A DNA stretch of 64,000 nucleotides from Bacteroides eggerthii. Its GTDB lineage: Bacteria; Bacteroidota; Bacteroidia; Bacteroidales; Bacteroidaceae. Shown here in pieces: positions 1 to 64,000 of this stretch. The stretch lies in the NCBI RefSeq assembly GCF_025146565.1, contig NZ_CP102258.1, positions 2,450,001 to 2,514,000 of the forward strand, given 5' to 3'. The notes beneath the pieces are model-generated. The model saw only the letters and a list, made by a program, of their open reading frames with translations, did not search any database and was not told where the DNA came from. Positions within the stretch are counted from its first letter, which is position 1. The number at the start of each line of letters is the position of its first letter. The translations under genes and the position numbers were made by a program.

Positions 1-566
1 TACTGAAAGTGAAGCTGGGGCGCGACAACGATAAGGAGATGATTGAGACGATCCGTTCGGTTACGGATCTTCCTATTGCCGTTGATGCCAATCAGGGTTG
101 GAAAGATAAGCGCCATGCACTCGACATGATTTATTGGCTGAAGGAAAAGGGCATTGTTATGGTAGAGCAGCCTATGCCCAAAGAACAATTGGACGATATT
201 GCATGGGTGACCGGGCAAAGTCCGTTACCGATATTTGCAGATGAGTCCATTCAGCGTTTAAAAGACATCGTGGGACTGAAAGATGCTTTTACCGGCATCA
301 ATATCAAGTTGATGAAGTGCACCGGCATGCGTGAGGCATGGAAAATGGTGACGTTGGCGCGTGCTTTGGGGATGAAAGTGATGGTGGGCTGCATGACTGA
401 AACTTCCTGCGCCATTTCTGCCGCTTCGCAACTTTCTCCGGCGGTGGACTTTGCCGATTTGGATGGCAGCCTGCTGATAGCCAATGACCGTTTCAAGGGT
501 ATGGAAGTCGTGAAGGGGAAGATTACATTGCCGGATCTGCCGGGTATCGGAGTAGTGAAGATATAG
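1..566 (+). CDS. Dipeptide epimerase (L-Ala-D/L-Glu epimerase type), 3' part
   Basis: Enolase-superfamily epimerase that would interconvert L-Ala-D-Glu and L-Ala-L-Glu during murein peptide recycling in the cytosol. The gene enters from the left edge, so its start lies outside the window. The visible part holds the whole catalytic barrel signature: the KxK base (Lys-Val-Lys at 6-14), metal ligands Asp (84-86, in DANQ), Glu (165-167, in VEQP) and Asp (240-242, in ADES), and the second catalytic Lys (306-308, in IKLMK). The DLD pair at 456-464 matches the motif that holds the dipeptide amino group in this subfamily. The reading frame continues upstream of the GTG at 9 without a stop, so that GTG is internal. 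A murein-related role fits the exported transglutaminase-like protein downstream, but exact dipeptide specificity is inferred from the family. Confidence 0.9.
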   Translation, partial: LKVKLGRDNDKEMIETIRSVTDLPIAVDANQGWKDKRHALDMIYWLKEKGIVMVEQPMPKEQLDDIAWVTGQSPLPIFADESIQRLKDIVGLKDAFTGINIKLMKCTGMREAWKMVTLARALGMKVMVGCMTETSCAISAASQLSPAVDFADLDGSLLIANDRFKGMEVVKGKITLPDLPGIGVVKI

Positions 567-583
567 AAAACACAGAGAATATT

Positions 584-620
584 CGTAATTCATAATTTAT
601 AATTCAAACTCGTAATTCAT
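584..620 (+). repeat. Short AT-rich AATTCATAA-type repeats
   Basis: The intergenic gap holds two copies of CGTAATTCAT (584-593 and 611-620) around a looser ATAATTTATAATTC stretch. The second copy supplies the AT of the start codon of the next gene. The same word recurs before the gene at 30514 and, in transcription orientation, upstream of rpsP near 58920. No function is known to me. Confidence 0.5.
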
Positions 621-1953
621 GAAGAATCTGCTATACACTGTCTTCTTGTTTGTTTTTGTTTCTGCTTGCGGCACGAAGCCGGAAAACAAACCATATAGTT
701 GGGACGATGATTTGCACCAGCGTCTGCTTACGGACTTTTGCCTGACGGAATCACAGGTGAAGGACTATATCAGGAAGTACCTTCCCGATGTCACCGATGA
801 GCAAATGAGGCAATGGGAAGCATCCAATGCTTTGGAGTATATGATGCTGGACGGTGAGAAGCGCTATTTCCGCAATGCCGGTCCCAATTTGTTTCGTGTG
901 GATTCAGCCTGTTATGATGTGAAAATAGCTAAGGAAGGCACTGCGCTGAGTGGGAGCGAGAAGGTGAATAAAGAGAATCTGCCGGAAATCATTACTGCTG
1001 TGCAGAAGAATGGCAAGGCGATTGCCGTTCCTAAACGGATGCGCGTTACTTATACATTGACGGTGGATACTAATGCTGTTCCTGCCGGAAAACTCATCCG
1101 CTGCTGGTTGCCCTATCCCCGCAAAGATCAGGCACGCCAGCGGGATGTGAAGTTTGTTTCTGCCAGTGAGCCGGAATATGTTTTCTCTCCGCAAGACTGC
1201 CGGCACAGTACGCTCTACATGGAGAAACGCGCCGTAAAGGGCGAGCCTACGGTATTTTCCGAAACATTCGAATACACCTCTTGTGGAGAGTGGCACAATC
1301 TGCGGCCCGAAGATGTCCGTCCTTATGACACGACTGCTCCCCTTTATAAAGAATATACCGCCGAACGGGAGAAGCATATCGTTTTCTCGCCGCGTCTGCG
1401 TGAGTTGGCTGCCAGACTGACAGCAGGTGAAACGAACCCGTATTTAAAGGCAAAACGCATCTTCTGTTGGATTAACGATAATTTTCCCTGGGCGTCTGCA
1501 CGCGAGTATTCCACGATTGAGAATATCCCGGAGTACGTATTGGACAACCGTCATGGAGACTGCGGACAGGTCAGTCTTTTATTCATCACCTTGTGTCGTA
1601 TCAGTGGTATTCCTGCGCATTTCCAGAGTGGGTTTATGATGCATCCTCGTGCCTGGAACCTGCACGACTGGGCGGAAGTGTACTTTGAAGGGGTGGGGTG
1701 GGTGCCCGTCGATCAGTCATTCGGCATGCCGGCTTTCGCCCGTAATGCTGATGAGAAGTTTTTCTTCTTGGGTGGCATTGACTCTTGGCGTATGATTGTG
1801 AATACTGATTACGGCATGCCGTTGGTTCCCGAAAAGAAGTATCCGCGCAGTGAAACTGTGGATTTCCAGCGTGGAGAGGTAGAGTGGGAAGGAGGGAATC
1901 TTTACTTTCCGCAATGGAGCTACCACATGGAGATTGATTATCTCAACTATTAG
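619..1953 (+). CDS. Transglutaminase-like domain lipoprotein
   Basis: Predicted lipoprotein of 444 residues. The signal peptide ends in the lipobox VSAC with Cys17, so it is anchored in the envelope. The C-terminal half is a transglutaminase-core (papain-like) domain. The catalytic Cys is Cys315 in HGDCGQ, the His is His349 in NLHDWAEV, and the Asp is Asp365 in VPVDQSFG, so the triad is complete. Bacterial proteins of this type act as proteases or peptidases on peptides, sometimes murein peptides. The preceding dipeptide epimerase, about 50 bp upstream on the same strand, suggests joint use of cell-wall peptides, but that link is inference. The N-terminal 170 residues are not a domain I recognise. 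The ATG at 619 places the signal peptide correctly. Confidence 0.88.
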   Translation: MKNLLYTVFLFVFVSACGTKPENKPYSWDDDLHQRLLTDFCLTESQVKDYIRKYLPDVTDEQMRQWEASNALEYMMLDGEKRYFRNAGPNLFRVDSACYDVKIAKEGTALSGSEKVNKENLPEIITAVQKNGKAIAVPKRMRVTYTLTVDTNAVPAGKLIRCWLPYPRKDQARQRDVKFVSASEPEYVFSPQDCRHSTLYMEKRAVKGEPTVFSETFEYTSCGEWHNLRPEDVRPYDTTAPLYKEYTAEREKHIVFSPRLRELAARLTAGETNPYLKAKRIFCWINDNFPWASAREYSTIENIPEYVLDNRHGDCGQVSLLFITLCRISGIPAHFQSGFMMHPRAWNLHDWAEVYFEGVGWVPVDQSFGMPAFARNADEKFFFLGGIDSWRMIVNTDYGMPLVPEKKYPRSETVDFQRGEVEWEGGNLYFPQWSYHMEIDYLNY

Positions 1954-2190
1954 GGAGTGTGATGCGTTTTTGTTTTGTCTATCTGTCAGTCTTTTAACAA
2001 ACTGCAATCGTGCATAAATGCTAATTTGTCAGTCTCTGTCGTTAACCGCTGTTAAGTCCCAAATATTCACTGTTAAAAGAGAACAAAAAAGAGTGACAAG
2101 CGGAATAACTGAACGATTTTTGTCGTTATTTTAACGTCAGAATGTTAAATAAGATTTGAATATTAACAATTAAAAGAGAATAAGAGTAGT

Positions 2191-3720
2191 ATGAAACAGA
2201 CAACAAAAAACATCCTTGGAGTTGCAGCCGTTGTAATTCTTAGTTCAGGAGTGGCCGGTGTTACCACTTATAAGATGCTGAATAAGGAAAAACCTGCTAC
2301 ATTTAGCGAGTTGTTCGAACAGAACCCTAATAATTTACAGTTGGCTGCTTATAATGCAACGGATGCGCAGCCTGTCGATTTGACACAGGCGGCAGAGAAT
2401 TCGGTTCATGCTGTGGTACATATACGCGCTAAGCAGTTGAGCAAGACTCAAACCGTACAAGGCATGCCTGATATTTTTGATTTCTTCTTCGGTGATGGCC
2501 GCGGACAGCAGCGTCAGATACAGACCCAACCGCGTGTAGGCTTTGGTTCCGGTGTGATTATTTCTAAAGACGGTTATATCGTGACCAACAATCACGTGGT
2601 TGAAGGCGCCGATGAGATTACCGTAAAGCTGAATGACGACCGCGAACTGAAAGGACGGATCATCGGTACCGACCCTAGTACGGACCTTGCCCTGATTAAA
2701 ATAGAAGGTGATGATTTCCCCACAGTACCGGTAGGCAATTCCGACGAATTGAAAATTGGCGAATGGGTATTGGCGGTAGGTAATCCGTTCAACCTGAACT
2801 CCACCGTTACAGCCGGTATTGTGAGCGCGAAAGCTCGTGCCATCGGCACTACTGCATCCAATGGACAGGCTGCAAATATCCAGTCTTTCATTCAGACGGA
2901 TGCTGCCATCAATCAGGGTAACAGTGGTGGTGCATTGGTTAATGCGAGAGGTGAACTGGTAGGTATCAATGCTATGCTCTATTCACCGACAGGGGCCTAT
3001 TCCGGTTACGGTTTCGCAATTCCCACCAGCATCATGACAAAAGTTGTGGCTGATTTGAAACAGTTTGGTACAGTGCAACGCGCTTTGCTGGGCATCACCG
3101 GTACTACACTGGGCACGGACCTGCAAATGGACGAAAGACTGGCAGAGGAAATGAAGAAGAAGGCCGATGAACTTGGAGTGAAAGAAGGTGTATTGGTTGC
3201 TGAGGTTGTGGAAGGTGGTTCTGCTGCCGGAATATTGAAGTCGGATGACGTTATCATTGGTCTTGGCGGTAAGAAGGTGCATAAGTTCAGCGACCTGCAG
3301 GAGGCTTTGGCTAAACATCGCCCAGGTGACAAGGTGAAAGTCAAAGTGGTTCGCGACAAGAAGGAGAAGGAATTTGAGCTGACCTTGAAAAATTCTCAAG
3401 GCAATACGAAAGTTGTGAAAGATGCCGGAATGGAACTTCTGGGCGCAGCCTTCAAGCCTGTATCTTCTGAACTGAAGAGACAACTTAACCTGGGTTATGG
3501 TTTGGAAGTGACCGGAGTGTCCAACGGTAAAATGGCAGATGCCGGTATTCGCAAGGGATTTATCATCCTCAAGGCGAACAATGTGCAGATGAAGTCGGTG
3601 GAGGACTTGGAGAAAGTGCTGAAAGCTGCCACTCAGTCTCCCGATCAGGTATTGTTCATCACCGGTATGTTCCCATCGGGTAAGCGTGCAAGCTATGCGG
3701 TGGATTTAACTCAGGAATAA
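2191..3720 (+). CDS. htrA: HtrA/DegQ-family periplasmic serine protease
   Basis: Periplasmic quality-control protease and chaperone of 509 residues. An N-terminal hydrophobic segment (about residues 8-27) acts as signal or anchor. The trypsin-like domain has a complete triad: His135 in TNNHVV, Asp165 in STDLALIKI and Ser245 in GNSGGAL. Two PDZ domains follow, at about 300-390 and 415-500. This is the usual architecture and length for DegP/DegQ. The gene sits in its own unit: 237 bp separate it from the upstream gene, and a strong hairpin terminator follows. I see no consensus TAnnTTTG box in the upstream gap, which leaves room for a stress-type promoter, but none is identified. Confidence 0.96.
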   Translation: MKQTTKNILGVAAVVILSSGVAGVTTYKMLNKEKPATFSELFEQNPNNLQLAAYNATDAQPVDLTQAAENSVHAVVHIRAKQLSKTQTVQGMPDIFDFFFGDGRGQQRQIQTQPRVGFGSGVIISKDGYIVTNNHVVEGADEITVKLNDDRELKGRIIGTDPSTDLALIKIEGDDFPTVPVGNSDELKIGEWVLAVGNPFNLNSTVTAGIVSAKARAIGTTASNGQAANIQSFIQTDAAINQGNSGGALVNARGELVGINAMLYSPTGAYSGYGFAIPTSIMTKVVADLKQFGTVQRALLGITGTTLGTDLQMDERLAEEMKKKADELGVKEGVLVAEVVEGGSAAGILKSDDVIIGLGGKKVHKFSDLQEALAKHRPGDKVKVKVVRDKKEKEFELTLKNSQGNTKVVKDAGMELLGAAFKPVSSELKRQLNLGYGLEVTGVSNGKMADAGIRKGFIILKANNVQMKSVEDLEKVLKAATQSPDQVLFITGMFPSGKRASYAVDLTQE

Positions 3721-3772
3721 TCGAAACAGGTAAATAGGTAAGAAGATTGTAATATTAGCAAAGAAAGACGAA

Positions 3773-3815
3773 AAAGAGGGTGTTGGCAAATACTTGTCAA
3801 TACCCTCTTTGTTAT
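3773..3815 (+). terminator. Intrinsic terminator after htrA
   Basis: AAAGAGGGTGTTGGCAA (3773-3789) pairs with TTGTCAATACCCTCTTT (3794-3810): 17 pairs, two of them G-U, with a four-base loop and a short T-rich tail. It lies between htrA and the rpoD promoter. Confidence 0.8.
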
Positions 3816-3854
3816 GTAGTCAAGGTATAAATAAGGTGAAAAAGTTCAGGCAAG

Positions 3855-3887
3855 TTTGTTTGTAATAAATAATTTGTCGTAACTTTG
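3855..3887 (+). promoter_or_regulatory. Housekeeping promoter of rpoD
   Basis: TTTG at 3855-3858 and TAACTTTG at 3880-3887 are separated by 21 bases. They match the Bacteroides -33/-7 consensus (TTTG, TAnnTTTG). The predicted start of transcription is about 15-18 bases upstream of the rpoD ATG. Confidence 0.75.
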
Positions 3888-3910
3888 CAACCCAAATCTG
3901 TATTATAAGA

Positions 3911-4771
3911 ATGAGACAACTAAAAATTACCAAAAGTATCACTAACAGAGAGAGCGCTTCTCTCGACAAGTATTTGCAGGAAATCGGTCGCGAAGACCTC
4001 ATTACAGTCGAAGAAGAGGTAGAGCTCGCTCAGCGCATCCGCAAGGGTGACCGTGTTGCACTGGAGAAATTAACACGTGCCAATCTGCGTTTCGTTGTAT
4101 CTGTAGCCAAACAGTACCAGAACCAGGGTTTGAGTCTGCCCGACTTGATTAACGAGGGCAATTTAGGACTGATTAAGGCTGCCGAAAAGTTCGATGAGAC
4201 ACGTGGTTTTAAGTTCATCAGTTATGCAGTATGGTGGATACGTCAGTCCATTTTGCAGGCTTTGGCAGAGCAGTCGCGTATTGTGCGTCTTCCTTTGAAT
4301 CAGGTAGGTTCACTGAATAAAATCAGTAAGGCTTTCTCTAAGTTCGAGCAGGAAAACGAACGCCGTCCGTCTCCCGAGGAACTTGCCGATGAACTGGAAA
4401 TCCCTGTTGATAAAATCTCTGATACGCTGAAGGTTTCCGGCCGTCATATTTCGGTGGACGCACCTTTCGTTGAAGGAGAAGATAACAGCTTGCTTGATGT
4501 GCTGGTCAATGACGACTCTCCTATGGCCGACCGCTCTTTGGTGAACGAGTCTCTTGCGAGGGAAATTGATAGAGCTCTTTCTACGTTAACCGATAGGGAA
4601 AAAGAAATCATACAGATGTTTTTCGGTATCGGACAGCAGGAAATGACATTAGAGGAAATTGGCGACAAATTCGGTCTCACACGTGAGCGTGTCCGCCAGA
4701 TTAAAGAAAAAGCAATCAGAAGATTAAGACAAAGTAATCGTAGCAAATTGCTCAAATCTTATTTGGGATAA
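3911..4771 (+). CDS. rpoD: Primary RNA polymerase sigma factor (sigma-70/RpoD)
   Basis: Housekeeping sigma factor of 286 residues. It begins almost directly with region 1.2 ([21 protein letters not shown]), so region 1.1 and the non-conserved insert of the E. coli protein are absent, as is typical for Bacteroidetes. Region 2 follows with the core-binding and -10 recognition segment ([22 protein letters not shown]). Region 3 includes [10 protein letters not shown], and region 4 ends in the -35 helix-turn-helix [17 protein letters not shown]. It is a single-gene unit with its own promoter and terminator. The unusual Bacteroides promoter sequence, seen throughout this window, is what this sigma reads. 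Confidence 0.98.
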
Positions 4772-4810
4772 ATAAGAATATCAGTTTCTGACAAATAAAA
4801 GAAATTAAGA

Positions 4811-4848
4811 AAACCGGTTTGTCCGACATGGACAGCCGGTTTTTTTCT
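4811..4848 (+). terminator. Intrinsic terminator after rpoD
   Basis: AAACCGG (4811-4817) and TGTCC (4820-4824) pair with GGACA (4830-4834) and CCGGTTT (4836-4842), followed by a T run (4841-4846). Confidence 0.88.
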
Positions 4849-4899
4849 ATCTTTAAGTGAGATAAGAGGCATTTCTGCATAAAAAATAAGCGGGCTTAT

Positions 4900-4930
4900 T
4901 TTGTTCTGCTTTCGGTTTACACTATCTTTG
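4900..4930 (+). promoter_or_regulatory. Promoter of the small exported protein gene
   Basis: TTTG (4900-4903), 19 bases, then TATCTTTG (4923-4930): a full match to the Bacteroides -33/-7 consensus, 27 bases before the ATG at 4958. Confidence 0.8.
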
Positions 4931-4957
4931 CCCCAATAAAATAAACCAATAGAAGTT

Positions 4958-5350
4958 ATGAAACACGTAAAAATAGTATTTGCAGTGATGCTCGTATTTA
5001 CTTTATGTACGGCATTTACAATGAAAAGTCATAAGCCTGTTTATGCTTTTGGCATAGCGGCTTCCTTCAACGATTCGGTGGTGTACTGTACGGAAATCCA
5101 GGTATTGGACAGCACGGCATTGGACAAGAACGGCTTTCTGCCCAAGCGCGACCTGTACAGCTATCAGTTGAAAAACTATCTGGAATATGACTTGAAGAAA
5201 CCCGATTATACTTGTATGATCTATTTTAGTGAGAGTAAAAAGAAGCTGGAAAAGGAAGCTGTTAAAGTGAAAGCAAAGTATAAGAAGGGTACAATGGCGC
5301 TGCAGACTATTGCGCCGGACAAGTTTAGTTTTAAGAAACCGGAAGAGTGA
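4958..5350 (+). CDS. Small exported protein of unknown function
   Basis: A 130-residue protein that I do not recognise. The first 22 residues form a clear signal peptide (charged start, hydrophobic core, then TAFT). The mature part is rich in Lys, Asp and Tyr, with two Cys (in VYCTE and YTCMIYF) that could form a disulfide in the periplasm. The C-terminal third is strongly basic with alternating Lys. It has its own well-formed promoter and lies 21 bp upstream of the clostripain-like lipoprotein gene, so the two may be co-transcribed. No enzymatic motif is visible. Confidence 0.75.
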   Translation: MKHVKIVFAVMLVFTLCTAFTMKSHKPVYAFGIAASFNDSVVYCTEIQVLDSTALDKNGFLPKRDLYSYQLKNYLEYDLKKPDYTCMIYFSESKKKLEKEAVKVKAKYKKGTMALQTIAPDKFSFKKPEE

Positions 5351-5371
5351 TTTTAAATCCGGATTATACGA

Positions 5372-6595
5372 ATGACTATGAGACTGAAACTTTATACCCT
5401 GTTGTGCATATCTTTCCTTTTGATATTTACAGCTTGTAATCAGGACGACGATCCTGTACCGGCAGAGAAAGTTACACGAACAGTATTGGCCTATATAATG
5501 GCGGATAACAGCTTGTCGGGTTTTGCATCAATTGATATTGATGAAATGATGAAAGGAATGGAGGCTGTCGATGCTTCGCTGTACAATCTTTTGGTTTATG
5601 TGGATGACGCGAGCCGGGAGGGTTCCCAGTCTTATAAGTTTCCTACGCTCTATCGTTTGTCGAAGGATAAAAATGGAAATGTGGTAAAAGAGACTGTAAG
5701 GGAATATAAGAAGGAGCAAGTCTCTACCGATCCTGCTGTGATGAAAGAGGTTCTTAAGCTCCTTTTTACTGAATATCCTGCGGAAAGTTACGGTCTGGTG
5801 CTTTGGTCTCATGGCGAGGGCTGGATTCCCAATCCTTTGCCTCTTGCAAAGCAGGCTTCTACCCGTTGGGTAGGAGAGGACACTACCGGCGGCACTACTT
5901 ATTTGAATATATCCGATATTGCCGCCATATTAAGCGAATTCCCCCGCTTCGATTTTATTCTGTTCGATGCCTGTTTCGGACAGACGGTAGAGGTGGCTTA
6001 CGAACTGCGCAATTGCACAGATTATGTAATCGGTTCACCTACGGAAATACCGGGACCCGGCGCACCTTATGAGTCGGTTGTGCCGGCTATGTTCAAGGGA
6101 ACCAATGTGGGTGTGGAGATAGGAAAAGCGTATTATGAACCTTATGAGAAGTTGTATACCGGAGTTAGTCCCTCTATGACTTGGACAGGTGGGGTTGCTA
6201 TTTCCGTTATAGATTGTGCGGCTTTGGATGAGTTGGCTTCTGTGACGAAACAAACAATAGCGAAGAATGAACTGAATGTCGGCGAGATCTATAATTATGA
6301 CCTGCGAAGCGAGTACAGTAAAAACTATGTGGGATATTATGATATGAAACAGTTGATGGAACGCCTGTCTTCTGATGTAACGGCATGGACTTCTGCCGCC
6401 GATAAAGCAATTGTCTATTGGAGAGCTACCCCCAAGAACTATTCGGGTATGATACACGCGATGTTTCCTGTTCCCCAAGAAACGACTTGCGGCGTAACTC
6501 ATTACATTCCAATGGAAAGCGCTCCAGCCGCTATGGTCGCATACCGTTCTACCGCTTGGTATACCGCTGCCGGTCTTGATAAGATAGGGTGGTAA
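5372..6595 (+). CDS. Clostripain-family (peptidase C11) lipoprotein
   Basis: Surface or periplasmic cysteine protease of 407 residues. The signal peptide ends in a lipobox (IFTAC), followed by an acidic DDD stretch that is common in exported Bacteroides lipoproteins. The caspase-like fold is marked by VLAYIMADNSL near the N terminus, His147 in LWSHGEGW and Cys201 in LFDACFGQ, which form the catalytic dyad of clan CD proteases. C11 enzymes usually cut after Arg or Lys and mature by self-cleavage; the processing site cannot be placed here. It probably forms a unit with the small exported protein upstream. An alternative start is the second Met at 5378, only two codons later. Confidence 0.9.
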   Translation: MTMRLKLYTLLCISFLLIFTACNQDDDPVPAEKVTRTVLAYIMADNSLSGFASIDIDEMMKGMEAVDASLYNLLVYVDDASREGSQSYKFPTLYRLSKDKNGNVVKETVREYKKEQVSTDPAVMKEVLKLLFTEYPAESYGLVLWSHGEGWIPNPLPLAKQASTRWVGEDTTGGTTYLNISDIAAILSEFPRFDFILFDACFGQTVEVAYELRNCTDYVIGSPTEIPGPGAPYESVVPAMFKGTNVGVEIGKAYYEPYEKLYTGVSPSMTWTGGVAISVIDCAALDELASVTKQTIAKNELNVGEIYNYDLRSEYSKNYVGYYDMKQLMERLSSDVTAWTSAADKAIVYWRATPKNYSGMIHAMFPVPQETTCGVTHYIPMESAPAAMVAYRSTAWYTAAGLDKIGW

Positions 6596-6719
6596 TACAC
6601 TCCCTGTTTTGTTCGCCTTGTAGAAGTAGTTGCCGCATCTTCCGATATGCTCCATAACAGCGTGACGGATGGAATTCATTTTTTTATCCTTTTGTGCACT
6701 ACTCAATCTATAAATACCT

Positions 6720-6727
6720 ATATTTGA
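6720..6727 (+). promoter_or_regulatory. -7 box upstream of the ECF sigma/FecR pair
   Basis: TATATTTG matches TAnnTTTG and lies 31 bases before the ATG at 6759. The nearest upstream TTTG (6692-6695) is too far (24-base spacer), so the -33 element is weak. Constitutive low expression of the sigma/anti-sigma pair would fit. Confidence 0.5.
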
Positions 6728-6758
6728 CCCGTTATTGTAACCTTAAAAGCAACTGCTG

Positions 6759-7391
6759 ATGTCCTTGTTTGTTTCACTGACACCGGATATGGATGATGAA
6801 ACTCTTTTCGCCAAGGTAGAGCGGGGAGATGTGGAAGCATTCACTGTGGTCTATAATAAGTACCACAAACTGCTTTATGTGCTGGCCTATCGCTACCTGA
6901 TGGACAAGGCTATGGCGGAGGATGCGGTGCAGCATGTCTTTACGCGTTTCTGGGAGTTCCGTTCGGAGCTTCGCGTAGGCATCAGCCTGAAGAATTACCT
7001 CGTGACGATGACGAAGAATCATATTCTGAACGTAATCCGTAATGAGAACAATGCAATTGCCAAGAATTATGAGATAGCGCAGAGCATCCCCGAGTATGAA
7101 GATACACTGATAGAGAATCTGGAGAAGAAAGAAATGATGTCGCTGTTCTATAAGGCCTTGGACAAGTTGCCGCCCCAAAAGCGTGAAATCTGCCTGATGA
7201 AAGTGCGCGACGAACTTACCAACCCGGAAATAGCCGAACGTATGCAGCTCTCCGTCAATACAATCAAAACCCATTACTCGGAGGCGTTGAAACTGTTGCG
7301 TGCACATCTGCATAAATTGCTAATATTTGTTACATATCTCACCCTGTTGAAGTATTTAAGTGTCCTTTTTATACTATGGATAATAAGATGA
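6759..7391 (+). CDS. ECF-type sigma factor (FecI-like)
   Basis: Extracytoplasmic-function sigma factor of 210 residues. Region 2 covers about residues 10-90 (AFTVVYNKYHKLLYVLAYRYL, AEDAVQHVFTRFWE). Region 4 covers about 125-185 (LDKLPPQKREICLMKV, then the helix-turn-helix LSVNTIKTHYSEALKLLR). A hydrophobic tail follows (LLIFVTYLTLLKYLSVLFILWII), which is a common ending in Bacteroides sigma factors of this group. The next gene, a FecR-type anti-sigma, overlaps it by 16 bp, so translation is coupled. The target is probably the SusC/SusD locus beginning at 8487, whose SusC carries a signalling domain. An ATG at 6789 is an alternative start. Confidence 0.93.
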   Translation: MSLFVSLTPDMDDETLFAKVERGDVEAFTVVYNKYHKLLYVLAYRYLMDKAMAEDAVQHVFTRFWEFRSELRVGISLKNYLVTMTKNHILNVIRNENNAIAKNYEIAQSIPEYEDTLIENLEKKEMMSLFYKALDKLPPQKREICLMKVRDELTNPEIAERMQLSVNTIKTHYSEALKLLRAHLHKLLIFVTYLTLLKYLSVLFILWIIR

Positions 7392-8383
7392 TGAATAAAC
7401 CCACCGAAGAACAGATACGGGAAGTACTTGCCGGAACATCTACTCCTGAAACAGCCCGTCTCGTGGCGCAATGGTTTGCTACGGATGAAGGAACGGACTA
7501 TTTGTCCCGAAGCATGGATTGCGACGTGGAGCAGGTGAAACTTGGTTATGAAGAACTTTACGTGGACCACGAGATAGCGTCAGATGAGTTGTTTGCCCGC
7601 ATCCGCAGGAATATCCGTAGGAAGCGTGTCCGCCGGATAGTTTTCCGGGTGGCTGCGGTATTGATACCGTTTGTTGTGCTGGCAGGCTTGGTTGTGCAGT
7701 TGGACAAGCGGGTGGACTTGTTTGGCGGCTCCGGCTACGAAGAAATCTATGTGGCGAAGGGCGAGCGTCTGCAAATGATGTTTCAGGACGGTACACGCGT
7801 ATATATCAATTCGGATTCCCGCTTGAAGTATCCCAAGAAGTTTGCTCTTTCCAGTCGTGAGGTCTATTTGGAAGGTGAAGCCTATTTTGTGGTGTCCAAG
7901 AATCCTGCCCGTCCTTTCATCGTCAATCTGAACGGGCCCGCCATCCATGTATTGGGAACTTCATTTGATGTCAATGCCTATCCTGATAATAAGGATATTA
8001 CCGTATGTCTGGATGAGGGGCATATCAATCTCATGCTTCCTTCGGACAAGAAATATCCGGTGCGGCCCGGTGAAAGGTTGGTTTATAATCGCGACGACGA
8101 CCGCTGCACCATTTCCCGAAACAGCGACACCCGCTTTTCCTCTTTATGGAAAACAAATGTGATCGCTTTCAAAGACGCTCCTCTGGTGGAGGTCATCAAA
8201 GTGCTGCACCGTTGGTACAATGTCAACTTTAAAGTGGAGAACCAAGACGCTTGGAATGTATATTTCACGCTGACTTCTGAAAATACACTTCTTGAAAAAG
8301 TTTTGCGCGATTTGGAGAAGATTGCTCCGCTGCACTTCCGCTATGACGAAGTCGAAAAGGAAGTGACTGTCACCACTAAATAA
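7376..8383 (+). CDS. FecR-family anti-sigma factor
   Basis: Inner-membrane regulator of 335 residues that would hold the upstream ECF sigma inactive until the outer-membrane transporter signals substrate. The N-terminal cytoplasmic part spans about residues 1-85. One membrane segment lies at about 88-108 (VLIPFVVLAGLVVQL). The periplasmic FecR domain follows, with the typical YVAKGERLQMMFQDGTRVYINSDSRL and GEAYFVVSKN segments, and a C-terminal domain of the DUF4974 type (APLVEVIKVLHRWYNV). It overlaps the sigma gene by 16 bp. ATGs at 7388 and 7391 are possible alternative starts. Confidence 0.94.
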   Translation: MDNKMMNKPTEEQIREVLAGTSTPETARLVAQWFATDEGTDYLSRSMDCDVEQVKLGYEELYVDHEIASDELFARIRRNIRRKRVRRIVFRVAAVLIPFVVLAGLVVQLDKRVDLFGGSGYEEIYVAKGERLQMMFQDGTRVYINSDSRLKYPKKFALSSREVYLEGEAYFVVSKNPARPFIVNLNGPAIHVLGTSFDVNAYPDNKDITVCLDEGHINLMLPSDKKYPVRPGERLVYNRDDDRCTISRNSDTRFSSLWKTNVIAFKDAPLVEVIKVLHRWYNVNFKVENQDAWNVYFTLTSENTLLEKVLRDLEKIAPLHFRYDEVEKEVTVTTK

Positions 8384-8441
8384 TTTTTTAGAAAAAAGAT
8401 AGATTTTCTCTCACCCGTTCGGGAGTCTTGTGTGTCTACTT

Positions 8442-8463
8442 AGTATAAAGAGAATTTTATACT
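8442..8463. promoter_or_regulatory. Perfect dyad upstream of susC
   Basis: AGTATAAA (8442-8449) and TTTATACT (8456-8463) form a perfect 8-bp inverted repeat with a 6-base spacer, ending 23 bases before the SusC start. The 103-bp gap between fecR and susC has no TAnnTTTG box, as expected if the ECF sigma reads this promoter. The dyad could be a regulator site or an RNA hairpin in the leader. Confidence 0.4.
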
Positions 8464-8486
8464 ATTGCTAATCTAAAATTAAAGTT

Positions 8487-11400
8487 ATGAAACACAAGAT
8501 TCTGCTTGTTCTGCTTTTAAGCTCTATGGCTTGTATCACAGCCACTGCTCAAAAAGTTTCAATGGATTTCCGGCAGGTGAAACTGGCGAAGGTCTTTGAT
8601 GCCATTACCCAACAGACCGGACTGACGGTGGCATACAGCCGTCCGACGGTGAATCCCGATAAACTTGTAACTGTCCGGGCCGATGAAGAAGAACTTGCCC
8701 ATGTGCTTGACAGATTACTGGCGGGCATGGGTGTCACTTACGAGATAAGCGGGAAGAAAGTCTATCTGAAAGCAAAAGCCGCTTCGGAAGCCACACACCA
8801 AAGCGGGAAGGTGAAAAAGATTTCCGGCGTAATCGTCGACGAGAAAGGAGAGCCCGTAATAGGTGCGAGCATTGCCGTAAAAGGAACTTCTTTGGGAACG
8901 ATTACAAATGTTGACGGAGAATATACCTTGATGGGTGTTCCCGAAAAAGCGGAAGTTGTTATCTCATTTATCGGTTATAAAACACGAACTTTCTCGGCCG
9001 GAGACAAAGCGCTCGCCAACATAACCCTGAAAGAGGATAGTGAACTGCTGGAAGAAGTGGTGGTCGTGGGCTATGGCGTCCAGAAGAAGAGCGATGTGTC
9101 CACTTCCATATCTTCGGTGAAAGCGGAGGACATAGCCAAGACATCTGCTTCGGATTTCCGTCAGGCATTGGCAGGAAAGATGCCGGGTGTACAGGTGACT
9201 ACTCCAAGCGGTGATCCGGAAGGGAACGTAAGTATCCGCGTGCGTGGCATCAGTACCGTCAATGCCGGTAGCGATCCGCTTTATATCATAGACGGCGTGC
9301 CGGTGGAACGTGGCTTTGCCAATCTCAACAACAACGACATTGAGTCGGTAGAAGTGTTGAAAGACGCTTCTTCTGCCGCTATCTATGGTAGCCGCGGTTC
9401 CAATGGCGTTATTATTATTACGACCAAACAGGGGCAGTCGGAAAAAGTGAAGATACAGTATGACGGCTATTACGGCATACAGAATGTATCGAAGAAACTT
9501 GATATGATGAACGCCTACCAGTTTGCGGAGTTTGCCAAGGACGGTCACGATAATGCCTATCTGGATGCCAATCCGGGAGCTTCGCCCGATGATCCGAACG
9601 GCATGCGTCCCAACTCTTGGGAACGTATCCCTACCGAACTGTTTCCTTATCTGAACGGTGACCGCGGACTGACGGACACTGATTGGCAGGATGCCATTTT
9701 CCGTACTGCCGGTACGCAAAGCCATAATATCTCTGTTTCAGGACGTGGAAAAACGGTCGGCTATTTCGTATCGGCCAATTATTACGATAAGGAGGGTGTC
9801 GTTATCAATTCCGATTTCAAGAAATACAGCATGCGTATGAATCTTGACGGACAGTATAAGAAATTCAAGTTTGGAGTTAATTTCTCTCCGTCTTATTCAA
9901 CTTCCAATCGTGTAGATGCATCGGGAGCAGGTGGCGTTGTACAGTCTGCACTGATGATGCCGCCCGTATGGCCTGTGTATAATGCCGACGGAAGCTATAA
10001 TTATCAGGGAAACGGTTACTGGAGAATCGGGAACGATTATCAGCATAACGCCATATTGAACCCCGTTGCAATGGCAAACCTGCAATCGGATGTTGTGGAC
10101 CGCATGGCGATTGTCGGAAAGGTATTTGCGGAAATAGAGTTCTTTAAAGGACTGACCTATAACATTTCTTTCGGCGGGGATTATTACGGTTCGCACAACG
10201 ATACGTATCGCTCGTCGGAGTTGCCGCTGCTGGGACAGAAGTATTATGACACGAAGTCCAATCCCATAGCTTACAGCTCTTCCGGATTCTACTTCAACTG
10301 GTTGATAGAAAATAAGGTAAATTACAATACAACCATTAATGAGGATCATTCCCTGAACCTCGTACTGGTGCAGTCTGCACAGAAAGAAACTTATAAGGGT
10401 AACAACGTGACGGCTACCGATTTCCCGAACGATTATATCCAGACTATTGGAGGTGGTACGGTGACGAAAGGAAACTCCGACAAGACGCAATGGAGCATAG
10501 CATCTTATCTGGCACGTGCCCAGTATAGCTATAAAGGTAAATACATGGCTTCTGCCGCTATACGAGCCGACGGTTCTTCCCGTTTCGGAAAGAATAATCG
10601 TTGGGGATATTTCCCGTCAGCTTCTGCTGCATGGAGAATCAGTGGTGAGGATTTCTTTCAGAATGCCAAGGCGCTCTCTTTCATAGACGATCTGAAGATA
10701 AGGGCCAGCTACGGTGTTACCGGTAACTTCCAGATAGGCAATTACGATCATCTTTCACTGATGGCGCTCGATAATTACATACTTGGAACAAATAACGGCC
10801 AACTCGTTTACGGGTACAAACCCAATACCATTAAAAATGAGGATTTAAGCTGGGAAAAGAATGCGATGGTCAATGCCGGTATCGATGTGCAGATGTTTAA
10901 AGGATTGCTCGGCGTCACGGTGGATTATTACAACACCAATACTTCGAACATGCTTCTGAACGTCCCTGTTCCCCATCTGACTGGTTATAGCACAGCCTTG
11001 ATGAATATTGGTAAGGTGAATAACCGGGGATGGGAAATTGCCTTGACTTCCCAGAAGAACTTCACAAAGGACTTTGGATATTCATTCAATGCCAACTATT
11101 CAACCAATACGAACGAGGTGAAGGCTTTGGGGCCCGGTGACGCTCCCATTATCTCTACCGGTAGCGTAGACCATGCCTATTATATCACCAAAGTGGGCGA
11201 ACCCATCGGCAGCTATTATCTGCTGGTGCAGGACGGCATTTTCTCCAATGAGGAAGAGCTTAAGAAGTATCCCCATTTCAGCAATACCAAGCCGGGAGAT
11301 TTCCGCTTTGTAGATGTAGATGGTGACGGTGTGATGGATTTGGATAAGGACCGCACGATTGTCGGTAATTATATGCCCGATTTTACGTATGGTTTCGGTG

Positions 11401-11882
11401 GAAAGGTATGGTATAAGGGGATTGACCTTGACTTTAACTTTCAGGGTGTCTATGGCAATGAAATCTTGAATCTGAACAGGAGGTATATCGACAATATGGA
11501 AGGCAATGTGAATGGAACAACGCTTGCTTTGGACCGTTGGAAAAGCGCTGACAATCCGGGAAACGGCCAGGTGAATCGTGCAAACCGCAAATCGAAAGGG
11601 TATAACGGAAGAACCTCTACTTGGCATCTGGAAGACGGATCTTACCTGAGATTGCAAAATGTCACTTTAGGATATACACTGCCTCAGCAGCTGACTCGTC
11701 ATTTCTTTGTTGAGAAGCTGAGGATTTATGTGTCGGGACAGAATCTTTGGACATCCACCGATTATAGCGGATATAATCCGGAAGTTAATGCACGCCCCGG
11801 CAACTCACTCTCACCGGGCGAAGATTATGGAACGTATCCATTGGCAAGAACCTTTTTGTTCGGTTTGAATATAACTCTTTAA
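8487..11882 (+). CDS. SusC/RagA-family TonB-dependent outer membrane transporter with STN domain
   Basis: Outer-membrane import channel of 1131 residues. Domains in order: signal peptide (1-21, ending TATAQ); STN signalling domain (about 24-92, MDFRQVKLAKVFDAITQQTG); carboxypeptidase-regulatory-like beta domain (about 110-190, SGVIVDEKGEPVIGAS); TonB box region (EEVVVVGYG); plug with the SusC-type segment IRVRGISTVNAGSDPLYIIDGVP; and a beta barrel ending in FLFGLNITL with a C-terminal hydrophobic residue. The STN domain is the part that talks to a FecR anti-sigma, and the gene lies directly downstream of one, so import and gene control are probably linked. It pairs with the SusD homologue 24 bp downstream. 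Substrate cannot be read from the sequence; neighbours point away from an ordinary polysaccharide. Confidence 0.96.
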   Translation: MKHKILLVLLLSSMACITATAQKVSMDFRQVKLAKVFDAITQQTGLTVAYSRPTVNPDKLVTVRADEEELAHVLDRLLAGMGVTYEISGKKVYLKAKAASEATHQSGKVKKISGVIVDEKGEPVIGASIAVKGTSLGTITNVDGEYTLMGVPEKAEVVISFIGYKTRTFSAGDKALANITLKEDSELLEEVVVVGYGVQKKSDVSTSISSVKAEDIAKTSASDFRQALAGKMPGVQVTTPSGDPEGNVSIRVRGISTVNAGSDPLYIIDGVPVERGFANLNNNDIESVEVLKDASSAAIYGSRGSNGVIIITTKQGQSEKVKIQYDGYYGIQNVSKKLDMMNAYQFAEFAKDGHDNAYLDANPGASPDDPNGMRPNSWERIPTELFPYLNGDRGLTDTDWQDAIFRTAGTQSHNISVSGRGKTVGYFVSANYYDKEGVVINSDFKKYSMRMNLDGQYKKFKFGVNFSPSYSTSNRVDASGAGGVVQSALMMPPVWPVYNADGSYNYQGNGYWRIGNDYQHNAILNPVAMANLQSDVVDRMAIVGKVFAEIEFFKGLTYNISFGGDYYGSHNDTYRSSELPLLGQKYYDTKSNPIAYSSSGFYFNWLIENKVNYNTTINEDHSLNLVLVQSAQKETYKGNNVTATDFPNDYIQTIGGGTVTKGNSDKTQWSIASYLARAQYSYKGKYMASAAIRADGSSRFGKNNRWGYFPSASAAWRISGEDFFQNAKALSFIDDLKIRASYGVTGNFQIGNYDHLSLMALDNYILGTNNGQLVYGYKPNTIKNEDLSWEKNAMVNAGIDVQMFKGLLGVTVDYYNTNTSNMLLNVPVPHLTGYSTALMNIGKVNNRGWEIALTSQKNFTKDFGYSFNANYSTNTNEVKALGPGDAPIISTGSVDHAYYITKVGEPIGSYYLLVQDGIFSNEEELKKYPHFSNTKPGDFRFVDVDGDGVMDLDKDRTIVGNYMPDFTYGFGGKVWYKGIDLDFNFQGVYGNEILNLNRRYIDNMEGNVNGTTLALDRWKSADNPGNGQVNRANRKSKGYNGRTSTWHLEDGSYLRLQNVTLGYTLPQQLTRHFFVEKLRIYVSGQNLWTSTDYSGYNPEVNARPGNSLSPGEDYGTYPLARTFLFGLNITL

Positions 11883-11906
11883 TTACCTTTCTAAAAGATA
11901 TGAGAT

Positions 11907-13301
11907 ATGAAAAAATATGAACTCTTTCTAATATTGTCAACCGCTTTCCTGTCGGTGTCCTGTACGGATAGTTTTTTTGATTTGGAGCCGAGCAGCAGTG
12001 TGCCTACGGACAAAGTTTATAAAACGGCCGAAGATTTCAATGTAGCGGTCATCGGATGTTACTCAAAACTGCAAACGCAGGTGAACTTTTTTACAGAATG
12101 TTGTGAATACCGAAGTGATAACCTGTATTTAAGTGCTCCCACCACCGGTACGCAAGACCGGTACGACATAGACCAGTTTTCCGATAAACCATCGAATGGT
12201 ATTCTGCAAAATGCCTGGGCTAACTTTAACAATGGTGTATACCGCTGCAATTTAGTGCTGGATAAAATCGACGGGGCGGATTTTAATGAAACGTTGAAAA
12301 AACAGTATAAGGCCGAGGCGTTGTTCATACGGGCCCTAACGTATTTTAATATGTATCGCTTGTGGGGTGGAATACCGATGACCGACAAAGTTGTAACTGT
12401 TTCCGAGGCTTTAGCTATCGGACGTAGTTCGGAACAGCAGGTCTACGATTTCCTGACCGGTGATCTGAAACAGATAATAGATGATAATATGTTACCTCAG
12501 TCGTATACGGGCAATGAAGTGGGACGCGTCACTTTGGGGGCTGCCAAAGCGCTTTTGGGTAAAGTGTATCTCACTTTCCATAAATGGGAGGAAGCGAGGG
12601 ATATTCTATCTCAGGTTATAGGCAAATACAGTTTGATGGCTTCTCCTGATAAAGTATTCGATGTGGATAATAAGATGAACAACGAGATAATTTTTGCAGT
12701 TCGTTTCAATAAGGAATTAGAAGGCGAAGGACATGGCTATTGGTTTTCTATTACAAACCTGGGAGATGATACTAACCAAACGGAGGCTTTGAAGAAATGC
12801 TATTCGGACGCTGATGATAAACGTAAGGAATTGATAGAATATACACAAGTGGAGAGCAAGGTCTTTGTGCTGAAGAAATTTAAAGATACAAAGAGTGCCA
12901 CTTATAACACTGTGGGTAATGATCAAATTGTTCTCCGATATGCTGATGTCCTGCTTATGTATGCGGAGGCTCTAAATGAAATAGAGTACAGCAATTCGCA
13001 GACTTCAGATGCAATGAATGCTCTGAATTCGGTTCACATGCGTTCATGCAGCTCTTCGATACAGATTGCTGACCTTCCTGATAAAGACAGTTTCCGAAAG
13101 GCCATTATGTTGGAACGCCAGCGTGAATTCCCCTATGAAGGACACCGGTGGTTCGACCTTGTACGAATGGGTGGAGCCAAAGATGCCATGAAGGCGGAAG
13201 GACATGAAATTCAGGATTATCAGTTCCTGTATCCCATTCCCAAGACAGAGCTGGAGCGTGTCAATAATGAAAAGCTCCTTTGGCAAAATCCCGGATATTG
13301 A
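11907..13301 (+). CDS. SusD/RagB-family substrate-binding lipoprotein
   Basis: Surface lipoprotein of 464 residues that caps the SusC channel and captures substrate. The signal peptide ends at the lipobox SVSC (Cys19). SusD hallmarks are present: the DSFFDLEPSS start, TPR-like helices (YKAEALFIRALTYFNMYRLWGGIPM, AAKALLGKVYLTF), the VLRYADVLLMYAEALNE segment and the C-terminal ERQREFPYEGHRWFDLVRMG and LYPIPKTEL motifs. Length is slightly below many SusD proteins (500-600). It is 24 bp after susC and 28 bp before the next lipoprotein gene, so all belong to one operon. Confidence 0.96.
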   Translation: MKKYELFLILSTAFLSVSCTDSFFDLEPSSSVPTDKVYKTAEDFNVAVIGCYSKLQTQVNFFTECCEYRSDNLYLSAPTTGTQDRYDIDQFSDKPSNGILQNAWANFNNGVYRCNLVLDKIDGADFNETLKKQYKAEALFIRALTYFNMYRLWGGIPMTDKVVTVSEALAIGRSSEQQVYDFLTGDLKQIIDDNMLPQSYTGNEVGRVTLGAAKALLGKVYLTFHKWEEARDILSQVIGKYSLMASPDKVFDVDNKMNNEIIFAVRFNKELEGEGHGYWFSITNLGDDTNQTEALKKCYSDADDKRKELIEYTQVESKVFVLKKFKDTKSATYNTVGNDQIVLRYADVLLMYAEALNEIEYSNSQTSDAMNALNSVHMRSCSSSIQIADLPDKDSFRKAIMLERQREFPYEGHRWFDLVRMGGAKDAMKAEGHEIQDYQFLYPIPKTELERVNNEKLLWQNPGY

Positions 13302-13329
13302 TTTCTTGTTAAACTTAAAGAAACAGACC

Positions 13330-15336
13330 ATGAAAAAAGTAATATATAGTTTGTTATTGGTCTTTGCAGCAGTTTTCATTGCATGTGAAGAAGAACTGCC
13401 GAAAGCCAATTTTGATTTGTATGAGTTGAAATCCCTCGAAGCGACCGCCGGAGATATGAGTGTGATGCTGGCATGGGAAGACTATGAAAACGCCCGTCCG
13501 TCCGAATATCTGGTTGTATGGGATGCCGGAAATGCCGGATCTGATGGCGGACAGATGACAGTGGAAGCTGGTAAAAAGAGTGTGGTTGTTGAGAATCTGG
13601 AAAATGATATGACTTACAGCTTTTCCGTACAGCCCCGTTATGCGAACGGGCTGGCCGGTAAGACTTCCGTCAAGAGCACTCCAAAGAATGCACGTTATCC
13701 TGTGACCGACCTGTCAGCTACCGCCGGTAGTGAACGGGTGCGGCTGAGTTGGACTAAGCCCAACAGCGAACGTTTCACTAACTATCAGATAACGGTGAAT
13801 CCGGGTGGTAAGGTGATAACGTTGGATGATACTTCCTTGGAGTTTTATGTAGTAGACGGGTTGGTGAATGATACGGAATACACCTTTAGCATGATAGCTT
13901 CTTATCCTACTGGAAATTCCGAAGTCGTTGAGGCTTCTGCTACTCCGGGAAAGTTATCTCCTATTTTGATAGACCAATCCGATAAGACGGAATTGATACT
14001 TTGGGAGTCTGCAACGTTTACGCTGAATGATATGTTTTTCATGGGTGGTGATGTTCAGTCGGTAAGCTGGGATTTTGGTGACGGAACAATCTCTACCGAG
14101 CTAAGCCCTCAACATGCCTATGGAACTGTTAAAGATAAATATACCGTATCTGTAACTGTGACTTATACAAACGGTACTGCTGATACGGGAAGTATGGATG
14201 TTGCAGTGGTGAATTATAAGTGGAATTCGATTAAGCTGCAATCGGGTAACTACACCGGATATGTGAAAGTCTCTAATCCTGTATTCTCTCCGGATGGAAA
14301 GACAATGTATATTCCTACTTCCACTCCGGCCGGACACTTGTTTGCCATAGATGTGGCTACGGGAGATTTTAAATGGGTATATGGTATTGATGCGCTTACC
14401 TATGGCGGGGGTGCGTTGGTAGGTGATGATGGAACTGTTTATCAATGTGATGCCACCAATAGAGTATATGCTATCACTCCTAATGGTGATACAAAATGGA
14501 CTGTACAGTTGGACGGTGCAACAGGCGCTTTTCCTGCATTGTCGAAAGATGGAGTGCTCTATTGTCTTACCAATAAGATTACTTTGTATGCACTCGATAC
14601 CAAAGACAATGGCAAGATATTATTTCAGGAGACATTAGGTACAGGTGGTAATGGCAGCGCAGTGGCTGTTGACAAAGATGGCAATGTATATGCCGGTACC
14701 AGTCTTGGAATTTTCTTTTTCGATGCTTCGGGAGGAAAACGCTTTGAGCCTCTGACAGGCGTCAATGTGACAGAACGTGGTTCATTTGCTTTGAATGGGA
14801 ATCATTTATATGCAACATTAAAAGCTACCGGTGGACTGATTTCTGTAGATATGGTAACAGGGAAGAAAGAATGGACTTATAATTCGGGAATAGGAACAGA
14901 CTCTTATTTTCCGATAGTGGATAAGAATGGAGTGGTCTATTTTACAGATAAAGGTGCAAAAAACAAAAATGCGCATGTGTATGCGGTAAATGCTTCGGGA
15001 AATTTGGAGTGGTCTAAGGAAATAGGTACCAATCAACAGTTAACTTATAACGGAGTTACATTGGGAGCTGATGGCTACTTGTATGTAGGACATAGCGGAG
15101 GAAAGAAAGTGTGGAAGTTGGACACGAACAGTAACGGAGCATTGACAGAGGTGCAAAATGTCGGACAAAATGTGATGGCAGGAGTTACGATCGGTCCGGA
15201 CAGACGCTTGTATTTTGGTACGGTTGAAAGTAATAATATAGGTTCTGTTAAGGCTGTCACTGTAAACACACTTTCCGAAACATCTTCTTGGAGTATGCGT
15301 GGCGGTGATCTTCAAGGTACCAATCGGCAGAAATAA
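13330..15336 (+). CDS. Surface lipoprotein with FN3, PKD and PQQ-propeller repeats
   Basis: Lipoprotein of 668 residues in the position usually held by SusE/SusF-like surface binding proteins. The start at 13330 gives a signal peptide with lipobox VFIAC; an in-frame ATG further upstream lies inside the susD gene and is rejected. Domains: two fibronectin type III modules (about 25-110 and 115-205), a PKD domain (about 215-300, with WDFGDGT and HAYG), then a beta-propeller of PQQ-like repeats (about 305-665; VFSPDGKTMYIP, LFAIDVATGDFKWVYG, VYAITPNGDTKW, VYAVNASGNLEW). Propellers of this kind bind ligands or other proteins. No catalytic residues are evident. A substrate-binding role is inferred from position. 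Confidence 0.88.
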   Translation: MKKVIYSLLLVFAAVFIACEEELPKANFDLYELKSLEATAGDMSVMLAWEDYENARPSEYLVVWDAGNAGSDGGQMTVEAGKKSVVVENLENDMTYSFSVQPRYANGLAGKTSVKSTPKNARYPVTDLSATAGSERVRLSWTKPNSERFTNYQITVNPGGKVITLDDTSLEFYVVDGLVNDTEYTFSMIASYPTGNSEVVEASATPGKLSPILIDQSDKTELILWESATFTLNDMFFMGGDVQSVSWDFGDGTISTELSPQHAYGTVKDKYTVSVTVTYTNGTADTGSMDVAVVNYKWNSIKLQSGNYTGYVKVSNPVFSPDGKTMYIPTSTPAGHLFAIDVATGDFKWVYGIDALTYGGGALVGDDGTVYQCDATNRVYAITPNGDTKWTVQLDGATGAFPALSKDGVLYCLTNKITLYALDTKDNGKILFQETLGTGGNGSAVAVDKDGNVYAGTSLGIFFFDASGGKRFEPLTGVNVTERGSFALNGNHLYATLKATGGLISVDMVTGKKEWTYNSGIGTDSYFPIVDKNGVVYFTDKGAKNKNAHVYAVNASGNLEWSKEIGTNQQLTYNGVTLGADGYLYVGHSGGKKVWKLDTNSNGALTEVQNVGQNVMAGVTIGPDRRLYFGTVESNNIGSVKAVTVNTLSETSSWSMRGGDLQGTNRQK

Positions 15337-15363
15337 GTATAAATTTAAAGATATAGAAAATCT

Positions 15364-16443
15364 ATGAACAAGATAAGAAAAATACGATATATCCTTTGCT
15401 GTTTGTTGGCAGTGGGGATTATGGGGTGCAGTGACGATGATAATAATAGCATTGTAACGGGGTATGAAGGAATACTCGATAACCTTGCCGCATCGGTAAA
15501 TGCAACGTCGCAGGAGTTGTGGAGTACATCTCCCCTGGTTCTTGATGCGAAGCGTACGGATGCAATGGAGAAACTCCAAGATTATGCAGATAAATGCAAG
15601 GCCGACTACTTCAGTGTCTTCCTTTCCGGATATGATCAAACAAGTTTAAATATGGCTAAATCCGATTCCATATTGTATTTTTATCGTACAGCGTTTGAAC
15701 GTGTTCTGGATGGTGTGAAAAGCTCTACCGTAGAAAACGGAACTGCACAAATATGGTTGCTTTACAATATGGGATATATAATAAAGACTCCTTCCGGGTG
15801 TTTCGGTATAGATATATCTCATCGTTGGGCCGAGGAGTTCGCTCCTTATCTGGATTTCCTGTGCGTTACGCACAAACATTCTGACCATTATAGTAACAAT
15901 TTGATTCAGGCTATGTATGATTTGGACAAACCGGTCCTCTCTAATTATTTGCAACCGGTTGCTTCGTATCCATTTTATTCTAAAAAATCCGAGGAGTATA
16001 CGATTGGCAATTTTAAAATTCGCACATGTATTACCAATCACAATGAAGCGAGCCTAAAAAACTTTGTAACCGTTTTCTATATAGATTGCGGTGACGATGC
16101 AGGCGGTTTGACTTTAATACATACAGGAGATTCTAACTTTAAGCCTGTGCAGTATGCTGATATTACCGATGCCAATGACGTCAATCATCATGTCAATGTT
16201 TTGATTCCCCGTTATGCTCCCAATGCGTTGACCGAAAATGATATTATCGGTACCGGGACAGGACAAGTGACTCCTGACTATGTATTGCTGTCACATGTTC
16301 TTGAACTTTCGCATGCAGATGAGGAAGATTCCCGATGGACTGTGCAGAGTGCTTGGGAACGTGCTTCAAAGATTAATTGTCAACAAACATATGTGCCTAT
16401 GTGGGGTGAAAAGTTAGTTTGGAAAAATGGTAAATTGAACTGA
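15364..16443 (+). CDS. Metallo-beta-lactamase-fold lipoprotein (putative hydrolase)
   Basis: Lipoprotein of 359 residues with lipobox VGIMGC followed by an acidic SDDDNNS linker. The metal-binding signature HxHxDH is intact: His170, His172, Asp174 and His175 in THKHSDHYSN. A later His (TNHNEAS) and Asp (LIHTGDSNF) supply the remaining ligands expected for a two-zinc site. The fold covers ester, lactone, phosphodiester and phospholipase D-type hydrolases, so the exact reaction is open. The stop codon overlaps the ATG of the next gene (TGATG at 16441-16445), so the two are translationally coupled. The context of a phosphodiesterase and an organophosphate transporter favours a phosphorus-containing substrate, by inference only. 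Confidence 0.85.
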   Translation: MNKIRKIRYILCCLLAVGIMGCSDDDNNSIVTGYEGILDNLAASVNATSQELWSTSPLVLDAKRTDAMEKLQDYADKCKADYFSVFLSGYDQTSLNMAKSDSILYFYRTAFERVLDGVKSSTVENGTAQIWLLYNMGYIIKTPSGCFGIDISHRWAEEFAPYLDFLCVTHKHSDHYSNNLIQAMYDLDKPVLSNYLQPVASYPFYSKKSEEYTIGNFKIRTCITNHNEASLKNFVTVFYIDCGDDAGGLTLIHTGDSNFKPVQYADITDANDVNHHVNVLIPRYAPNALTENDIIGTGTGQVTPDYVLLSHVLELSHADEEDSRWTVQSAWERASKINCQQTYVPMWGEKLVWKNGKLN

Positions 16444-17315
16444 TGAAGAAATATATACTTATGACAGTACTGTCCACTCTTTCATTCATTTGCCATGCGC
16501 AACAGTATGAAGTGGGGACAACTACTGCCATCTGGAAAAATCCGGTGGCAGCAGATTTTATGGAAGCGAAAATGCAGGGAGTGCATTATATAGAAGTGGC
16601 TCTTAACCAGTGTTATCGGGGAGTGCCGGCAGAAGAAGTGATACCTCGTATCAAACTGATGAAGAGTAGGGTGGATAGTGCCGGTATTCAGGTATGGTCT
16701 ATTCATCTGCCTTTTTCCCGAACCTTGGATATTTCGGTTTTGGATGACTCGCTTCGTGCAAAAAATGTTCGTTTCATGGCGCAGATGATAGAGCAATGCG
16801 GACAGTTCAAACCGGCCCGGTTGGTTCTGCATCCAAGTTCAGAACCAATAGCGGATAGTGTTCGTGCCCGGCGTATAGTGAATGCGCAGCGTTCTATTAT
16901 GTACCTGAAACCATATGCCGATCGTATAGGGGCGCAGTTGTGTATTGAAAATCTGCCGCGTACTTGTTTAGGAAATACGCCTGAAGAACTCTTGGAGATT
17001 ATTTGCGGTATTCCCGGAGTGAAAGTTTGCTTTGATACGAATCATTATAGCAAAGGTTCTATTGAGCATTTCATGAAGATATTGGGCCGGCATATAGGAA
17101 CAATCCATGCTTCGGATTTTGACTTAGTAAACGAAAGCCATTGGCTTCCCACACAGGGAAAAATAGATTGGCAGCGTTTTGTAAAAGAACTGAGAAGCAA
17201 TGGATATAAGGGAGTATTTATGTACGAGGCTATGAAAGATTGCGACCATAATAAGGCGCGTCCTGTTCCGTCACGTATCTACGAAACTTTTAAAAATATA
17301 ACAGGCAGTGAGTAG
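16443..17315 (+). CDS. Exported sugar phosphate isomerase/epimerase-like TIM-barrel protein
   Basis: A 290-residue protein of the xylose isomerase-like/AP-endonuclease 2 TIM-barrel family. It has a signal peptide (1-19, FICHAQQ), so it acts in the periplasm, unlike most family members. Visible barrel features are GVHYIEVALNQ, VWSIHLPFSRTLD, RLVLHPSSEP, LCIENLPRTCLG, VKVCFDTNHYSKG, IGTIHASDFD and GVFMYEAMKD. The Glu, Asp, His and Glu residues in these segments are where the metal site usually lies. Substrate is unknown. The start codon overlaps the previous stop, which implies a linked function with the metallo-beta-lactamase-fold protein. Confidence 0.86.
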   Translation: MKKYILMTVLSTLSFICHAQQYEVGTTTAIWKNPVAADFMEAKMQGVHYIEVALNQCYRGVPAEEVIPRIKLMKSRVDSAGIQVWSIHLPFSRTLDISVLDDSLRAKNVRFMAQMIEQCGQFKPARLVLHPSSEPIADSVRARRIVNAQRSIMYLKPYADRIGAQLCIENLPRTCLGNTPEELLEIICGIPGVKVCFDTNHYSKGSIEHFMKILGRHIGTIHASDFDLVNESHWLPTQGKIDWQRFVKELRSNGYKGVFMYEAMKDCDHNKARPVPSRIYETFKNITGSE

Positions 17316-17353
17316 TGAATAGCCGTATAATAAACCGTTAAAAGAAATGTTTT

Positions 17354-18253
17354 ATGAAGAAAGTATATTTGTTTTTATTGTTATGTGTTTGTATCCAGTT
17401 GAGCTGGGGGCAGGATAGGGCTACTGAAATCAGAAACACTTTTTTAAGTGGAAATACTTCTCAACTTTTAGTCGTCGCTCATCGTGCCGATTGGCGCAAT
17501 GCTCCCGAAAACTCTTTGCAAGGTATTCAGAATTGCATTGACATGGGGGTTGATATGGTGGAAATAGATCTGAAGAAAACAAAGGACGGGCATCTTGTCC
17601 TGATGCATGATAAACTGATTAACCGTACAATGAACGGAAAAGGACGTCCGGAGGATTATACCTTGGCAGAATTGAAAGCATTAAGGTTGAAAAACGGTGC
17701 CGGTTGTAAAACGCGCCATCAAATTCCTACTTTTGAAGAGGTTATGACTTTATGTAAAGGTAAGATCATGGTGAATGTGGACAAGGGCTATGACTATTTT
17801 AAAGAAGCATACGCAATTCTTGAAAAGACAGGTACGGTGGGGCAGTGTGTGATGAAAGCCGGTTTGCCTTACGAGCAGGTGAAGTCTGAAAACGGTGATG
17901 TATTGGACAAAATGATTTTCATGCCTGTTGTGAATTTGCAGAAAGCGGATGCGGAAGCAGTCATAGATAGCTATCTCACGCACATGAGCCCTAAGGCTTT
18001 TGAGTTGGTGTTCAACAACGACGGTCCTGAAGTACTGCGTCTGATAGATAAAGTTCGTTCCAGCGGTGCCCGTATCTTCATCAACAGCCTTTGGCCGGAA
18101 CTCTGTGGGGGTCACGATGATGATCGTGCCGTAGAGCTGCATGAGCCTGATGAGAGTTGGGGCTGGATCATCGGCCGGGGAGCGAAGCTGATTCAGACCG
18201 ACCGTCCTGCCCTGTTGCTTGATTATTTGCGAGCGAAAAAATTACACAACTAA
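17354..18253 (+). CDS. Glycerophosphodiester phosphodiesterase family protein
   Basis: Exported enzyme of 299 residues that would cleave glycerophosphodiesters to glycerol 3-phosphate and an alcohol, or a related phosphodiester. A signal peptide (1-19) places it in the periplasm. The GDPD signature is present: His43-Arg44 in VVAHRADWRNAPENS, the metal-binding VEIDLKKTKDGHLVLMHD with the second catalytic His, and a later Asp in KIMVNVDKG. Its direct neighbour is an organophosphate:phosphate antiporter of the GlpT type, which would import the product. It follows the TIM-barrel gene by 38 bp and is probably in the same operon. Confidence 0.92.
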   Translation: MKKVYLFLLLCVCIQLSWGQDRATEIRNTFLSGNTSQLLVVAHRADWRNAPENSLQGIQNCIDMGVDMVEIDLKKTKDGHLVLMHDKLINRTMNGKGRPEDYTLAELKALRLKNGAGCKTRHQIPTFEEVMTLCKGKIMVNVDKGYDYFKEAYAILEKTGTVGQCVMKAGLPYEQVKSENGDVLDKMIFMPVVNLQKADAEAVIDSYLTHMSPKAFELVFNNDGPEVLRLIDKVRSSGARIFINSLWPELCGGHDDDRAVELHEPDESWGWIIGRGAKLIQTDRPALLLDYLRAKKLHN

Positions 18254-18305
18254 CCGTTGTACCTTGTTCTTGGGGAAACGGTACTTTGCCTAAGAGGCAT
18301 TCCTC

Positions 18306-18374
18306 ACCGGGGAACGTCCCTTCCGGCGCCGGGAAATCTATTGCCCGGCACCGGAAAGGCATCCGTTCCCCGGT
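18306..18374. repeat. Large GC-rich compound hairpin between phosphodiesterase and transporter genes
   Basis: ACCGGGGAACG (18306-18316) pairs perfectly with CGTTCCCCGGT (18364-18374). Inside it, 18318-18333 pairs with 18344-18359 at 14 of 16 positions around a ten-base AT-rich loop. The whole 69-base unit forms one long stem. There is no T run after it, so it is not a typical terminator. It may lower, but not stop, readthrough into the transporter gene or protect the upstream mRNA. Confidence 0.75.
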
Positions 18375-18401
18375 TTCTGAACATTTAAACTAAAAAGTAT
18401 T

Positions 18402-19748
18402 ATGTTGAAACATTTGATAAGTTTTTACAAGGTTTCTCAGCCGAAACCTTGTAGCGGGGAGCCTTTGTCCATGCAGCAAAGGAGTTTGAAACGGTTGCAA
18501 TGGTCCACCTTCCTTTCCGCAACCTTGGGATATGGGATGTATTATGTCTGCCGTCTGAGCCTGAATGTGGTGAAGAAGCCTATTGTAGAGGAAGGTATCT
18601 TTTCGGAAACCGAACTGGGCATTATCGGTGCGGTGCTTTTCTTTACCTACGCTGTAGGCAAGTTCACAAACGGTTTTCTAGCCGACCGGAGTAATATCAA
18701 CCGTTTCATGTCCACCGGGTTGCTTGTGACTGCATTGGTAAATCTTTTCCTCGGTTTTGTGCACTCCTTTATTCTTTTTGCCATTCTTTGGGGCATCAGC
18801 GGCTGGTTCCAGTCCATGGGCGCTGCTTCTTGCGTCGTCGGTCTTTCCCGTTGGTTTACTGACAAGGAGCGCGGTTCTTTCTATGGTTTTTGGAGTGCCA
18901 GCCATAATATTGGGGAGGCGATGACATTTATCATCGTGGCTTCCGTAGTCAGTGCCTTTGGCTGGCGCTATGGTTTTCTGGGTGCCGGTCTTGTGGGGCT
19001 TATAGGAGTTTTGGTCATTTGGCGTTTTTTCCATGATAGCCCGCAGAGTAAAGGTCTTCCGGCTGTCAACGTCCCCCGGGCGAAAAAAGCAATGAATGCT
19101 TTGGAAACTGAGGAGTTTAACCGGGCCCAGAAGTCAGTCTTGAAGAATCCTGCTATCTGGATACTTGCTTTCAGCAGTGCTTTCATGTATATCAGCCGGT
19201 ATGCGGTGAATAGTTGGGGTGTGTTCTATCTGCAGGCGGAGAAGGGTTATTCTACGCTTGATGCGAGTTTCATCATTTCCATCAGTTCGGTTTGCGGTAT
19301 TGTCGGTACGATGTTTTCGGGTGTTATCTCCGATAAGTTTTTCGGCGGTCGCCGTAATATTCCGGCATTGATTTTCGGTCTGATGAATGTGGTGGCTCTC
19401 TGCCTCTTCCTGCTTGTTCCCGGTGTACACTTTTGGCTGGATGCTTTGTCCATGGTGCTTTTCGGGCTTGGCATCGGTGTGCTGATTTGCTTTTTGGGTG
19501 GCTTGATGGCTGTTGACATTGCTCCCCGCACAGCTTCGGGGGCAGCTTTGGGTGTGGTTGGCATTGCGAGTTATATCGGTGCGGGTTTGCAGGATGTGAT
19601 GAGTGGTGTACTGATTGAGGGTAATAAGCATGTTGTCAACGGTGTTGAAGTTTATGACTTCACTTATATCAACTGGTTCTGGATAGGGGCTGCATTGATG
19701 TCTGTATTGTTGGCATTGCTGGTGTGGAATGCGAGGAATAGGGAGTAG
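18402..19748 (+). CDS. GlpT/UhpT-type organophosphate MFS transporter
   Basis: Inner-membrane major-facilitator protein of 448 residues with about twelve membrane segments. It belongs to the organophosphate:phosphate antiporter family: the LSATLGYGMYYVCRLSLNVVKKP start, the MFS loop motif GFLADRSNINRFM, the MGAASCVVGLSRWFTDKERGSFYGFWSASHNIGE segment and AASYIGAGLQD-like late helices are characteristic. Likely substrates are glycerol 3-phosphate or another phosphorylated small molecule in exchange for phosphate. The periplasmic glycerophosphodiesterase encoded just upstream could supply it. A 148-bp gap with a large hairpin separates the two genes, so transporter levels may be set separately. 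Confidence 0.92.
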   Translation: MLKHLISFYKVSQPKPCSGEPLSMQQRSLKRLQWSTFLSATLGYGMYYVCRLSLNVVKKPIVEEGIFSETELGIIGAVLFFTYAVGKFTNGFLADRSNINRFMSTGLLVTALVNLFLGFVHSFILFAILWGISGWFQSMGAASCVVGLSRWFTDKERGSFYGFWSASHNIGEAMTFIIVASVVSAFGWRYGFLGAGLVGLIGVLVIWRFFHDSPQSKGLPAVNVPRAKKAMNALETEEFNRAQKSVLKNPAIWILAFSSAFMYISRYAVNSWGVFYLQAEKGYSTLDASFIISISSVCGIVGTMFSGVISDKFFGGRRNIPALIFGLMNVVALCLFLLVPGVHFWLDALSMVLFGLGIGVLICFLGGLMAVDIAPRTASGAALGVVGIASYIGAGLQDVMSGVLIEGNKHVVNGVEVYDFTYINWFWIGAALMSVLLALLVWNARNRE

Positions 19749-19809
19749 TATTCTTTAGAGGAGACAGAAGAAGCGTATCACCTTTTCGAAAACCGATTGG
19801 AAGGGGTAA

Positions 19810-20622
19810 TTAAGGTTGCGATAACGGGAAGCGGAGCTGCCAAAAAGCTACGGCAGCAGCGGCAGCTACATTGAGCGAATCGACTCCATGTGACATGGGG
19901 ATGCGGACTACATAATCGGCTTCGGCAATCGTTTTGTGTGATAGCCCGTCACCTTCAGTACCCATTACGATAGCCAGCTTTGGCTCGTTTGCCAAGATAG
20001 GGTCGTCAATAGAGATAGAATCATCTGTAAGTGCCATAGCTGCAGTACGGAATCCTAAATCATTAAGTTTGCCGAGAGGGCCGTCCAGCCATGTCCATGG
20101 TACGAGGAATACCGAACCCATAGACACTCTTACTGCACGACGATTGAGCGGATCGCAGGAAGTAGGAGTGAGCAGTACGGCATCTATGCCGAGGGCAGCA
20201 GCCGAACGGAAGATTGCCCCGATATTGGTAGTGTCAACCACTCCGTCCACTACTACGATGCGACGGGCTTTCCGGCATACTTCTTCAATACAGCGCGGCT
20301 TAGGACGACGCATAGCACATAGGACACCGCGTGTAAGAGTATATCCGGTGAGAGTGGAGAGCAACTCCCTCTCTCCGGTATAGACGGGAATGTTGCCACT
20401 GCGTTCAATAATGGTGGCTGCATCGCCTGTAATGTGCTTCTGCTCGCACAAAAGAGCTAACGGTTCGTAGCCTGCATCCATAGCGACAGAAATAACTTTG
20501 GGACTTTCTGCTATGAAGATGCCTTTGGAGGGTTCGATACGGTTGCGTAGCTGTGCTTCGGTGAGTGTACTGAAGATTTCTACCCCCGGCTGTGAAAGGG
20601 AGGTTATTTCTATGATGGGCAT
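19810..20622 (-). CDS. TrmH/SpoU-family RNA 2'-O-methyltransferase
   Basis: SPOUT methyltransferase of 270 residues that would methylate a ribose 2'-OH in tRNA or rRNA with S-adenosylmethionine. The N-terminal part (about 1-100) is a substrate-binding domain. The knot domain has all three motifs: NIGAIFRSA (motif 1), LAIVMGTEGDGL (motif 2) and IPMSHGVDSLNVAAAAAV (motif 3). It is convergent with the transporter gene and has its own promoter at about 20691. Which RNA and nucleotide it modifies cannot be told from the sequence. Confidence 0.94.
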   Translation of the reverse strand: MPIIEITSLSQPGVEIFSTLTEAQLRNRIEPSKGIFIAESPKVISVAMDAGYEPLALLCEQKHITGDAATIIERSGNIPVYTGERELLSTLTGYTLTRGVLCAMRRPKPRCIEEVCRKARRIVVVDGVVDTTNIGAIFRSAAALGIDAVLLTPTSCDPLNRRAVRVSMGSVFLVPWTWLDGPLGKLNDLGFRTAAMALTDDSISIDDPILANEPKLAIVMGTEGDGLSHKTIAEADYVVRIPMSHGVDSLNVAAAAAVAFWQLRFPLSQP

Positions 20623-20690
20623 GTTACTATTAAATGGCTTTTTGTGAATGATGCTTTGGTTGTTATTTGTAATATAAATGATTTATTACG

Positions 20691-20698
20691 CAAAGGTA
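20691..20698 (-). promoter_or_regulatory. -7 box of the SpoU methyltransferase gene
   Basis: Reverse complement TACCTTTG matches TAnnTTTG, 69 bases upstream of the start codon. No clear -33 TTTG is seen. Confidence 0.55.
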
Positions 20699-20769
20699 AT
20701 CACAACGAAACATGTGCTGTTATGGCAACAGGAGTGTTGTTTCCAATGTTTCAAATGTTCTGTACTCTA

Positions 20770-20825
20770 TAATAGAAAAATTCTGCATACATAATTGATA
20801 TTCTCATTACTTATGTATGCAGAAT
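20770..20825 (-). terminator. Intrinsic terminator after the ECF S-component gene
   Basis: ATTCTGCATACATAA (20780-20794) pairs perfectly with TTATGTATGCAGAAT (20811-20825), 15 bp. Read on the minus strand the stem is followed by TTTTTCTATT, a good U-tract. It ends the four-gene unit that begins at 26347. Confidence 0.85.
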
Positions 20826-20869
20826 CTTATGCACACCACACATCTAAACTATTAAACGTATTTGTGGTA

Positions 20870-21382
20870 TTACAGAGACGCACTGTATCTGATCAATACA
20901 TATCCGCCTACTATCTGCATTGCCATTCCCGGCAGGCCGATGCGGAAATCCTGTACAGCTTGGAAGAAGCTGCCAACCATGGCCCATTCGCCTAAAGTAC
21001 CTGCTATCTGATAGAACAGTACAACAGCCAATAAGATAGGGAGGGAAATGCGGTTGAAACGGTGTGCTGCCCAACCGGCGGCTATTGCCAGCAATACGGA
21101 CTTCAGCAAGATGGCGGGGAGTACTGCCGGAAGCGGCATTCCGAACAATAATGAATTGGCTATCGGGGAAAGAACTGCAGTCAGCAATCCCACTTTCCAG
21201 CCGAATTTATATGCGCCGATTAAGGTGAAGAAATAAATGGGCAACCATGTTATGCCGCCTTGCGGTATAAGGTGGAAAAGTTGGGGTAATGCCATATTGC
21301 CTGCAATGAACAATGCGGCTATCAAGTAAGTTTTTACGTTGCTGTAATCCAGCGAATAGAGTTTTACAGTTTTTGTTTCCAT
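20870..21382 (-). CDS. ECF transporter S component-like membrane protein
   Basis: Integral membrane protein of 170 residues with about five or six hydrophobic segments and a short charged N terminus. Its pattern (YLIAALFIAGNMALPQLFHLIP, GGITWLPIYFFTLIGAYKFGWKVGLLTAVLSPIANSLLFGMP, LAAVLPAILLK-like helices) resembles the substrate-binding S subunits of energy-coupling factor transporters, which take up vitamins and other micronutrients. No EcfA ATPase or EcfT gene is nearby, so it would have to use a shared energising module. It is the last gene of a unit with a TonB receptor and two redox proteins, which suggests the receptor brings the same ligand across the outer membrane. The ligand is unknown. 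Confidence 0.72.
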   Translation of the reverse strand: METKTVKLYSLDYSNVKTYLIAALFIAGNMALPQLFHLIPQGGITWLPIYFFTLIGAYKFGWKVGLLTAVLSPIANSLLFGMPLPAVLPAILLKSVLLAIAAGWAAHRFNRISLPILLAVVLFYQIAGTLGEWAMVGSFFQAVQDFRIGLPGMAMQIVGGYVLIRYSASL

Positions 21383-21500
21383 ATTCTTATAGTTTAAAGA
21401 GTAATCATTTAGTTTAAAGAATAACCATTTTTTATGTTTACAAAGTTATAACTATTATTTCAAACAGATACGGTTTTGGCAACAGTAATGTCCGAATTAG

Positions 21501-23393
21501 TCAGAAGTTGATATTCACTCCGCCCATAAAAGTCGCTTTGGGCATCGGAAAACCGGCATTTATTTCGTAGCGCTGTGCCAACAGGTTTTCACCTCTTACG
21601 AAAATATCGGCATACCGGCATAAACGGTAATTGGCACGCAGGTTCCAGAGAACAAAACTTTCTTTTCTCTCTTTGCCTTTGTTCACGTTGGTGTATAGAT
21701 CCTTTATATATTGCAGACCCGTCGAAACCCTCCAACGCCCTTGTGTGAAATCAGCCCCTGCATAGAGTTTATGACCGGGAGCGGCCACCACCGGATTCTC
21801 CATGTGCAGCCAGCTGTAATTGGCGTTTATCTGCCAGCAAGAAGTGATGCGGTAGCTGATATTGCTTTCAACGCCCCAATTCTCTATTTCACCCGTATTT
21901 ATGTTTTTGGGTTTACCGTCGGTGGGAACGGTCATAATCATGTTGTCTCCGTCAATATAATAGAGATTTATGCCATAAAATAAAGCGCCGTCCAATGCCC
22001 GCTGTGAGAATGACAATTCGTAATTCATCAGGCTTTCCGCCCTTAAATCCGGGTTTTGCGGCGGGAACATATACATCTCGCGAATGGTGGGGTTGCGGAA
22101 CCCCTTGCTCACCATTGCTTTCATCTCCGTCTGTTCGGGCAGGTGGAATGAGAGTCCTCCTTGCGGTATCCATTCCGTACCCACATGTGAGTGGTGGTCC
22201 ACGCGGATACCTGCATTGAGAGACAACCAGTCGCCGAGATCCTGACGAAAGTCAACGTATCCGGCAAACTCATCCATTTGTTTGTCTACTCCCGGAATAT
22301 GTTCGCCGGTAGCCACCATTTTGTTCCATGACTTGCCGCCGAAGTGTTGATAGTCGAAACCTACGGTGAGGCGGTTGCCGGCGAAGAGCGTTGCGCTTTG
22401 ATACCATGACACGCCCAGCATCCTGTCTTTAGAGTTGAAGTGGGATTCCTGCGGTGTTCCGCCGGGATGATAGCCGTCATTGATTTTATGGCGTCCCCAG
22501 TTGTAGAAGAAGCTCAGGGCGCCGGAACTCTTTTCATAATGGTTTTCGAGGGCGAATGAAGCCATGCCGCGTGTGATGCGGGAGTCGTTGTCTATATATG
22601 GATTATCGGTTTCGCCCGAATTGGATGCCTTGAACCGGGTGATGTTTACGTCACCCCACACTTTCCAAGCGGCATTGAAATCATATCCCAGTTTGGCATA
22701 ACCGCCGTACTGCTCGAATTCCATGTTCTCCCGATGCCCGTCGGTGCGGTTGTACGAGCCGGTAACGATACTGTTGAAACGCCCTTTTCTGATGCGGTTG
22801 GAGAGTTCCGTCTGCAATGTGTTGTACGAGCCGTAACCGATTTGCGCATTGGTCTTTATGCCGTCTTCCTGCATCTTACGGGTCACGATATTGATGACGC
22901 CTCCCATTGCATTGGAGCCGTACAGCACTGAAGCCGGGCCGCGAAGAACTTCCACCCGGTCGGTCAGCATCGTCTGGTAGGCATCGGCAATGGGGTGTCC
23001 CATTAGTCCCATATATTGAGGATGTCCGTCAATCAGTACCAGCAGACCAGCCGTAGGGCTTCCGCCGATGCCGCGCAGACTCATTCCGCCTGCTGCTCCG
23101 GTGGAGACGCCATACCCCATGATGCCGCGGCTTGTGGTGAATAGGCCGGGCACTTGTTCTGTCAGTACGGGCAGGACAGAGGGCTGGAAGCTCTGTTCCA
23201 GCACCTTGCGGTTGACTACGGAGATGGTCATCGGCAGATGTCGTACGTCCGTTTCGTTTCTTGTTCCCGTCACTACTACTTCATCTATGGTCAGGCTTCG
23301 GGCAACGCGCGTGCTGTCTTTGGCCGTTTGCGCCAATCCTGTCATAGCCCAAATGCCGGATACCGAAAGGAGTAATATTACTTTTTTTCTCAT
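21501..23393 (-). CDS. TonB-dependent outer membrane receptor
   Basis: Receptor of 630 residues of the siderophore/cobalamin size class, without the extra domains of SusC proteins. The start at 23393 gives a proper signal peptide (RKKVILLLSVSGIWAMTGLAQ). A longer in-frame reading from 23510 would overlap the upstream gene and is rejected. The TonB box region is IDEVVVTGTR. The plug follows (MTISVVNRKVLEQ, GGMSLRGIGG, VLIDGHPQYMGLMG, VEVLRGPASVLYGSNAMGGVINIVT). The barrel ends in FMGGVNINF with a terminal Phe. His- and Met-rich plug loops (GHPQYMGLMGHP) could hint at a metal or metal complex, but this is weak. It begins 5 bp after the aldo/keto reductase stop and is in one operon with it. Confidence 0.93.
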   Translation of the reverse strand: MRKKVILLLSVSGIWAMTGLAQTAKDSTRVARSLTIDEVVVTGTRNETDVRHLPMTISVVNRKVLEQSFQPSVLPVLTEQVPGLFTTSRGIMGYGVSTGAAGGMSLRGIGGSPTAGLLVLIDGHPQYMGLMGHPIADAYQTMLTDRVEVLRGPASVLYGSNAMGGVINIVTRKMQEDGIKTNAQIGYGSYNTLQTELSNRIRKGRFNSIVTGSYNRTDGHRENMEFEQYGGYAKLGYDFNAAWKVWGDVNITRFKASNSGETDNPYIDNDSRITRGMASFALENHYEKSSGALSFFYNWGRHKINDGYHPGGTPQESHFNSKDRMLGVSWYQSATLFAGNRLTVGFDYQHFGGKSWNKMVATGEHIPGVDKQMDEFAGYVDFRQDLGDWLSLNAGIRVDHHSHVGTEWIPQGGLSFHLPEQTEMKAMVSKGFRNPTIREMYMFPPQNPDLRAESLMNYELSFSQRALDGALFYGINLYYIDGDNMIMTVPTDGKPKNINTGEIENWGVESNISYRITSCWQINANYSWLHMENPVVAAPGHKLYAGADFTQGRWRVSTGLQYIKDLYTNVNKGKERKESFVLWNLRANYRLCRYADIFVRGENLLAQRYEINAGFPMPKATFMGGVNINF

Positions 23394-23398
23394 CTGTA

Positions 23399-24790
23399 CT
23401 ACAACGTCTCCTGTTTCAGTTTTTCTACAAAGCTGTCTATTTCCCGTAGTTTCTTGGGAATATTGATGCTTTGCGGGCAGTGCGGGGTGCATTGGTCGCA
23501 TCCGGTGCAATGGCTGGCCTGACGAAGTTTCGGTACGCTGCGGTCATAGCCGATGAGGAAGGCCCGGCGGGCTTCGCGGTAGTGCTCGTCCTGACTGCTT
23601 TTGGGGACATTGCCCTCATTGACGCATCGGTTGTAGTGCAGCAGAATGGCCGGGATGTCCAGTCCGTAGGGGCAAGGCATGCAATATTTGCAGTCGTTGC
23701 ATGGAATGGTGGGGTAGGCGAGCATCATCTGCGCCGTATCTTCCAGCAGAGCCATTTCGGCTTCCGTACAAGGATCGAGAGGGGAGAAAGTGCGGAGGTT
23801 GTCCTGCAAATGCTCCATATACGTCATGCCGCTCAGTACTGTCAGCACATTGGGGAACGTTCCGGCAAAGCGGAAAGCCCAGGAAGCCGTACTGCTTTGC
23901 GGTCGGTGCTGTTTCAGACGTGCCACCAAGTGGTCGTTCAGTTTGGAAAGACGTCCGCCCAATAGCGGTTCCATGATGATGGCGGGTATGCCGCGCTTTA
24001 CGAGTTCTCCATACAGATATTCGGCGTTGACGTTGTTGCCCGAAGCATGTTTCCAGTCTGCATAGTTGAGCTGTATCTGTACGAAATCCCAGTGTATCCG
24101 GTCGTGCATGGCCAATATTTCGTCGAAGACATCCACCGTTCCATGATATGAGAATCCCAAATTGCGGATACGCCCGGCTTTGCGCTCTTCCATTAGGAAA
24201 TCGATGATGCCGTTGTCGATGTATCGTGCCTGAAAGGTCTTGATACCGCCATTGCCGACGGAGTGCAGCAGATAATAATCGATGTAGTCCACCTGCAAAT
24301 CCTCGAATGATTTCCGATACATGGCGATTGAGTTTTCGCGGGTGTAGTTGGAGAAGTTTGACAGTTTGGTGGCTATCAGGAATTTCTCACGCGGATGGCG
24401 TTTCAGTGCTATGCCGGTTGACTTCTCCGACCAGCCCTGCACATATACGGGCGACGTATCGAAATAGTTTACGCCATGGGCAATGGCATAGTCAACCAGT
24501 TCGTTGACGGTTTCCTGATCCACTTCATCACCGTTTCCGTCTGCCCGTTTCCGGGTGGGCCAGCGCATGCAGCCGTAACCCAGTATGGATACGCGGTCGC
24601 CTGTTGTAGGGTTGGTGCGGTAGACCATTTTGTCGGTAGGTATCTCGCCTGATGCGGCCGATTCGCTGTCCGAACTGTTCTTTTGGCCGGAGCAACCGTA
24701 CAATGCAGTTGCCGAAGCGAGTGTTCCTGCGCCGGCGAGTTTGAAGAAATCCCGGCGGTTTATTTTATTGTTGTTATTGTTCTTTTCCAT
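23399..24790 (-). CDS. Exported aldo/keto reductase with C-terminal 4Fe-4S ferredoxin domain
   Basis: A 463-residue protein. The N terminus has a twin-arginine motif (RRDFFKLAG) and a following hydrophobic stretch with a lipobox-like ALYGC, so it is probably a Tat-exported lipoprotein. Residues about 55-330 are an aldo/keto reductase barrel, with catalytic Asp/Tyr region YFDTSPVYVQGWSE, Lys in LIATKLSN and His in YLLHSVG. Cys-rich segments follow: CNDCKYCMPCPYG and CTGCDQCTPHCPQ, which bind iron-sulfur clusters. It sits between a membrane polyferredoxin and a TonB receptor, so electrons from the membrane could be passed to this reductase to alter the imported compound. The substrate is unknown. 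Confidence 0.9.
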   Translation of the reverse strand: MEKNNNNNKINRRDFFKLAGAGTLASATALYGCSGQKNSSDSESAASGEIPTDKMVYRTNPTTGDRVSILGYGCMRWPTRKRADGNGDEVDQETVNELVDYAIAHGVNYFDTSPVYVQGWSEKSTGIALKRHPREKFLIATKLSNFSNYTRENSIAMYRKSFEDLQVDYIDYYLLHSVGNGGIKTFQARYIDNGIIDFLMEERKAGRIRNLGFSYHGTVDVFDEILAMHDRIHWDFVQIQLNYADWKHASGNNVNAEYLYGELVKRGIPAIIMEPLLGGRLSKLNDHLVARLKQHRPQSSTASWAFRFAGTFPNVLTVLSGMTYMEHLQDNLRTFSPLDPCTEAEMALLEDTAQMMLAYPTIPCNDCKYCMPCPYGLDIPAILLHYNRCVNEGNVPKSSQDEHYREARRAFLIGYDRSVPKLRQASHCTGCDQCTPHCPQSINIPKKLREIDSFVEKLKQETL

Positions 24791-24832
24791 AATTGATTAT
24801 CATTGTTTATCACCCTATCATTTTATTACATC

Positions 24833-26347
24833 CTACACTGTCCTGTGCATGATATGCCCTTCCACATAGATAGCGCTGAACGGGCGTGACGGACAAAGAT
24901 TCTCACATGCTCCGCAGCCGATGCAGCGCTCGGTGTTGACAACCGGTATTTTTCTGGATTCCGGGTTTTCGGGGTCTGAAGCTACCATTTGTATTGCGCC
25001 AACCGGACAATGACGGGCGCAGTTGCCACATTCCACATCGTCGGTGATGCAGATGCAATTTTCCTTTATCCATACGGCGTGCCCTATCTGAATGGCCGAT
25101 TTATCGGCTTTCGTTATGGGGCGGATGGCGCCTGCCGGACACACTTCCGCACACTTGGTGCACTCAGGCCGGCAATAGCCGCGTTCGTAGGACATTTCCG
25201 GTTGCATCAGTCGTGTGAGGTCGGAGGAAGGACGCAGCACTTGGTTGGGACATACCGATACGCAGAGTTGGCAGGCCGTACAGTGTTGCGCAAAGTTGCG
25301 GGCGCTCATTGAGCCCGGAGGAGTGATGGCAGTGGCGCGTTCAGGTATTTTCTTTTCCTCGATGGCTGCCAATCCGCCGTCCACTTTTTTCTCTTGCGCC
25401 TTTAGGGCGGTTGTTGTGGCCAATATTGCCGTTGCGGAGAGAAAAGCGCGCCGGGAATCGTCGACCGGTTGGGCGGAAGCGGTTTCTTCTCCGGCAGATG
25501 TCCGGTGTGTGTTTGACTTATGGCGGCGGGTATAGGTGATAGCTCCCTGTTTGCATTTATCCAGACAGTCCATGCACGCTACGCAGCGGCTGTAATCTAT
25601 TTCGTGGGCTTTGGAGTTGATGCAGGACGCCTTGCAGTTGCGGGCGCAAAGTCCGCAGCCGTTGCACTTCGTGGTGTCTATGACGGGTTTGAAGAGGGAG
25701 TATTTGGACAGGAAACCGAGCACCGTACCCACCGGGCAAATCGTGTTGCAGTAGGTGCGCCCGCCTCTCCATGCCAAGATGAACAGTACGATAAAAGTAA
25801 TTGCGGCTATGATGAAGGTGGACAGGCTTTTCATCCACACCTCCGTTTCGTAGAAGGCATAGCTGTCTGCCCGCTCCGCCAGGTATGCCAGCAGGTTGTT
25901 ACCCCATTGATAGACAGGAGCAAAAAGGTTGGAAGCGATACGCCCGTAGGAGCTGTATGGCTCAAGCAGCGAAGCGACGGCATGGAAACGTACGCCTGCA
26001 ACGAGGGTGACGAAAAACAATGCCAACATTCCATAGCGCAGCCATTTTCGTGCGGGGGAATAGCGGAAACGGTTTTTCTTCCGTTTGCCGGCAAACCGGG
26101 AAATGACATCCTGAAATACACCGAGAGGACAGATTACGGAGCAATAGACGCGTCCGAACAGTAAGGTCAATACAACAAGCAGCAGTACTACACCTACGTT
26201 TAGTGCGAGTAGTGCGGGGAGGAATTGTATCTTTGCCATCCATCCCATATATCCATGCAGTGTTCCGCTAAAGTCGAGGAACAGAAGTGTGATGAGCGCA
26301 AAGAATACAATTGCAAGTGTCAGTCTGATAGTACGTAACATAAGCAT
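24833..26347 (-). CDS. NapH/NapG-like membrane polyferredoxin (natural fusion)
   Basis: A 504-residue iron-sulfur membrane protein. The first 200 residues have about five membrane helices and two CxxxCP motifs (CSVICPLG and CNTICPVG), the mark of NapH/NosR/CcoG-type quinol-linked electron carriers. Two clusters follow (CNGCGLCARNC, CVACMDCLDKC). Next comes a Tat-like internal segment (SRRAFLSATAIL), as at the N terminus of NapG. It ends with four more Cys clusters (CTACQLCVSVC, CTKCAEVCP, CGNCARHCP, CIGCGACENLC). The layout reads as NapH joined to NapG. No nitrate reductase gene is near; the likely electron acceptor is the exported reductase encoded 42 bp downstream. Confidence 0.88.
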   Translation of the reverse strand: MLMLRTIRLTLAIVFFALITLLFLDFSGTLHGYMGWMAKIQFLPALLALNVGVVLLLVVLTLLFGRVYCSVICPLGVFQDVISRFAGKRKKNRFRYSPARKWLRYGMLALFFVTLVAGVRFHAVASLLEPYSSYGRIASNLFAPVYQWGNNLLAYLAERADSYAFYETEVWMKSLSTFIIAAITFIVLFILAWRGGRTYCNTICPVGTVLGFLSKYSLFKPVIDTTKCNGCGLCARNCKASCINSKAHEIDYSRCVACMDCLDKCKQGAITYTRRHKSNTHRTSAGEETASAQPVDDSRRAFLSATAILATTTALKAQEKKVDGGLAAIEEKKIPERATAITPPGSMSARNFAQHCTACQLCVSVCPNQVLRPSSDLTRLMQPEMSYERGYCRPECTKCAEVCPAGAIRPITKADKSAIQIGHAVWIKENCICITDDVECGNCARHCPVGAIQMVASDPENPESRKIPVVNTERCIGCGACENLCPSRPFSAIYVEGHIMHRTV

Positions 26348-26363
26348 AATAGTTTTATCGTTA

Positions 26364-26371
26364 CAAAAATA
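26364..26371 (-). promoter_or_regulatory. Possible -7 box of the polyferredoxin-receptor unit
   Basis: Reverse complement TATTTTTG fits TAnnTTTG, 17 bases upstream of the start codon. The 257-bp gap up to the cdd stop holds no recognisable riboswitch; in particular no B12-box-like sequence was seen. Confidence 0.4.
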
Positions 26372-26604
26372 CGGAGTTTATGGTAAGTTTTTGTATATGG
26401 ATTACGTTTGTTTTTACCGATTTTACAGGAAAAACTTGTTTCCGGTTCTGTTTTTGTTTTTTTTAAGAATTATAGGTGGTATGACAGATTCGTCCTCACC
26501 GCCCAATCCGTTTCAACGGGCGGCAAAGAACAGTCTTTTCTTTGGAAGCAGCACTTAGGCCGAGGCAAGGGGACAGGCTGAGGTTAGGGAATGAGACTTC
26601 CTGT

Positions 26605-27087
26605 TTATAACATGGATGATGCATCGAACGACAGCGGCAACAATGCGCCTACACTGCCCAGTTCATAGATGCCTGTTTTCCCGAACAGCAGTACACGCAT
26701 GGGATGTTTGAAGCGTTTTTCCGTTTCGAGCATCACCTGCCGGCAGGCCCCGCATGGCGGAATAGGCTCTTCCAGAAATTCTCCGCACTCGTTGCGGGCG
26801 GCTATGGCAAGAGTCTCTACGGCTTGGCCGGGGTACTGGGAGTTGGCATAAAACAAGGTGGTGCGTTCCGCGCAAAGTCCCGACGGATAGGCTGCATTCT
26901 CCTGATTGGTTCCTGTAACGATTGTATTGTCGGACAGGCGTGCCGCTGCCCCTACCGAGAAGTGCGAATAGGGAGCATAGCTGCGGTGGGTGGCTTGGCA
27001 GGCGGCGTCTATCAGCTCGCGGTCGGCAGCGCTCAATTCTTCATATTCGTATATCTTGATTGCAATTTGTATGTTCAGGTCCTTCAT
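26605..27087 (-). CDS. cdd: Cytidine deaminase
   Basis: Zinc enzyme of 160 residues that deaminates cytidine and deoxycytidine to uridine and deoxyuridine in pyrimidine salvage. The substrate loop YAPYSHFSVGAA is present. The zinc site is complete: Cys-Ala-Glu in GLCAERTTL with the catalytic Glu, and PPCGACRQ with the other two Cys ligands. Length fits the homotetrameric class. It has its own promoter and is divergent from the glucosaminidase gene. Confidence 0.96.
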   Translation of the reverse strand: MKDLNIQIAIKIYEYEELSAADRELIDAACQATHRSYAPYSHFSVGAAARLSDNTIVTGTNQENAAYPSGLCAERTTLFYANSQYPGQAVETLAIAARNECGEFLEEPIPPCGACRQVMLETEKRFKHPMRVLLFGKTGIYELGSVGALLPLSFDASSML

Positions 27088-27116
27088 AGAGTAATAGTTT
27101 ATTGTAATTAATGTTA

Positions 27117-27124
27117 CAAAGATA
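27117..27124 (-). promoter_or_regulatory. -7 box of cdd
   Basis: Reverse complement TATCTTTG matches TAnnTTTG exactly, 30 bases upstream of the start codon at 27087. Confidence 0.6.
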
Positions 27125-27186
27125 GGAAAGAGATTGGTTTTTTCAATTCTTTTGCAGACTTTTGTGTCAAAATCAACTTTTTAAGC

Positions 27187-28107
27187 ATGAAACCTATTTT
27201 CAGACTGACTGCTATCGTAGCACTTCTCCTCATTTCCGTAGCTGTGCAGGCGCAGCGCAGGAACTCCCGTTACAATGAATACATCAAACAATATGCCCCC
27301 CTTGCCGTAGAGCAGATGAGGGAACACCGGATACCGGCCAGCATTACACTGGCGCAGGGGTTGCTGGAAAGTGGTGCCGGACAAAGCACGCTGGCGCGTA
27401 AAAGCAACAACCATTTCGGCATAAAATGTGGCAGTAACTGGCGCGGGCGCAGCGTGAGGCATGATGATGATGCACGCAACGAGTGTTTCCGCGCTTATCG
27501 CAATCCGAAAGACTCTTATGAAGACCATTCGCTTTTCCTGAAACGCGGTGCACGCTATGCTTTCTTGTTCAAACTGAAAATCACCGATTACAGAGGGTGG
27601 GCGCGCGGCCTGAAAAAAGCGGGATATGCCACAGATCCTTCCTATGCCAACCGCCTGATAACCATTATCGAGGATTATGACTTATATAAGTACGACACGC
27701 GCGGCCTGAGCAACCGGGAAGCCCGCAATCTGGAGAAGGAGTTGAAGAAGAAGCCTTGGCTTGCCAATCCGCATCAGGTGTATATTGCCAATGACATTGC
27801 CTATGTTGTGGCTCGTGACGGAGACACTTTCCAGTTCTTGGGCAAGGAGTTCGACATCAGCTGGCGGAAACTGGTGAAATATAATGACCTGCATAAAGAC
27901 TATACTTTGGAGGCCGGCGACATTATCTATCTGAAAGGAAAACGCAAGAAAGCCGCCAAGCCCTACACCGTTTATATCGTGAGAGACGGAGACTCCATGC
28001 ACTCCATTTCGCAGAAGTACGGCATCCGCCTGAAGAACCTGTATAAGATGAATCGGAAAGATGCGGAATATGTGCCGGAAGTGGGAGACAGATTGCGCTT
28101 GAGATAA
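27187..28107 (+). CDS. Exported glucosaminidase with two LysM domains
   Basis: Cell-wall hydrolase of 306 residues. The signal peptide ends at AVQAQ (about residue 22). The glucosaminidase domain (about 30-165) has the catalytic Glu in SITLAQGLLESGAGQSTLARKSNNHFGIKC. Two LysM peptidoglycan-binding modules follow (about 197-243, VARDGDTFQFLGKEFDISWRKLVKYNDL; about 257-305, YIVRDGDSMHSISQKYGIRLKNLYKMN). It would cleave the N-acetylglucosaminyl bond of murein in the periplasm during growth or division. It is monocistronic, divergent from cdd and followed by a large regulatory gap. Confidence 0.94.
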   Translation: MKPIFRLTAIVALLLISVAVQAQRRNSRYNEYIKQYAPLAVEQMREHRIPASITLAQGLLESGAGQSTLARKSNNHFGIKCGSNWRGRSVRHDDDARNECFRAYRNPKDSYEDHSLFLKRGARYAFLFKLKITDYRGWARGLKKAGYATDPSYANRLITIIEDYDLYKYDTRGLSNREARNLEKELKKKPWLANPHQVYIANDIAYVVARDGDTFQFLGKEFDISWRKLVKYNDLHKDYTLEAGDIIYLKGKRKKAAKPYTVYIVRDGDSMHSISQKYGIRLKNLYKMNRKDAEYVPEVGDRLRLR

Positions 28108-28160
28108 CAGGACGGCGGGCGGAATGAAAACCGTAACTTGCTGACTGGTTGAATGGTTGA

Positions 28161-28190
28161 TGTCCCACTCTGTTCCGTCGTTGTGGGACA
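28161..28190. promoter_or_regulatory. Inverted repeat TGTCCCAC/GTGGGACA
   Basis: Perfect 8-bp arms at 28161-28168 and 28183-28190 with a 14-base spacer. No T run follows, so it is unlikely to be a terminator for the glucosaminidase gene. It shares TGTCC/GGACA ends with the second dyad at 28311-28326 and sits just before the 22-bp repeats, which suggests a regulator-binding site. Confidence 0.5.
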
Positions 28191-28194
28191 TTCA

Positions 28195-28260
28195 TTCAGT
28201 CGTATAGGGAAATGCTTTCAGTCGTATTGGGAGGTGCGTTCAGTCGTATTGGGAAATCCG
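28195..28260 (+). repeat. Three contiguous 22-bp direct repeats (candidate enhancer)
   Basis: Units at 28195-28216, 28217-28238 and 28239-28260 share the core TTCAGTCGTATWGGGA followed by a variable six-base end. The period of 22 bp is about two helical turns, so equivalent bases face the same side of the DNA. The array lies 113-178 bp upstream of the sigma-54-like -24 element, the usual range for activator sites of that promoter class. Confidence 0.8.
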
Positions 28261-28306
28261 GTATCCATATACACGAAAAAAGTCAGGGATTTATCCGAAA
28301 ATGTAC

Positions 28307-28337
28307 AGAGTGTCCGAAAACGGACACTCTTCTTTTT
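28307..28337 (+). terminator. Hairpin with T-run, also a perfect TGTCC/GGACA dyad
   Basis: AGAGTGTCCG (28307-28316) and CGGACACTCT (28321-28330) form a 10-bp stem with an AAAA loop, followed by TCTTTTTT. It reads as an intrinsic terminator that insulates the transporter operon. The inner 16-bp palindrome TGTCCGAAAACGGACA could equally be an activator or repressor site, since it lies 45 bp before the -24 element. Confidence 0.65.
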
Positions 28338-28370
28338 TGCCTTCATGCTTGTTTTCAGTGGTTTACGCTT

Positions 28371-28388
28371 TTGGCACGAATTTCGCAA
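28371..28388 (+). promoter_or_regulatory. Sigma-54-type (-24/-12) promoter of the efflux operon
   Basis: TTGGCACGAATTTCGCAA fits the sigma-54 consensus TTGGCACG-N4-TTGCA. The invariant GG (28373-28374) and GC (28385-28386) are exactly ten bases apart. Transcription would start near 28398 and leave a leader of about 90 bases before the adaptor ATG at 28490. No TAnnTTTG box occurs in this gap. Bacteroides genomes encode RpoN, so such promoters are expected, but use of this one is inferred. Confidence 0.7.
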
Positions 28389-28489
28389 GTATCAGGGTGG
28401 GAAGCGTTGGTTGTCCGTTTCTGCAACAGAACGGGGCGGAGGTGCGACAACCGGCGAAGACATCAACCGATAAACAAAAAACAAGAGAT

Positions 28490-29737
28490 ATGGATAGAGA
28501 AATTCCGAAAGAGGTTCGTAACAAAGAACGTAATAAGAAAATCATTCGTTATGGCGGTATGGGTGCTGCGGGCATCGTTGTCGTCAGCCTGCTCATTTCG
28601 CTGATGCGTGCCGGAGTGAAAGAGAAAGATCTCGTGTTCTCACAGGTGAGCCGGGGCACGATCGAGGTCAGCGTGAGCGCTTCGGGAAAGGTGGTCCCGG
28701 CTTTCGAGGAGATCATCAATTCGCCCATCAGTACCCGCATCCTGGAAGTATATAAGAAAGGTGGAGACAGTGTGGACATAGGCACGCCCATCCTGAAGCT
28801 GGACTTGCAGAGCGCCGAGACCGACTACAAGCAGAAACTGGACGAGGAACAGATGCGCAGCTACAAATTGAAGCAGCTCAAGCTGGAGAACATGACCAAG
28901 CTGAATGACTTGCAGATGAAAGTGAAGGTTGCTGCCATGCAACTGAATCGCAAGAAAGTGGAGTTGCGCAATGAGCAATATCTCGACAGTCTCGGGTCCG
29001 GCACTACCGACAAGGTGCGTCAGGCGGAGCTGAGCTATAATGTGGCGGAGCTGGAATACGAACAACTGAAACAGCAGTATGCCAATGAGAAAGAAGTGCT
29101 GAATGCGGAATATCAGGTTCAGGAGTTGGATTTCAGTATTTTCAAGAAAACGCTGGCCGAAACGAAGCGTACATTGGACGATGCGCAGATCCGTTCGCCT
29201 CGGAAGGCTATTCTCACCTATATCAACAATCAGATCGGTGCGCAGGTGGCAGAGGGCTCGCAGATTGCCGTCATCTCCGATTTGAGCCATTTCAAGGTGG
29301 AGGGTGAGATAGCCGATACGTATGGCGATCGCGTATCGGCCGGCGGCAAGGCCGTTGTAAAGATTGGCAATGAAAAGCTGGAGGGCTCGGTCAGCAGTGT
29401 CACTCCGCTGTCCAAAAACGGCGTTATCTCCTTTACCGTACAACTGAATGAGGATAACAACCGCCGCCTCCGTTCGGGCTTGAAGACAGATGTCTATGTG
29501 ATGAACGCAGTGAAGGAGGATGTGATGCGCATAGCCAATGCCTCTTACTATGTGGGACGCGGGGAATATGAACTGTTTGTCCGCAATTCCGACAAGGAGA
29601 TTGTGAAGCGTAAAGTGCAGTTGGGCGACTCGAACTTTGAATTTGTAGAAGTGGTAGGCGGTTTGCAACCGGGCGATGAAGTGGTGGTGAGCGACATGAG
29701 CCAATACAAGAACAAGAATAAACTGAAACTGAAATGA
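28490..29737 (+). CDS. HlyD/RND-type periplasmic adaptor of an ABC efflux system
   Basis: Membrane-fusion protein of 415 residues that would connect the inner-membrane ABC permeases to an outer-membrane channel. One N-terminal membrane anchor lies at about residues 22-42 (GGMGAAGIVVVSLLISLM). It is followed by a barrel-sandwich (lipoyl-like) half motif (GTIEVSVSASGKVVPAFEE), a long coiled-coil hairpin (about 95-235, rich in Gln, Lys, Leu and Glu), the second half motif (AILTYINNQIGAQVAEGSQIAVI) and a beta-barrel domain. The ATG at 28490 was chosen because the frame upstream runs through the promoter region. It is the first gene of the unit that includes one ATPase and six permeases. Confidence 0.93.
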   Translation: MDREIPKEVRNKERNKKIIRYGGMGAAGIVVVSLLISLMRAGVKEKDLVFSQVSRGTIEVSVSASGKVVPAFEEIINSPISTRILEVYKKGGDSVDIGTPILKLDLQSAETDYKQKLDEEQMRSYKLKQLKLENMTKLNDLQMKVKVAAMQLNRKKVELRNEQYLDSLGSGTTDKVRQAELSYNVAELEYEQLKQQYANEKEVLNAEYQVQELDFSIFKKTLAETKRTLDDAQIRSPRKAILTYINNQIGAQVAEGSQIAVISDLSHFKVEGEIADTYGDRVSAGGKAVVKIGNEKLEGSVSSVTPLSKNGVISFTVQLNEDNNRRLRSGLKTDVYVMNAVKEDVMRIANASYYVGRGEYELFVRNSDKEIVKRKVQLGDSNFEFVEVVGGLQPGDEVVVSDMSQYKNKNKLKLK

Positions 29738-29804
29738 TACGGATTTTCCGATCCCCTTTCTTACTGAATGAAAACAGAGTAATAACAATTAAATACTTAC
29801 CATT

Positions 29805-30470
29805 ATGATTAAGTTGACCGGCATCAATAAGATTTATCGTACTAACGAAATTGAAACCGTAGCATTGGAGAATGTAAACCTCGAAGTGAACAAAGGAGAA
29901 TTTTTGAGTATTATGGGCCCTTCAGGTTGCGGCAAATCTACTTTACTGAACATTATGGGCCTGCTGGATGCGCCTACCAGCGGTACGATTGAAATAGCCG
30001 GCACTAAGGTGGACGGCATGAAAGACAAAGAACTGGCAGCTTTCCGTAACCGGAAGCTGGGATTCGTGTTCCAGTCTTTCCATTTGATTAACTCATTGAA
30101 TGTACTGGACAATGTGGAGTTGCCCTTGCTGTATAGAAAGGTTTCGGCCAAGGAACGCCGCCGTCTGGCAGAGGAGGTGTTGCAGAAGGTGGGGCTGAGC
30201 CACCGTATGCGCCACATGCCGACACAGCTGTCCGGCGGTCAGTGCCAGCGTGTTGCCATTGCACGCGCCATCGTCGGTAATCCGGAGATAATACTCGCCG
30301 ATGAGCCCACCGGTAACCTGGATTCCAAAATGGGTGCGGAAGTGATGGAACTGCTCCATCAGTTGAATAAAGAAGACGGACGCACCATCGTGATGGTGAC
30401 CCATAACGAAGAACAAGCCAAACAAACCAGCCGCACCGTACGCTTCTTCGACGGCCGTCAGGTAGAATAA
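29805..30470 (+). CDS. MacB/LolD-type ABC transporter ATPase
   Basis: ATP-binding subunit of 221 residues. Walker A is GPSGCGKST, the Q-loop lies in LGFVFQSFHL, the signature is LSGGQCQRVAIARA, Walker B is IILADEPTG and the switch His is in MVTHNEEQ. The size and the GLLDAPTSGTIEIAG segment fit the MacB/LolD class, which drives FtsX-type permeases by mechanotransmission and not by classical channel transport. It is the only ATPase in the cluster, although six permease genes follow, so it probably serves several permease pairs. Confidence 0.95.
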   Translation: MIKLTGINKIYRTNEIETVALENVNLEVNKGEFLSIMGPSGCGKSTLLNIMGLLDAPTSGTIEIAGTKVDGMKDKELAAFRNRKLGFVFQSFHLINSLNVLDNVELPLLYRKVSAKERRRLAEEVLQKVGLSHRMRHMPTQLSGGQCQRVAIARAIVGNPEIILADEPTGNLDSKMGAEVMELLHQLNKEDGRTIVMVTHNEEQAKQTSRTVRFFDGRQVE

Positions 30471-30474
30471 CTCC

Positions 30475-30510
30475 CGTAATTCATAAATTCATAATTCATA
30501 ATTCATAATT
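30475..30510 (+). repeat. Tandem AATTCATA repeats before the first permease gene
   Basis: The gap between ATPase and permease is almost entirely made of CGTAATTCATA followed by three further AATTCATA units. The same word occurs at 584-620. Confidence 0.6.
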
Positions 30511-30513
30511 AAA

Positions 30514-31788
30514 ATGCAGACCATTCGTCAAGCCTTTATACTCTTACGGCAGAACCCTCTACTGAGCACCATATTCATATTGGGTACGGCATTTGCCATC
30601 ACCATGATTATGGCGATTGTGATTACTTGGCAGATGAAATATGCCGATATTGAGCCGGAAGTGAACCGCAGCCGCTCTCTCTATATAAGCAAGATGCATT
30701 TGCAGGGTAAGGAAAACAAAGGCTGGAATAATTATACAGCCTGTTCGCCGGCTTTCATGAAGGACTGTGTGCAGCCATTGCCCGAAGTAGAGGCCTGTAC
30801 GGCATTTGTTCCGGCATCGGTCGCTCTGGTTTCTATGCCCGACGGCACCAATGCGGTGAAAGTGGATGCCATGGAAACCGACCCGGGATTCTGGAAAGTG
30901 TTCCGGATGCAGTTTGTTGCAGGACGGGGATTTGATGATTCCGACCGGGGTGGCGATGGGTCCGCCATTGTCGTGGTTGCTTCTGTGGCGCGGGAACTGT
31001 TCGGCACGACGGATGCGGTGGGCAAGACGGTGCTGCTGAACCGTAACGAAGCGCGTATTTGCGGGGTGGTAAAGGATGTTTCGGTCATTGCGAAGGATGC
31101 TTATGCGCAAGTGTGGCGCATGTATCCTGCCAGTTTGCAGGATGTCACTTCCGTCCGGAGTTATGCCCAATCGCATACGGTGGTGGCGCTGGCACGTTCT
31201 TCCGGGGATATTCCGGCCATCAGGCAAGGAATAGCAAAACGGGTGAAAGACATCAATGCCGTACAGACTGAAATGCTGATGGACATCATGGAGCAGCCCG
31301 ATGAAATAGTGGCGCATGTCAATCATGTGTGGGCCAACATAGGACCGGATTTGCGGATGTTGTACATACAGTACCTTCTGGCATTGCTCATTGTTCTTTT
31401 AGTACCGTCGCTCAACCTGTGCGGCCTGAGCAACAGTCGTATGCAGCAACGCATCAGCGAGCTGGGCGTACGTAAGGCATTCGGAGCGACGCGCAGCGTA
31501 TTGATAAGGCAGATATTGAATGAAAACCTCGTACTGACCCTGATTGGTGGAGCAGTGGGGCTGGTGTTCAGCTATCTGGCAGTGTATGGCATGCGTACGT
31601 GGCTGTTCACCAATAATCAGAACATCGGTACTTCCGGCGATTTCGACCTGAGCATGTCGGTGCTGTTCAGCCCTACGGTGTTTTGCCTGGCATTTCTTTT
31701 CTGTCTGGTCATCAACCTGCTGAGCGCAGGCCTGCCTACGTGGCTTGCCGCACGACACACGATTGTGGATTCTTTGAACGATAAATAA
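30514..31788 (+). CDS. FtsX-type ABC permease, type A of pair 1
   Basis: Permease of 424 residues. One membrane helix lies near the N terminus (PLLSTIFILGTAFAITMIMAIVITW), followed by a MacB-type periplasmic domain (about 50-275) and an FtsX domain with three helices at the end. The FtsX coupling segment is ISELGVRKAFGATRSVLIRQIL. It resembles the proteins encoded at 33735 and 36331 (shared EPEVNRSRSLY start of the periplasmic domain, DDxFWKVFxF and LFGTTDAVGKTVLLN segments). These three form the A group. With the B-type gene immediately downstream it would build a heterodimer around the ATPase. Substrate unknown. Confidence 0.92.
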   Translation: MQTIRQAFILLRQNPLLSTIFILGTAFAITMIMAIVITWQMKYADIEPEVNRSRSLYISKMHLQGKENKGWNNYTACSPAFMKDCVQPLPEVEACTAFVPASVALVSMPDGTNAVKVDAMETDPGFWKVFRMQFVAGRGFDDSDRGGDGSAIVVVASVARELFGTTDAVGKTVLLNRNEARICGVVKDVSVIAKDAYAQVWRMYPASLQDVTSVRSYAQSHTVVALARSSGDIPAIRQGIAKRVKDINAVQTEMLMDIMEQPDEIVAHVNHVWANIGPDLRMLYIQYLLALLIVLLVPSLNLCGLSNSRMQQRISELGVRKAFGATRSVLIRQILNENLVLTLIGGAVGLVFSYLAVYGMRTWLFTNNQNIGTSGDFDLSMSVLFSPTVFCLAFLFCLVINLLSAGLPTWLAARHTIVDSLNDK

Positions 31789-31801
31789 AGCGAAATTGAT
31801 T

Positions 31802-33079
31802 ATGAAATTCATAGTACATAACTTACGTATGATTCGGGCGCGTCTCCGTAGTAACGGATGGGTGCTTGCAGAACTGTTTCTGGTGTTTATCGTGATGTGG
31901 TTTCTTTGCGATTCGCTGGGATGCCTGAAGTATACGTTCTATCGCCCGTTGGGGTACAACATAGACCATGTGTACCAGCTTTCAATGATTACGGGCGGTG
32001 AAAGCCGGGACAGCAGCATGACCAATGCGGATAAATATCTGAGCATCCTGCAGAAGCTCGAAAGGGAGCCGGCGGTTGAAGTGGCCGCCCTGTCGTATTG
32101 GAGTCTGCCGATGAGCGGCAATAATTCTTATAACTCGCTGGCTGTGCAGGATACCATCGGATGCGAACTGCGTATAATAAACGCTACCGGGGGATATACG
32201 CGGGTATTCCGCATGAAGGAAGATGCCAAACGTTCGTTTGCGGCAATGCCTGTGGGTAGTGATGTCACGTCCGGCAATTATGTGATGCTGAGCGAGGGTG
32301 CGGCCGACTATTATAAGGAAAGAGTACCCGGCTTCTCTTTGGATACTCCTTTGAACTGGTACGGAGATTCCACGAATGTGGTAACTCAGTGCGGTATGAT
32401 CGGCAGTTTCCGTTCTTATCGCTATGGGGCGGATGCAAAGTGGGTTTTCCGGAGAATTGACGAGAATGTGATACGGACCGAATTGCGGGATTATGGAGCG
32501 CAGATTGTTTTTCGTGTGAAGGAAAACATGGACTCTCCCGATTACCGGAGCAAGTTCCTGAAAGAGATAGCACCGCATCTGGACACCGACAATATGTTCA
32601 TAGCCGACGTCGTTCCTTATACGGAGCAGCAATATCAGTTTGAGGTGATGAAAGGCGATGTGGACAAGGTGAATACGCAAACGGTTGTGGTGCTGTTCCT
32701 GTTGGTGAATGTGTTTCTGGGGCTGATAGGTACTTTCTGGTTCCGTACCCGTCGCCGTCGCAATGAAATAGCTTTGCGGCTTGCCATGGGCAGCACGAAG
32801 AAACAGATATTCTGCCTGCTCATGGGAGAGGGATTGCTGTTGCTGACTCTTGTTGCGCTGCCCGCCATGCTTGTCTGCTATAATGTGGGCGTTGCCGAAT
32901 TTATAATGGGACATACGGAACTGATTACCACCTGGCCGGTGGAATGGAGCTTCCTGCGTTTCCTGCTGGGTTCGTTGGGTGCATGGCTGCTGATAGCGCT
33001 GATGGTGGTGACTGGAATATGGTTTCCGGCACGACAGGCTATCGACATACAGCCGGCAGAGGCGTTGCATGAAGAATAG
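31802..33079 (+). CDS. FtsX-type ABC permease, type B of pair 1
   Basis: Permease of 425 residues with the same four-helix MacB/FtsX layout but a distinct sequence class. The N-terminal helix is WVLAELFLVFIVMWFLC. The start of the FtsX domain is LVNVFLGLIGTFWFRTRRRRNEIALRLAMGSTKKQIF, and the C terminus is IDIQPAEALHEE. These marks recur at 35062 and 37612 (B group). The ATG at 31802 is preferred over a TTG two codons earlier. It starts 13 bp after the A1 stop. The periplasmic half is the least conserved part among the three B proteins, as expected if each pair has its own partner or cargo. Confidence 0.91.
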   Translation: MKFIVHNLRMIRARLRSNGWVLAELFLVFIVMWFLCDSLGCLKYTFYRPLGYNIDHVYQLSMITGGESRDSSMTNADKYLSILQKLEREPAVEVAALSYWSLPMSGNNSYNSLAVQDTIGCELRIINATGGYTRVFRMKEDAKRSFAAMPVGSDVTSGNYVMLSEGAADYYKERVPGFSLDTPLNWYGDSTNVVTQCGMIGSFRSYRYGADAKWVFRRIDENVIRTELRDYGAQIVFRVKENMDSPDYRSKFLKEIAPHLDTDNMFIADVVPYTEQQYQFEVMKGDVDKVNTQTVVVLFLLVNVFLGLIGTFWFRTRRRRNEIALRLAMGSTKKQIFCLLMGEGLLLLTLVALPAMLVCYNVGVAEFIMGHTELITTWPVEWSFLRFLLGSLGAWLLIALMVVTGIWFPARQAIDIQPAEALHEE

Positions 33080-33109
33080 AATGTAAAACAAAATAAAAAA
33101 ATAAGAAAT

Positions 33110-33733
33110 ATGAGAACTGATGTAGCAGGTGTTATCATTGCATTGGTATTGGCCTTTGCAGGTATGCTGAGTGTTTGTGCACAAGATGCAAAAGAAAGTG
33201 AAGTGCGTAAAGTGGATGCTTTCTCGTCAATTGAGATAACCTCTGTGGGGACAATTCATTTTACACAGAGTGACACTTATTCTTTCAGGATTGAAGGCAG
33301 GGAGAAGTACGTGAAGAATACGGAAACCACAGTGAAGGACGGCCGTTTGCTGATAGGCTTCAAGGACAAGAAAAACAAGAGTAGGAGAAATCAGAAAGAC
33401 GGCGTGACTATCTGGATTTCGGCTCCCGACTTGAAGGAGGTGGAGTTTACCGGTGTAGGGGAATTCAATTGTGAGAAGCCCTTGAAACTCGATGAAGTGT
33501 CATTTGAGGTAAAAGGCGTGGGTGAAGTGAATGTTGCCGATTTGACGTGTAACGTGTTGAAAGTTGCTTTGCGCGGAGTAGGTAGCGCCGATATTCATGT
33601 AGTCTGCGATTATTTGTCTGCCCAAATGGGTGGTGTGGGCAGCGTCACTTTGAGCGGAAGCGCCGGACGCGCTGATATTTCCAAAGGAGGCATAGGAGGC
33701 GTAAATACAGATAATTTAAAAATAGGCCGTTGA
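33110..33733 (+). CDS. Exported DUF2807 (GIN-domain) beta-helix protein
   Basis: A 207-residue protein with a signal peptide (1-24, MLSVCAQ). The remainder is the DUF2807 head domain named as a putative autotransporter-adhesin GIN domain: repeated short strands with Gly turns (FSSIEITSVGTIHFTQ, EVEFTGVGEFNCEKP, SFEVKGVGEVNVADL, LRGVGSADIHV, QMGGVGSVTLSGSA). Such domains fold as a right-handed beta-helix on the cell envelope; their role is not established. It lies between permease pairs 1 and 2, one base before the A2 start, so it is firmly part of the operon and may be a cargo or sensor. Confidence 0.88.
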   Translation: MRTDVAGVIIALVLAFAGMLSVCAQDAKESEVRKVDAFSSIEITSVGTIHFTQSDTYSFRIEGREKYVKNTETTVKDGRLLIGFKDKKNKSRRNQKDGVTIWISAPDLKEVEFTGVGEFNCEKPLKLDEVSFEVKGVGEVNVADLTCNVLKVALRGVGSADIHVVCDYLSAQMGGVGSVTLSGSAGRADISKGGIGGVNTDNLKIGR

Positions 33734-33734
33734 G

Positions 33735-35027
33735 ATGATAAAGCAATATTTCATACAAGCATGGGCGCAACTTCGCCAGCAACCGCTGATTAGTGCGGTC
33801 AGTATAGCCGGTACTGCGCTTGCCATCTTCCTCATTATGCTGGTGGTGATGATGCAGCAGGTAAAGGTTGTCCCTTTTGCACCCGAAAGTAACCGTGACC
33901 GCTTCCTGCACGTCAAGTGGATGAGTATCTCCAACTCAAATTGGGGAGACGGCACAAGTAACGGACCGATGAGCGCACAGACTGCCCGCGAATGTTTCCA
34001 GTCGTTGAAGACACCGGAAGCCGTTACTATTTATACTGTTTTTCCTATATCCACTCCTGTATCTCTGCCGGGCAGTCCGGCGATCAGTGTGGACTTGCGA
34101 CAAACGGACGACATCTTTTGGCGCGTATTTGACTTCTCCTTTATCGATGGAAAGCCTTATGATAAAGCAACATTCGATGCAGGTCAACCGGTGGCTGTAC
34201 TTACGGAGAGTGTGGTGCGCAGCCTTTTCGGCACGACGGATGCCGTGGGGCGCGAGTTTCTTCTCAACCATGCGCCTTACCGCGTTGCCGGTGTCGTGAA
34301 AGATGTGTCTACGCTGGCCGACTGCGCTTACGGACAGGTATGGGTCCCGTATACTTCTACGGGAATGGATAAGGAGGCTTGGAACGACCGGCACATGGGA
34401 ATGATGAGTTGTACGATGTTGGCGCACAGCCGGGATGATTTTCCTGCTATCCGTCAGGAAGCGGAACGCCGTAAACTGGAATATAATACGCTCATCGGAA
34501 AGGACGGATGGGAACTGATTTACCGCAACCGCCCTTACGACCAGGAAAAAAATGCCATAGCTTTCGGCGCTAATATCGAGCCGGATGTGGATGCAGCCCG
34601 CCGCCAGCGGATTATGATCTTTGTTATTTTGCTGATAGTGCCTGCCATCAACCTTTCGAGCATGACGCAGAGCCGTTTGCGCCAGCGGGTGTCGGAGATC
34701 GGAGTACGTCGTGCTTTCGGAAGTACGCGTGCGGAACTGATGGGGCAGATTATAGCGGAGAATCTGGTGGTAACTTTATTGGCAGGTATCGTGGGCCTGC
34801 TGTTGAGTGTGGCTTTTGCATACATGGGCAACACTTTGCTTTTTGCACAGGAGTTCAGCCAGACTTTGAATCCGCCGGAAGTGGATGCGTCGATCCTGCT
34901 TCATGCTTCCACCTTTGCCTGGGCATTGCTCTTTTGTTTTGTCCTGAACCTGATGAGCAGCGGTTTCCCGGCATGGCGCGCTGCACGTATCGGAATAGTG
35001 AACGCATTGGGAGGGCGGTTGCACTAA
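33735..35027 (+). CDS. FtsX-type ABC permease, type A of pair 2
   Basis: Permease of 430 residues, second member of the A group. The N-terminal helix is PLISAVSIAGTALAIFLIMLVVM and the coupling segment is VSEIGVRRAFGSTRAELMGQII. The periplasmic domain shares FWRVFDFSFIDGKPYDKA and SLFGTTDAVGREFLLN with A1 and A3. The end (FPAWRAARIGIVNALGG) lines up with A3. The gene begins one base after the DUF2807 stop. Relatedness of the three A genes suggests tandem duplication of an A-B pair, now well diverged. Confidence 0.92.
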   Translation: MIKQYFIQAWAQLRQQPLISAVSIAGTALAIFLIMLVVMMQQVKVVPFAPESNRDRFLHVKWMSISNSNWGDGTSNGPMSAQTARECFQSLKTPEAVTIYTVFPISTPVSLPGSPAISVDLRQTDDIFWRVFDFSFIDGKPYDKATFDAGQPVAVLTESVVRSLFGTTDAVGREFLLNHAPYRVAGVVKDVSTLADCAYGQVWVPYTSTGMDKEAWNDRHMGMMSCTMLAHSRDDFPAIRQEAERRKLEYNTLIGKDGWELIYRNRPYDQEKNAIAFGANIEPDVDAARRQRIMIFVILLIVPAINLSSMTQSRLRQRVSEIGVRRAFGSTRAELMGQIIAENLVVTLLAGIVGLLLSVAFAYMGNTLLFAQEFSQTLNPPEVDASILLHASTFAWALLFCFVLNLMSSGFPAWRAARIGIVNALGGRLH

Positions 35028-35061
35028 ACACTTATGACTAACAATTAATCACAGAAAAAAA

Positions 35062-36300
35062 ATGACTAAGAAACTTTTAGTACAGATAAAGAATGAATGG
35101 CGCAATAACCTGTGGCTGGCTTTGGAACTGTTGGTGGTGAGTGTTGTGATGTGGTTTGTGGTGGATTACCTCTATACAGGTGCGGCTACCTATCTGGAGC
35201 CGAGGGGGTTCGACATCAGCCATTGCTACCTCATCGAAATGGGAAAGCTTACCGAGAAGAGTCCCGACTATCTCTCTGGCCAGACCGATGAGCAGGAGGA
35301 TGCCGATATTCTTGAGCTTGTGGACCGCCTGCGCCGCCGCCCTGAAATAGAGGCAGTAAGTCTTTCGCAAAACTCATATCCGTATAACGGCAGTAATTCT
35401 ACGGATCAGGTGCGTTATGATACATTGGTGGCCGATAATTGGACTATCCGCCGTATGGTGACTCCCGATTTTGTACGTGTATTCCGCTATCAGGGCGCAC
35501 GTGGTGAAACGCCCGAACAGCTTGCCGAGATGCTGGAAAGGGGGGATTTCCTTGCTTCCAACAATCTTTACAGGAAGTACAACCGTCCGATGACAGAGCT
35601 GGTGGGCAAGCAGTTTCAGCTTTTCGGTGATACTACGCAAACTTTCCGGTTGGGGGCAGCTTTGAAAGATGTACGTTACAGTGATTTCCAGCAAGCCCGT
35701 AATTCTTACACCTTTCTTTATAAGCTCGGTTGGTATGATCCGGGACTGGAGCTGTGCCTTCGTGTCCGGGCCAATCAAGACCATGATTTCATCCGGCGCT
35801 TGAAGGAAGACAGTGAGAAGCAGTTCCGTATCGGTAACATCTTTATCTCCGAAATACGTTCTTTTAAAGATATACGGCGTAACTACCAACAGGCGTGGAG
35901 CAATGATTTGCGTAATTACGTTATGGGAATGGGATTCCTGTTGCTGAATATTTTCTTGGGACTGCTTGGCACTTTCTGGTTCCGTACCCAGCAGCGCCGT
36001 TCGGAGATTGCATTGCATAAGGCGCATGGAGCTTCGGATATAAACGTTTTTATCCGTTTGGTCAGTGAAGGATTGCTTTTGCTGCTGCTTGTCACACCGA
36101 TAGCGTTCATTATCGACTACAATTTAGCAAATATGGAATTGAACTCATGGCGTAATGGTACAACCTTGGAATGGGGACGCTTGTTGCTCTGTGCTGCCAT
36201 CAGCTTTGTCCTTATAGGATTGATGATTGCCATAGGTATCAGCATTCCGGCACGCAAAGCCATGAAAGTACAGCCTGCCGAAGCGCTGCATGATGAATGA
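35062..36300 (+). CDS. FtsX-type ABC permease, type B of pair 2
   Basis: Permease of 412 residues, second member of the B group. The N-terminal helix is LWLALELLVVSVVMWFVVDYLY. The periplasmic part contains EIEAVSLSQNSYPYNGSNS, which is closely matched in B3 (GVEAVALSQNCFPYNEGSNS). The FtsX start is LLNIFLGLLGTFWFRTQQRRSEIALHKAHGAS, and the end is MKVQPAEALHDE. B2 and B3 are clearly closer to each other than to B1, so pairs 2 and 3 arose from the more recent duplication. Confidence 0.92.
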   Translation: MTKKLLVQIKNEWRNNLWLALELLVVSVVMWFVVDYLYTGAATYLEPRGFDISHCYLIEMGKLTEKSPDYLSGQTDEQEDADILELVDRLRRRPEIEAVSLSQNSYPYNGSNSTDQVRYDTLVADNWTIRRMVTPDFVRVFRYQGARGETPEQLAEMLERGDFLASNNLYRKYNRPMTELVGKQFQLFGDTTQTFRLGAALKDVRYSDFQQARNSYTFLYKLGWYDPGLELCLRVRANQDHDFIRRLKEDSEKQFRIGNIFISEIRSFKDIRRNYQQAWSNDLRNYVMGMGFLLLNIFLGLLGTFWFRTQQRRSEIALHKAHGASDINVFIRLVSEGLLLLLLVTPIAFIIDYNLANMELNSWRNGTTLEWGRLLLCAAISFVLIGLMIAIGISIPARKAMKVQPAEALHDE

Positions 36301-36330
36301 TTTTGAGGATATTAAACCGATATATTGAAT

Positions 36331-37611
36331 ATGATACGTCTTTATTTTCAACAAGCGCTGTATCATTTGCGTGAGAATCCTATCATAACGTGGGTTTCTG
36401 TATTGGGTACGGCATTGGCCATTTGCATGATTATGGTGCTTGTCATCACTTTTCAGGTGCGGCTCATAGATTGCGAACCCGAAGTGAACCGGAGCCGATC
36501 GTTATATGTGTCTGCCATGTCTGTCAAGAATAAGGGCGCGGGCGATAATGATTCGTCCAATGCCCGTATGTCAGTGCGTACAGGGCGAGAGTGCTTCAAG
36601 AACCTTACTACGGCTGAGGCGGTGACATTGATTTCCCTACCCGAAAAAGTGCGGGCTTCCTTACCGGCAGGCAACAAGGCCACTGTCGATATGGTTCAGA
36701 CAGATGATACATTCTGGCATATTTTCCATTTCCGTTTTCTCAGCGGAAAGGCATTTACGAAGGCCGATAGTGACGCAGGAGTGCCATGCGCTGTGTTGAG
36801 CTCGACGGTGGCACGCCGCCTGTTCGGAACGACGGATGTAGCGGGAAAGACAGTGCTGCTGAATCATGTGGAATACCGTATATCCGGCGTAGTGGCAGAT
36901 GTGTCTGTGCTTGCCACTTCTGCCTATGCACAGGTGTGGATACCTTATAATTCTACGGATATCTCCCGGCTGGCGTGGTGGGAAGATACTATGGGGCAGA
37001 TGAGGGCAGTCATTCTTGCATATTCCGCAGCCGATTTTCCGGCTATCCGTAAGGAGGTGGAGCAGCTCCGGCGTAAGTACAACGATGGGTTGCGCGACTC
37101 GGAAGTGTTCTACCGGGGGCAACCCGATGAACAGTTTGCCAATCTTTATCGTAAGTGGAGTGAAGTACCCGATACTAAGGCTGTTGTTATGCGCTATACG
37201 CTTGTCATTGCCATTCTTCTGATAGTTCCTGCTATCAATCTGAGCAGCATGACGCTCTCCCGTATGCGCAAGCGTATGGCAGAGATAGGCGTGCGCAAGG
37301 CGTTCGGGGCCACAGGAGGGGAATTGCGGCACCAGATATTCTTTGAGAATCTGCTGCTGACATTGTTTGCCGGGATATTGGGACTTGCATTGAGCTATGC
37401 CGCGACTTTCCTGTTGAACGGTTTCCTTTTCAACAACAGTGCCAATGCTTATTTCAGTGGTGAGACCACTTTGACGCCGGGTATGCTGCTTTCGCCCTGG
37501 GCTTTTCTTGCAGCTTTCGGCTTCTGCCTACTGATGAATATTCTGTCGGCAGGCATACCGGCATGGCGGGCTTCGAGAATGAATATAACGGATGCGATCA
37601 ATCAAAGGTAA
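36331..37611 (+). CDS. FtsX-type ABC permease, type A of pair 3
   Basis: Permease of 426 residues, third member of the A group. The N-terminal helix is PIITWVSVLGTALAICMIMVLVI, followed by EPEVNRSRSLYVS, identical in pattern to A1. The coupling segment is MAEIGVRKAFGATGGELRHQIF, and the end is IPAWRASRMNITDAIN. The ATG at 36331 is preferred over an upstream TTG at 36325. The stop codon is directly followed by the ATG of B3, with no gap. Confidence 0.91.
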   Translation: MIRLYFQQALYHLRENPIITWVSVLGTALAICMIMVLVITFQVRLIDCEPEVNRSRSLYVSAMSVKNKGAGDNDSSNARMSVRTGRECFKNLTTAEAVTLISLPEKVRASLPAGNKATVDMVQTDDTFWHIFHFRFLSGKAFTKADSDAGVPCAVLSSTVARRLFGTTDVAGKTVLLNHVEYRISGVVADVSVLATSAYAQVWIPYNSTDISRLAWWEDTMGQMRAVILAYSAADFPAIRKEVEQLRRKYNDGLRDSEVFYRGQPDEQFANLYRKWSEVPDTKAVVMRYTLVIAILLIVPAINLSSMTLSRMRKRMAEIGVRKAFGATGGELRHQIFFENLLLTLFAGILGLALSYAATFLLNGFLFNNSANAYFSGETTLTPGMLLSPWAFLAAFGFCLLMNILSAGIPAWRASRMNITDAINQR

Positions 37612-38889
37612 ATGAGGATCATGGGAACGATATTAAAACAAATAAGGAACGAGTGGAACAGTAACCTTTTTCTCTTTATGGAATTGCTGTTGGTTTTTGT
37701 CGTGTTGTGGTATATTGTGGACTGGACACTCGTCACCGCGCGTGTCTATCATGCTCCGATGGGATTTGATACAGAACATTGCTACAACATTGCTGTGGGT
37801 AAGCTGGGGGAGAATTCTCCTCTTTATAATCCGGAGTCTACTGTTGATGATGATATGGAAGACTTGCTCCGGCTTACGGACAGGTTGCGTCATTGCCCCG
37901 GCGTAGAGGCTGTTGCTCTTTCACAAAACTGCTTTCCCTATAATGAAGGCAGCAACAGCATTGAGTTGGGCATTGATTCTGTGCCTGTCAGTGCACGACT
38001 TCTTTGGGCGGATGCGGATTTCTTTCGTGTTTTCCGCTACTCTTTCACAGAGGAAGATGACTTTAATAAGGTAGAGGCTGCATTCCGGAACGATGAACTG
38101 GTGGTTTCTTCCAATCTTACCGAAGGACATCCTGAACTGGATGCGGGCAGTGCCGAGTCATTGCAGGGAAAGGAAGTATTGCTTTTGAACTATGGGCAAG
38201 ATGTCCGCCGGCGCATCGGTGCCGTAGGGACACCTGTGCGTTGGTCGCATTTTCAAACTTCGGCGCAGTGGGGAGGAGCTTTTGCCGCCCTTCCTCTCGA
38301 TGTGAAAAGATTGCGGAGCTTCGGTGATCCCCGTTATGTCACTGTCAGTTTGCGCGTTTCCGAGGATGCCGATAAGGGCTTTGCCGAAAAACTGATGGAC
38401 GATGCCGACCGTCTTTATCAGGTAGGTAACCTTTATTTGCTGGATATTACACCATTCGTCCACTTACGTGAGATCTGCGAGTTGGAGGATATGAACGAAT
38501 GGAAAACACAACTTTGTGTACTGGGATTCTTGTTGCTGAATATCTTTCTGGGCGTTATCGGAACATTCTGGTTTCGTACGCAACAGCGCCGTAAAGAGAT
38601 TGCCTTGAGGCTGGCAATGGGAAGCCCTCGACGGGGCATCTTTTCCTACCTTATGTATGAAGGGATACTGTTATTGACGTTGGCGGTTATACCGGCGACC
38701 GTCATTGCTTTCAATATTGGTTATGCCGAACTGGTGGACGTAGGCAGGATGCCTTTCGATACCGGACGTTTTCTGTCGGCGCTTGTTGTGACATGGATGC
38801 TGATGGCATTGATGATTGTTGCCGGCATTTGGTACCCCGCATATGGAGCGATGAGGGTGCATCCGGCAAAAGCATTGCATGATGAGTAA
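37612..38889 (+). CDS. FtsX-type ABC permease, type B of pair 3
   Basis: Permease of 425 residues, third member of the B group. The N-terminal helix is LFLFMELLLVFVVLWYIVDW. The FtsX start is LLNIFLGVIGTFWFRTQQRRKEIALRLAMGSPRRGIF, and the end is MRVHPAKALHDE. Its ATG immediately follows the A3 stop (TAAATG); a second in-frame ATG at 37621 is a possible start. It is the last transporter gene; a T-rich stretch and a new -7 box separate it from the histidine kinase gene. Confidence 0.91.
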   Translation: MRIMGTILKQIRNEWNSNLFLFMELLLVFVVLWYIVDWTLVTARVYHAPMGFDTEHCYNIAVGKLGENSPLYNPESTVDDDMEDLLRLTDRLRHCPGVEAVALSQNCFPYNEGSNSIELGIDSVPVSARLLWADADFFRVFRYSFTEEDDFNKVEAAFRNDELVVSSNLTEGHPELDAGSAESLQGKEVLLLNYGQDVRRRIGAVGTPVRWSHFQTSAQWGGAFAALPLDVKRLRSFGDPRYVTVSLRVSEDADKGFAEKLMDDADRLYQVGNLYLLDITPFVHLREICELEDMNEWKTQLCVLGFLLLNIFLGVIGTFWFRTQQRRKEIALRLAMGSPRRGIFSYLMYEGILLLTLAVIPATVIAFNIGYAELVDVGRMPFDTGRFLSALVVTWMLMALMIVAGIWYPAYGAMRVHPAKALHDE

Positions 38890-38931
38890 AGTTTTTTTAA
38901 GAAAAAGGTGTAAATTCTCAATATAACCTTG

Positions 38932-38939
38932 TATATTTG
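38932..38939 (+). promoter_or_regulatory. -7 box of the histidine kinase gene
   Basis: TATATTTG matches TAnnTTTG, 42 bases before the ATG at 38982. No good -33 TTTG is present at 19-21 bases. The kinase may therefore be expressed independently of the sigma-54-type operon. Confidence 0.5.
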
Positions 38940-38981
38940 TATGACTATAAAGTTCATGCAAACAAATCAAAAACGGGGAAA

Positions 38982-41585
38982 ATGAGGAAACACCTTTTCT
39001 TAATATGCTCATTAGCTTTCTTATGCTTGACACTGGGGACGCTTTCGGCTGAGGAGAAGACCTATAAAATACTTTTCATTCAGTCATATACCAATAACAC
39101 ACCTTGGCATAATGAACTTATTGCCGGTTTGCAGGAAGGCTTGGAGCAGGAGGGGGTAAAGGCCGATATCGTTACTGAATATTTGAATGCGGACTTTTGG
39201 ACTTTCGCTTCAGAGTGTGTCATTATGCGCCGTATATGCGAACGGGCCAGGTTGCGCAAAACAGACCTTATTGTGACTTCCAGCGATGAGGCTTTCTTTA
39301 CCTTGACCCATTGCGGTGATTCTTTGCCATATCAGGTGCCGGTAGTTGTTTCGGGCATCAAATATCCTGATGAAAAAGTGTTTGAAAAAATGCCGAATGT
39401 CTCCGGTTTCACCTCAAAAACGGATTTCACTATACTGCTGGAGGAAGCTATACGCATATTTCCCGGACGTAAGGAGATTGTCTGTCTGTCCGATAGCAGC
39501 TTTTTGAGCCTCAAAGGGGTAAGGGCAGTGGAAGAAGCCTGGATACCTTTCAAGGAGAAGCACCCTGAATACAGTTTGAGGAAACTGAATGTACAGGCAA
39601 AATCTATTAACTCCATTATTACATCCATTTGTTATGATTATAACGCCTATAAGTATATTGTCATTGCCCCTAAATGGATTCCTTTTCTTTCTTTAAAGTT
39701 GAAAGCCCCTACATTTGCCAATCAAAATCTGGCAATGACGAACGGGGTCCTGTGCGTATATGATGTGGAACCGGCGACAGATACTTATGCCGCGGGCAGG
39801 CAGGCGGCAAGTATCTTGAAAGGAGATTTTTCTGTTTCATACGGAGTGAAGAATCTGGATGGCAAGCTGTTGTTCGATTATAAGCAGCTGGGCTTTTTTC
39901 ATGTAGACGTGGAGAGCGTCGAAGAACAGGGAAGCATTTTGAATATTCCCTTAATGGACCGTTATAAGGTTTGGTTCATTCTTTTCTACTCGGTGACAGT
40001 GGGTGCGTTGGTGGTTCTTGTAGTCTGGCTTTACCGGAGCAACCGGCACGAATTACGTAAGCGCATACAGGCGCAGACCCGTTTGATGATACAGCAACGC
40101 TTGGTTGAACAACGGGATGAATTCGATAAAATGTTCTGTTCTATCCGCGACGGGTTGATAACGTATGATACGGAAATGCACATACATTTCGTCAATCGCG
40201 CTTTGGCGGAAATGCTGGGACTGTCTTCTGATACATACATGGCGCGTTCGTATGAAGGGCAGGTTGCCGGTTCCATTTTTCATATCTATATGAATGGTGA
40301 GAATATCTTGCCGACTCTTCTGGAACAGGTTGTCCGGGATAAGAAACCTGTCGTTATACCCGAAAAAGCTTTCATGCAGGAGAATGTGAAAGGCACTTAT
40401 TTCCCGGTTTCGGGCGAGGTAGTGCCCATTTTTGCAAAAGACAAACTGACGGGTATGGCAATCGTTTGCCGTAATATATCAGAGGATGAGATGCAGAGGC
40501 GTTTTTTCGGTATGGCTATCGAGGAGAGTTCCATTTATCCATGGCAGTATAATACCCGTCTGAAATGTTTCCATTTCCCCGTAGGGTTGTTGAAGCGTTT
40601 TAATTACAGCGACCATACGGGGTATATTTCGAGGGAGGAGCTGGACAGGGTTATTCACCCCGAAGATCTGCTTCGTATACGCAAGCATTTTGATAGCATT
40701 ATATTGGGACGTGAACCTAATTCCCGTATGAGTTTTCGTTTGCAGAATACAGCCGGCGGGTATGAATGGTGGGAATTCCGCAGTACCGCATACGAAGGAC
40801 TGACGGCAGACATCCCTTACATGGTGTTAGGCGTATGTCAAAGCATTCAAAGGTATAAAAACACCGAGGACGAACTTATTGCGGCCCGCGATAAGGCTTT
40901 GCAGGCTGACAAGCTGAAATCGGCGTTTCTTGCCAATATGAGCCATGAGATACGCACGCCGTTGAATGCGATAGTGGGCTTCTCTGATCTGCTGAAAGAC
41001 TTGGAAGGTTTCTCGTCGGAGGAAGTGCAGCAGTTTGTGGAAACGATCAATATCAACTGTACATTGTTGCTGGCATTGATGAACGATATTCTGGATCTTT
41101 CACGTATAGAGTCGGGGACAATGGACTTCCGCTTCTCCTCTTATAATCTTACATTTATCATGCAGCAGGTCTACGACTCCCAAAGGTTGAGCATGCCGCA
41201 AGGGGTGGAATTGCGCACCGACTTTCCGGAAGGTACAGGAAAATCCATGATTACGGATTCCGTACGTTTGAAGCAGGTTGTGAATAATCTGATTAATAAC
41301 GCCAAGAAGTTTACTACAAAGGGGTATATTCTTTTGGGGTATCGGGTAGAGGATTCCGGGCATACTGTCATTTTTGTGGAAGATACCGGATCCGGTATTT
41401 CCGATGAGAATCTGGGGCATATCTTCGAACGTTTTTATAAGGCGGACAACTTTACTCAAGGCGCCGGTTTGGGATTGAGCATTTGCCAGACTATTGTAGA
41501 ACGTCTGAATGGCACTATAACAGTAACTTCAAAGCTGGGTAAAGGAACCCACTTTGAAGTCAGAATAAGTGATAAAGCAATATAG
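38982..41585 (+). CDS. Sensor histidine kinase with periplasmic binding-protein domain and PAS domains
   Basis: Membrane sensor of 867 residues. A signal peptide (1-24) is followed by a type 1 periplasmic-binding-like domain (about 28-310, YKILFIQSYTNNTPWHNELIAGLQEGL), as in ABC-substrate-binding sensors. A membrane helix follows (about 335-358, WFILFYSVTVGALVVLVVWLY), then a coiled coil, two PAS-type domains (about 385-505 and 515-630), HisKA with phospho-acceptor His655 in ANMSHEIRTPLNAIVGFS, and the HATPase domain (NNLINNAKKFT, DTGSGISDENLG, GLGLSICQ). No receiver domain is attached and no response regulator gene follows; the next gene is convergent. The start at 38982 is preferred because the frame upstream overlaps the -7 box. 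Confidence 0.93.
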   Translation: MRKHLFLICSLAFLCLTLGTLSAEEKTYKILFIQSYTNNTPWHNELIAGLQEGLEQEGVKADIVTEYLNADFWTFASECVIMRRICERARLRKTDLIVTSSDEAFFTLTHCGDSLPYQVPVVVSGIKYPDEKVFEKMPNVSGFTSKTDFTILLEEAIRIFPGRKEIVCLSDSSFLSLKGVRAVEEAWIPFKEKHPEYSLRKLNVQAKSINSIITSICYDYNAYKYIVIAPKWIPFLSLKLKAPTFANQNLAMTNGVLCVYDVEPATDTYAAGRQAASILKGDFSVSYGVKNLDGKLLFDYKQLGFFHVDVESVEEQGSILNIPLMDRYKVWFILFYSVTVGALVVLVVWLYRSNRHELRKRIQAQTRLMIQQRLVEQRDEFDKMFCSIRDGLITYDTEMHIHFVNRALAEMLGLSSDTYMARSYEGQVAGSIFHIYMNGENILPTLLEQVVRDKKPVVIPEKAFMQENVKGTYFPVSGEVVPIFAKDKLTGMAIVCRNISEDEMQRRFFGMAIEESSIYPWQYNTRLKCFHFPVGLLKRFNYSDHTGYISREELDRVIHPEDLLRIRKHFDSIILGREPNSRMSFRLQNTAGGYEWWEFRSTAYEGLTADIPYMVLGVCQSIQRYKNTEDELIAARDKALQADKLKSAFLANMSHEIRTPLNAIVGFSDLLKDLEGFSSEEVQQFVETININCTLLLALMNDILDLSRIESGTMDFRFSSYNLTFIMQQVYDSQRLSMPQGVELRTDFPEGTGKSMITDSVRLKQVVNNLINNAKKFTTKGYILLGYRVEDSGHTVIFVEDTGSGISDENLGHIFERFYKADNFTQGAGLGLSICQTIVERLNGTITVTSKLGKGTHFEVRISDKAI

Positions 41586-41604
41586 GTGCAAACAGACCGG
41601 AAAC

Positions 41605-42840
41605 TCATTCAATTCTCTTGCATCCGTTGGATTGCAAGAATTCATCAATCACCTGTTCATAGTTGCCATGCAACATGATGTGATGATTGCCCAATGGGTT
41701 TCTGAGGAAATATTCCGTCGGAGTATTCATCTTTATGCGCACCTGTGTGCGGCACATATTGATGTAGTTGGTGTTTTCGGTTAGCGTGCCTGTACTAAGG
41801 TAATATTCATCCAGACATTCTCCGCCGCATTTCACAATTGTCACATCTCCGGTGGGAAGTATCCCTTGTATGCCAATACCGCTTTCTGTCTCAAAATGGT
41901 TGCGGATGATGAACTGCTCAGTCTGTGCAATGCCGATTGTGCAATGTGCCAATATAAGTTCATTGGTGCGTGCGTTAATTATGGAAGGGTTGGCCATGAA
42001 AGCCGGTTTCCCGGTAAGTACTTTGGCTGCAAGCATGGTGAATACTGACTGTAAATCGCCTTCGCATCCGGCAATGATGCCTTCGTCATTCAAGAGGGAA
42101 AGTGCCAGGCAACCGGTAGTGCCCGTCTGTTCTATCAGGCGGAAACAGCTCAAAGTGAGGGCGCTCAAACGGTCTTCGTCTACTATTCTCCGGATAGCAC
42201 GATACAGCCGCATGGCCTTTATCATATCTTCGGGTGACGCTTCCCGGCAGGCAAGCGCTTTTCCGGCAAGATGGGCACAGGCTTCACCCACTTCATCGTC
42301 GGTGATCTGGTTGTAATATTCGTAAATCCGGTCAAGGGAAACGTCTGTATATTCCACTCCCCAACGGCGTTTGGCAAGCAGATAGTCTACATTGCTGGCA
42401 ATGAGCCAGCTTGACGGAGTGCCTATCACGCCGATGCGCATTCCAAAAAGGCTGCGTTGCGCCATGAAGTTGCTGTGTAATACAAAAATGCGTTTGATGA
42501 TTTCGGGCAGTTCGCCATGAAGGATCTCGCTTTTCATCCCTCGTCCCCGTAGCCAAGAAGACACTTCGAGAGCGGCAGCCAGTGAATTCTGCATCCCGTC
42601 TGCCAGTATAATGGCTGGGCGGGGAAGTGATTCGAAATGCTGGATGACCAGTCGTTCTACTCCGCCGGTAGCGATGAACAGAATGCTGAAATCATTGGAC
42701 GTCAGTTTGCTAATATCTTGATAGTCTACGAAATTGACAGTGAAATATTTTTCTAATTCAGTCAATATTATTTCATGGGAACTGCGAACAGATGCTTGTT
42801 TATGTAACAGTGATGCAAAAGTTATTAGGTTGATGACCAT
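41605..42840 (-). CDS. L-fucose isomerase-like protein
   Basis: Cytosolic protein of 411 residues of the L-fucose/L-arabinose isomerase structural family. Supporting segments are IGVIGTPSSWLIAS, GCEGDLQSVFTMLAAKVLTGKPAFMANP (with the Glu and Asp expected near the metal) and LAHCTIGIA. A late NPLGNHHIMLHGNY region carries the His residues. It is shorter than true FucI (about 590 residues), so it is a family relative whose sugar or non-sugar substrate is uncertain. It has its own -7 box at 42909 and is divergent from the aminotransferase gene; no kinase or aldolase of a fucose pathway is nearby. Confidence 0.8.
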   Translation of the reverse strand: MVINLITFASLLHKQASVRSSHEIILTELEKYFTVNFVDYQDISKLTSNDFSILFIATGGVERLVIQHFESLPRPAIILADGMQNSLAAALEVSSWLRGRGMKSEILHGELPEIIKRIFVLHSNFMAQRSLFGMRIGVIGTPSSWLIASNVDYLLAKRRWGVEYTDVSLDRIYEYYNQITDDEVGEACAHLAGKALACREASPEDMIKAMRLYRAIRRIVDEDRLSALTLSCFRLIEQTGTTGCLALSLLNDEGIIAGCEGDLQSVFTMLAAKVLTGKPAFMANPSIINARTNELILAHCTIGIAQTEQFIIRNHFETESGIGIQGILPTGDVTIVKCGGECLDEYYLSTGTLTENTNYINMCRTQVRIKMNTPTEYFLRNPLGNHHIMLHGNYEQVIDEFLQSNGCKRIE

Positions 42841-42908
42841 GGTGTTACTTACTATTTTTAATATTGGTTTATGATAAAACGGTTGTAGTTGTCTATTTGT
42901 TTATATTT

Positions 42909-42916
42909 CAAAGGTA
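42909..42916 (-). promoter_or_regulatory. -7 box of the fucose-isomerase-like gene
   Basis: Reverse complement TACCTTTG matches TAnnTTTG, 69 bases upstream of the start codon at 42840. Confidence 0.5.
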
Positions 42917-43009
42917 CAAGAATCTTTTTAAATAGCATAGTGTTTTTAATATAGATAAGGTTTTTAAAGTTTTTATGTCTTAGCTTCCCTTTAGTATCAA
43001 ATAAATCAC

Positions 43010-43017
43010 TACATTTG
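43010..43017 (+). promoter_or_regulatory. -7 box of the aminotransferase gene
   Basis: TACATTTG matches TAnnTTTG, 34 bases before the ATG at 43051. The -33 region is poor (TTTAG at 42990-42994). Confidence 0.55.
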
Positions 43018-43050
43018 CGACTTAAATGATAAAATGATATAAAAGAACTC

Positions 43051-44250
43051 ATGCCAACAATTTCTATTCGCGGAATGGAGATGCCCGCATCTCCTATCAG
43101 AAAGCTGGCTCCTTTGGCAGATGCAGCCAAACAAAGGGGCATCCATGTATTCCATCTCAATATTGGACAACCTGATTTGCCTACGCCGCAAGTCGCGATT
43201 GACGCTATTCGCAATATTGACCGTAAAGTCTTGGAATACAGTCCCAGCGCAGGCTATCGCAGTTATCGTGAGAAGTTGGTGGGATATTACGATAAATACA
43301 ACATCAAGCTTACCGCCGATGATATCATCATCACTTCCGGCGGTTCGGAAGCAGTCTTGTTTTCTTTCATGGCATGCCTGAATCCGGGTGATGAGATAAT
43401 TGTGCCGGAGCCGGCTTATGCCAATTATATGGCGTTTGCCATTTCTGCCGGAGCTAAGATACGTACGATTGCAACAACCATAGAAGAGGGTTTTTCACTG
43501 CCTAAGGTAGAAAAGTTCGAGGAACTTATTAACGACCGTACACGTGCCATCCTTATTTGTAATCCCAATAATCCTACCGGCTATCTTTACACTCGCCGCG
43601 AGATGAATCAGATACGTGACCTTGTGAAGAAGTACGACCTTTTCCTTTTCTCCGACGAGGTATATCGTGAGTTTATCTATACGGGATCTCCTTATATTTC
43701 TGCCTGCCACTTGGAAGGTATCGAGAATAATGTTGTCCTGATTGATTCTGTTTCCAAACGTTATTCGGAGTGTGGCATTCGTGTCGGTGCACTGATAACG
43801 AAGAACAAAGAAATACGCGATGCCGTTATGAAATTCTGTCAGGCGCGTTTAAGCCCTCCATTGATAGGGCAGATTGCCGCCGAAGCATCTTTGGATGCCG
43901 GGGAGGACTATTTGCGTGATACTTACGACGAGTATGTGGAACGCCGTAAATGTCTGATTGACGGTTTGAACCGTATTCCCGGCGTATACTCGCCCATTCC
44001 TATGGGTGCGTTTTATACCGTAGCCAAATTGCCGGTAGACGATTCGGACAAGTTTTGTGCATGGTGTCTCTCCGATTTCGAGTACGAAGGGCAGACTGTT
44101 TTCATGGCTCCGGCTTCCGGCTTCTATACAACTCCGGGGTCCGGCCGTAACGAAGTCCGCATAGCTTATGTATTGAAGAAAGAAGATTTGACACGCGCGT
44201 TATTTGTGCTCTCCAAAGCACTCGAAGCTTATCCGGGACGTACGGAATGA
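43051..44250 (+). CDS. PLP-dependent class I/II aminotransferase
   Basis: Aspartate-aminotransferase-fold enzyme of 399 residues. The cofactor Lys is Lys236 in SVSKRYSECGIRVG. Other fold marks are HLNIGQPDLPTP near the N terminus, SGGSEAVLFSFMA for phosphate binding, the NPNNPTGYLYTRREM motif, LFSDEVYREF with the Asp that binds the pyridine nitrogen, and a late Arg (GRNEVRIAY) for the substrate carboxylate. The amino donor and acceptor cannot be read with certainty; members of this group act on aspartate, aromatic or branched amino acids. It stands alone between divergent and downstream genes, 73 bp before a permease gene. Confidence 0.94.
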   Translation: MPTISIRGMEMPASPIRKLAPLADAAKQRGIHVFHLNIGQPDLPTPQVAIDAIRNIDRKVLEYSPSAGYRSYREKLVGYYDKYNIKLTADDIIITSGGSEAVLFSFMACLNPGDEIIVPEPAYANYMAFAISAGAKIRTIATTIEEGFSLPKVEKFEELINDRTRAILICNPNNPTGYLYTRREMNQIRDLVKKYDLFLFSDEVYREFIYTGSPYISACHLEGIENNVVLIDSVSKRYSECGIRVGALITKNKEIRDAVMKFCQARLSPPLIGQIAAEASLDAGEDYLRDTYDEYVERRKCLIDGLNRIPGVYSPIPMGAFYTVAKLPVDDSDKFCAWCLSDFEYEGQTVFMAPASGFYTTPGSGRNEVRIAYVLKKEDLTRALFVLSKALEAYPGRTE

Positions 44251-44323
44251 AACAGTGGGATACAGATTTCACGAATACATAATGTCCTCATAGTCTGTAT
44301 CCTGAAAAATAAGGGTTTGTTTT

Positions 44324-45568
44324 ATGGATTTATCTCGTTTCCTTGCTCTTCGTATTTATCGTAACAGTGATGCGGAGAAGAAAGTTTCCCGCCCTGCTGT
44401 GCTGATAGCAACTCTTGGTATTGCTATCGGGCTGGCTGTAATGATTATTGCAGTATCGGTGATAATCGGGTTCAAGAGTGAGGTACGTGATAAAATAATA
44501 GGTTTCGGTTCCCATATTCAGATTAGCAATTCGGATGCGGCACGCTCCTTTGAAACTCGCCCTATAGCTGTGACGGACAGCATGATTGCTGTCCTTACGG
44601 ATAATCCTGAAGTGAAGCATGTACAGCGTTATTCCACCAAACCGGGTATGATAAAGACAGCTGATGCCTTTCAAGGGATGGTGCTGAAGGGCATAGGTCC
44701 TGAATATGCCACTTCTTTTTTTCGCCGTCATTTGGTGGAGGGGGAATTTCCGCAGTTCAGTGATTCTGCTTCTACTAATAGGGTTGTTATCTCGAAGGTG
44801 ATCGCCGACAAAATGAAGTTGAAGCTCGGTGATAAGATAGATACCTATTATATACAAGATGATGTGCGTGCACGTCGTCTGACGGTGGTGGGCATTTATC
44901 AGACCAACTTTTCCGAATACGATAATTTGTTCCTGCTTACCGACTTGTGTATGGTGAACCGCCTGAACAAATGGCAGCCTGATCAGGTGAGTGGACTGGA
45001 ACTGGAGTTGTATGATTACGACAAGCTGGAAGAAGCCACCTATCAGATTGCTGATGAGATAGGACAATCTCCCGACCCTTATGGCGCGGATTATTGCGTG
45101 TTGAATGTGGAACAACTCAATCCGCAAGTCTTTGCATGGCTCAGCATTTTGGATGTTAATATATGGGTTATTCTTATTCTGATGATCGGAGTTGCCGGTT
45201 TCACAATGGTCTCCGGGCTGCTGATTATCATTATTGAGCGTACATCCATGATTGGTGTTCTAAAATCTTTGGGTGCCAATAATTTCACTATCCGTAAATT
45301 GTTCCTTTGGTTGGCAGTGTTCCTTATAGGAAAAGGTATGTTGTGGGGAAATGTAATAGGCTTGGCTTTTTATTTCGTCCAGAAAGGCTTTGGAGTGTTT
45401 CGTCTTGATCCGGAGACTTATTATATGGACACCGTTCCCGTATCTCTCAATATCTGGATCTTCTTGTTGCTGAATGTCGGCACTCTATTGGCATCAGTCA
45501 TAATGTTGTTGGGGCCGTCGTATCTTATTACACGAATTCATCCGGCCAATTCCATGCGTTATGAGTAA
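44324..45568 (+). CDS. LolC/LolE-type FtsX-family permease
   Basis: Inner-membrane protein of 414 residues with the lipoprotein-releasing permease layout. An N-terminal helix (LIATLGIAIGLAVMIIAVSVIIGF) is followed by a periplasmic MacB-like domain and three C-terminal helices. LMIGVAGFTMVSGLLIIIIERTSMIGVLKSLGANNFTIRKLF is the conserved cytoplasmic coupling region. It probably works with a LolD-like ATPase encoded elsewhere to move lipoproteins towards the outer membrane. It is a different family branch from the six permeases at 30514-38889. It may be co-transcribed with the aminotransferase. Confidence 0.88.
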   Translation: MDLSRFLALRIYRNSDAEKKVSRPAVLIATLGIAIGLAVMIIAVSVIIGFKSEVRDKIIGFGSHIQISNSDAARSFETRPIAVTDSMIAVLTDNPEVKHVQRYSTKPGMIKTADAFQGMVLKGIGPEYATSFFRRHLVEGEFPQFSDSASTNRVVISKVIADKMKLKLGDKIDTYYIQDDVRARRLTVVGIYQTNFSEYDNLFLLTDLCMVNRLNKWQPDQVSGLELELYDYDKLEEATYQIADEIGQSPDPYGADYCVLNVEQLNPQVFAWLSILDVNIWVILILMIGVAGFTMVSGLLIIIIERTSMIGVLKSLGANNFTIRKLFLWLAVFLIGKGMLWGNVIGLAFYFVQKGFGVFRLDPETYYMDTVPVSLNIWIFLLLNVGTLLASVIMLLGPSYLITRIHPANSMRYE

Positions 45569-45601
45569 GCCGACATCGGTTTCATCTTGTGAGATGAGGT
45601 G

Positions 45602-46774
45602 CTACTTTCTCAGGAATCCGCTTTTCTTTCTGAACATGCAATAGAGTTTCCAATGGAGAGATTGCATAGGCTGAAGTATATCAAAGACAGGCAGCGTCCA
45701 ATAGTATCTGCGTTGATCGTTCAATTCTTTTGCAGTCTTATTGATGATGACTGCTTGTAGGATGAAGCGGAGTATCCAGATGAGAAATGTGATGCCTGCT
45801 GCCAACCAGTGAAAATTCAGTACGCTTATCACGAGCAGAGCTATCCACACAGTGTAGAATGTCAGGCGGGTAGTCGTTTCCAACCCGGCCAGCCAGCGTT
45901 GTGCGCCATGATAGAGCCGGGCAGTAGATGCATAACCTATTTTTTCTTCCCGCCAGTCTTTGGCACCGGATACAGGCTGCATGCGTACAATGGCATCTGC
46001 GTCAGTTTCTACACGCGTATTTTCTGCAGTGGCTATATGGTTGACAAAGAGGTCGTCGTCACCTCGTTGAAGGTTGAGATGTGCGGAGAAGCCTTTCTCC
46101 CGGTAAAACAGTTCCTTGCGGTAAGCAAGATTTCGTCCGATACCCATATAGGGGCTTCCGGCGAGTGCGAAACCGAGATAACGCATGGAAGTGAAAAGGT
46201 TGTCGAACGCTATGCGCTTATGCAGCCAACCTCTGCCGCGTTCGTAGCCGCTGTATCCCAGGACAACTTGTGTGCGTGAGGTGAAATTGCGTGCCAGTAG
46301 GCGTAGCCATTGGTTGCTTTGCGGTTGGCAGTTGGCTTCGGTAAAGACGAGCCAGTCGTATTTGCTTGCTTTGATGCCGAGTGTTACGGCAAGTTTTTTC
46401 CGGCTGATATAGCGGGAGGAATCTGGAACAAAGCTGTGATAGAGGTGTGGATATTTCTCTTCCAACAGTGTGAGGTAGTCTTCGCTTTCGTCAGTGTCAC
46501 CGTCATTGATGACGATAACTTCAAACTGTGGATAGTCTTGTTCTAAAACCGCGGTGAGGTTGCGACGCAAGTTCTCGGACTCTTCCCGGGCGCAGATGAT
46601 GACCGATACGGGAGGTAATTCCTGGGAAAAGTGTACATTACTTCGCTTTACAGCACGATTATGTAAATGGATACGGTTGTACAGACAAAAGTAATAAAGG
46701 ATTTGGATAACAAAAAGAACTCCCGTCGCTGCGAGTAATATCTTTTCTGTTGTATCGAATGTTAATGCTTCCAT
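45602..46774 (-). CDS. Membrane-associated family 2 glycosyltransferase
   Basis: A 390-residue GT2-type enzyme. A membrane helix lies near the N terminus (ILLAATGVLFVIQILYYFCLYN) and two or three more near the C terminus. The catalytic domain has VSVIICAREESENLRRNL, VIVINDGDTDESED and WLVFTEANCQPQS at the DxD position (TEAN in place of the usual DAD), then RGDDDLFVNH. The family transfers sugars from nucleotide donors to glycans or lipids; the acceptor is unknown. The ATG at 46774 is chosen because the -7 box (46802-46809) lies downstream of the next in-frame ATG at 46831. It faces the permease gene convergently. Confidence 0.88.
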   Translation of the reverse strand: MEALTFDTTEKILLAATGVLFVIQILYYFCLYNRIHLHNRAVKRSNVHFSQELPPVSVIICAREESENLRRNLTAVLEQDYPQFEVIVINDGDTDESEDYLTLLEEKYPHLYHSFVPDSSRYISRKKLAVTLGIKASKYDWLVFTEANCQPQSNQWLRLLARNFTSRTQVVLGYSGYERGRGWLHKRIAFDNLFTSMRYLGFALAGSPYMGIGRNLAYRKELFYREKGFSAHLNLQRGDDDLFVNHIATAENTRVETDADAIVRMQPVSGAKDWREEKIGYASTARLYHGAQRWLAGLETTTRLTFYTVWIALLVISVLNFHWLAAGITFLIWILRFILQAVIINKTAKELNDQRRYYWTLPVFDILQPMQSLHWKLYCMFRKKSGFLRK

Positions 46775-46801
46775 GTAATTTATGGTGAATTTTATAACGT
46801 G

Positions 46802-46809
46802 CAAAGTTA
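46802..46809 (-). promoter_or_regulatory. -7 box of the glycosyltransferase gene
   Basis: Reverse complement TAACTTTG matches TAnnTTTG, 28 bases before the ATG at 46774. It shows that the glycosyltransferase is expressed separately from the biotin operon upstream. Confidence 0.6.
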
Positions 46810-46834
46810 CAAAATTCACCATAGATTGCATGGA

Positions 46835-47488
46835 TTAATGCAGATTATTTATTTCCGGTACTGCCTTAAATTTTGTTTCGGGGAAATGCTTGGAAAGATA
46901 CTTCTGTATGTATTGCATTGTATCATTTTGTATGGTTTTATCTTCCACCGTAGGGTAGAGATTATACAATACGGTATCGAGCGGAATTCCTCGATGTTTA
47001 ATGGCTTCGAGACTTAACAAGGTATGGTTGATGCTACCCAGTTTGCCGGATGTTACGAAGATGAGGGGGTATTTTTTTTCTGCAATGTAGTCAATGGTGA
47101 GATATTCTTCTGTCAAAGGAACCATTAGACCACCGGCTCCCTCTATAAATACGGTATCGTAACGACGGGCCAGTTCTTGGGTGGAACGTTCTATTTTGTT
47201 AAAGTCGATAGGGCGGTTGTCAATATGTGCGGCAAGGTGGGGAGAACAGGGGTAAGAGAATATTTCGGGCATGGTGAGCCCTTCTTTATCTTCAGGCAGA
47301 TAACCTGTTCCCATGATGCGCCGGTGCAGATCAATGTCTTCGGAGTGACCTGTATTTCCGGTCTGGATAAACTTTTGGGTGATAATACGCTGTCCGTTTA
47401 AGGAGAGTTGTTTGGCGTACCAAGCTGTGCAATAGCTCTTTCCGGCATCGGTGTCAATGCCACTGATAAAATATATGTTCGATTCCAT
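46835..47488 (-). CDS. bioD: Dethiobiotin synthetase
   Basis: ATP-dependent carboxylase of 217 residues that closes the ureido ring of 7,8-diaminononanoate to give dethiobiotin. The P-loop is GIDTDAGKSYC, the family form of Walker A. The catalytic Lys region is GQRIITQKFIQTGN, and the substrate loop is EGAGGLMVPL. It is the last gene of the biotin operon, 17 bp after bioC, and the enzyme acts before the BioB half of the fused BioBA protein. Confidence 0.95.
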   Translation of the reverse strand: MESNIYFISGIDTDAGKSYCTAWYAKQLSLNGQRIITQKFIQTGNTGHSEDIDLHRRIMGTGYLPEDKEGLTMPEIFSYPCSPHLAAHIDNRPIDFNKIERSTQELARRYDTVFIEGAGGLMVPLTEEYLTIDYIAEKKYPLIFVTSGKLGSINHTLLSLEAIKHRGIPLDTVLYNLYPTVEDKTIQNDTMQYIQKYLSKHFPETKFKAVPEINNLH

Positions 47489-47505
47489 ACTTTCTTATAC
47501 TTTGA

Positions 47506-48375
47506 TTAAATATATGTTTCTTCTTCTTGTTTTATTCTCTTCCTGGCAATAATATAAATCGGATGATACGTCAGCGAGACACTGTGATCCGTATTGCTAT
47601 ACATCCGGATATATTCGTTGCAGAAGTTCTGCAGTCGTCCGCGAGTCCATACTCTCTTTTCAGTGCCTGTAACTCCGGTCTGTTTGAGATGTTGCAACAC
47701 TTCGAGCGGAGTGCCAAAAGGCAGAATGACAATCTCTTCTTCAGCATAAATAATTTCGAAAAGAGGTGAAAGCAGCTTTTTCAGGCTATCGAGGGGCAGG
47801 TACTCCAGCCCGTTTCCTGTCAGGGTGTGTATTTCCTGCATATTCTGTTTGCCAAAAGTGCTGAAGGCAAGGATACCACCGTCCGACAGGAAGCGGTGGC
47901 AACGGGTGAAGAACCGCTTCGTGTCGGCAAACCATTGTAGGGTGGAGCAGGAAGTTATCAAGTCCGTTTCCTGTGGAAACTCAAGGGTTTCCGCATCACA
48001 AGGCATGAATTTGACTCGTCCTTTGTTGTCCCGATCGCAGATGTCCTTTATACATTCTTCCATTTCGGGACATAGGTCATTGAGCAATAGGCTTTCCGGT
48101 TGCAGGGTGTGCAGCAGTAAACGCGAATAGCAGCCTGTTCCGCATCCGAATTCCGCAACCTTGCGGAAAGGGGAGATGCTCTCAGGACAGCTTAGTGTGT
48201 TGCCGGTACTGTTTGGTGCGGCGGAGTGCTTTCCGGTGTGCTCCATCAGCAGGCGAAGCATCTTCTCCGCTACCTGCTGTTGTACGCGTGCTTCTCGCCC
48301 ATATGTGTTACGGGCGTGGGCAAAGCGTTTGGCAACAAGCGTTTTATCAATGGATTGGATGGGATTGAAAGTCAT
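47506..48375 (-). CDS. bioC: Malonyl-ACP O-methyltransferase (biotin synthesis)
   Basis: SAM-dependent methyltransferase of 289 residues that masks the free carboxyl of malonyl-ACP so that fatty-acid enzymes can build the pimeloyl chain. The SAM site is VAEFGCGTGCYSRLLL. NDLCPEME, MPCDAETLEF and LITSCSTLQWFAD are typical of BioC. A stretch of about 30 residues before the SAM motif (MEHTGKHSAAPNSTGN) looks like a variable insert. The start codon overlaps the bioG stop by 4 bp (ATGA type), so the two are coupled, fitting their opposing methylation and demethylation roles. Confidence 0.94.
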   Translation of the reverse strand: MTFNPIQSIDKTLVAKRFAHARNTYGREARVQQQVAEKMLRLLMEHTGKHSAAPNSTGNTLSCPESISPFRKVAEFGCGTGCYSRLLLHTLQPESLLLNDLCPEMEECIKDICDRDNKGRVKFMPCDAETLEFPQETDLITSCSTLQWFADTKRFFTRCHRFLSDGGILAFSTFGKQNMQEIHTLTGNGLEYLPLDSLKKLLSPLFEIIYAEEEIVILPFGTPLEVLQHLKQTGVTGTEKRVWTRGRLQNFCNEYIRMYSNTDHSVSLTYHPIYIIARKRIKQEEETYI

Positions 48376-49163
48376 TCCTCTATCGTTTCATCAATGTTTA
48401 TGGTTTTGAGATGGCATATAAAGTCATCAACAGTCATTTCCCACATATCTTGCAGCAGAAAACGGAACATAGGTTCGTCATAATGTGCGTTGTCTGTCAG
48501 GATTACATTGCTATGCACCGGGCTTTCATTGTTGATTCTCAAATTTTCGGGAGGAAATATCCGGTCGTTGTTGCCAATAAAAACATAGTCGTACTCGTAG
48601 TTGTATTTGTCGTAGTATTCCTGAAACTTATCTTCATCTTTTTCGTTATATATGTCCTTTTTCTCTATGCTTCCATGCATCTCGAAGTATTGTTCCTTAA
48701 TGAGTCTCAGTTCTTCTTTTATTTCATCGAAGTTCCGGCGGGGAGTTATTTCCATGAATGCTTTGTAAGCGTCACTGTCTTTGCACATGCGGCGCAGGAA
48801 CTTCTGGAGCGAGGCGGGAGTGAGCCCGTCAAGAGTGGCTTGATAGGTTTTCAGGGGAATACCTTCCAAATTGTCAATGGGGGATATGCTCCCATTGAAA
48901 GCTATGCTGAGGATCTTATTTTGGGGGATATTGCTGAGTATGAGAGAACCTACCCACACTCCCATGGACCAAGTTACCACATTCACACGCTGGTAGCGGT
49001 CGAAAATGGACTTATCAAAATCGAGTGTTCGGTAGTCGTAGCAAACCATATAGTCCATCCCTTTGGGACGGTATTGCTTGAAAGGGGTTTCATCCGCTGC
49101 CCAACCGGCAAACAGTAATAGTAGTTTGGGATGATTTTCGTGTACGATATAAACTTGTTTCAT
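48372..49163 (-). CDS. bioG: Pimeloyl-ACP methyl ester esterase, BioG type
   Basis: Alpha/beta-hydrolase-like protein of 263 residues of the BioG (DUF452) family, which removes the methyl group from pimeloyl-ACP methyl ester and replaces BioH in many bacteria. LLLFAGWAADETPF is the family start. The nucleophile Ser lies in VTWSMGVWVG (TWSMG in place of GxSxG), and the late His is in LTDNAHYDEPMF. It is encoded between bioF and bioC, which supports the assignment. Confidence 0.92.
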   Translation of the reverse strand: MKQVYIVHENHPKLLLLFAGWAADETPFKQYRPKGMDYMVCYDYRTLDFDKSIFDRYQRVNVVTWSMGVWVGSLILSNIPQNKILSIAFNGSISPIDNLEGIPLKTYQATLDGLTPASLQKFLRRMCKDSDAYKAFMEITPRRNFDEIKEELRLIKEQYFEMHGSIEKKDIYNEKDEDKFQEYYDKYNYEYDYVFIGNNDRIFPPENLRINNESPVHSNVILTDNAHYDEPMFRFLLQDMWEMTVDDFICHLKTINIDETIEE

Positions 49164-49208
49164 GATTCTTTTCTGGTTAGTAAGTGAATATTTAAAATCG
49201 AATTATTA

Positions 49209-50375
49209 TTAGTCGGTATAGGCGCTGATGTTATTACTCAGCTCTTCTATTTCTTCCTTTCTGATTTCCGCTGTCAGCGAAAAGCGGATGCGCGACATGC
49301 CCTCCGGTACTGTCGGCGGACGGACTGGCAGGGCGTAAAATCCATGCCGTTGCAGTGCTTCCGCCTGTAGGACTGTGTCTGCGCTCGGGCCGATTATCAT
49401 TGGGACAATATGGCTGACGCTGGGGCATGTATACCCTCGTACCTGTAAAGCTTCGCGAAGCGTCCGGCTGATATGCGCCAAATGTTTGCGCCGTTCCTGC
49501 ATGTCAGCCAAACGGCGTACGATAAACAAGGTCCATGCAATGTTTACCGGTGGCAGCCCGGTGGTGAAGATGAGGGTGCGCATACGGTTTACGAGATATT
49601 CCCGTATTACCTTTTTGCATACAATATAGGCGCCGACAGATGCAGCCGCTTTACCGAATGTACCGACAAGGAAGTCAATGTCGTGAATGCAATGGAATTC
49701 TTCGGCACAACCGAGTCCTTGCCTGCCGCGTACACCGAAGGCGTGTGCTTCATCTACGTAGAGCAGGACATTGTCATACTTGCGCTTTAGTTCTGTTAGT
49801 TTCTGTAAATCAGCTTGGTCACCATCCATACTGAAGATACTTTCGGTGACGATGATGACCCGGTGATAGGTAGTATGATGTTCCTCCAACAGTCTTTCCA
49901 GTTGCGTCAGGTCATTGTGGCGGTATCGGATGCATTTGGCTGCCGAAAGGCGGATACCGTCAATCAAGCTGGCGTGAACAAGTTTGTCGGCAAGTATCAG
50001 GGTGTGTGCATCGCTGACAGCGGGTAGAATACCTGTGTTGGCATGATAACCGCTGTTGAAGACCAAAGCAGCTTCCGTACCGAAAAGGTGTGATAGCTCG
50101 GCTTCCAGTTCTTCGTAGACTGTAAAATTACCTGTCAGCAGTCGGGAAGAGGAAGAAGAAGGCAGGAACGTATCCGGGGTAAGTGTGCGGAGAAACTCTT
50201 CACGCAATGCCCTGTCTGATGCCAGTCCCAGATAGTCGTTGGAAGATAGGTTCAGCATGCGTTTATTGTTTACGATAACTTCCCGTCCGTCATGTGTCAT
50301 TTTGGGTAAGTGGCGCAGATTACTATGCTCTTCCAGTTGTAGCAGCTCTTGCTGCATTTGTTTCAACAGACTCAT
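49209..50375 (-). CDS. bioF: 8-amino-7-oxononanoate synthase
   Basis: PLP enzyme of 388 residues that condenses pimeloyl-ACP with alanine to give KAPA. Motifs are LNLSSNDYLGLAS near the N terminus, ALVFNSGYHANTGILPA, the aspartate segment LYVDEAHAFGVRG, and the cofactor Lys in FLVGTFGKAAASVGAY. The stop is about 45 bp before the bioG start, and the gene begins 13 bp after the bioBA stop, in one operon. Confidence 0.95.
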   Translation of the reverse strand: MSLLKQMQQELLQLEEHSNLRHLPKMTHDGREVIVNNKRMLNLSSNDYLGLASDRALREEFLRTLTPDTFLPSSSSSRLLTGNFTVYEELEAELSHLFGTEAALVFNSGYHANTGILPAVSDAHTLILADKLVHASLIDGIRLSAAKCIRYRHNDLTQLERLLEEHHTTYHRVIIVTESIFSMDGDQADLQKLTELKRKYDNVLLYVDEAHAFGVRGRQGLGCAEEFHCIHDIDFLVGTFGKAAASVGAYIVCKKVIREYLVNRMRTLIFTTGLPPVNIAWTLFIVRRLADMQERRKHLAHISRTLREALQVRGYTCPSVSHIVPMIIGPSADTVLQAEALQRHGFYALPVRPPTVPEGMSRIRFSLTAEIRKEEIEELSNNISAYTD

Positions 50376-50388
50376 AATTGAAAATTGT

Positions 50389-52623
50389 TTAATATGACTG
50401 GTCTATCACTTTAATCAGTCCTTTTGTTAATTTACTGAGTTGTTCCGGTTTTATAATAAAAGGGGGCATCAGGTAGACCAGTCTGCCGAATGGACGTACC
50501 CAAATTCCCTCTTCAACGAAGCGGCGTTGCATCCATGCCATGTCCACAGGCTTTTGGGTTTCTATGACACCGATAGCTCCGAGTATCCGTACATCGGCCA
50601 CTTGCGGTAATTGTCGTGCGGGTTCCAGTTCCCGTTTCAACTGTGCTTCGATATGGGCAACTTTCTCTTGCCAGTTATATTCGGGTGATGTGAGCAGACG
50701 CACCGATGCACATGCTACGGCACATGCCAGAGGATTTCCCATGAAAGTAGGACCATGCATAAACGCATTCGGAGCGTGATTGGAGATTGTATCTGCCACC
50801 TCGTTAGTAGCCAGTACGGCGGAAAGTGTCATATAGCCTCCGGTCAGGGCCTTGCCGATGCATATGATGTCTGGCTCTATTCCGGCATGTTCCCAGGCGA
50901 AAAGTTTTCCGGTACGTCCGAAGCCGGTTGCTATTTCATCAAAGATAAGCAATAGATGATGCTCCCGGCATAATTTTGCTGCTTCGCGTAAGTATTGCGG
51001 ATGGTAGAACCACATTCCTCCTGCACCTTGCACTATGGGTTCCAGTATCAAGGCTGCTAATTCATCGGCATGCTGTTCTATGATTTCTTTCAGAGGAAGA
51101 ATGTCCGCCGGATCCCACTCGCCGTCGAAACGTGAGTGGGGCTGGGGAGCGAAGTACCGTACAGGCAGTGCCGAACCGAACAGGGAATGCATCCCCGTTA
51201 CAGGGTCGCATACAGACATGGCATTCCACGTATCTCCATGATATCCGCTTCGTATGGTAACGAAGTTATTCTTCTTCGCCTGATTTCTTGCGCTCCAGTA
51301 CTGTACAGCCATTTTCAACGCCACCTCCACCGCTACTGAACCGGAATCGGCATAGAATATCTTCTGCATGGAAGGCGGTACTAACGGCAACAGTAATTTT
51401 CCCAGTTCGATAGCAGGGTCGTGTGTCAGCCCTCCGAACATGACGTGTGACATCTTGCCAAGCTGCTCCGTTGCAGCCCGATTCAGCACTGGATGATTAT
51501 AACCATGCACAGCACACCACCAGGAGGACATGCCTTCTATCAGCGTCTGGCCGCTTTCCAGTGTAATGGTGGCGCCGTCCGCTTGCTTCACTTTGTATAC
51601 AGGAAGCGGGTTGGTAGTCGATGTATATGGATGCCACAGATGCTCGCGGTCGAATTGTGAATCACAGAACTCATATCCGGCTTCTTCTATCAGCTTCTTG
51701 TCTTCGGAAACTTTAGAGCCGAGTGTTGTCAGCAGGTCACCGACAATTGCCGAATTGATGCCTATGTAAAGGGATTGCTTGACTGTTTCTTTGCTCAGTT
51801 GCGAACGTCCGCCTGCAAAACGCAGATAGGCGGTGGGATTGATGAAACGGAAAAGGGCGATCGTAACAAGTACCTCTTCATCCGTCAAGGGTTGTTGGCC
51901 TTCCAGCGGAGTGCCCGGAATGGGACTGAGCAGGTTGATGGGAATAGATTGTACTTCCAGTTTTTTTAGGGTAAAGGCAAACTCAATACGCTGTTCCATG
52001 GTTTCACCCATACCGATGATACCGCCGCTGCAAATGTCCATACCGACATTGCGGGCAGCCTGCAATGTATGTAATTTATCTTCTTGTGTGTGCGTGCCGC
52101 ACAAGGTGGGGAAGAAAGAAGGGGCTGTCTCCAAGTTACAATGATAGCGTGTGATACCGGCGTCGTACAGATCGTGCAGCTCTTTTTCGTTCAAGAGTCC
52201 TAAAGAAGCGCACAGCTGTATGGATGAATGTTGGCGCATGTGGCGTACTGTGTCGCAAAGTTGTTCCATTTGCCGGGATGAAGGTTTTCGGCCGCTGGTG
52301 ACGAGGGAAAAACGGTTGATGTCTTGCCGTTCATTGTATTGCGCCTGTTTGAGGCACTCTTCTGCGGGGAGCAGGTCGTAGATTTCAGCTTTGGTATGAT
52401 AGTGGGAAGATTGTGCGCACCATTTGCAGTTTTCGGGGCAGCGTCCCGATTTGGCATTGATGATAGAACACATGTCAAACTCGCGCGGTGCGCATTGTAC
52501 GGTAATCTCGTGCGCAGCGGCATAAAGCGCTTCACGATCGGCGGTATTCGCCAGCCAGGCGGCTTGGTCGGGCGATATATCTATGCCTGCCAATACTTGG
52601 GCTTTCAGTTCGTTAATAGTCAT
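50389..52623 (-). CDS. bioBA: Fused biotin synthase / DAPA aminotransferase (BioB-BioA)
   Basis: A 744-residue natural fusion joining two biotin enzymes that act on either side of BioD. The N-terminal part (about 1-312) is the radical-SAM biotin synthase BioB. It has the CxxxCxxC cluster motif in [16 protein letters not shown] and further conserved segments ([36 protein letters not shown]). The C-terminal part (about 320-744) is the PLP enzyme Bio[59 protein letters not shown] and the cofactor Lys in [11 protein letters not shown]. Both halves keep their catalytic residues. The ATG at 52623 starts a normal BioB; an open frame runs 60 codons further upstream but covers the leader and is rejected. 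Confidence 0.95.
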
Positions 52624-52839
52624 GGTATGAATAAAATAGGGGATAGTCTGAACCGCGTCCTGCTTCCGTAGCGAGCTGTCGGCTACGTTCTTGCGCAGAC
52701 AACCGATTGTGACGCATCTGCCTATACTGGCAAATGCAGCGTATGACTTCCGGCTCCAACGGCGGAAGCGTATCGTTTGTCTATGGATTTGTTTTCGCTT
52801 CACGATTATACTATCTTGTTATATTTTTTTTAGCGGCTA
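52624..52839 (-). promoter_or_regulatory. Long structured leader of the biotin operon
   Basis: From the predicted transcription start near 52833 to the bioBA ATG there are about 210 untranslated bases. Several short hairpins can be drawn: CGTAGC/GCTACG (52667-52687), TGCG-ACAA/TTGT-CGCA (52692-52716), TGCC/GGCA (about 52720-52733) and CTTCCG/CGGAAG (about 52748-52769). I do not recognise a known riboswitch. A leader this long is unusual among the other promoters of the window, so RNA-level control of biotin synthesis is possible. Confidence 0.45.
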
Positions 52840-52847
52840 CAAATGTA
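52840..52847 (-). promoter_or_regulatory. -7 box of the biotin operon
   Basis: Reverse complement TACATTTG matches TAnnTTTG. It lies 14 bases before the nrdG stop on the same strand; no clear -33 element is seen. Confidence 0.5.
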
Positions 52848-52860
52848 GAAAAAATATTCA

Positions 52861-53361
52861 TTAAATACCCGGATTGTAGTAGTAACTTACGGTTTCGTTT
52901 GCTTTTAGTGACGCTTGCACGTCAATCAGCCGTTGGTTGCTGCTGCCTCGGAAATAGAGTTCTTCGTCACGAAGGTCTTTTTGGAATTTTCCGTCTACCA
53001 GTACGTCGATATACTCCAACAGCTTTGCTTGACGTGGATTGCGCAATAAAGCCTCGAAGGTATATCCGGTATAGCACCAGATGTTTTTCCGGCTTTGCCT
53101 TTTGATGGCGCGTGCCAGTTCGGTGAAGCCTTCCGGCTGGTACATAGGGTCACCTCCACTGAAAGTTACGTCTGCAAAGTTGTCGGCAAGAACTTTTTGC
53201 AGTATTTCATCGGTACTCATCCAGCGTCCGCGATTGATGTCCCATGACTCCGGATTGTGGCAGCCCGGACATCCGTTGGGACATCCGGCTGCATAAATGG
53301 CGGTGCGGAAACCGGGACCGTCCACCGTAGTATCTTCTAATATATCAAGAATAGAAAGCAC
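52861..53361 (-). CDS. nrdG: Anaerobic ribonucleotide reductase activating protein
   Basis: Radical-SAM activase of 166 residues that makes the glycyl radical on NrdD. The CxxxCxxC cluster motif is in YAAGCPNGCPGCHNPESW, followed by VTFSGGDPMYQPEG, the SAM-binding GGD segment, and NIWCYTGYTFE. It begins 22 bp after the nrdD stop. Length is normal for the family. Confidence 0.96.
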   Translation of the reverse strand: MLSILDILEDTTVDGPGFRTAIYAAGCPNGCPGCHNPESWDINRGRWMSTDEILQKVLADNFADVTFSGGDPMYQPEGFTELARAIKRQSRKNIWCYTGYTFEALLRNPRQAKLLEYIDVLVDGKFQKDLRDEELYFRGSSNQRLIDVQASLKANETVSYYYNPGI

Positions 53362-53383
53362 TTTTTGAATGAAGAATTAATTT

Positions 53384-55594
53384 TTAATTTCCATGTACTA
53401 CTCTGTCGTTGAGTTCGGCAAGCTTGGCTTGGTTCCAACGGTCGGTGGTGCCTACCAGATAACCGGTGATACGTTGCAGCTTGTCGATATGGGTACTACC
53501 GCATTTGGGACAAACTTCAAGGTTGGCGGTTGAGTTTTCATATCCACATTCCAGGCAGCGGTTGCGGTTGTGATTTACGGAACCGTATCCAATGTTGTAT
53601 TGGTCCATCATATCCACTACGCGCATAATGACTTCGGGATTATGAGTGGCATCACCGTCAATCTCCACGTAGAAGATGTGTCCGCCGCGGGTCAGGTCAT
53701 GATAGGGGGCCTCGATTTCAGCTTTATGGCGGGCACTGCATTTATAGTATACCGGAACGTGGTTGGAATTGGTGTAGTAATCACGATCTGTAATGCCTGG
53801 CAGGCTACCGAATTTCTTGCGGTCTACGCGGGTGAACTTGCCCGACAGACCTTCGGCAGGAGTAGCCAGTATACTATAATTATGTTGATATTGATTAGAG
53901 AATTGGTTAGCGCGGTCGCGCATATAGGTCACAATTTTTATTCCCAGCTCCTGTGCTTCTTCCGATTCTCCATGATGCTTGCCCAAAAGCGCCACCAGAC
54001 ATTCTGCCAGGCCGATGAAGCCGATGCCCAACGTGCCTTGATTGATTACGGAGGAAATATCATCATTGGGTTTGAGCTTGTCGCAACCCATCCACAAAGC
54101 GGACATCAGCAGAGGAAACTGTTTGGCAAATGCGGTTTTTTGGAACTCCATACGTTCGTGAAGCTGCTGTGCAGTGATGTCGAGCATGGCATCCAGCTTG
54201 GCAAAGAAACATGCGATGCGTTGCTCCTTGTCTGCTATGTTCATGCACTCTATGGCGATACGGACAATATTGATTGTGGAGAAAGAGATGTTTCCCCGTC
54301 CGATAGAAGTCTTTGGACCGAAGCGGTTTTCGAATACACGTGTACGGCATCCCATAGTAGCTACCTCGTGTTCGTAGCGTCTTGGGTCGTCGGCTTTCCA
54401 GTCTTCACTTTGGTTGAAAGTGGCGTCCAGATTCAAGAAGTTTGGGAAGAAGCGACGTGCGGTTACTTTGCAGGCCAGTTGGTAGAGATCGTAATTACGG
54501 TCTTCAGGCAAGTAACTCACGCCGCGTTTCTTTTTCCATATCTGAATGGGGAATATAGCTGTCTCGCCGTTTCCTACTCCCTGATATGTACTTTTCAGCA
54601 ATTCGCGAATGATGCAGCGACCTTCGGCAGAGGTATCTGTTCCGTAGTTGATAGAGCTGAACACTACTTGGTTTCCTCCGCGTGAGTGTATCGTGTTCAT
54701 GTTGTGTATGAAGGCTTCCATTGATTGATGCACGCGGGCTACGGTCTTGTTTACAGCATGCTGAACGATACGACGGTCGTCAGTCAGGCCATCCAAAGGT
54801 TGTTGCAGGTAGTCTGCCAGTTCCTTGTGATAGAGATGTGAGTAATCTTTGCCGTTCAACTCTTCCAAGTTCTTGATTTCTTCGATGTAGCTGTTGCGCA
54901 CATAAGGAGCAAGGTAGAAGTCGAATGCAGGAATGGCCTGTCCGCCATGCATTTCATTTTGGGCAGTTTCCAATGATATGCACCCCAGAATACTGGCAGT
55001 TTCAATGCGTTTTGCCGGGCGTGATTCTCCATGACCGGCGGAGAATCCATATGTCAAGATACGGTCCAGGGGATGTTGCACACAGGTCAGGCTCTTGGTG
55101 GGGTAATAGTCTTTGTCATGGATGTGCAGATAGTTTTGGCTGACAGCATTCAGTACTTCCTCGCTCAAAAGATAGTCGTCGACGAAAGGTTTGGTGGTTT
55201 CGCTGGCAAACTTCATCATCATGCCTGCCGGTGTGTCGGCATTCATATTGGCGTTTTCGCGGGTGATATCATTCGACTTGATATTGATGATTTCCAAAAA
55301 CATATCGCGTGTTTTGGCTTTGCGGGCAATGCTGCGCTGGTTGCGGTAGGCGATGTATTTTTGGGCGACATCTTTGCGGCTGCTCTTCATCAGTTCCATT
55401 TCCACTAAATCTTGAATGGCTTCTACTGTCATTTGAGCATCTCCTTTGAAGGAGATATGGTCGGTGATCTGACGTATCAACTGCATGTCTTCACCTTTAT
55501 CGGTGTGAAGCATGGCTTTACGGATAGCGGTTGCTATTTTCTCTTCATTGAAACCGACGACGCGTCCGTCACGCTTGAGTACTGTTTGTATCAT
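53384..55594 (-). CDS. nrdD: Anaerobic ribonucleoside-triphosphate reductase
   Basis: Oxygen-sensitive class III reductase of 736 residues that makes deoxynucleotides under anaerobic conditions. An N-terminal ATP-cone regulatory domain (about 1-95, VLKRDGRVVGFNEEKIATAIRKA) is followed by the ten-stranded barrel, with SRGGNQVVFSSINYGTD and the active-site Cys in EVATMGCRTRVFEN. The C-terminal zinc site (CLECGYENS, CPKCGS) leads to the radical Gly711 in RITGYLVG. All essential residues are present. It is the first gene of the nrdDG operon with a -7 box at 55639. Confidence 0.97.
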   Translation of the reverse strand: MIQTVLKRDGRVVGFNEEKIATAIRKAMLHTDKGEDMQLIRQITDHISFKGDAQMTVEAIQDLVEMELMKSSRKDVAQKYIAYRNQRSIARKAKTRDMFLEIINIKSNDITRENANMNADTPAGMMMKFASETTKPFVDDYLLSEEVLNAVSQNYLHIHDKDYYPTKSLTCVQHPLDRILTYGFSAGHGESRPAKRIETASILGCISLETAQNEMHGGQAIPAFDFYLAPYVRNSYIEEIKNLEELNGKDYSHLYHKELADYLQQPLDGLTDDRRIVQHAVNKTVARVHQSMEAFIHNMNTIHSRGGNQVVFSSINYGTDTSAEGRCIIRELLKSTYQGVGNGETAIFPIQIWKKKRGVSYLPEDRNYDLYQLACKVTARRFFPNFLNLDATFNQSEDWKADDPRRYEHEVATMGCRTRVFENRFGPKTSIGRGNISFSTINIVRIAIECMNIADKEQRIACFFAKLDAMLDITAQQLHERMEFQKTAFAKQFPLLMSALWMGCDKLKPNDDISSVINQGTLGIGFIGLAECLVALLGKHHGESEEAQELGIKIVTYMRDRANQFSNQYQHNYSILATPAEGLSGKFTRVDRKKFGSLPGITDRDYYTNSNHVPVYYKCSARHKAEIEAPYHDLTRGGHIFYVEIDGDATHNPEVIMRVVDMMDQYNIGYGSVNHNRNRCLECGYENSTANLEVCPKCGSTHIDKLQRITGYLVGTTDRWNQAKLAELNDRVVHGN

Positions 55595-55638
55595 TTTGAT
55601 TGTATTTTTAGATTTTATAGTAGGACTTAATTGCGAAA

Positions 55639-55646
55639 CAAAGGTA
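55639..55646 (-). promoter_or_regulatory. -7 box of nrdDG
   Basis: Reverse complement TACCTTTG matches TAnnTTTG, 45 bases upstream of the nrdD start codon. Confidence 0.55.
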
Positions 55647-55874
55647 TGATAGTTATCTCAAAGATTGTACTTTTGGAAAACTTTTATTGAATTAAAAATA
55701 GTTAATTCGTTTATAATCAATACTGTTCTCTTATAAAGTGGAAAACTTTTTAATTTTTGAAACTTTTGTGGTTGTACATTATTGGCAATTATGTGTTGTT
55801 TTACTTGTCAATCTATTTCCGAACTAAAAATAATAAATAGGGATTTCACTTGCTGGTTTATCAAATTCTTTGGC

Positions 55875-55882
55875 TATATTTG
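55875..55882 (+). promoter_or_regulatory. -7 box of the MetE-like gene
   Basis: TATATTTG matches TAnnTTTG, 73 bases before the ATG at 55955. The -33 region is weak. Confidence 0.45.
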
Positions 55883-55954
55883 CTTCTCTTTGCTATTCAT
55901 TAAGATAGGGCAAAGTCTTGAAAATCTAATATTATCAGGTAAAAGAGAGTGAAT

Positions 55955-56923
55955 ATGGGAAAAGTATTTCCACCCTTTAGGATTGATATTGCGGGTGCAT
56001 TATATGTGCCTTTTGCGTTGCGGGATGCAAGGAGACAATATCAGGACGGGCAGATTAGCCGGCAGGTGTTGCGTGCCGTTGAAAATGCGGAGATTCGTAA
56101 TCTGGCAGAACGCTTGAAGTCGCAAGGCATGCAAGTTGTAACGGACGGAGGATTTCGGAGTTATGATTTTTTGGAAGGTTGGGAGGGCATCCGTTGCAAG
56201 GGTGGTGTAGGTTCTCTGTCTGGCGGTGAGCTGGAGGTAACGGGTAGAATCAGTTTGCTCCATCATTCTGTTCTTGATGACTTTGTTTTTCTGGCGGAGA
56301 ATGTTGCGGAAGATGTGTTGCCTAAGCAGCACATGCCTTCGCCCGGTAAGTTGCTGATGAGGATACTTCGTGAAACGGAAACAGAATGTTTGAAGTCGAT
56401 TTATCCGGATTTGAATCTATTGTTGGACGATTTGGCTGCAGCTTATAAGAATTTGCTGGAGAAACTTTATGAGGCGGGGTGCCGTTATGTCCAGTTTGAA
56501 GGTGTGAAGTCCATATTGACTGATGAAGCCGCCCGTCTCAATAATCGGGTATTGCGTGAGCGTCCGGAAGGATTGTTCGTGGCTTTTCATGCTGCAACGG
56601 ACATGTTGATACGGTTGCATGGGGCGGATGCTTACTTTTTGAATTACGACTGTGGAATTTGCGATCGCAGCCGTTTGCTGTGGTTTGTTCGTGAACGGGA
56701 AGCGGTATTTGGCTTTGTGCTTTCTTATTATCCCGATGAAGAGGAGCTGGATGAATTGCAGGCTAAGATGGAAGAAGTCCTCAATTATATACCTGTGAAG
56801 CATTTGACGCTCTGTCTGCCTGATGCGGACAATCTTCTTAATTCCTCGGAAGAGGATGAAGTGAAACAATGGAAAACGGTGGAACTCGCCAAAGATATGG
56901 CAGCCCGCATATTCTTTGCCTGA
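55955..56923 (+). CDS. MetE C-terminal-domain-like protein, zinc ligands degenerate
   Basis: A 322-residue cytosolic protein that resembles the stand-alone MetE-like (YxjG-type, cobalamin-independent methionine synthase) family. The start has the pattern of an FRIDIAGALYVP opening, an AR-x-YQDGQISRQVL helix, ENAEIRNLAERLKSQGMQVVTDGGFRSYDF, and a MPSPGKLLMRI substrate loop. The zinc-ligand motif HxC of true methyltransferases is HAA here (VAFHAATD). Another Cys pair occurs at NYDCGICDRS. It may have lost methyl transfer or use other ligands. The ATG at 55955, preceded by AAAAGAGAG, is chosen over a GTG two codons earlier. Confidence 0.7.
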   Translation: MGKVFPPFRIDIAGALYVPFALRDARRQYQDGQISRQVLRAVENAEIRNLAERLKSQGMQVVTDGGFRSYDFLEGWEGIRCKGGVGSLSGGELEVTGRISLLHHSVLDDFVFLAENVAEDVLPKQHMPSPGKLLMRILRETETECLKSIYPDLNLLLDDLAAAYKNLLEKLYEAGCRYVQFEGVKSILTDEAARLNNRVLRERPEGLFVAFHAATDMLIRLHGADAYFLNYDCGICDRSRLLWFVREREAVFGFVLSYYPDEEELDELQAKMEEVLNYIPVKHLTLCLPDADNLLNSSEEDEVKQWKTVELAKDMAARIFFA

Positions 56924-57002
56924 ACACGAGTTTGAGCACGCATGTTACCGTCTCTGAGTACACAGGTTGGGTTGGAGGTGTTGACCTGCGTGGTTGCCAA
57001 AG

Positions 57003-57045
57003 CAAAGCCCTGCATTGTGAAAAATCAATGCAGGGCTTTGTTTAT
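57003..57045. terminator. Bidirectional intrinsic terminator
   Basis: CAAAGCCCTGCATTG (57003-57017) pairs perfectly with CAATGCAGGGCTTTG (57026-57040), with an eight-base AT loop and a T-rich tail on the plus strand. It lies between the convergent MetE-like and thioredoxin-family genes. Confidence 0.88.
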
Positions 57046-57064
57046 ATTTTTATCGGCTTTGTTC

Positions 57065-58174
57065 TTATTTGAGAACTTCAGCCAGCTTTTCTTGTAGCTC
57101 TTCGCCATGCAGGCCGCGTGCAAGGATAATTCCGTCACCGTCAATCAGTACGGTGTGGGGAATACTGCTTACGGCATACAGCTTGGCGCCTTCGCAGTTC
57201 CAGTATTTCAGGTCGGACATTTGTGGCCAAGTGATGTTCAGCTTTTTGATAGCTTCTTTCCAAGAGTCGGCACTCTGGTCCAAAGAAACGCCTACGATTT
57301 CGAAATTCTTATTCTTATACTTGGCGTATGCTTCTACCAGATTCGGCATTTCGCGACGGCAGGGACCGCACCAGCTTGCCCAGAAGTCAACGAGCACAGT
57401 CTTACCCTTTCCTACGTAGTCGGACAGTTTTACGGTCTTGCCTTCGGGAGTCTGCATCTCAAAATCCGTAAACTTCTTGCCTACGGCAGTAGCCTTCATC
57501 TTTTCTACATTCTCCTTGATGCGGATTACGGTTGCATCATTGCTGTATGTTGCAGGGATTTGCGAAACCAGCGGATCAAGTTCTTTTACATCCAAATAAT
57601 AGTAGTTGCTTTTCAGCAGATGTACGCCTACTGCATTGGTTATGTTTTGGCTGATACTGGCTTTGGCTACTTCCATCATTTTGTCTTGCAGGGCATCCAT
57701 TTCTTTGCTTTTGCTTTCGCGTTGCTGGTCGGTCAAGGCAGTATCGGCCATGGAAGCATAGATGTTTTCCATTTGGCTGTCCAGCTCGTTGAGTTGGATT
57801 CTGATGGCCTGATAAATGTCATTGTTGGCAGTACCGGTAGCGGAACTACTCTTTTCATTAAGTTTGATATTGATTTTCCCGTTTTCAAGGAAGAAGTCCA
57901 TTATCATACCTTCCGTTCCGGCAGGATTATAAGTGATGTAACGGTTGGCGGCAGTGTCCTGCGTACCCTTGAAAGTGAAAGTCCCGTTGGCGATGATTGC
58001 GGAATCGAGTTTTACGAGTTGGCGGCCTTCTACGGTTTGCAGATAAACGGTATCGCCATCAGTTGCCCCTTCTATTGTTCCGGTTACGGTGTAACCATTG
58101 TTTCCGCTGTTACAAGCTGTGAATACGGCAGCAGCAGCGAGCAGGTAAGTTAATTTTTTCATTGCTTTTTTCAT
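57065..58174 (-). CDS. TlpA/ResA-type thioredoxin-fold lipoprotein
   Basis: Envelope thiol-disulfide protein of 369 residues. The signal peptide carries lipobox VFTAC. The N-terminal half (about 25-125) is a DUF4369-type beta domain (YTVTGTIEGATDGDTVYLQ), then a helical linker. The C-terminal thioredoxin domain (about 225-369) has the redox motif WASWCGPCRRE and a cis-Pro region SSIPHTVLIDGDG. Proteins of this build reduce or resolve disulfides in the periplasm, for example for cytochrome maturation or stress. The ATG at 58174 follows a -7 box by 22 bases; the start at 58234 lies upstream of that promoter and is rejected. ATG 58162 is an alternative. Confidence 0.92.
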   Translation of the reverse strand: MKKAMKKLTYLLAAAAVFTACNSGNNGYTVTGTIEGATDGDTVYLQTVEGRQLVKLDSAIIANGTFTFKGTQDTAANRYITYNPAGTEGMIMDFFLENGKINIKLNEKSSSATGTANNDIYQAIRIQLNELDSQMENIYASMADTALTDQQRESKSKEMDALQDKMMEVAKASISQNITNAVGVHLLKSNYYYLDVKELDPLVSQIPATYSNDATVIRIKENVEKMKATAVGKKFTDFEMQTPEGKTVKLSDYVGKGKTVLVDFWASWCGPCRREMPNLVEAYAKYKNKNFEIVGVSLDQSADSWKEAIKKLNITWPQMSDLKYWNCEGAKLYAVSSIPHTVLIDGDGIILARGLHGEELQEKLAEVLK

Positions 58175-58196
58175 TAAAATAAGTAATTTGCAGCTA

Positions 58197-58204
58197 CAAA
58201 GATA
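58197..58204 (-). promoter_or_regulatory. -7 box of the thioredoxin-family lipoprotein gene
   Basis: Reverse complement TATCTTTG matches TAnnTTTG, 22 bases upstream of the ATG at 58174. Confidence 0.6.
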
Positions 58205-58283
58205 ATAATAAAAAATCCCCATCGGTATAACCAATGAGGATTTTATGTTTTTTGTCCCTTTTTCACAAGGGGGCTGTGCTTTT

Positions 58284-58841
58284 TTATTCAGCAGCAGCTT
58301 CTGTTGCGGGAGCCTCTTCAGCCGGAGCTTCAGTAGCTTCTGCTTCAGCAGGTGCTTCAGCGGCAGCCTTAGCAGCTTCTTCAGCGGCTTTCTTTTCGGC
58401 CAATGCTTTAGCTTTCACTTCGTTTACTTTCTTTTCAGCTTCCAGGCGTGCTTTAGCTTCAGCTTTCTTTGCTTCGTCTTCTTTGGCTTTCAGAGCAGCC
58501 AAACCGCTTTGTTTGTTGTTCTTCCAAGCTTCGAACTTAGCTTCTGCTTCTGCTTCGCCGAATGCGCCTTTAGCTACACCGCCGAGGAGGTGTTTCTTCA
58601 TGTAAACGCCTTCACGAGAAAGGATGTTGCGAACTGTGTCAGTGGGTTGTGCACCTTTCAGCACCCAGTCAAGTGCGCGGTCGAATTTCAAATCTACTGT
58701 GGCAGGATTGGTGTTAGGGTTGTAAGTACCAATCTTCTCAATAAATTTACCATCACGTGGTGCTCTTACGTCTGCAATTACGATAGAGTAGAAAGCGTAG
58801 CTCTTACGTCCATGTCTTTGCAATCTGATTTTTGTTGCCAT
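58284..58841 (-). CDS. rpsP: 30S ribosomal protein S16 with long C-terminal tail
   Basis: Small-subunit ribosomal protein of 185 residues. The first 80 or so residues are the S16 fold ([41 protein letters not shown], ending [19 protein letters not shown]). The rest is an extension, first basic and then a run of Ala, Lys and Glu, ending in [16 protein letters not shown]. coli S16 has about 82 residues, so more than half the protein is extra; such tails are usual in Bacteroidetes. It stands alone here, without the rimM, trmD and rplS partners found next to rpsP in many bacteria. Confidence 0.96.
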
Positions 58842-58901
58842 TTTTTAATAAATGTTTTAGTTAATGATTTGAATTATGCTGCTAACTCGTAGTAGCGGGC
58901 G

Positions 58902-58909
58902 CAAAGGTA
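58902..58909 (-). promoter_or_regulatory. -7 box of rpsP
   Basis: Reverse complement TACCTTTG matches TAnnTTTG, 61 bases upstream of the start codon. An AATTCATAA-type array lies directly upstream (58918-58950). Confidence 0.55.
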
Positions 58910-59027
58910 GGATAAATTTTTGAATTATGGATTATGATTTATGAATTATTAGCCTGTAATGTACAATCATCTGCCTGGGTAAGAGCTTCCGCCCATATCA
59001 TTCCTCGTTCGCAACCACTCATCGTTC

Positions 59028-60374
59028 TTACGAGTATTTTTTCGGATACCTTATTAATATGGCAAGTATGGCGCAGGCTCCCATGCAGAACGGATAGTAG
59101 AGGTTGCCTATGATGCTAAGCGGTGAGATTCCTGCCAGTCCCGCGGCTATCAGCATTTGTGCGCCGTAGGGGATGATGCCCTGAATGAGGCAGGAGAACG
59201 TATCCAGGATACTTGCCGTTTTCCGGCGGTCCAGGTGGAAGCGTTTGGCTATGTCTTTGGCGATAGGTCCGGTGGTAATGATAGCAATGGTGTTGTTGGC
59301 GGTGCAAAGATTGGCAACGCTCACCAATGCGGCTATACTGAGTTCTGCACCTCTCTTGCCTGTGACGTGACGTGTAAGGCGGGTAATGATGAAATCTATT
59401 CCACCGTTGTAGCGGATTGTTTCCAACATTCCGCCTGCCAGTAAAGTGATGATGATAAGTTCGCCCATGCCGGTGATGCCCGTTCCCATGGCGCCAAACC
59501 AGTCGAAGAAGGCGGTGCCTACATTCATGCTTTCTGCAGGAGTGGCACCGAAGACGCTCGTTGCTGTGCAAATACCGATGATGCCGGTCGAGAAGATGCC
59601 GAGCAGCAGCACAAGCATTACGTTCATTCCGGATACTGCCGTACCCAGCACGATGAGGTAGGGGATTACCTTTATCCATTCAATCGTTTGCATCTGCGGG
59701 GCGGCAGAAAGGGACAGTCCTTGGAATATGTAGATGCCCAATACGATAAGTGCTGCCGGCACTACGATCATGAAATTCACTTTGAACTTATCTCTCATTA
59801 CACAATCTTGTGTTTTGGTAGATGCAATCGTGGTGTCTGAAATGAACGAAAGATTGTCTCCGAAGAAAGAACCGCCCACTACGACAGCCACCATATAGGG
59901 TAGGTCGATGCCGGTTTTCTCTGCCAGCCCCACCGCCACCGGGGTCAGTGCGACAATTGTCCCCACGCTTGTGCCGATAGACAGAGAGATGAAACAGGCA
60001 GCAATGAAGATGCCCGCCAGCAACAGGTTGTCTGGCAGAATATGTAAAGTCAGGTTCACCGTAGCGTCTATGGCGCCCATTTGTTTGGCGCTTTGCGCGA
60101 ATGCTCCAGCGAGGACGAATATCCATATCATCAGCAGTATATTCTTGTTGCCGGCGCCAACGGAAAACTGGTAGATGCGTTGTTCCAGCTTCAGTCCTCG
60201 CGTCATGGCAATGGCGTAGCAGGATGACAGCAGGAATGCTACCGTAATCGGTACTTTATAGAAATCGTTTACAAGCAGTGATGTGATGAGGTATAGACAT
60301 AGAAACACAGCCAACGGGCTCAGTGACCACCAGCCGCCCTTTTGTTTGGGAGAGATATTTGTATCTGCAGACAT
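59028..60374 (-). CDS. NhaC-family Na+/H+ antiporter
   Basis: Inner-membrane transporter of 448 residues with about eleven or twelve helices. NhaC-type segments include FISLSIGTSVGTIVALTPVAVGLAEKTG, VVGGSFFGDNLSFISDTTIASTKTQDCVMRDKF and VANLCTANNTIAIITTGPIAKDIAKRFHLDRRKTAS, with conserved Asp and Asn residues in helices that would carry ions. Related proteins exchange sodium for protons or for organic acids and amino acids. It has its own -7 box at 60423 and no clear partner. Confidence 0.9.
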   Translation of the reverse strand: MSADTNISPKQKGGWWSLSPLAVFLCLYLITSLLVNDFYKVPITVAFLLSSCYAIAMTRGLKLEQRIYQFSVGAGNKNILLMIWIFVLAGAFAQSAKQMGAIDATVNLTLHILPDNLLLAGIFIAACFISLSIGTSVGTIVALTPVAVGLAEKTGIDLPYMVAVVVGGSFFGDNLSFISDTTIASTKTQDCVMRDKFKVNFMIVVPAALIVLGIYIFQGLSLSAAPQMQTIEWIKVIPYLIVLGTAVSGMNVMLVLLLGIFSTGIIGICTATSVFGATPAESMNVGTAFFDWFGAMGTGITGMGELIIITLLAGGMLETIRYNGGIDFIITRLTRHVTGKRGAELSIAALVSVANLCTANNTIAIITTGPIAKDIAKRFHLDRRKTASILDTFSCLIQGIIPYGAQMLIAAGLAGISPLSIIGNLYYPFCMGACAILAILIRYPKKYS

Positions 60375-60422
60375 ACTTTCTATTATGGGTTTCTAAGAAC
60401 GGTGTTTTGAGTAAATCGGCTG

Positions 60423-60430
60423 CAAAGATA
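60423..60430 (-). promoter_or_regulatory. -7 box of the NhaC-type antiporter gene
   Basis: Reverse complement TATCTTTG matches TAnnTTTG, 49 bases upstream of the start codon at 60374. Confidence 0.6.
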
Positions 60431-60467
60431 CAAAAAACGGGGGAGTTTTGGCGTATATCTTAATATT

Positions 60468-60534
60468 CAGACAGAAGAACAAAAGCACAAAAAAATAAAA
60501 TCTTTCCTCTTTTGTGCTTTCGTTCTTCTGTCTG
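60468..60534 (-). terminator. Long inverted repeat, terminator of the uxaA unit
   Basis: Arms at 60468-60492 and 60510-60534 pair at 24 of 25 positions, with a 17-base loop. It lies about 70 bases after the uxaA stop. The stem is unusually long for a terminator and its outer half (CAGACAGAAGAAC) is purine-rich on one strand. Confidence 0.7.
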
Positions 60535-60601
60535 ATAACTTGCAGAATCCCCGTCAACTTCAGACGGTAATCCTGTACATTCGGATGATGAGTGTTTGTT
60601 G

Positions 60602-62092
60602 TTACAACGTCACTCCTGTTTTGAAAATGGCAATTTCCTTATATCCTTTCTTTTCGTTGTTGACGAACTCGCCGCTTGCTACGCGAATGATATAGTCGAT
60701 GAACCGTTCGCAAGTCTTTTCCATCGGTTCGTTTTCGAGGATGACGCCGGCGTTGAAGTCAATCCAACCCGGTTTGTTTTTGGCAAGGGCGGAATTGGTG
60801 GAGATCTTCATGGTCGGTACGTAGGTTCCGAAGGGGGTTCCACGTCCGGTTGTAAACAACACCATGTGGCAGCCACATGATGCCAGGGCGGTGGCTGCAA
60901 CCAAGTCGTTTCCCGGTGCGGAAAGCAGGTTCAAGCCTTTCACCTTCAGGCGTTCGCCATAAGGAAGTACACCGTCCACATAGCTCTTGCCGCACTTCTG
61001 GGTGCATCCCAATGCTTTGTCTTCCAATGTGGAAATGCCGCCTGCTTTGTTACCCGGAGACGGGTTTTCGCCTACCGGCTCGCCATGTGAAAGGAAATAC
61101 TCTTTAAAATCATTAATCAGCTTCACTGTTTCTTCAAATAATTCTTTGTTGCGGCAACGGTTCATCAGAATTGTTTCCGCGCCGAACATTTCGGGTACTT
61201 CCGTCAGTACACTTGTGCCGCCCTGCGCGATAAGAAAATCGGAGAACATTCCCAGCAACGGATTGGCTGTGATGCCGGAAAAACCGTCGGAGCCGCCACA
61301 TTTCAAACCTACGCGCAATTCGCTCAGAGGTACATCCACGCGTTCGTCTTTGCTGGCTTTTGCATAGAGTTCCCGCAGCAGTTTCATTCCCTCTTCGTAT
61401 TCATCGCCCACTTTCTGGGTCACCATGAACTTCACGCGATCTGAATCGTAGTCACCCAGAAATTCCCGGAATATGTCCGGCTGGTTGTTCTCACAGCCCA
61501 AACCTACCACAAGTACAGCGCCGGCATTGGGATGCAACACCATGTCACGCAGGATTTTTTTCGTGTTCTCGTGGTCATCACCCAATTGCGAACAGCCATA
61601 GTTATGTGGAAATGCCATGATTGCATCTACGCCTTTGCCTTCTGTCTCGCGGCGCAGTCCTTCTGCCAGTTGGTTGACGATACCATTTACGCAGCCCACT
61701 GTGGGGACAATCCATATTTCATTGCGCACTCCCACGTCACCGTTTTTGCGGCGGTATCCTTTGAATGTCAGGTCTTTGTGTGGGATATTCAAGTCTACTT
61801 CGGTAGGGTTGTATGTATATTCCAACAGGCCGGCAAGGTTTGTCTGGATGTTGTTTTCGTTTATCCAGTCTCCTTGTTTCTTTACAGTGCGGGTGTGTCC
61901 GATGGGATAGCCGTATTTAATCACATTTTCGCCTTCTGTAAAATCTTTCAGGGCGAACTTGTGTCCGGCAGGAACATCCTCGTTCAGGATAATTTCCTTG
62001 CCGTCTACTATGAGTTTTTCACCGGCCGGTAGTGCAACGATAGCTACCGCAACATTATCGGCAGTGTTAATCTTCAGGTACTTTGTTTCCAT
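60602..62092 (-). CDS. uxaA: Altronate dehydratase (UxaA family)
   Basis: Enzyme of 496 residues that would convert D-altronate to 2-keto-3-deoxygluconate in galacturonate breakdown. The N-terminal SAF-type domain (about 1-90; AVAIVALPAGEKL, DVPAGHKFALKDF, GYPIGHTRTV) is followed by the large dehydratase domain (about 100-496; GYRRKNGDVGVRNEIWIVPTVGCVN, FPHNYGCSQLGDDHENT, GLGCENNQ, LKCGGSDGFSGITANP). Several conserved Cys would hold a metal or cluster. The product fits the 2-keto-3-deoxygluconate kinase gene on the other side of the regulator. A neighbouring galactarate dehydratase function is possible within the family but less likely in this context. Confidence 0.92.
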   Translation of the reverse strand: METKYLKINTADNVAVAIVALPAGEKLIVDGKEIILNEDVPAGHKFALKDFTEGENVIKYGYPIGHTRTVKKQGDWINENNIQTNLAGLLEYTYNPTEVDLNIPHKDLTFKGYRRKNGDVGVRNEIWIVPTVGCVNGIVNQLAEGLRRETEGKGVDAIMAFPHNYGCSQLGDDHENTKKILRDMVLHPNAGAVLVVGLGCENNQPDIFREFLGDYDSDRVKFMVTQKVGDEYEEGMKLLRELYAKASKDERVDVPLSELRVGLKCGGSDGFSGITANPLLGMFSDFLIAQGGTSVLTEVPEMFGAETILMNRCRNKELFEETVKLINDFKEYFLSHGEPVGENPSPGNKAGGISTLEDKALGCTQKCGKSYVDGVLPYGERLKVKGLNLLSAPGNDLVAATALASCGCHMVLFTTGRGTPFGTYVPTMKISTNSALAKNKPGWIDFNAGVILENEPMEKTCERFIDYIIRVASGEFVNNEKKGYKEIAIFKTGVTL

Positions 62093-62119
62093 ATACTATC
62101 TTTTAGTTAATTTGTTGAG

Positions 62120-62158
62120 AATAGAAAGAATGTGGCAGGATGCCACATTCTTTCTATT
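62120..62158 (-). repeat. Perfect 18-bp inverted repeat between lacI-type and uxaA genes
   Basis: Arms at 62120-62137 and 62141-62158 are exact complements around a three-base loop. One arm includes the stop codon of the LacI-type gene (62154-62156). There is no U-tract on the minus strand, so it may act as an mRNA processing or stability element more than as a terminator. Confidence 0.7.
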
Positions 62159-63227
62159 TATTATAATAATATTCAATATTTTCTTTTGTCAGCAGGTCAA
62201 TGGGCATAAAGTTCTCTCTTGCGATTTCTTTTTTCAGGATCAGGTGATCGCATAAGGCCTTGATGCCGTCAAATCCTTGCAAGGTGGGTTGCTGGGCGAT
62301 GAGGAAGAAGATGCTTCCCTGTTTCAGGCACTCCACGTTGCGTTGTAGCAGGTCATATCCCATGAGGTTGAAATCCGTTCTTTGATGCTTCAGCAGATAT
62401 TCCCCGATGATGTATGCTTTGGAGTTGAATGTGATGCCATTCTTTACACTGGGGTGAGACCGGAAGAAATCATCCAGCATCTGCTCGTCCTCACCGTCGC
62501 GTTTGGCATGCAGGTCCAGTCCCCAGATACGGCATGAGGGATGATATTTCTGCATGTATTCGTGGAAGCCGACTTCTCGCCGTTCCTGCTGGTTGGAACC
62601 GACAATACCTTCGTTTATCTTTCGGAAGATAACGATTTCCTGTGCGTCGCCGGCAAGCAGCATCAGCATGCGTGCGGCAAAGTATCCGCTTTGATGCGAA
62701 TTCTGTCCGAAGAAGGAGAGGGCGGGGGCTTCTTTTATGTTAGAGTCTATATATATATAAGGTATATGCAGTGCTTCAAGCTCATTGGTGAAGGGCGTGG
62801 TGTATTGCGGGACGGTAGGGGCGAACAGCACGCCGTCGGGCCTCTGTTCTATAATGTCATGGGCTGCGTGTGCAAACGAACGATAGTCATACGGGTCGTA
62901 GTACGACAGTCTTACGGTGATATTGAAGTCAGAATAAGTTGTCAAGGCTTCGTGTATACCATTCTCCACTTCCGTCCAATATTCTCCCGTTTCGTGTTGG
63001 GGCAGCAGGCAGGCAAATGCATATTTTTTGTTGGAAGCCAATGCACTGGCGTACATGTTGGGCTGATAGTTCAGCTTTTCCAAGATTTCTTCCACTCGTT
63101 TGCGACTGGCTTCCGATACTCCACTACGTCCATGGAGAACGCGGTCTACGGTTCCCACCGATACATCGGCCATTTTGGCGATGTCCTTAATTCTTATTCT
63201 TTCCGGTGTATTCATGGGTTTGTTCAT
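62154..63227 (-). CDS. LacI-family transcriptional regulator
   Basis: DNA-binding repressor of 357 residues. The N-terminal helix-turn-helix (IRIKDIAKMADVSVGTVDRVLHGRSGVSEASRKRVEEIL) and hinge (LEKLNYQPN) are clear. The remainder is a type 1 periplasmic-binding-like sensor domain (AFACLLPQHETGEYW, RPDGVLFAPTVPQYT, HQSGYFAARML). It lies between altronate dehydratase and, divergently, 2-keto-3-deoxygluconate kinase, so it probably senses a hexuronate intermediate. The ATG at 63227 or 63215 is likely; the next upstream ATG in frame (63371) lies beyond the -7 box at 63273 and is rejected. A palindrome sits 7 bases before the start. Confidence 0.92.
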   Translation of the reverse strand: MNKPMNTPERIRIKDIAKMADVSVGTVDRVLHGRSGVSEASRKRVEEILEKLNYQPNMYASALASNKKYAFACLLPQHETGEYWTEVENGIHEALTTYSDFNITVRLSYYDPYDYRSFAHAAHDIIEQRPDGVLFAPTVPQYTTPFTNELEALHIPYIYIDSNIKEAPALSFFGQNSHQSGYFAARMLMLLAGDAQEIVIFRKINEGIVGSNQQERREVGFHEYMQKYHPSCRIWGLDLHAKRDGEDEQMLDDFFRSHPSVKNGITFNSKAYIIGEYLLKHQRTDFNLMGYDLLQRNVECLKQGSIFFLIAQQPTLQGFDGIKALCDHLILKKEIARENFMPIDLLTKENIEYYYNK

Positions 63228-63233
63228 GGTTAT

Positions 63234-63249
63234 TTGTGTTCGTACACAA
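63234..63249. promoter_or_regulatory. Candidate LacI-type operator
   Basis: TTGTGT-TCGT-ACACAA, a perfect 6-bp dyad with central CG, typical in size for LacI-family sites. It lies in the leader of the regulator's own gene, so autoregulation is plausible. A looser relative (TGTG-CCCG-CACA) lies at 63317-63328 on the other promoter. Confidence 0.55.
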
Positions 63250-63272
63250 TAATAATCTAAATATTTTCGACA

Positions 63273-63280
63273 CAAATATA
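63273..63280 (-). promoter_or_regulatory. -7 box of the LacI-type gene and uxaA
   Basis: Reverse complement TATATTTG matches TAnnTTTG, 45 bases upstream of the start at 63227. Confidence 0.55.
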
Positions 63281-63288
63281 TAACAATT

Positions 63289-63318
63289 TTTGTAATTACG
63301 AAAATTGTTGTATCTTTG
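63289..63318 (+). promoter_or_regulatory. Promoter of the kdgK unit
   Basis: TTTG (63289-63292), 18 bases, then TATCTTTG (63311-63318). It fits the Bacteroides consensus with a spacer one base short. It is back to back with the regulator promoter, only about 30 bases away. Confidence 0.65.
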
Positions 63319-63336
63319 TGCCCGCACACGAAAGCT

Positions 63337-63432
63337 ATGAAGAACAAACGAATTTTCTGTTTACTCTTCATTGTATCAGGTGTTTACCCTCTGTGTGAGG
63401 GCTTGTATGATAATCTGAAAGAAACATTTTAA
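63337..63432 (+). CDS. Possible 31-codon leader peptide upstream of kdgK
   Basis: An ATG 19 bases after the kdgK -7 box opens a short frame ending with TAA 27 bases before the kdgK start. The peptide has a basic start (MKNKR), a hydrophobic core (IFCLLFIVSGV) and a charged end. A CCCTC/GAGGG hairpin lies inside it. It is too short to call with confidence; it may be chance or a translated leader. Confidence 0.25.
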   Translation: MKNKRIFCLLFIVSGVYPLCEGLYDNLKETF

Positions 63433-63459
63433 TCATATATTTAATAAAAACATAGAATT

Positions 63460-64000
63460 ATGGGAAAGAAAGTCGTTACATTAGGTGAGATTATGCTGAG
63501 ACTGTCCACTCCGGGCAATACTCGTTTTGTGCAGTCAGATTCTTTTGATGTAGTGTATGGTGGCGGTGAAGCCAACGTTGCTGTCAGCTGTGCCAACTAC
63601 GGTCATGATGCTTACTTTGTAACAAAATTGCCGAAACACGAAATCGGTCAGTCGGCAGTGAACGCTTTGCGCAAATACGGTGTGAAGACAGACTTCATTG
63701 CACGTGGCGGCGACCGCGTAGGTATCTACTATTTGGAAACAGGTGCTTCTATGCGTCCCAGCAAGGTGATCTACGACCGCGCCCACTCTTCAATAGCCGA
63801 AGCAGATGCAGCGGATTTTGATTTCGATGCTATCATGGAAGGTGCAGACTGGTTCCACTGGTCAGGTATCACTCCCGCTATTTCGGACAAAGCTGCCGAG
63901 TTGACTCGTCTGGCTTGCGAAGCTGCTAAGCGTCATGGCGTTACGGTATCCGTAGACCTTAACTTCCGTAAGAAACTTTGGACAAAAGAAAAAGCACAGT
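63460..64000 (+). CDS. kdgK: 2-keto-3-deoxygluconate kinase (PfkB family), 5' part
   Basis: Sugar kinase that would phosphorylate 2-keto-3-deoxygluconate, the product of UxaA. The first 180 residues are visible; the gene runs off the right edge and the ATP-binding GxGD region is outside the window. The PfkB start (KKVVTLGEIMLRLSTPG), the YGGGEANVAVSCANYG ribokinase signature 1 and SVDLNFRKKLW are present. The ATG at 63460 lies 27 bases after a possible leader peptide. Position next to altronate dehydratase and a LacI-type regulator supports KDG over fructose as substrate. Confidence 0.9.
   Translation, partial: MGKKVVTLGEIMLRLSTPGNTRFVQSDSFDVVYGGGEANVAVSCANYGHDAYFVTKLPKHEIGQSAVNALRKYGVKTDFIARGGDRVGIYYLETGASMRPSKVIYDRAHSSIAEADAADFDFDAIMEGADWFHWSGITPAISDKAAELTRLACEAAKRHGVTVSVDLNFRKKLWTKEKAQ

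Follow-up and report, generated by a model that had tools for sequence, protein, structure and literature searches.

Enhancer-dependent sigma-54 promoters with an IHF site are known from the nifH/glnA type, and BceRS-BceAB and Lia are envelope-stress modules. FtsX-like permeases of FtsX/MacB-type ABC systems in Bacteroidia were predicted to be under sigma-54 control, according to the available part of PMC12316311, which was the only relevant report on this regulon in a literature search that was light on subscription journals. Tandem repeats of 41, 23 and 22 nt have been reported for Porphyromonas gingivalis in the accessible text of PMC4596501. This indicates that short arrays of fixed unit length have some precedent in the order.

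The DNA analyzed here (the window) comprises 64,000 nucleotides and corresponds to positions 2450001-2514000 of the 4.2-Mb genome of Bacteroides eggerthii, which forms one contig. A run of exporter genes on the forward strand encodes a periplasmic adaptor (28490..29737, identified by domain matches to HlyD_3 and HlyD_D23), an ABC ATPase (29805..30470), two FtsX permeases (30514..33079, the first with MacB_PCD), a DUF2807 protein within the run (33110..33733), four more FtsX-type permeases (33735..38889, with 36325-37611 outside the Pfam scan) and, as its last member, a large PAS histidine kinase without a receiver domain (38937..41585). This kinase shares 48% identity with its counterpart at the equivalent place in locus L307, and the adaptor shares 96-97% identity with the adaptors of Bacteroides propionicigenes, B. 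clarus and B. gallinarum. A glucosaminidase/LysM gene (27187-28107) is the upstream neighbor of the adaptor gene. The gap between the two genes contains first a hairpin leader and a 22-bp array. Two palindromic sites follow, the weak one before the strong one, and then come an IHF-like box and a -24/-12 promoter. Rfam gave no match up to E 5 at 27900-28600, so that a known RNA element was rejected for this interval.

Probable sigma-54 promoter and palindrome upstream of the exporter operon

The sigma-54-type -24/-12 element TTGGCACGAATTTCGCA is located on the forward strand at 28371-28387, with a predicted transcription start near 28397-28398. It reads TTGGCACG-N4-TCGCA and places GG (28373-28374) and GC (28385-28386) ten bases apart, as the first-pass annotation had described. 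The ordinary TAnnTTTG box is lacking, as was also claimed there; none was detected on the forward strand of 28108-28489 with one mismatch allowed. The element is one mismatch off TTGGCACGNNNNTTGCA, and its -12 part (TCGCA) deviates from the consensus. By itself the promoter-like match could be due to chance. The window contains 23 matches to the -24/-12 pattern with up to three mismatches versus 22.7 expected, and a second match with one mismatch is found at 21631. The match gains its weight because it is conserved across orthologous loci, where a palindrome of the form TGTYCG-N4-CGRACA is followed by TGGCA exactly 60-61 bp further on in 76 of the 80 named loci. An rpoN gene is present in the genome (PF04552 at 350717-351190, E 3.8e-49). 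Judged by this conservation, a sigma-54 promoter is very probable at 28371-28387, and the proposal that the exporter operon is transcribed from a promoter of this type is supported by the comparison.

The perfect palindrome GAGTGTCCGAAAACGGACACTC at 28308-28329, which lies between the repeats and the promoter, is not mentioned in the first-pass annotation. The main candidate activator site of the enhancer type, TGTCCGAAAACGGACA (28311..28326, forward strand), is positioned 61 bp before TGGCA, and a weaker second site of the activator type, TATCCGAAAATGTACA (28292..28307, forward strand), falls in a conserved block and is found 19 bp before the main palindrome. If up to three mismatches to TGTCCG-N4-CGGACA are allowed, a palindrome occurs 35-94 bp before TGGCA in 79 of the 80 named orthologous loci (raw counts); the sole locus without it, L179, holds just 110 bp of upstream sequence. 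The spacing between palindrome and TGGCA is 61 bp in 51 loci, 60 bp in 21 and 79 bp in four, whereas 59, 63 and 85 bp occur once each. The second, weaker copy is located at -19 in 46 of 78 loci and at -20 in eight (raw counts, with up to 5 of 12 mismatches). The IHF-like box of the window, TTTCAGTGGTTTA (28353..28365, forward strand), shows two mismatches to WATCAANNNNTTR and is weak by itself (shuffled null 21.5%). Among 78 orthologous loci, WATCAANNNNTTR was matched with 0, 1, 2, 3 and 4 mismatches in 12, 33, 25, 6 and 2 cases, respectively. Matches with at most one mismatch thus occur in 45 of 78 loci versus 2.2% in composition-shuffled spacers, and the box sits at one fixed offset between palindrome and promoter in 68 of 78. 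Comparison of the loci at the sequence level bears out the predicted promoter, the palindrome, their fixed spacing and the IHF-like box.

The palindrome forms a stem of ten pairs followed by a T-rich tail, which resembles a terminator on the forward strand, and the hairpin is stable (z -3.70 versus shuffles). A T run follows it in 57 of 79 orthologous loci. These features argue for a reading in which the palindrome acts solely as an intrinsic terminator, for the glucosaminidase gene that lies upstream, and the neighboring promoter match arose by chance. However, the distance to TGGCA is fixed, the T run is missing from 22 of the 79 loci, and the palindrome also occurs before tolC, where the copy of the same genome is followed by CCCCCTTGTG and no T run. 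This makes the reading as a terminator only very unlikely. As the spacing to TGGCA is fixed across orthologous loci, the palindrome at 28311-28326 and not the repeats is most likely the activator site. Due to its terminator-like structure and the T run in most of the loci it may also end the upstream transcript, and a function as both activator site and terminator appears most likely.

The tolC operon and the candidate activator

Perfect palindromes are present at three places of the genome, namely at the exporter promoter, at 182174 and at 3497555. The copy at 182174 was rejected as a target; it is located inside a long open frame, which by eye we take to be carbamoyl-phosphate synthase, and no promoter with up to two mismatches lies nearby. 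The copy at 3497555, with CTTGGCACACTCTTTGT behind it, precedes the genes for TolC, an NtrC-type regulator and a kinase, which form an operon at about 3493069-3497476, approximately 1.02 Mb from the exporter. The joint pattern of palindrome plus promoter matches the genome exactly twice, at the exporter operon and at this tolC operon. With one mismatch allowed, 17 palindromes were found in the genome, and two of the 15 examined had a promoter with up to two mismatches 20-219 bp further on; such a promoter is expected by chance in 5.8% of random 200-bp one-strand stretches. The joint pattern was detected in 30 of 60 genomes of the genus versus 0 of 60 for the backward control, but the half of the genomes without the strict joint pattern counts against the proposed regulon.

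The tolC-linked regulator possesses Response_reg, Sigma54_activat and Fis-type HTH domains. Its loop reads GAFTDA, whereas GAFTGA is the loop motif of NtrC-type activators. The tolC-linked kinase (L083, 6070-7386) shows two membrane spans with few residues between them, as read from its sequence, a layout that presumably corresponds to that of intramembrane-sensing kinases. The regulator is most likely the activator of the exporter operon, because the promoter of its own operon carries the same palindrome. The genome encodes eight strong Sigma54_activat proteins, so that the seven besides the tolC-linked regulator are further candidates, and promoter and palindrome could work as proposed with one of these as the activator. 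This is unlikely, as the palindrome precedes the very operon that encodes the tolC-linked regulator, and this regulator neighbors the exporter in genomes G002 and G032 and in three loci of other genera.

In both of these Bacteroides genomes, the tolC-regulator-kinase operon adjoins the exporter. G002 carries the adaptor, ATPase, two FtsX, tolC, regulator and kinase genes in sequence behind one palindrome-promoter. In G032, an exporter run with a large kinase (48% identical to that of the window) is followed by a second palindrome-promoter and then by tolC, regulator and kinase. The loci L244, L245 and L248 from other genera harbor tolC, adaptor, regulator and kinase in one cluster, and L244 encodes, next to its adaptor, a regulator that shares 59% identity with the tolC-linked regulator of B. 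eggerthii. L246 and L247 contain tolC and adaptor without adjoining regulator and kinase, and a palindrome with up to one mismatch was not found in the five stretches L244-L248. Among the 30 tolC loci examined, out of 47 matches in the 60 genus genomes, 24 possess the palindrome-promoter pair, with a spacing of 46-47, 61 or 69-70 bp; beyond these 24, the pair also occurs at tolC in G032 and G075. No pair was seen at L236, L237, L240 and L243 of the 30. The suggested connection of the exporter to an NtrC-family two-component pathway is supported by comparison, namely by the shared palindrome-promoter and by the gene linkage in relatives.

Thirty loci with the joint pattern were classed, one per row, with the gene classes outside the Pfam check judged by eye. 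Seventeen of them lie before an adaptor gene, four before tolC, five before DUF2807-like genes, two before DUF3836 genes and one before an FtsX-like gene, and one has no reading frame in reach. The DUF2807-like genes belong to other Bacteroides (L334, L320, L329, L338 and L340), and DUF2807 and DUF4097 were confirmed in L334, the one that was Pfam-checked. Both DUF3836 genes (L339 and L341) were Pfam-checked. The DUF2807 and DUF3836 genes would represent further targets in relatives.

We consider it likely, with good confidence, that these elements constitute one circuit. The region 28292-28387 would be a compact sigma-54 control region that drives the adaptor-ATPase-FtsX operon. One strong and one weak site would bind an NtrC-type activator, most likely the response regulator of the distant tolC-regulator-kinase operon, and the IHF-like site would bend the DNA. 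Because the palindrome is common to the promoters of both operons, exporter and outer-membrane channel would be co-induced as one split regulon, although their genes are unlinked. Due to its two spans with a very short loop on the outside, the signal perceived by the tolC-linked kinase probably comes from the membrane or from the exporter. The 22-bp array would be a dispersed intergenic repeat outside the control of the exporter. Linkage of the genes in relatives emerges directly from the comparison; binding of the regulator, activation and the signal are what we infer.

The 22-bp array and its periodicity

The tandem array occupies 28173-28260 on the forward strand and consists of four units, the first of which is diverged. 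The three 22-bp units at 28195-28260 that had been noted before were recovered, with the core TTCAGTCGTATWGGGA at 28195, 28217 and 28239, and the additional diverged unit is located at 28173. A repeat-element leader occupies 28133..28168 on the forward strand, and its end contributes the left arm to the hairpin ATGTCCCAC / GTGGGACAT (28160-28191, z -4.09 versus shuffles). With up to three mismatches the core matches five times in the window, a number reached by 0 of 100 shuffles.

In the first-pass annotation, the three units upstream of the sigma-54 promoter were read as sites for activator oligomers, which would stack on a single face of the helix. Their position 113-178 bp upstream and their two-turn spacing fit this view in this one genome. 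However, absence of the repeats from orthologous loci had been set beforehand as the observation that speaks against it, and the units occur in 0 of the 80 named orthologous loci (450 bp upstream searched; 110 bp for L179). They are also absent from L045-L056. The core was further expected beside other sigma-54 promoters of the genome, but none of the five other arrays lies near a promoter or a palindrome with up to one mismatch. Two of the five are near a promoter-like match with two mismatches, which occurs by chance in 28% of such stretches. In addition, the density of 22-bp arrays before the adaptor gene, with 11 in 18.8 kb (0.58 per kb), is not raised relative to the remaining intergenic DNA of these loci, with 34 in 64.1 kb (0.53 per kb). 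The role as activator sites was therefore rejected, based on the orthologous loci, the lack of local enrichment and the other arrays without a palindrome-promoter pair, and we regard it as hardly credible. As their density is not higher before the adaptor gene, the arrays characterize these genomes in general.

The array might nevertheless be functional for this operon, unlike in relatives, for example by RNA structure or bidirectional promoter activity. The hairpin leader, a further period-22 array within 700 bp upstream in 14 of the 80 orthologous loci, and the promoter elements contained in BrickBuilt segments of P. gingivalis (as given in the available text of PMC4596501) are in favor of such a function. 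However, the unit sequences at the adaptor position differ between species, the density of arrays is not raised there, and the fold of the 141-nt array is only slightly better than that of shuffles (z -1.64). Thus a function specific to this operon is rather unlikely. B. propionicigenes and B. clarus harbor a period-22 array at the equivalent spot, with a different unit.

The repeats look like a dispersed intergenic family that is apart from the promoter switch. The core is found in tandem at six places of the genome beside unrelated genes, and, judged from the frame lists, all six arrays fall between open frames. Genome-wide, the core matches 37 times with up to two mismatches versus eight times for the backward control, and pairs of units were detected in 9 of 60 genus genomes, but not for the backward control. 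A leader resembling that of the window accompanies the array at genome position 809344-809410 as well as arrays in two other genomes, and leaders are common to some arrays in three genomes. Other units form period-22 arrays in the same genome (L082 8670-8788, L084 11218-11290 and L085 10181-10223).

The array of the window is one instance of a 22-bp periodicity. Near-repeats in the 80 named loci (698 kb) amount to 47 at lag 22, with echoes at 44 (32) and 66 (13), versus 13 at lag 21 and 12 at lag 23; block shuffling left none at lag 22. The 47 lag-22 arrays represent 39 unit families and are spread over 36 loci, and 45 of them are located outside open frames, as defined by a simple longest-frame script rather than a gene finder, whereas non-frame DNA makes up 12.7% of the total. 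Perfect arms of at least six occur in 20 of 45 arrays versus 14.5% of 1170 other intergenic 44-mers. The lag-22 count was 22 in 20 stretches of 20 kb from the genus, eight in 20 from other genera of the family (lag 21 there: ten), zero in seven from other families of the class and one in 13 from other classes; these stretches were picked non-randomly around tolC, adaptor-like or rpoN genes, and those of B. eggerthii partly for their arrays. Tandem periodicity of 22 bp with unrelated, often palindromic units was seen across L104-L183, L292-L311 and L252-L291. In L186, L188, L190, L191, L196, L206 and L210 a second subtype is present, which reads TTCAGTCGTATAGTGA or TTCAGTCGTATACTGA and has palindromic linkers, for example TGAATGCCATTCA, giving two symmetry centers about 11 bp apart. 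L137 contains about eight copies of a 41-bp unit before the adaptor gene (3494-3839).

We tentatively propose, as a possibility held with less than even confidence, that intergenic DNA of Bacteroides grows through a process that advances in constant steps of 22 bp and could act on almost any, preferably palindromic, local sequence, or that selection for protein binding every two helical turns maintains the period. The existence of arrays at lags 21 and 23 and the lag-22 count in other genera of the family, which is not above that of lag 21, speak against such a step. A 22-bp repeat periodicity in Bacteroides was not described in the literature searched, in which subscription journals were thinly covered. 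The repeats raise the question of why the step in Bacteroides intergenic DNA is exactly 22 bp although the units are unrelated.

Comparison with known systems

The control region resembles nifH/glnA-type promoters in its -24/-12 element, the palindromic sites upstream and the IHF-like box between them. It differs in that activator site and promoter keep a nearly constant distance of 60-61 bp across the genus and in that the putative activator is encoded in an unlinked channel operon of the same genome. As in the BceRS-BceAB and Lia modules, an FtsX-type exporter would here be paired with a short-loop kinase, and a toastrack-type protein (DUF2807/DUF4097) belongs to the predicted regulon of some relatives here. 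Unlike in these modules, an NtrC-type sigma-54 activator and a TolC channel would be involved.

The predicted sigma-54 regulon of Bacteroidia contains the same transporter class, but the accessible text of PMC12316311 names no activator, activator site or IHF box, all three of which are proposed here. In the literature searched, which included few subscription journals, the regulator and its site were not described for this operon, nor was the IHF-like box. The analysis would turn a computed association of sigma-54 with FtsX into a concrete, testable circuit in a dominant gut genus, which comprises an activator gene with its 16-bp site as well as a bend site and a promoter. Exporter and channel, although unlinked, would both belong to one regulon.

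The nearest known relative of the 22-bp arrays is BrickBuilt of P. gingivalis. According to the available part of PMC4596501, this MITE/minisatellite shares with the arrays described here the spacer-free, imperfect tandem units, the intergenic location and the occurrence at many loci. BrickBuilt elements have a shared leader and a tail, with inverted repeats at the termini, and a leader is common to some of the arrays here. The unit measures 22 bp here versus 23 nt in BrickBuilt, and unlike in BrickBuilt, as far as it is characterized in that text, the arrays of Bacteroides consist of unrelated units in different loci.
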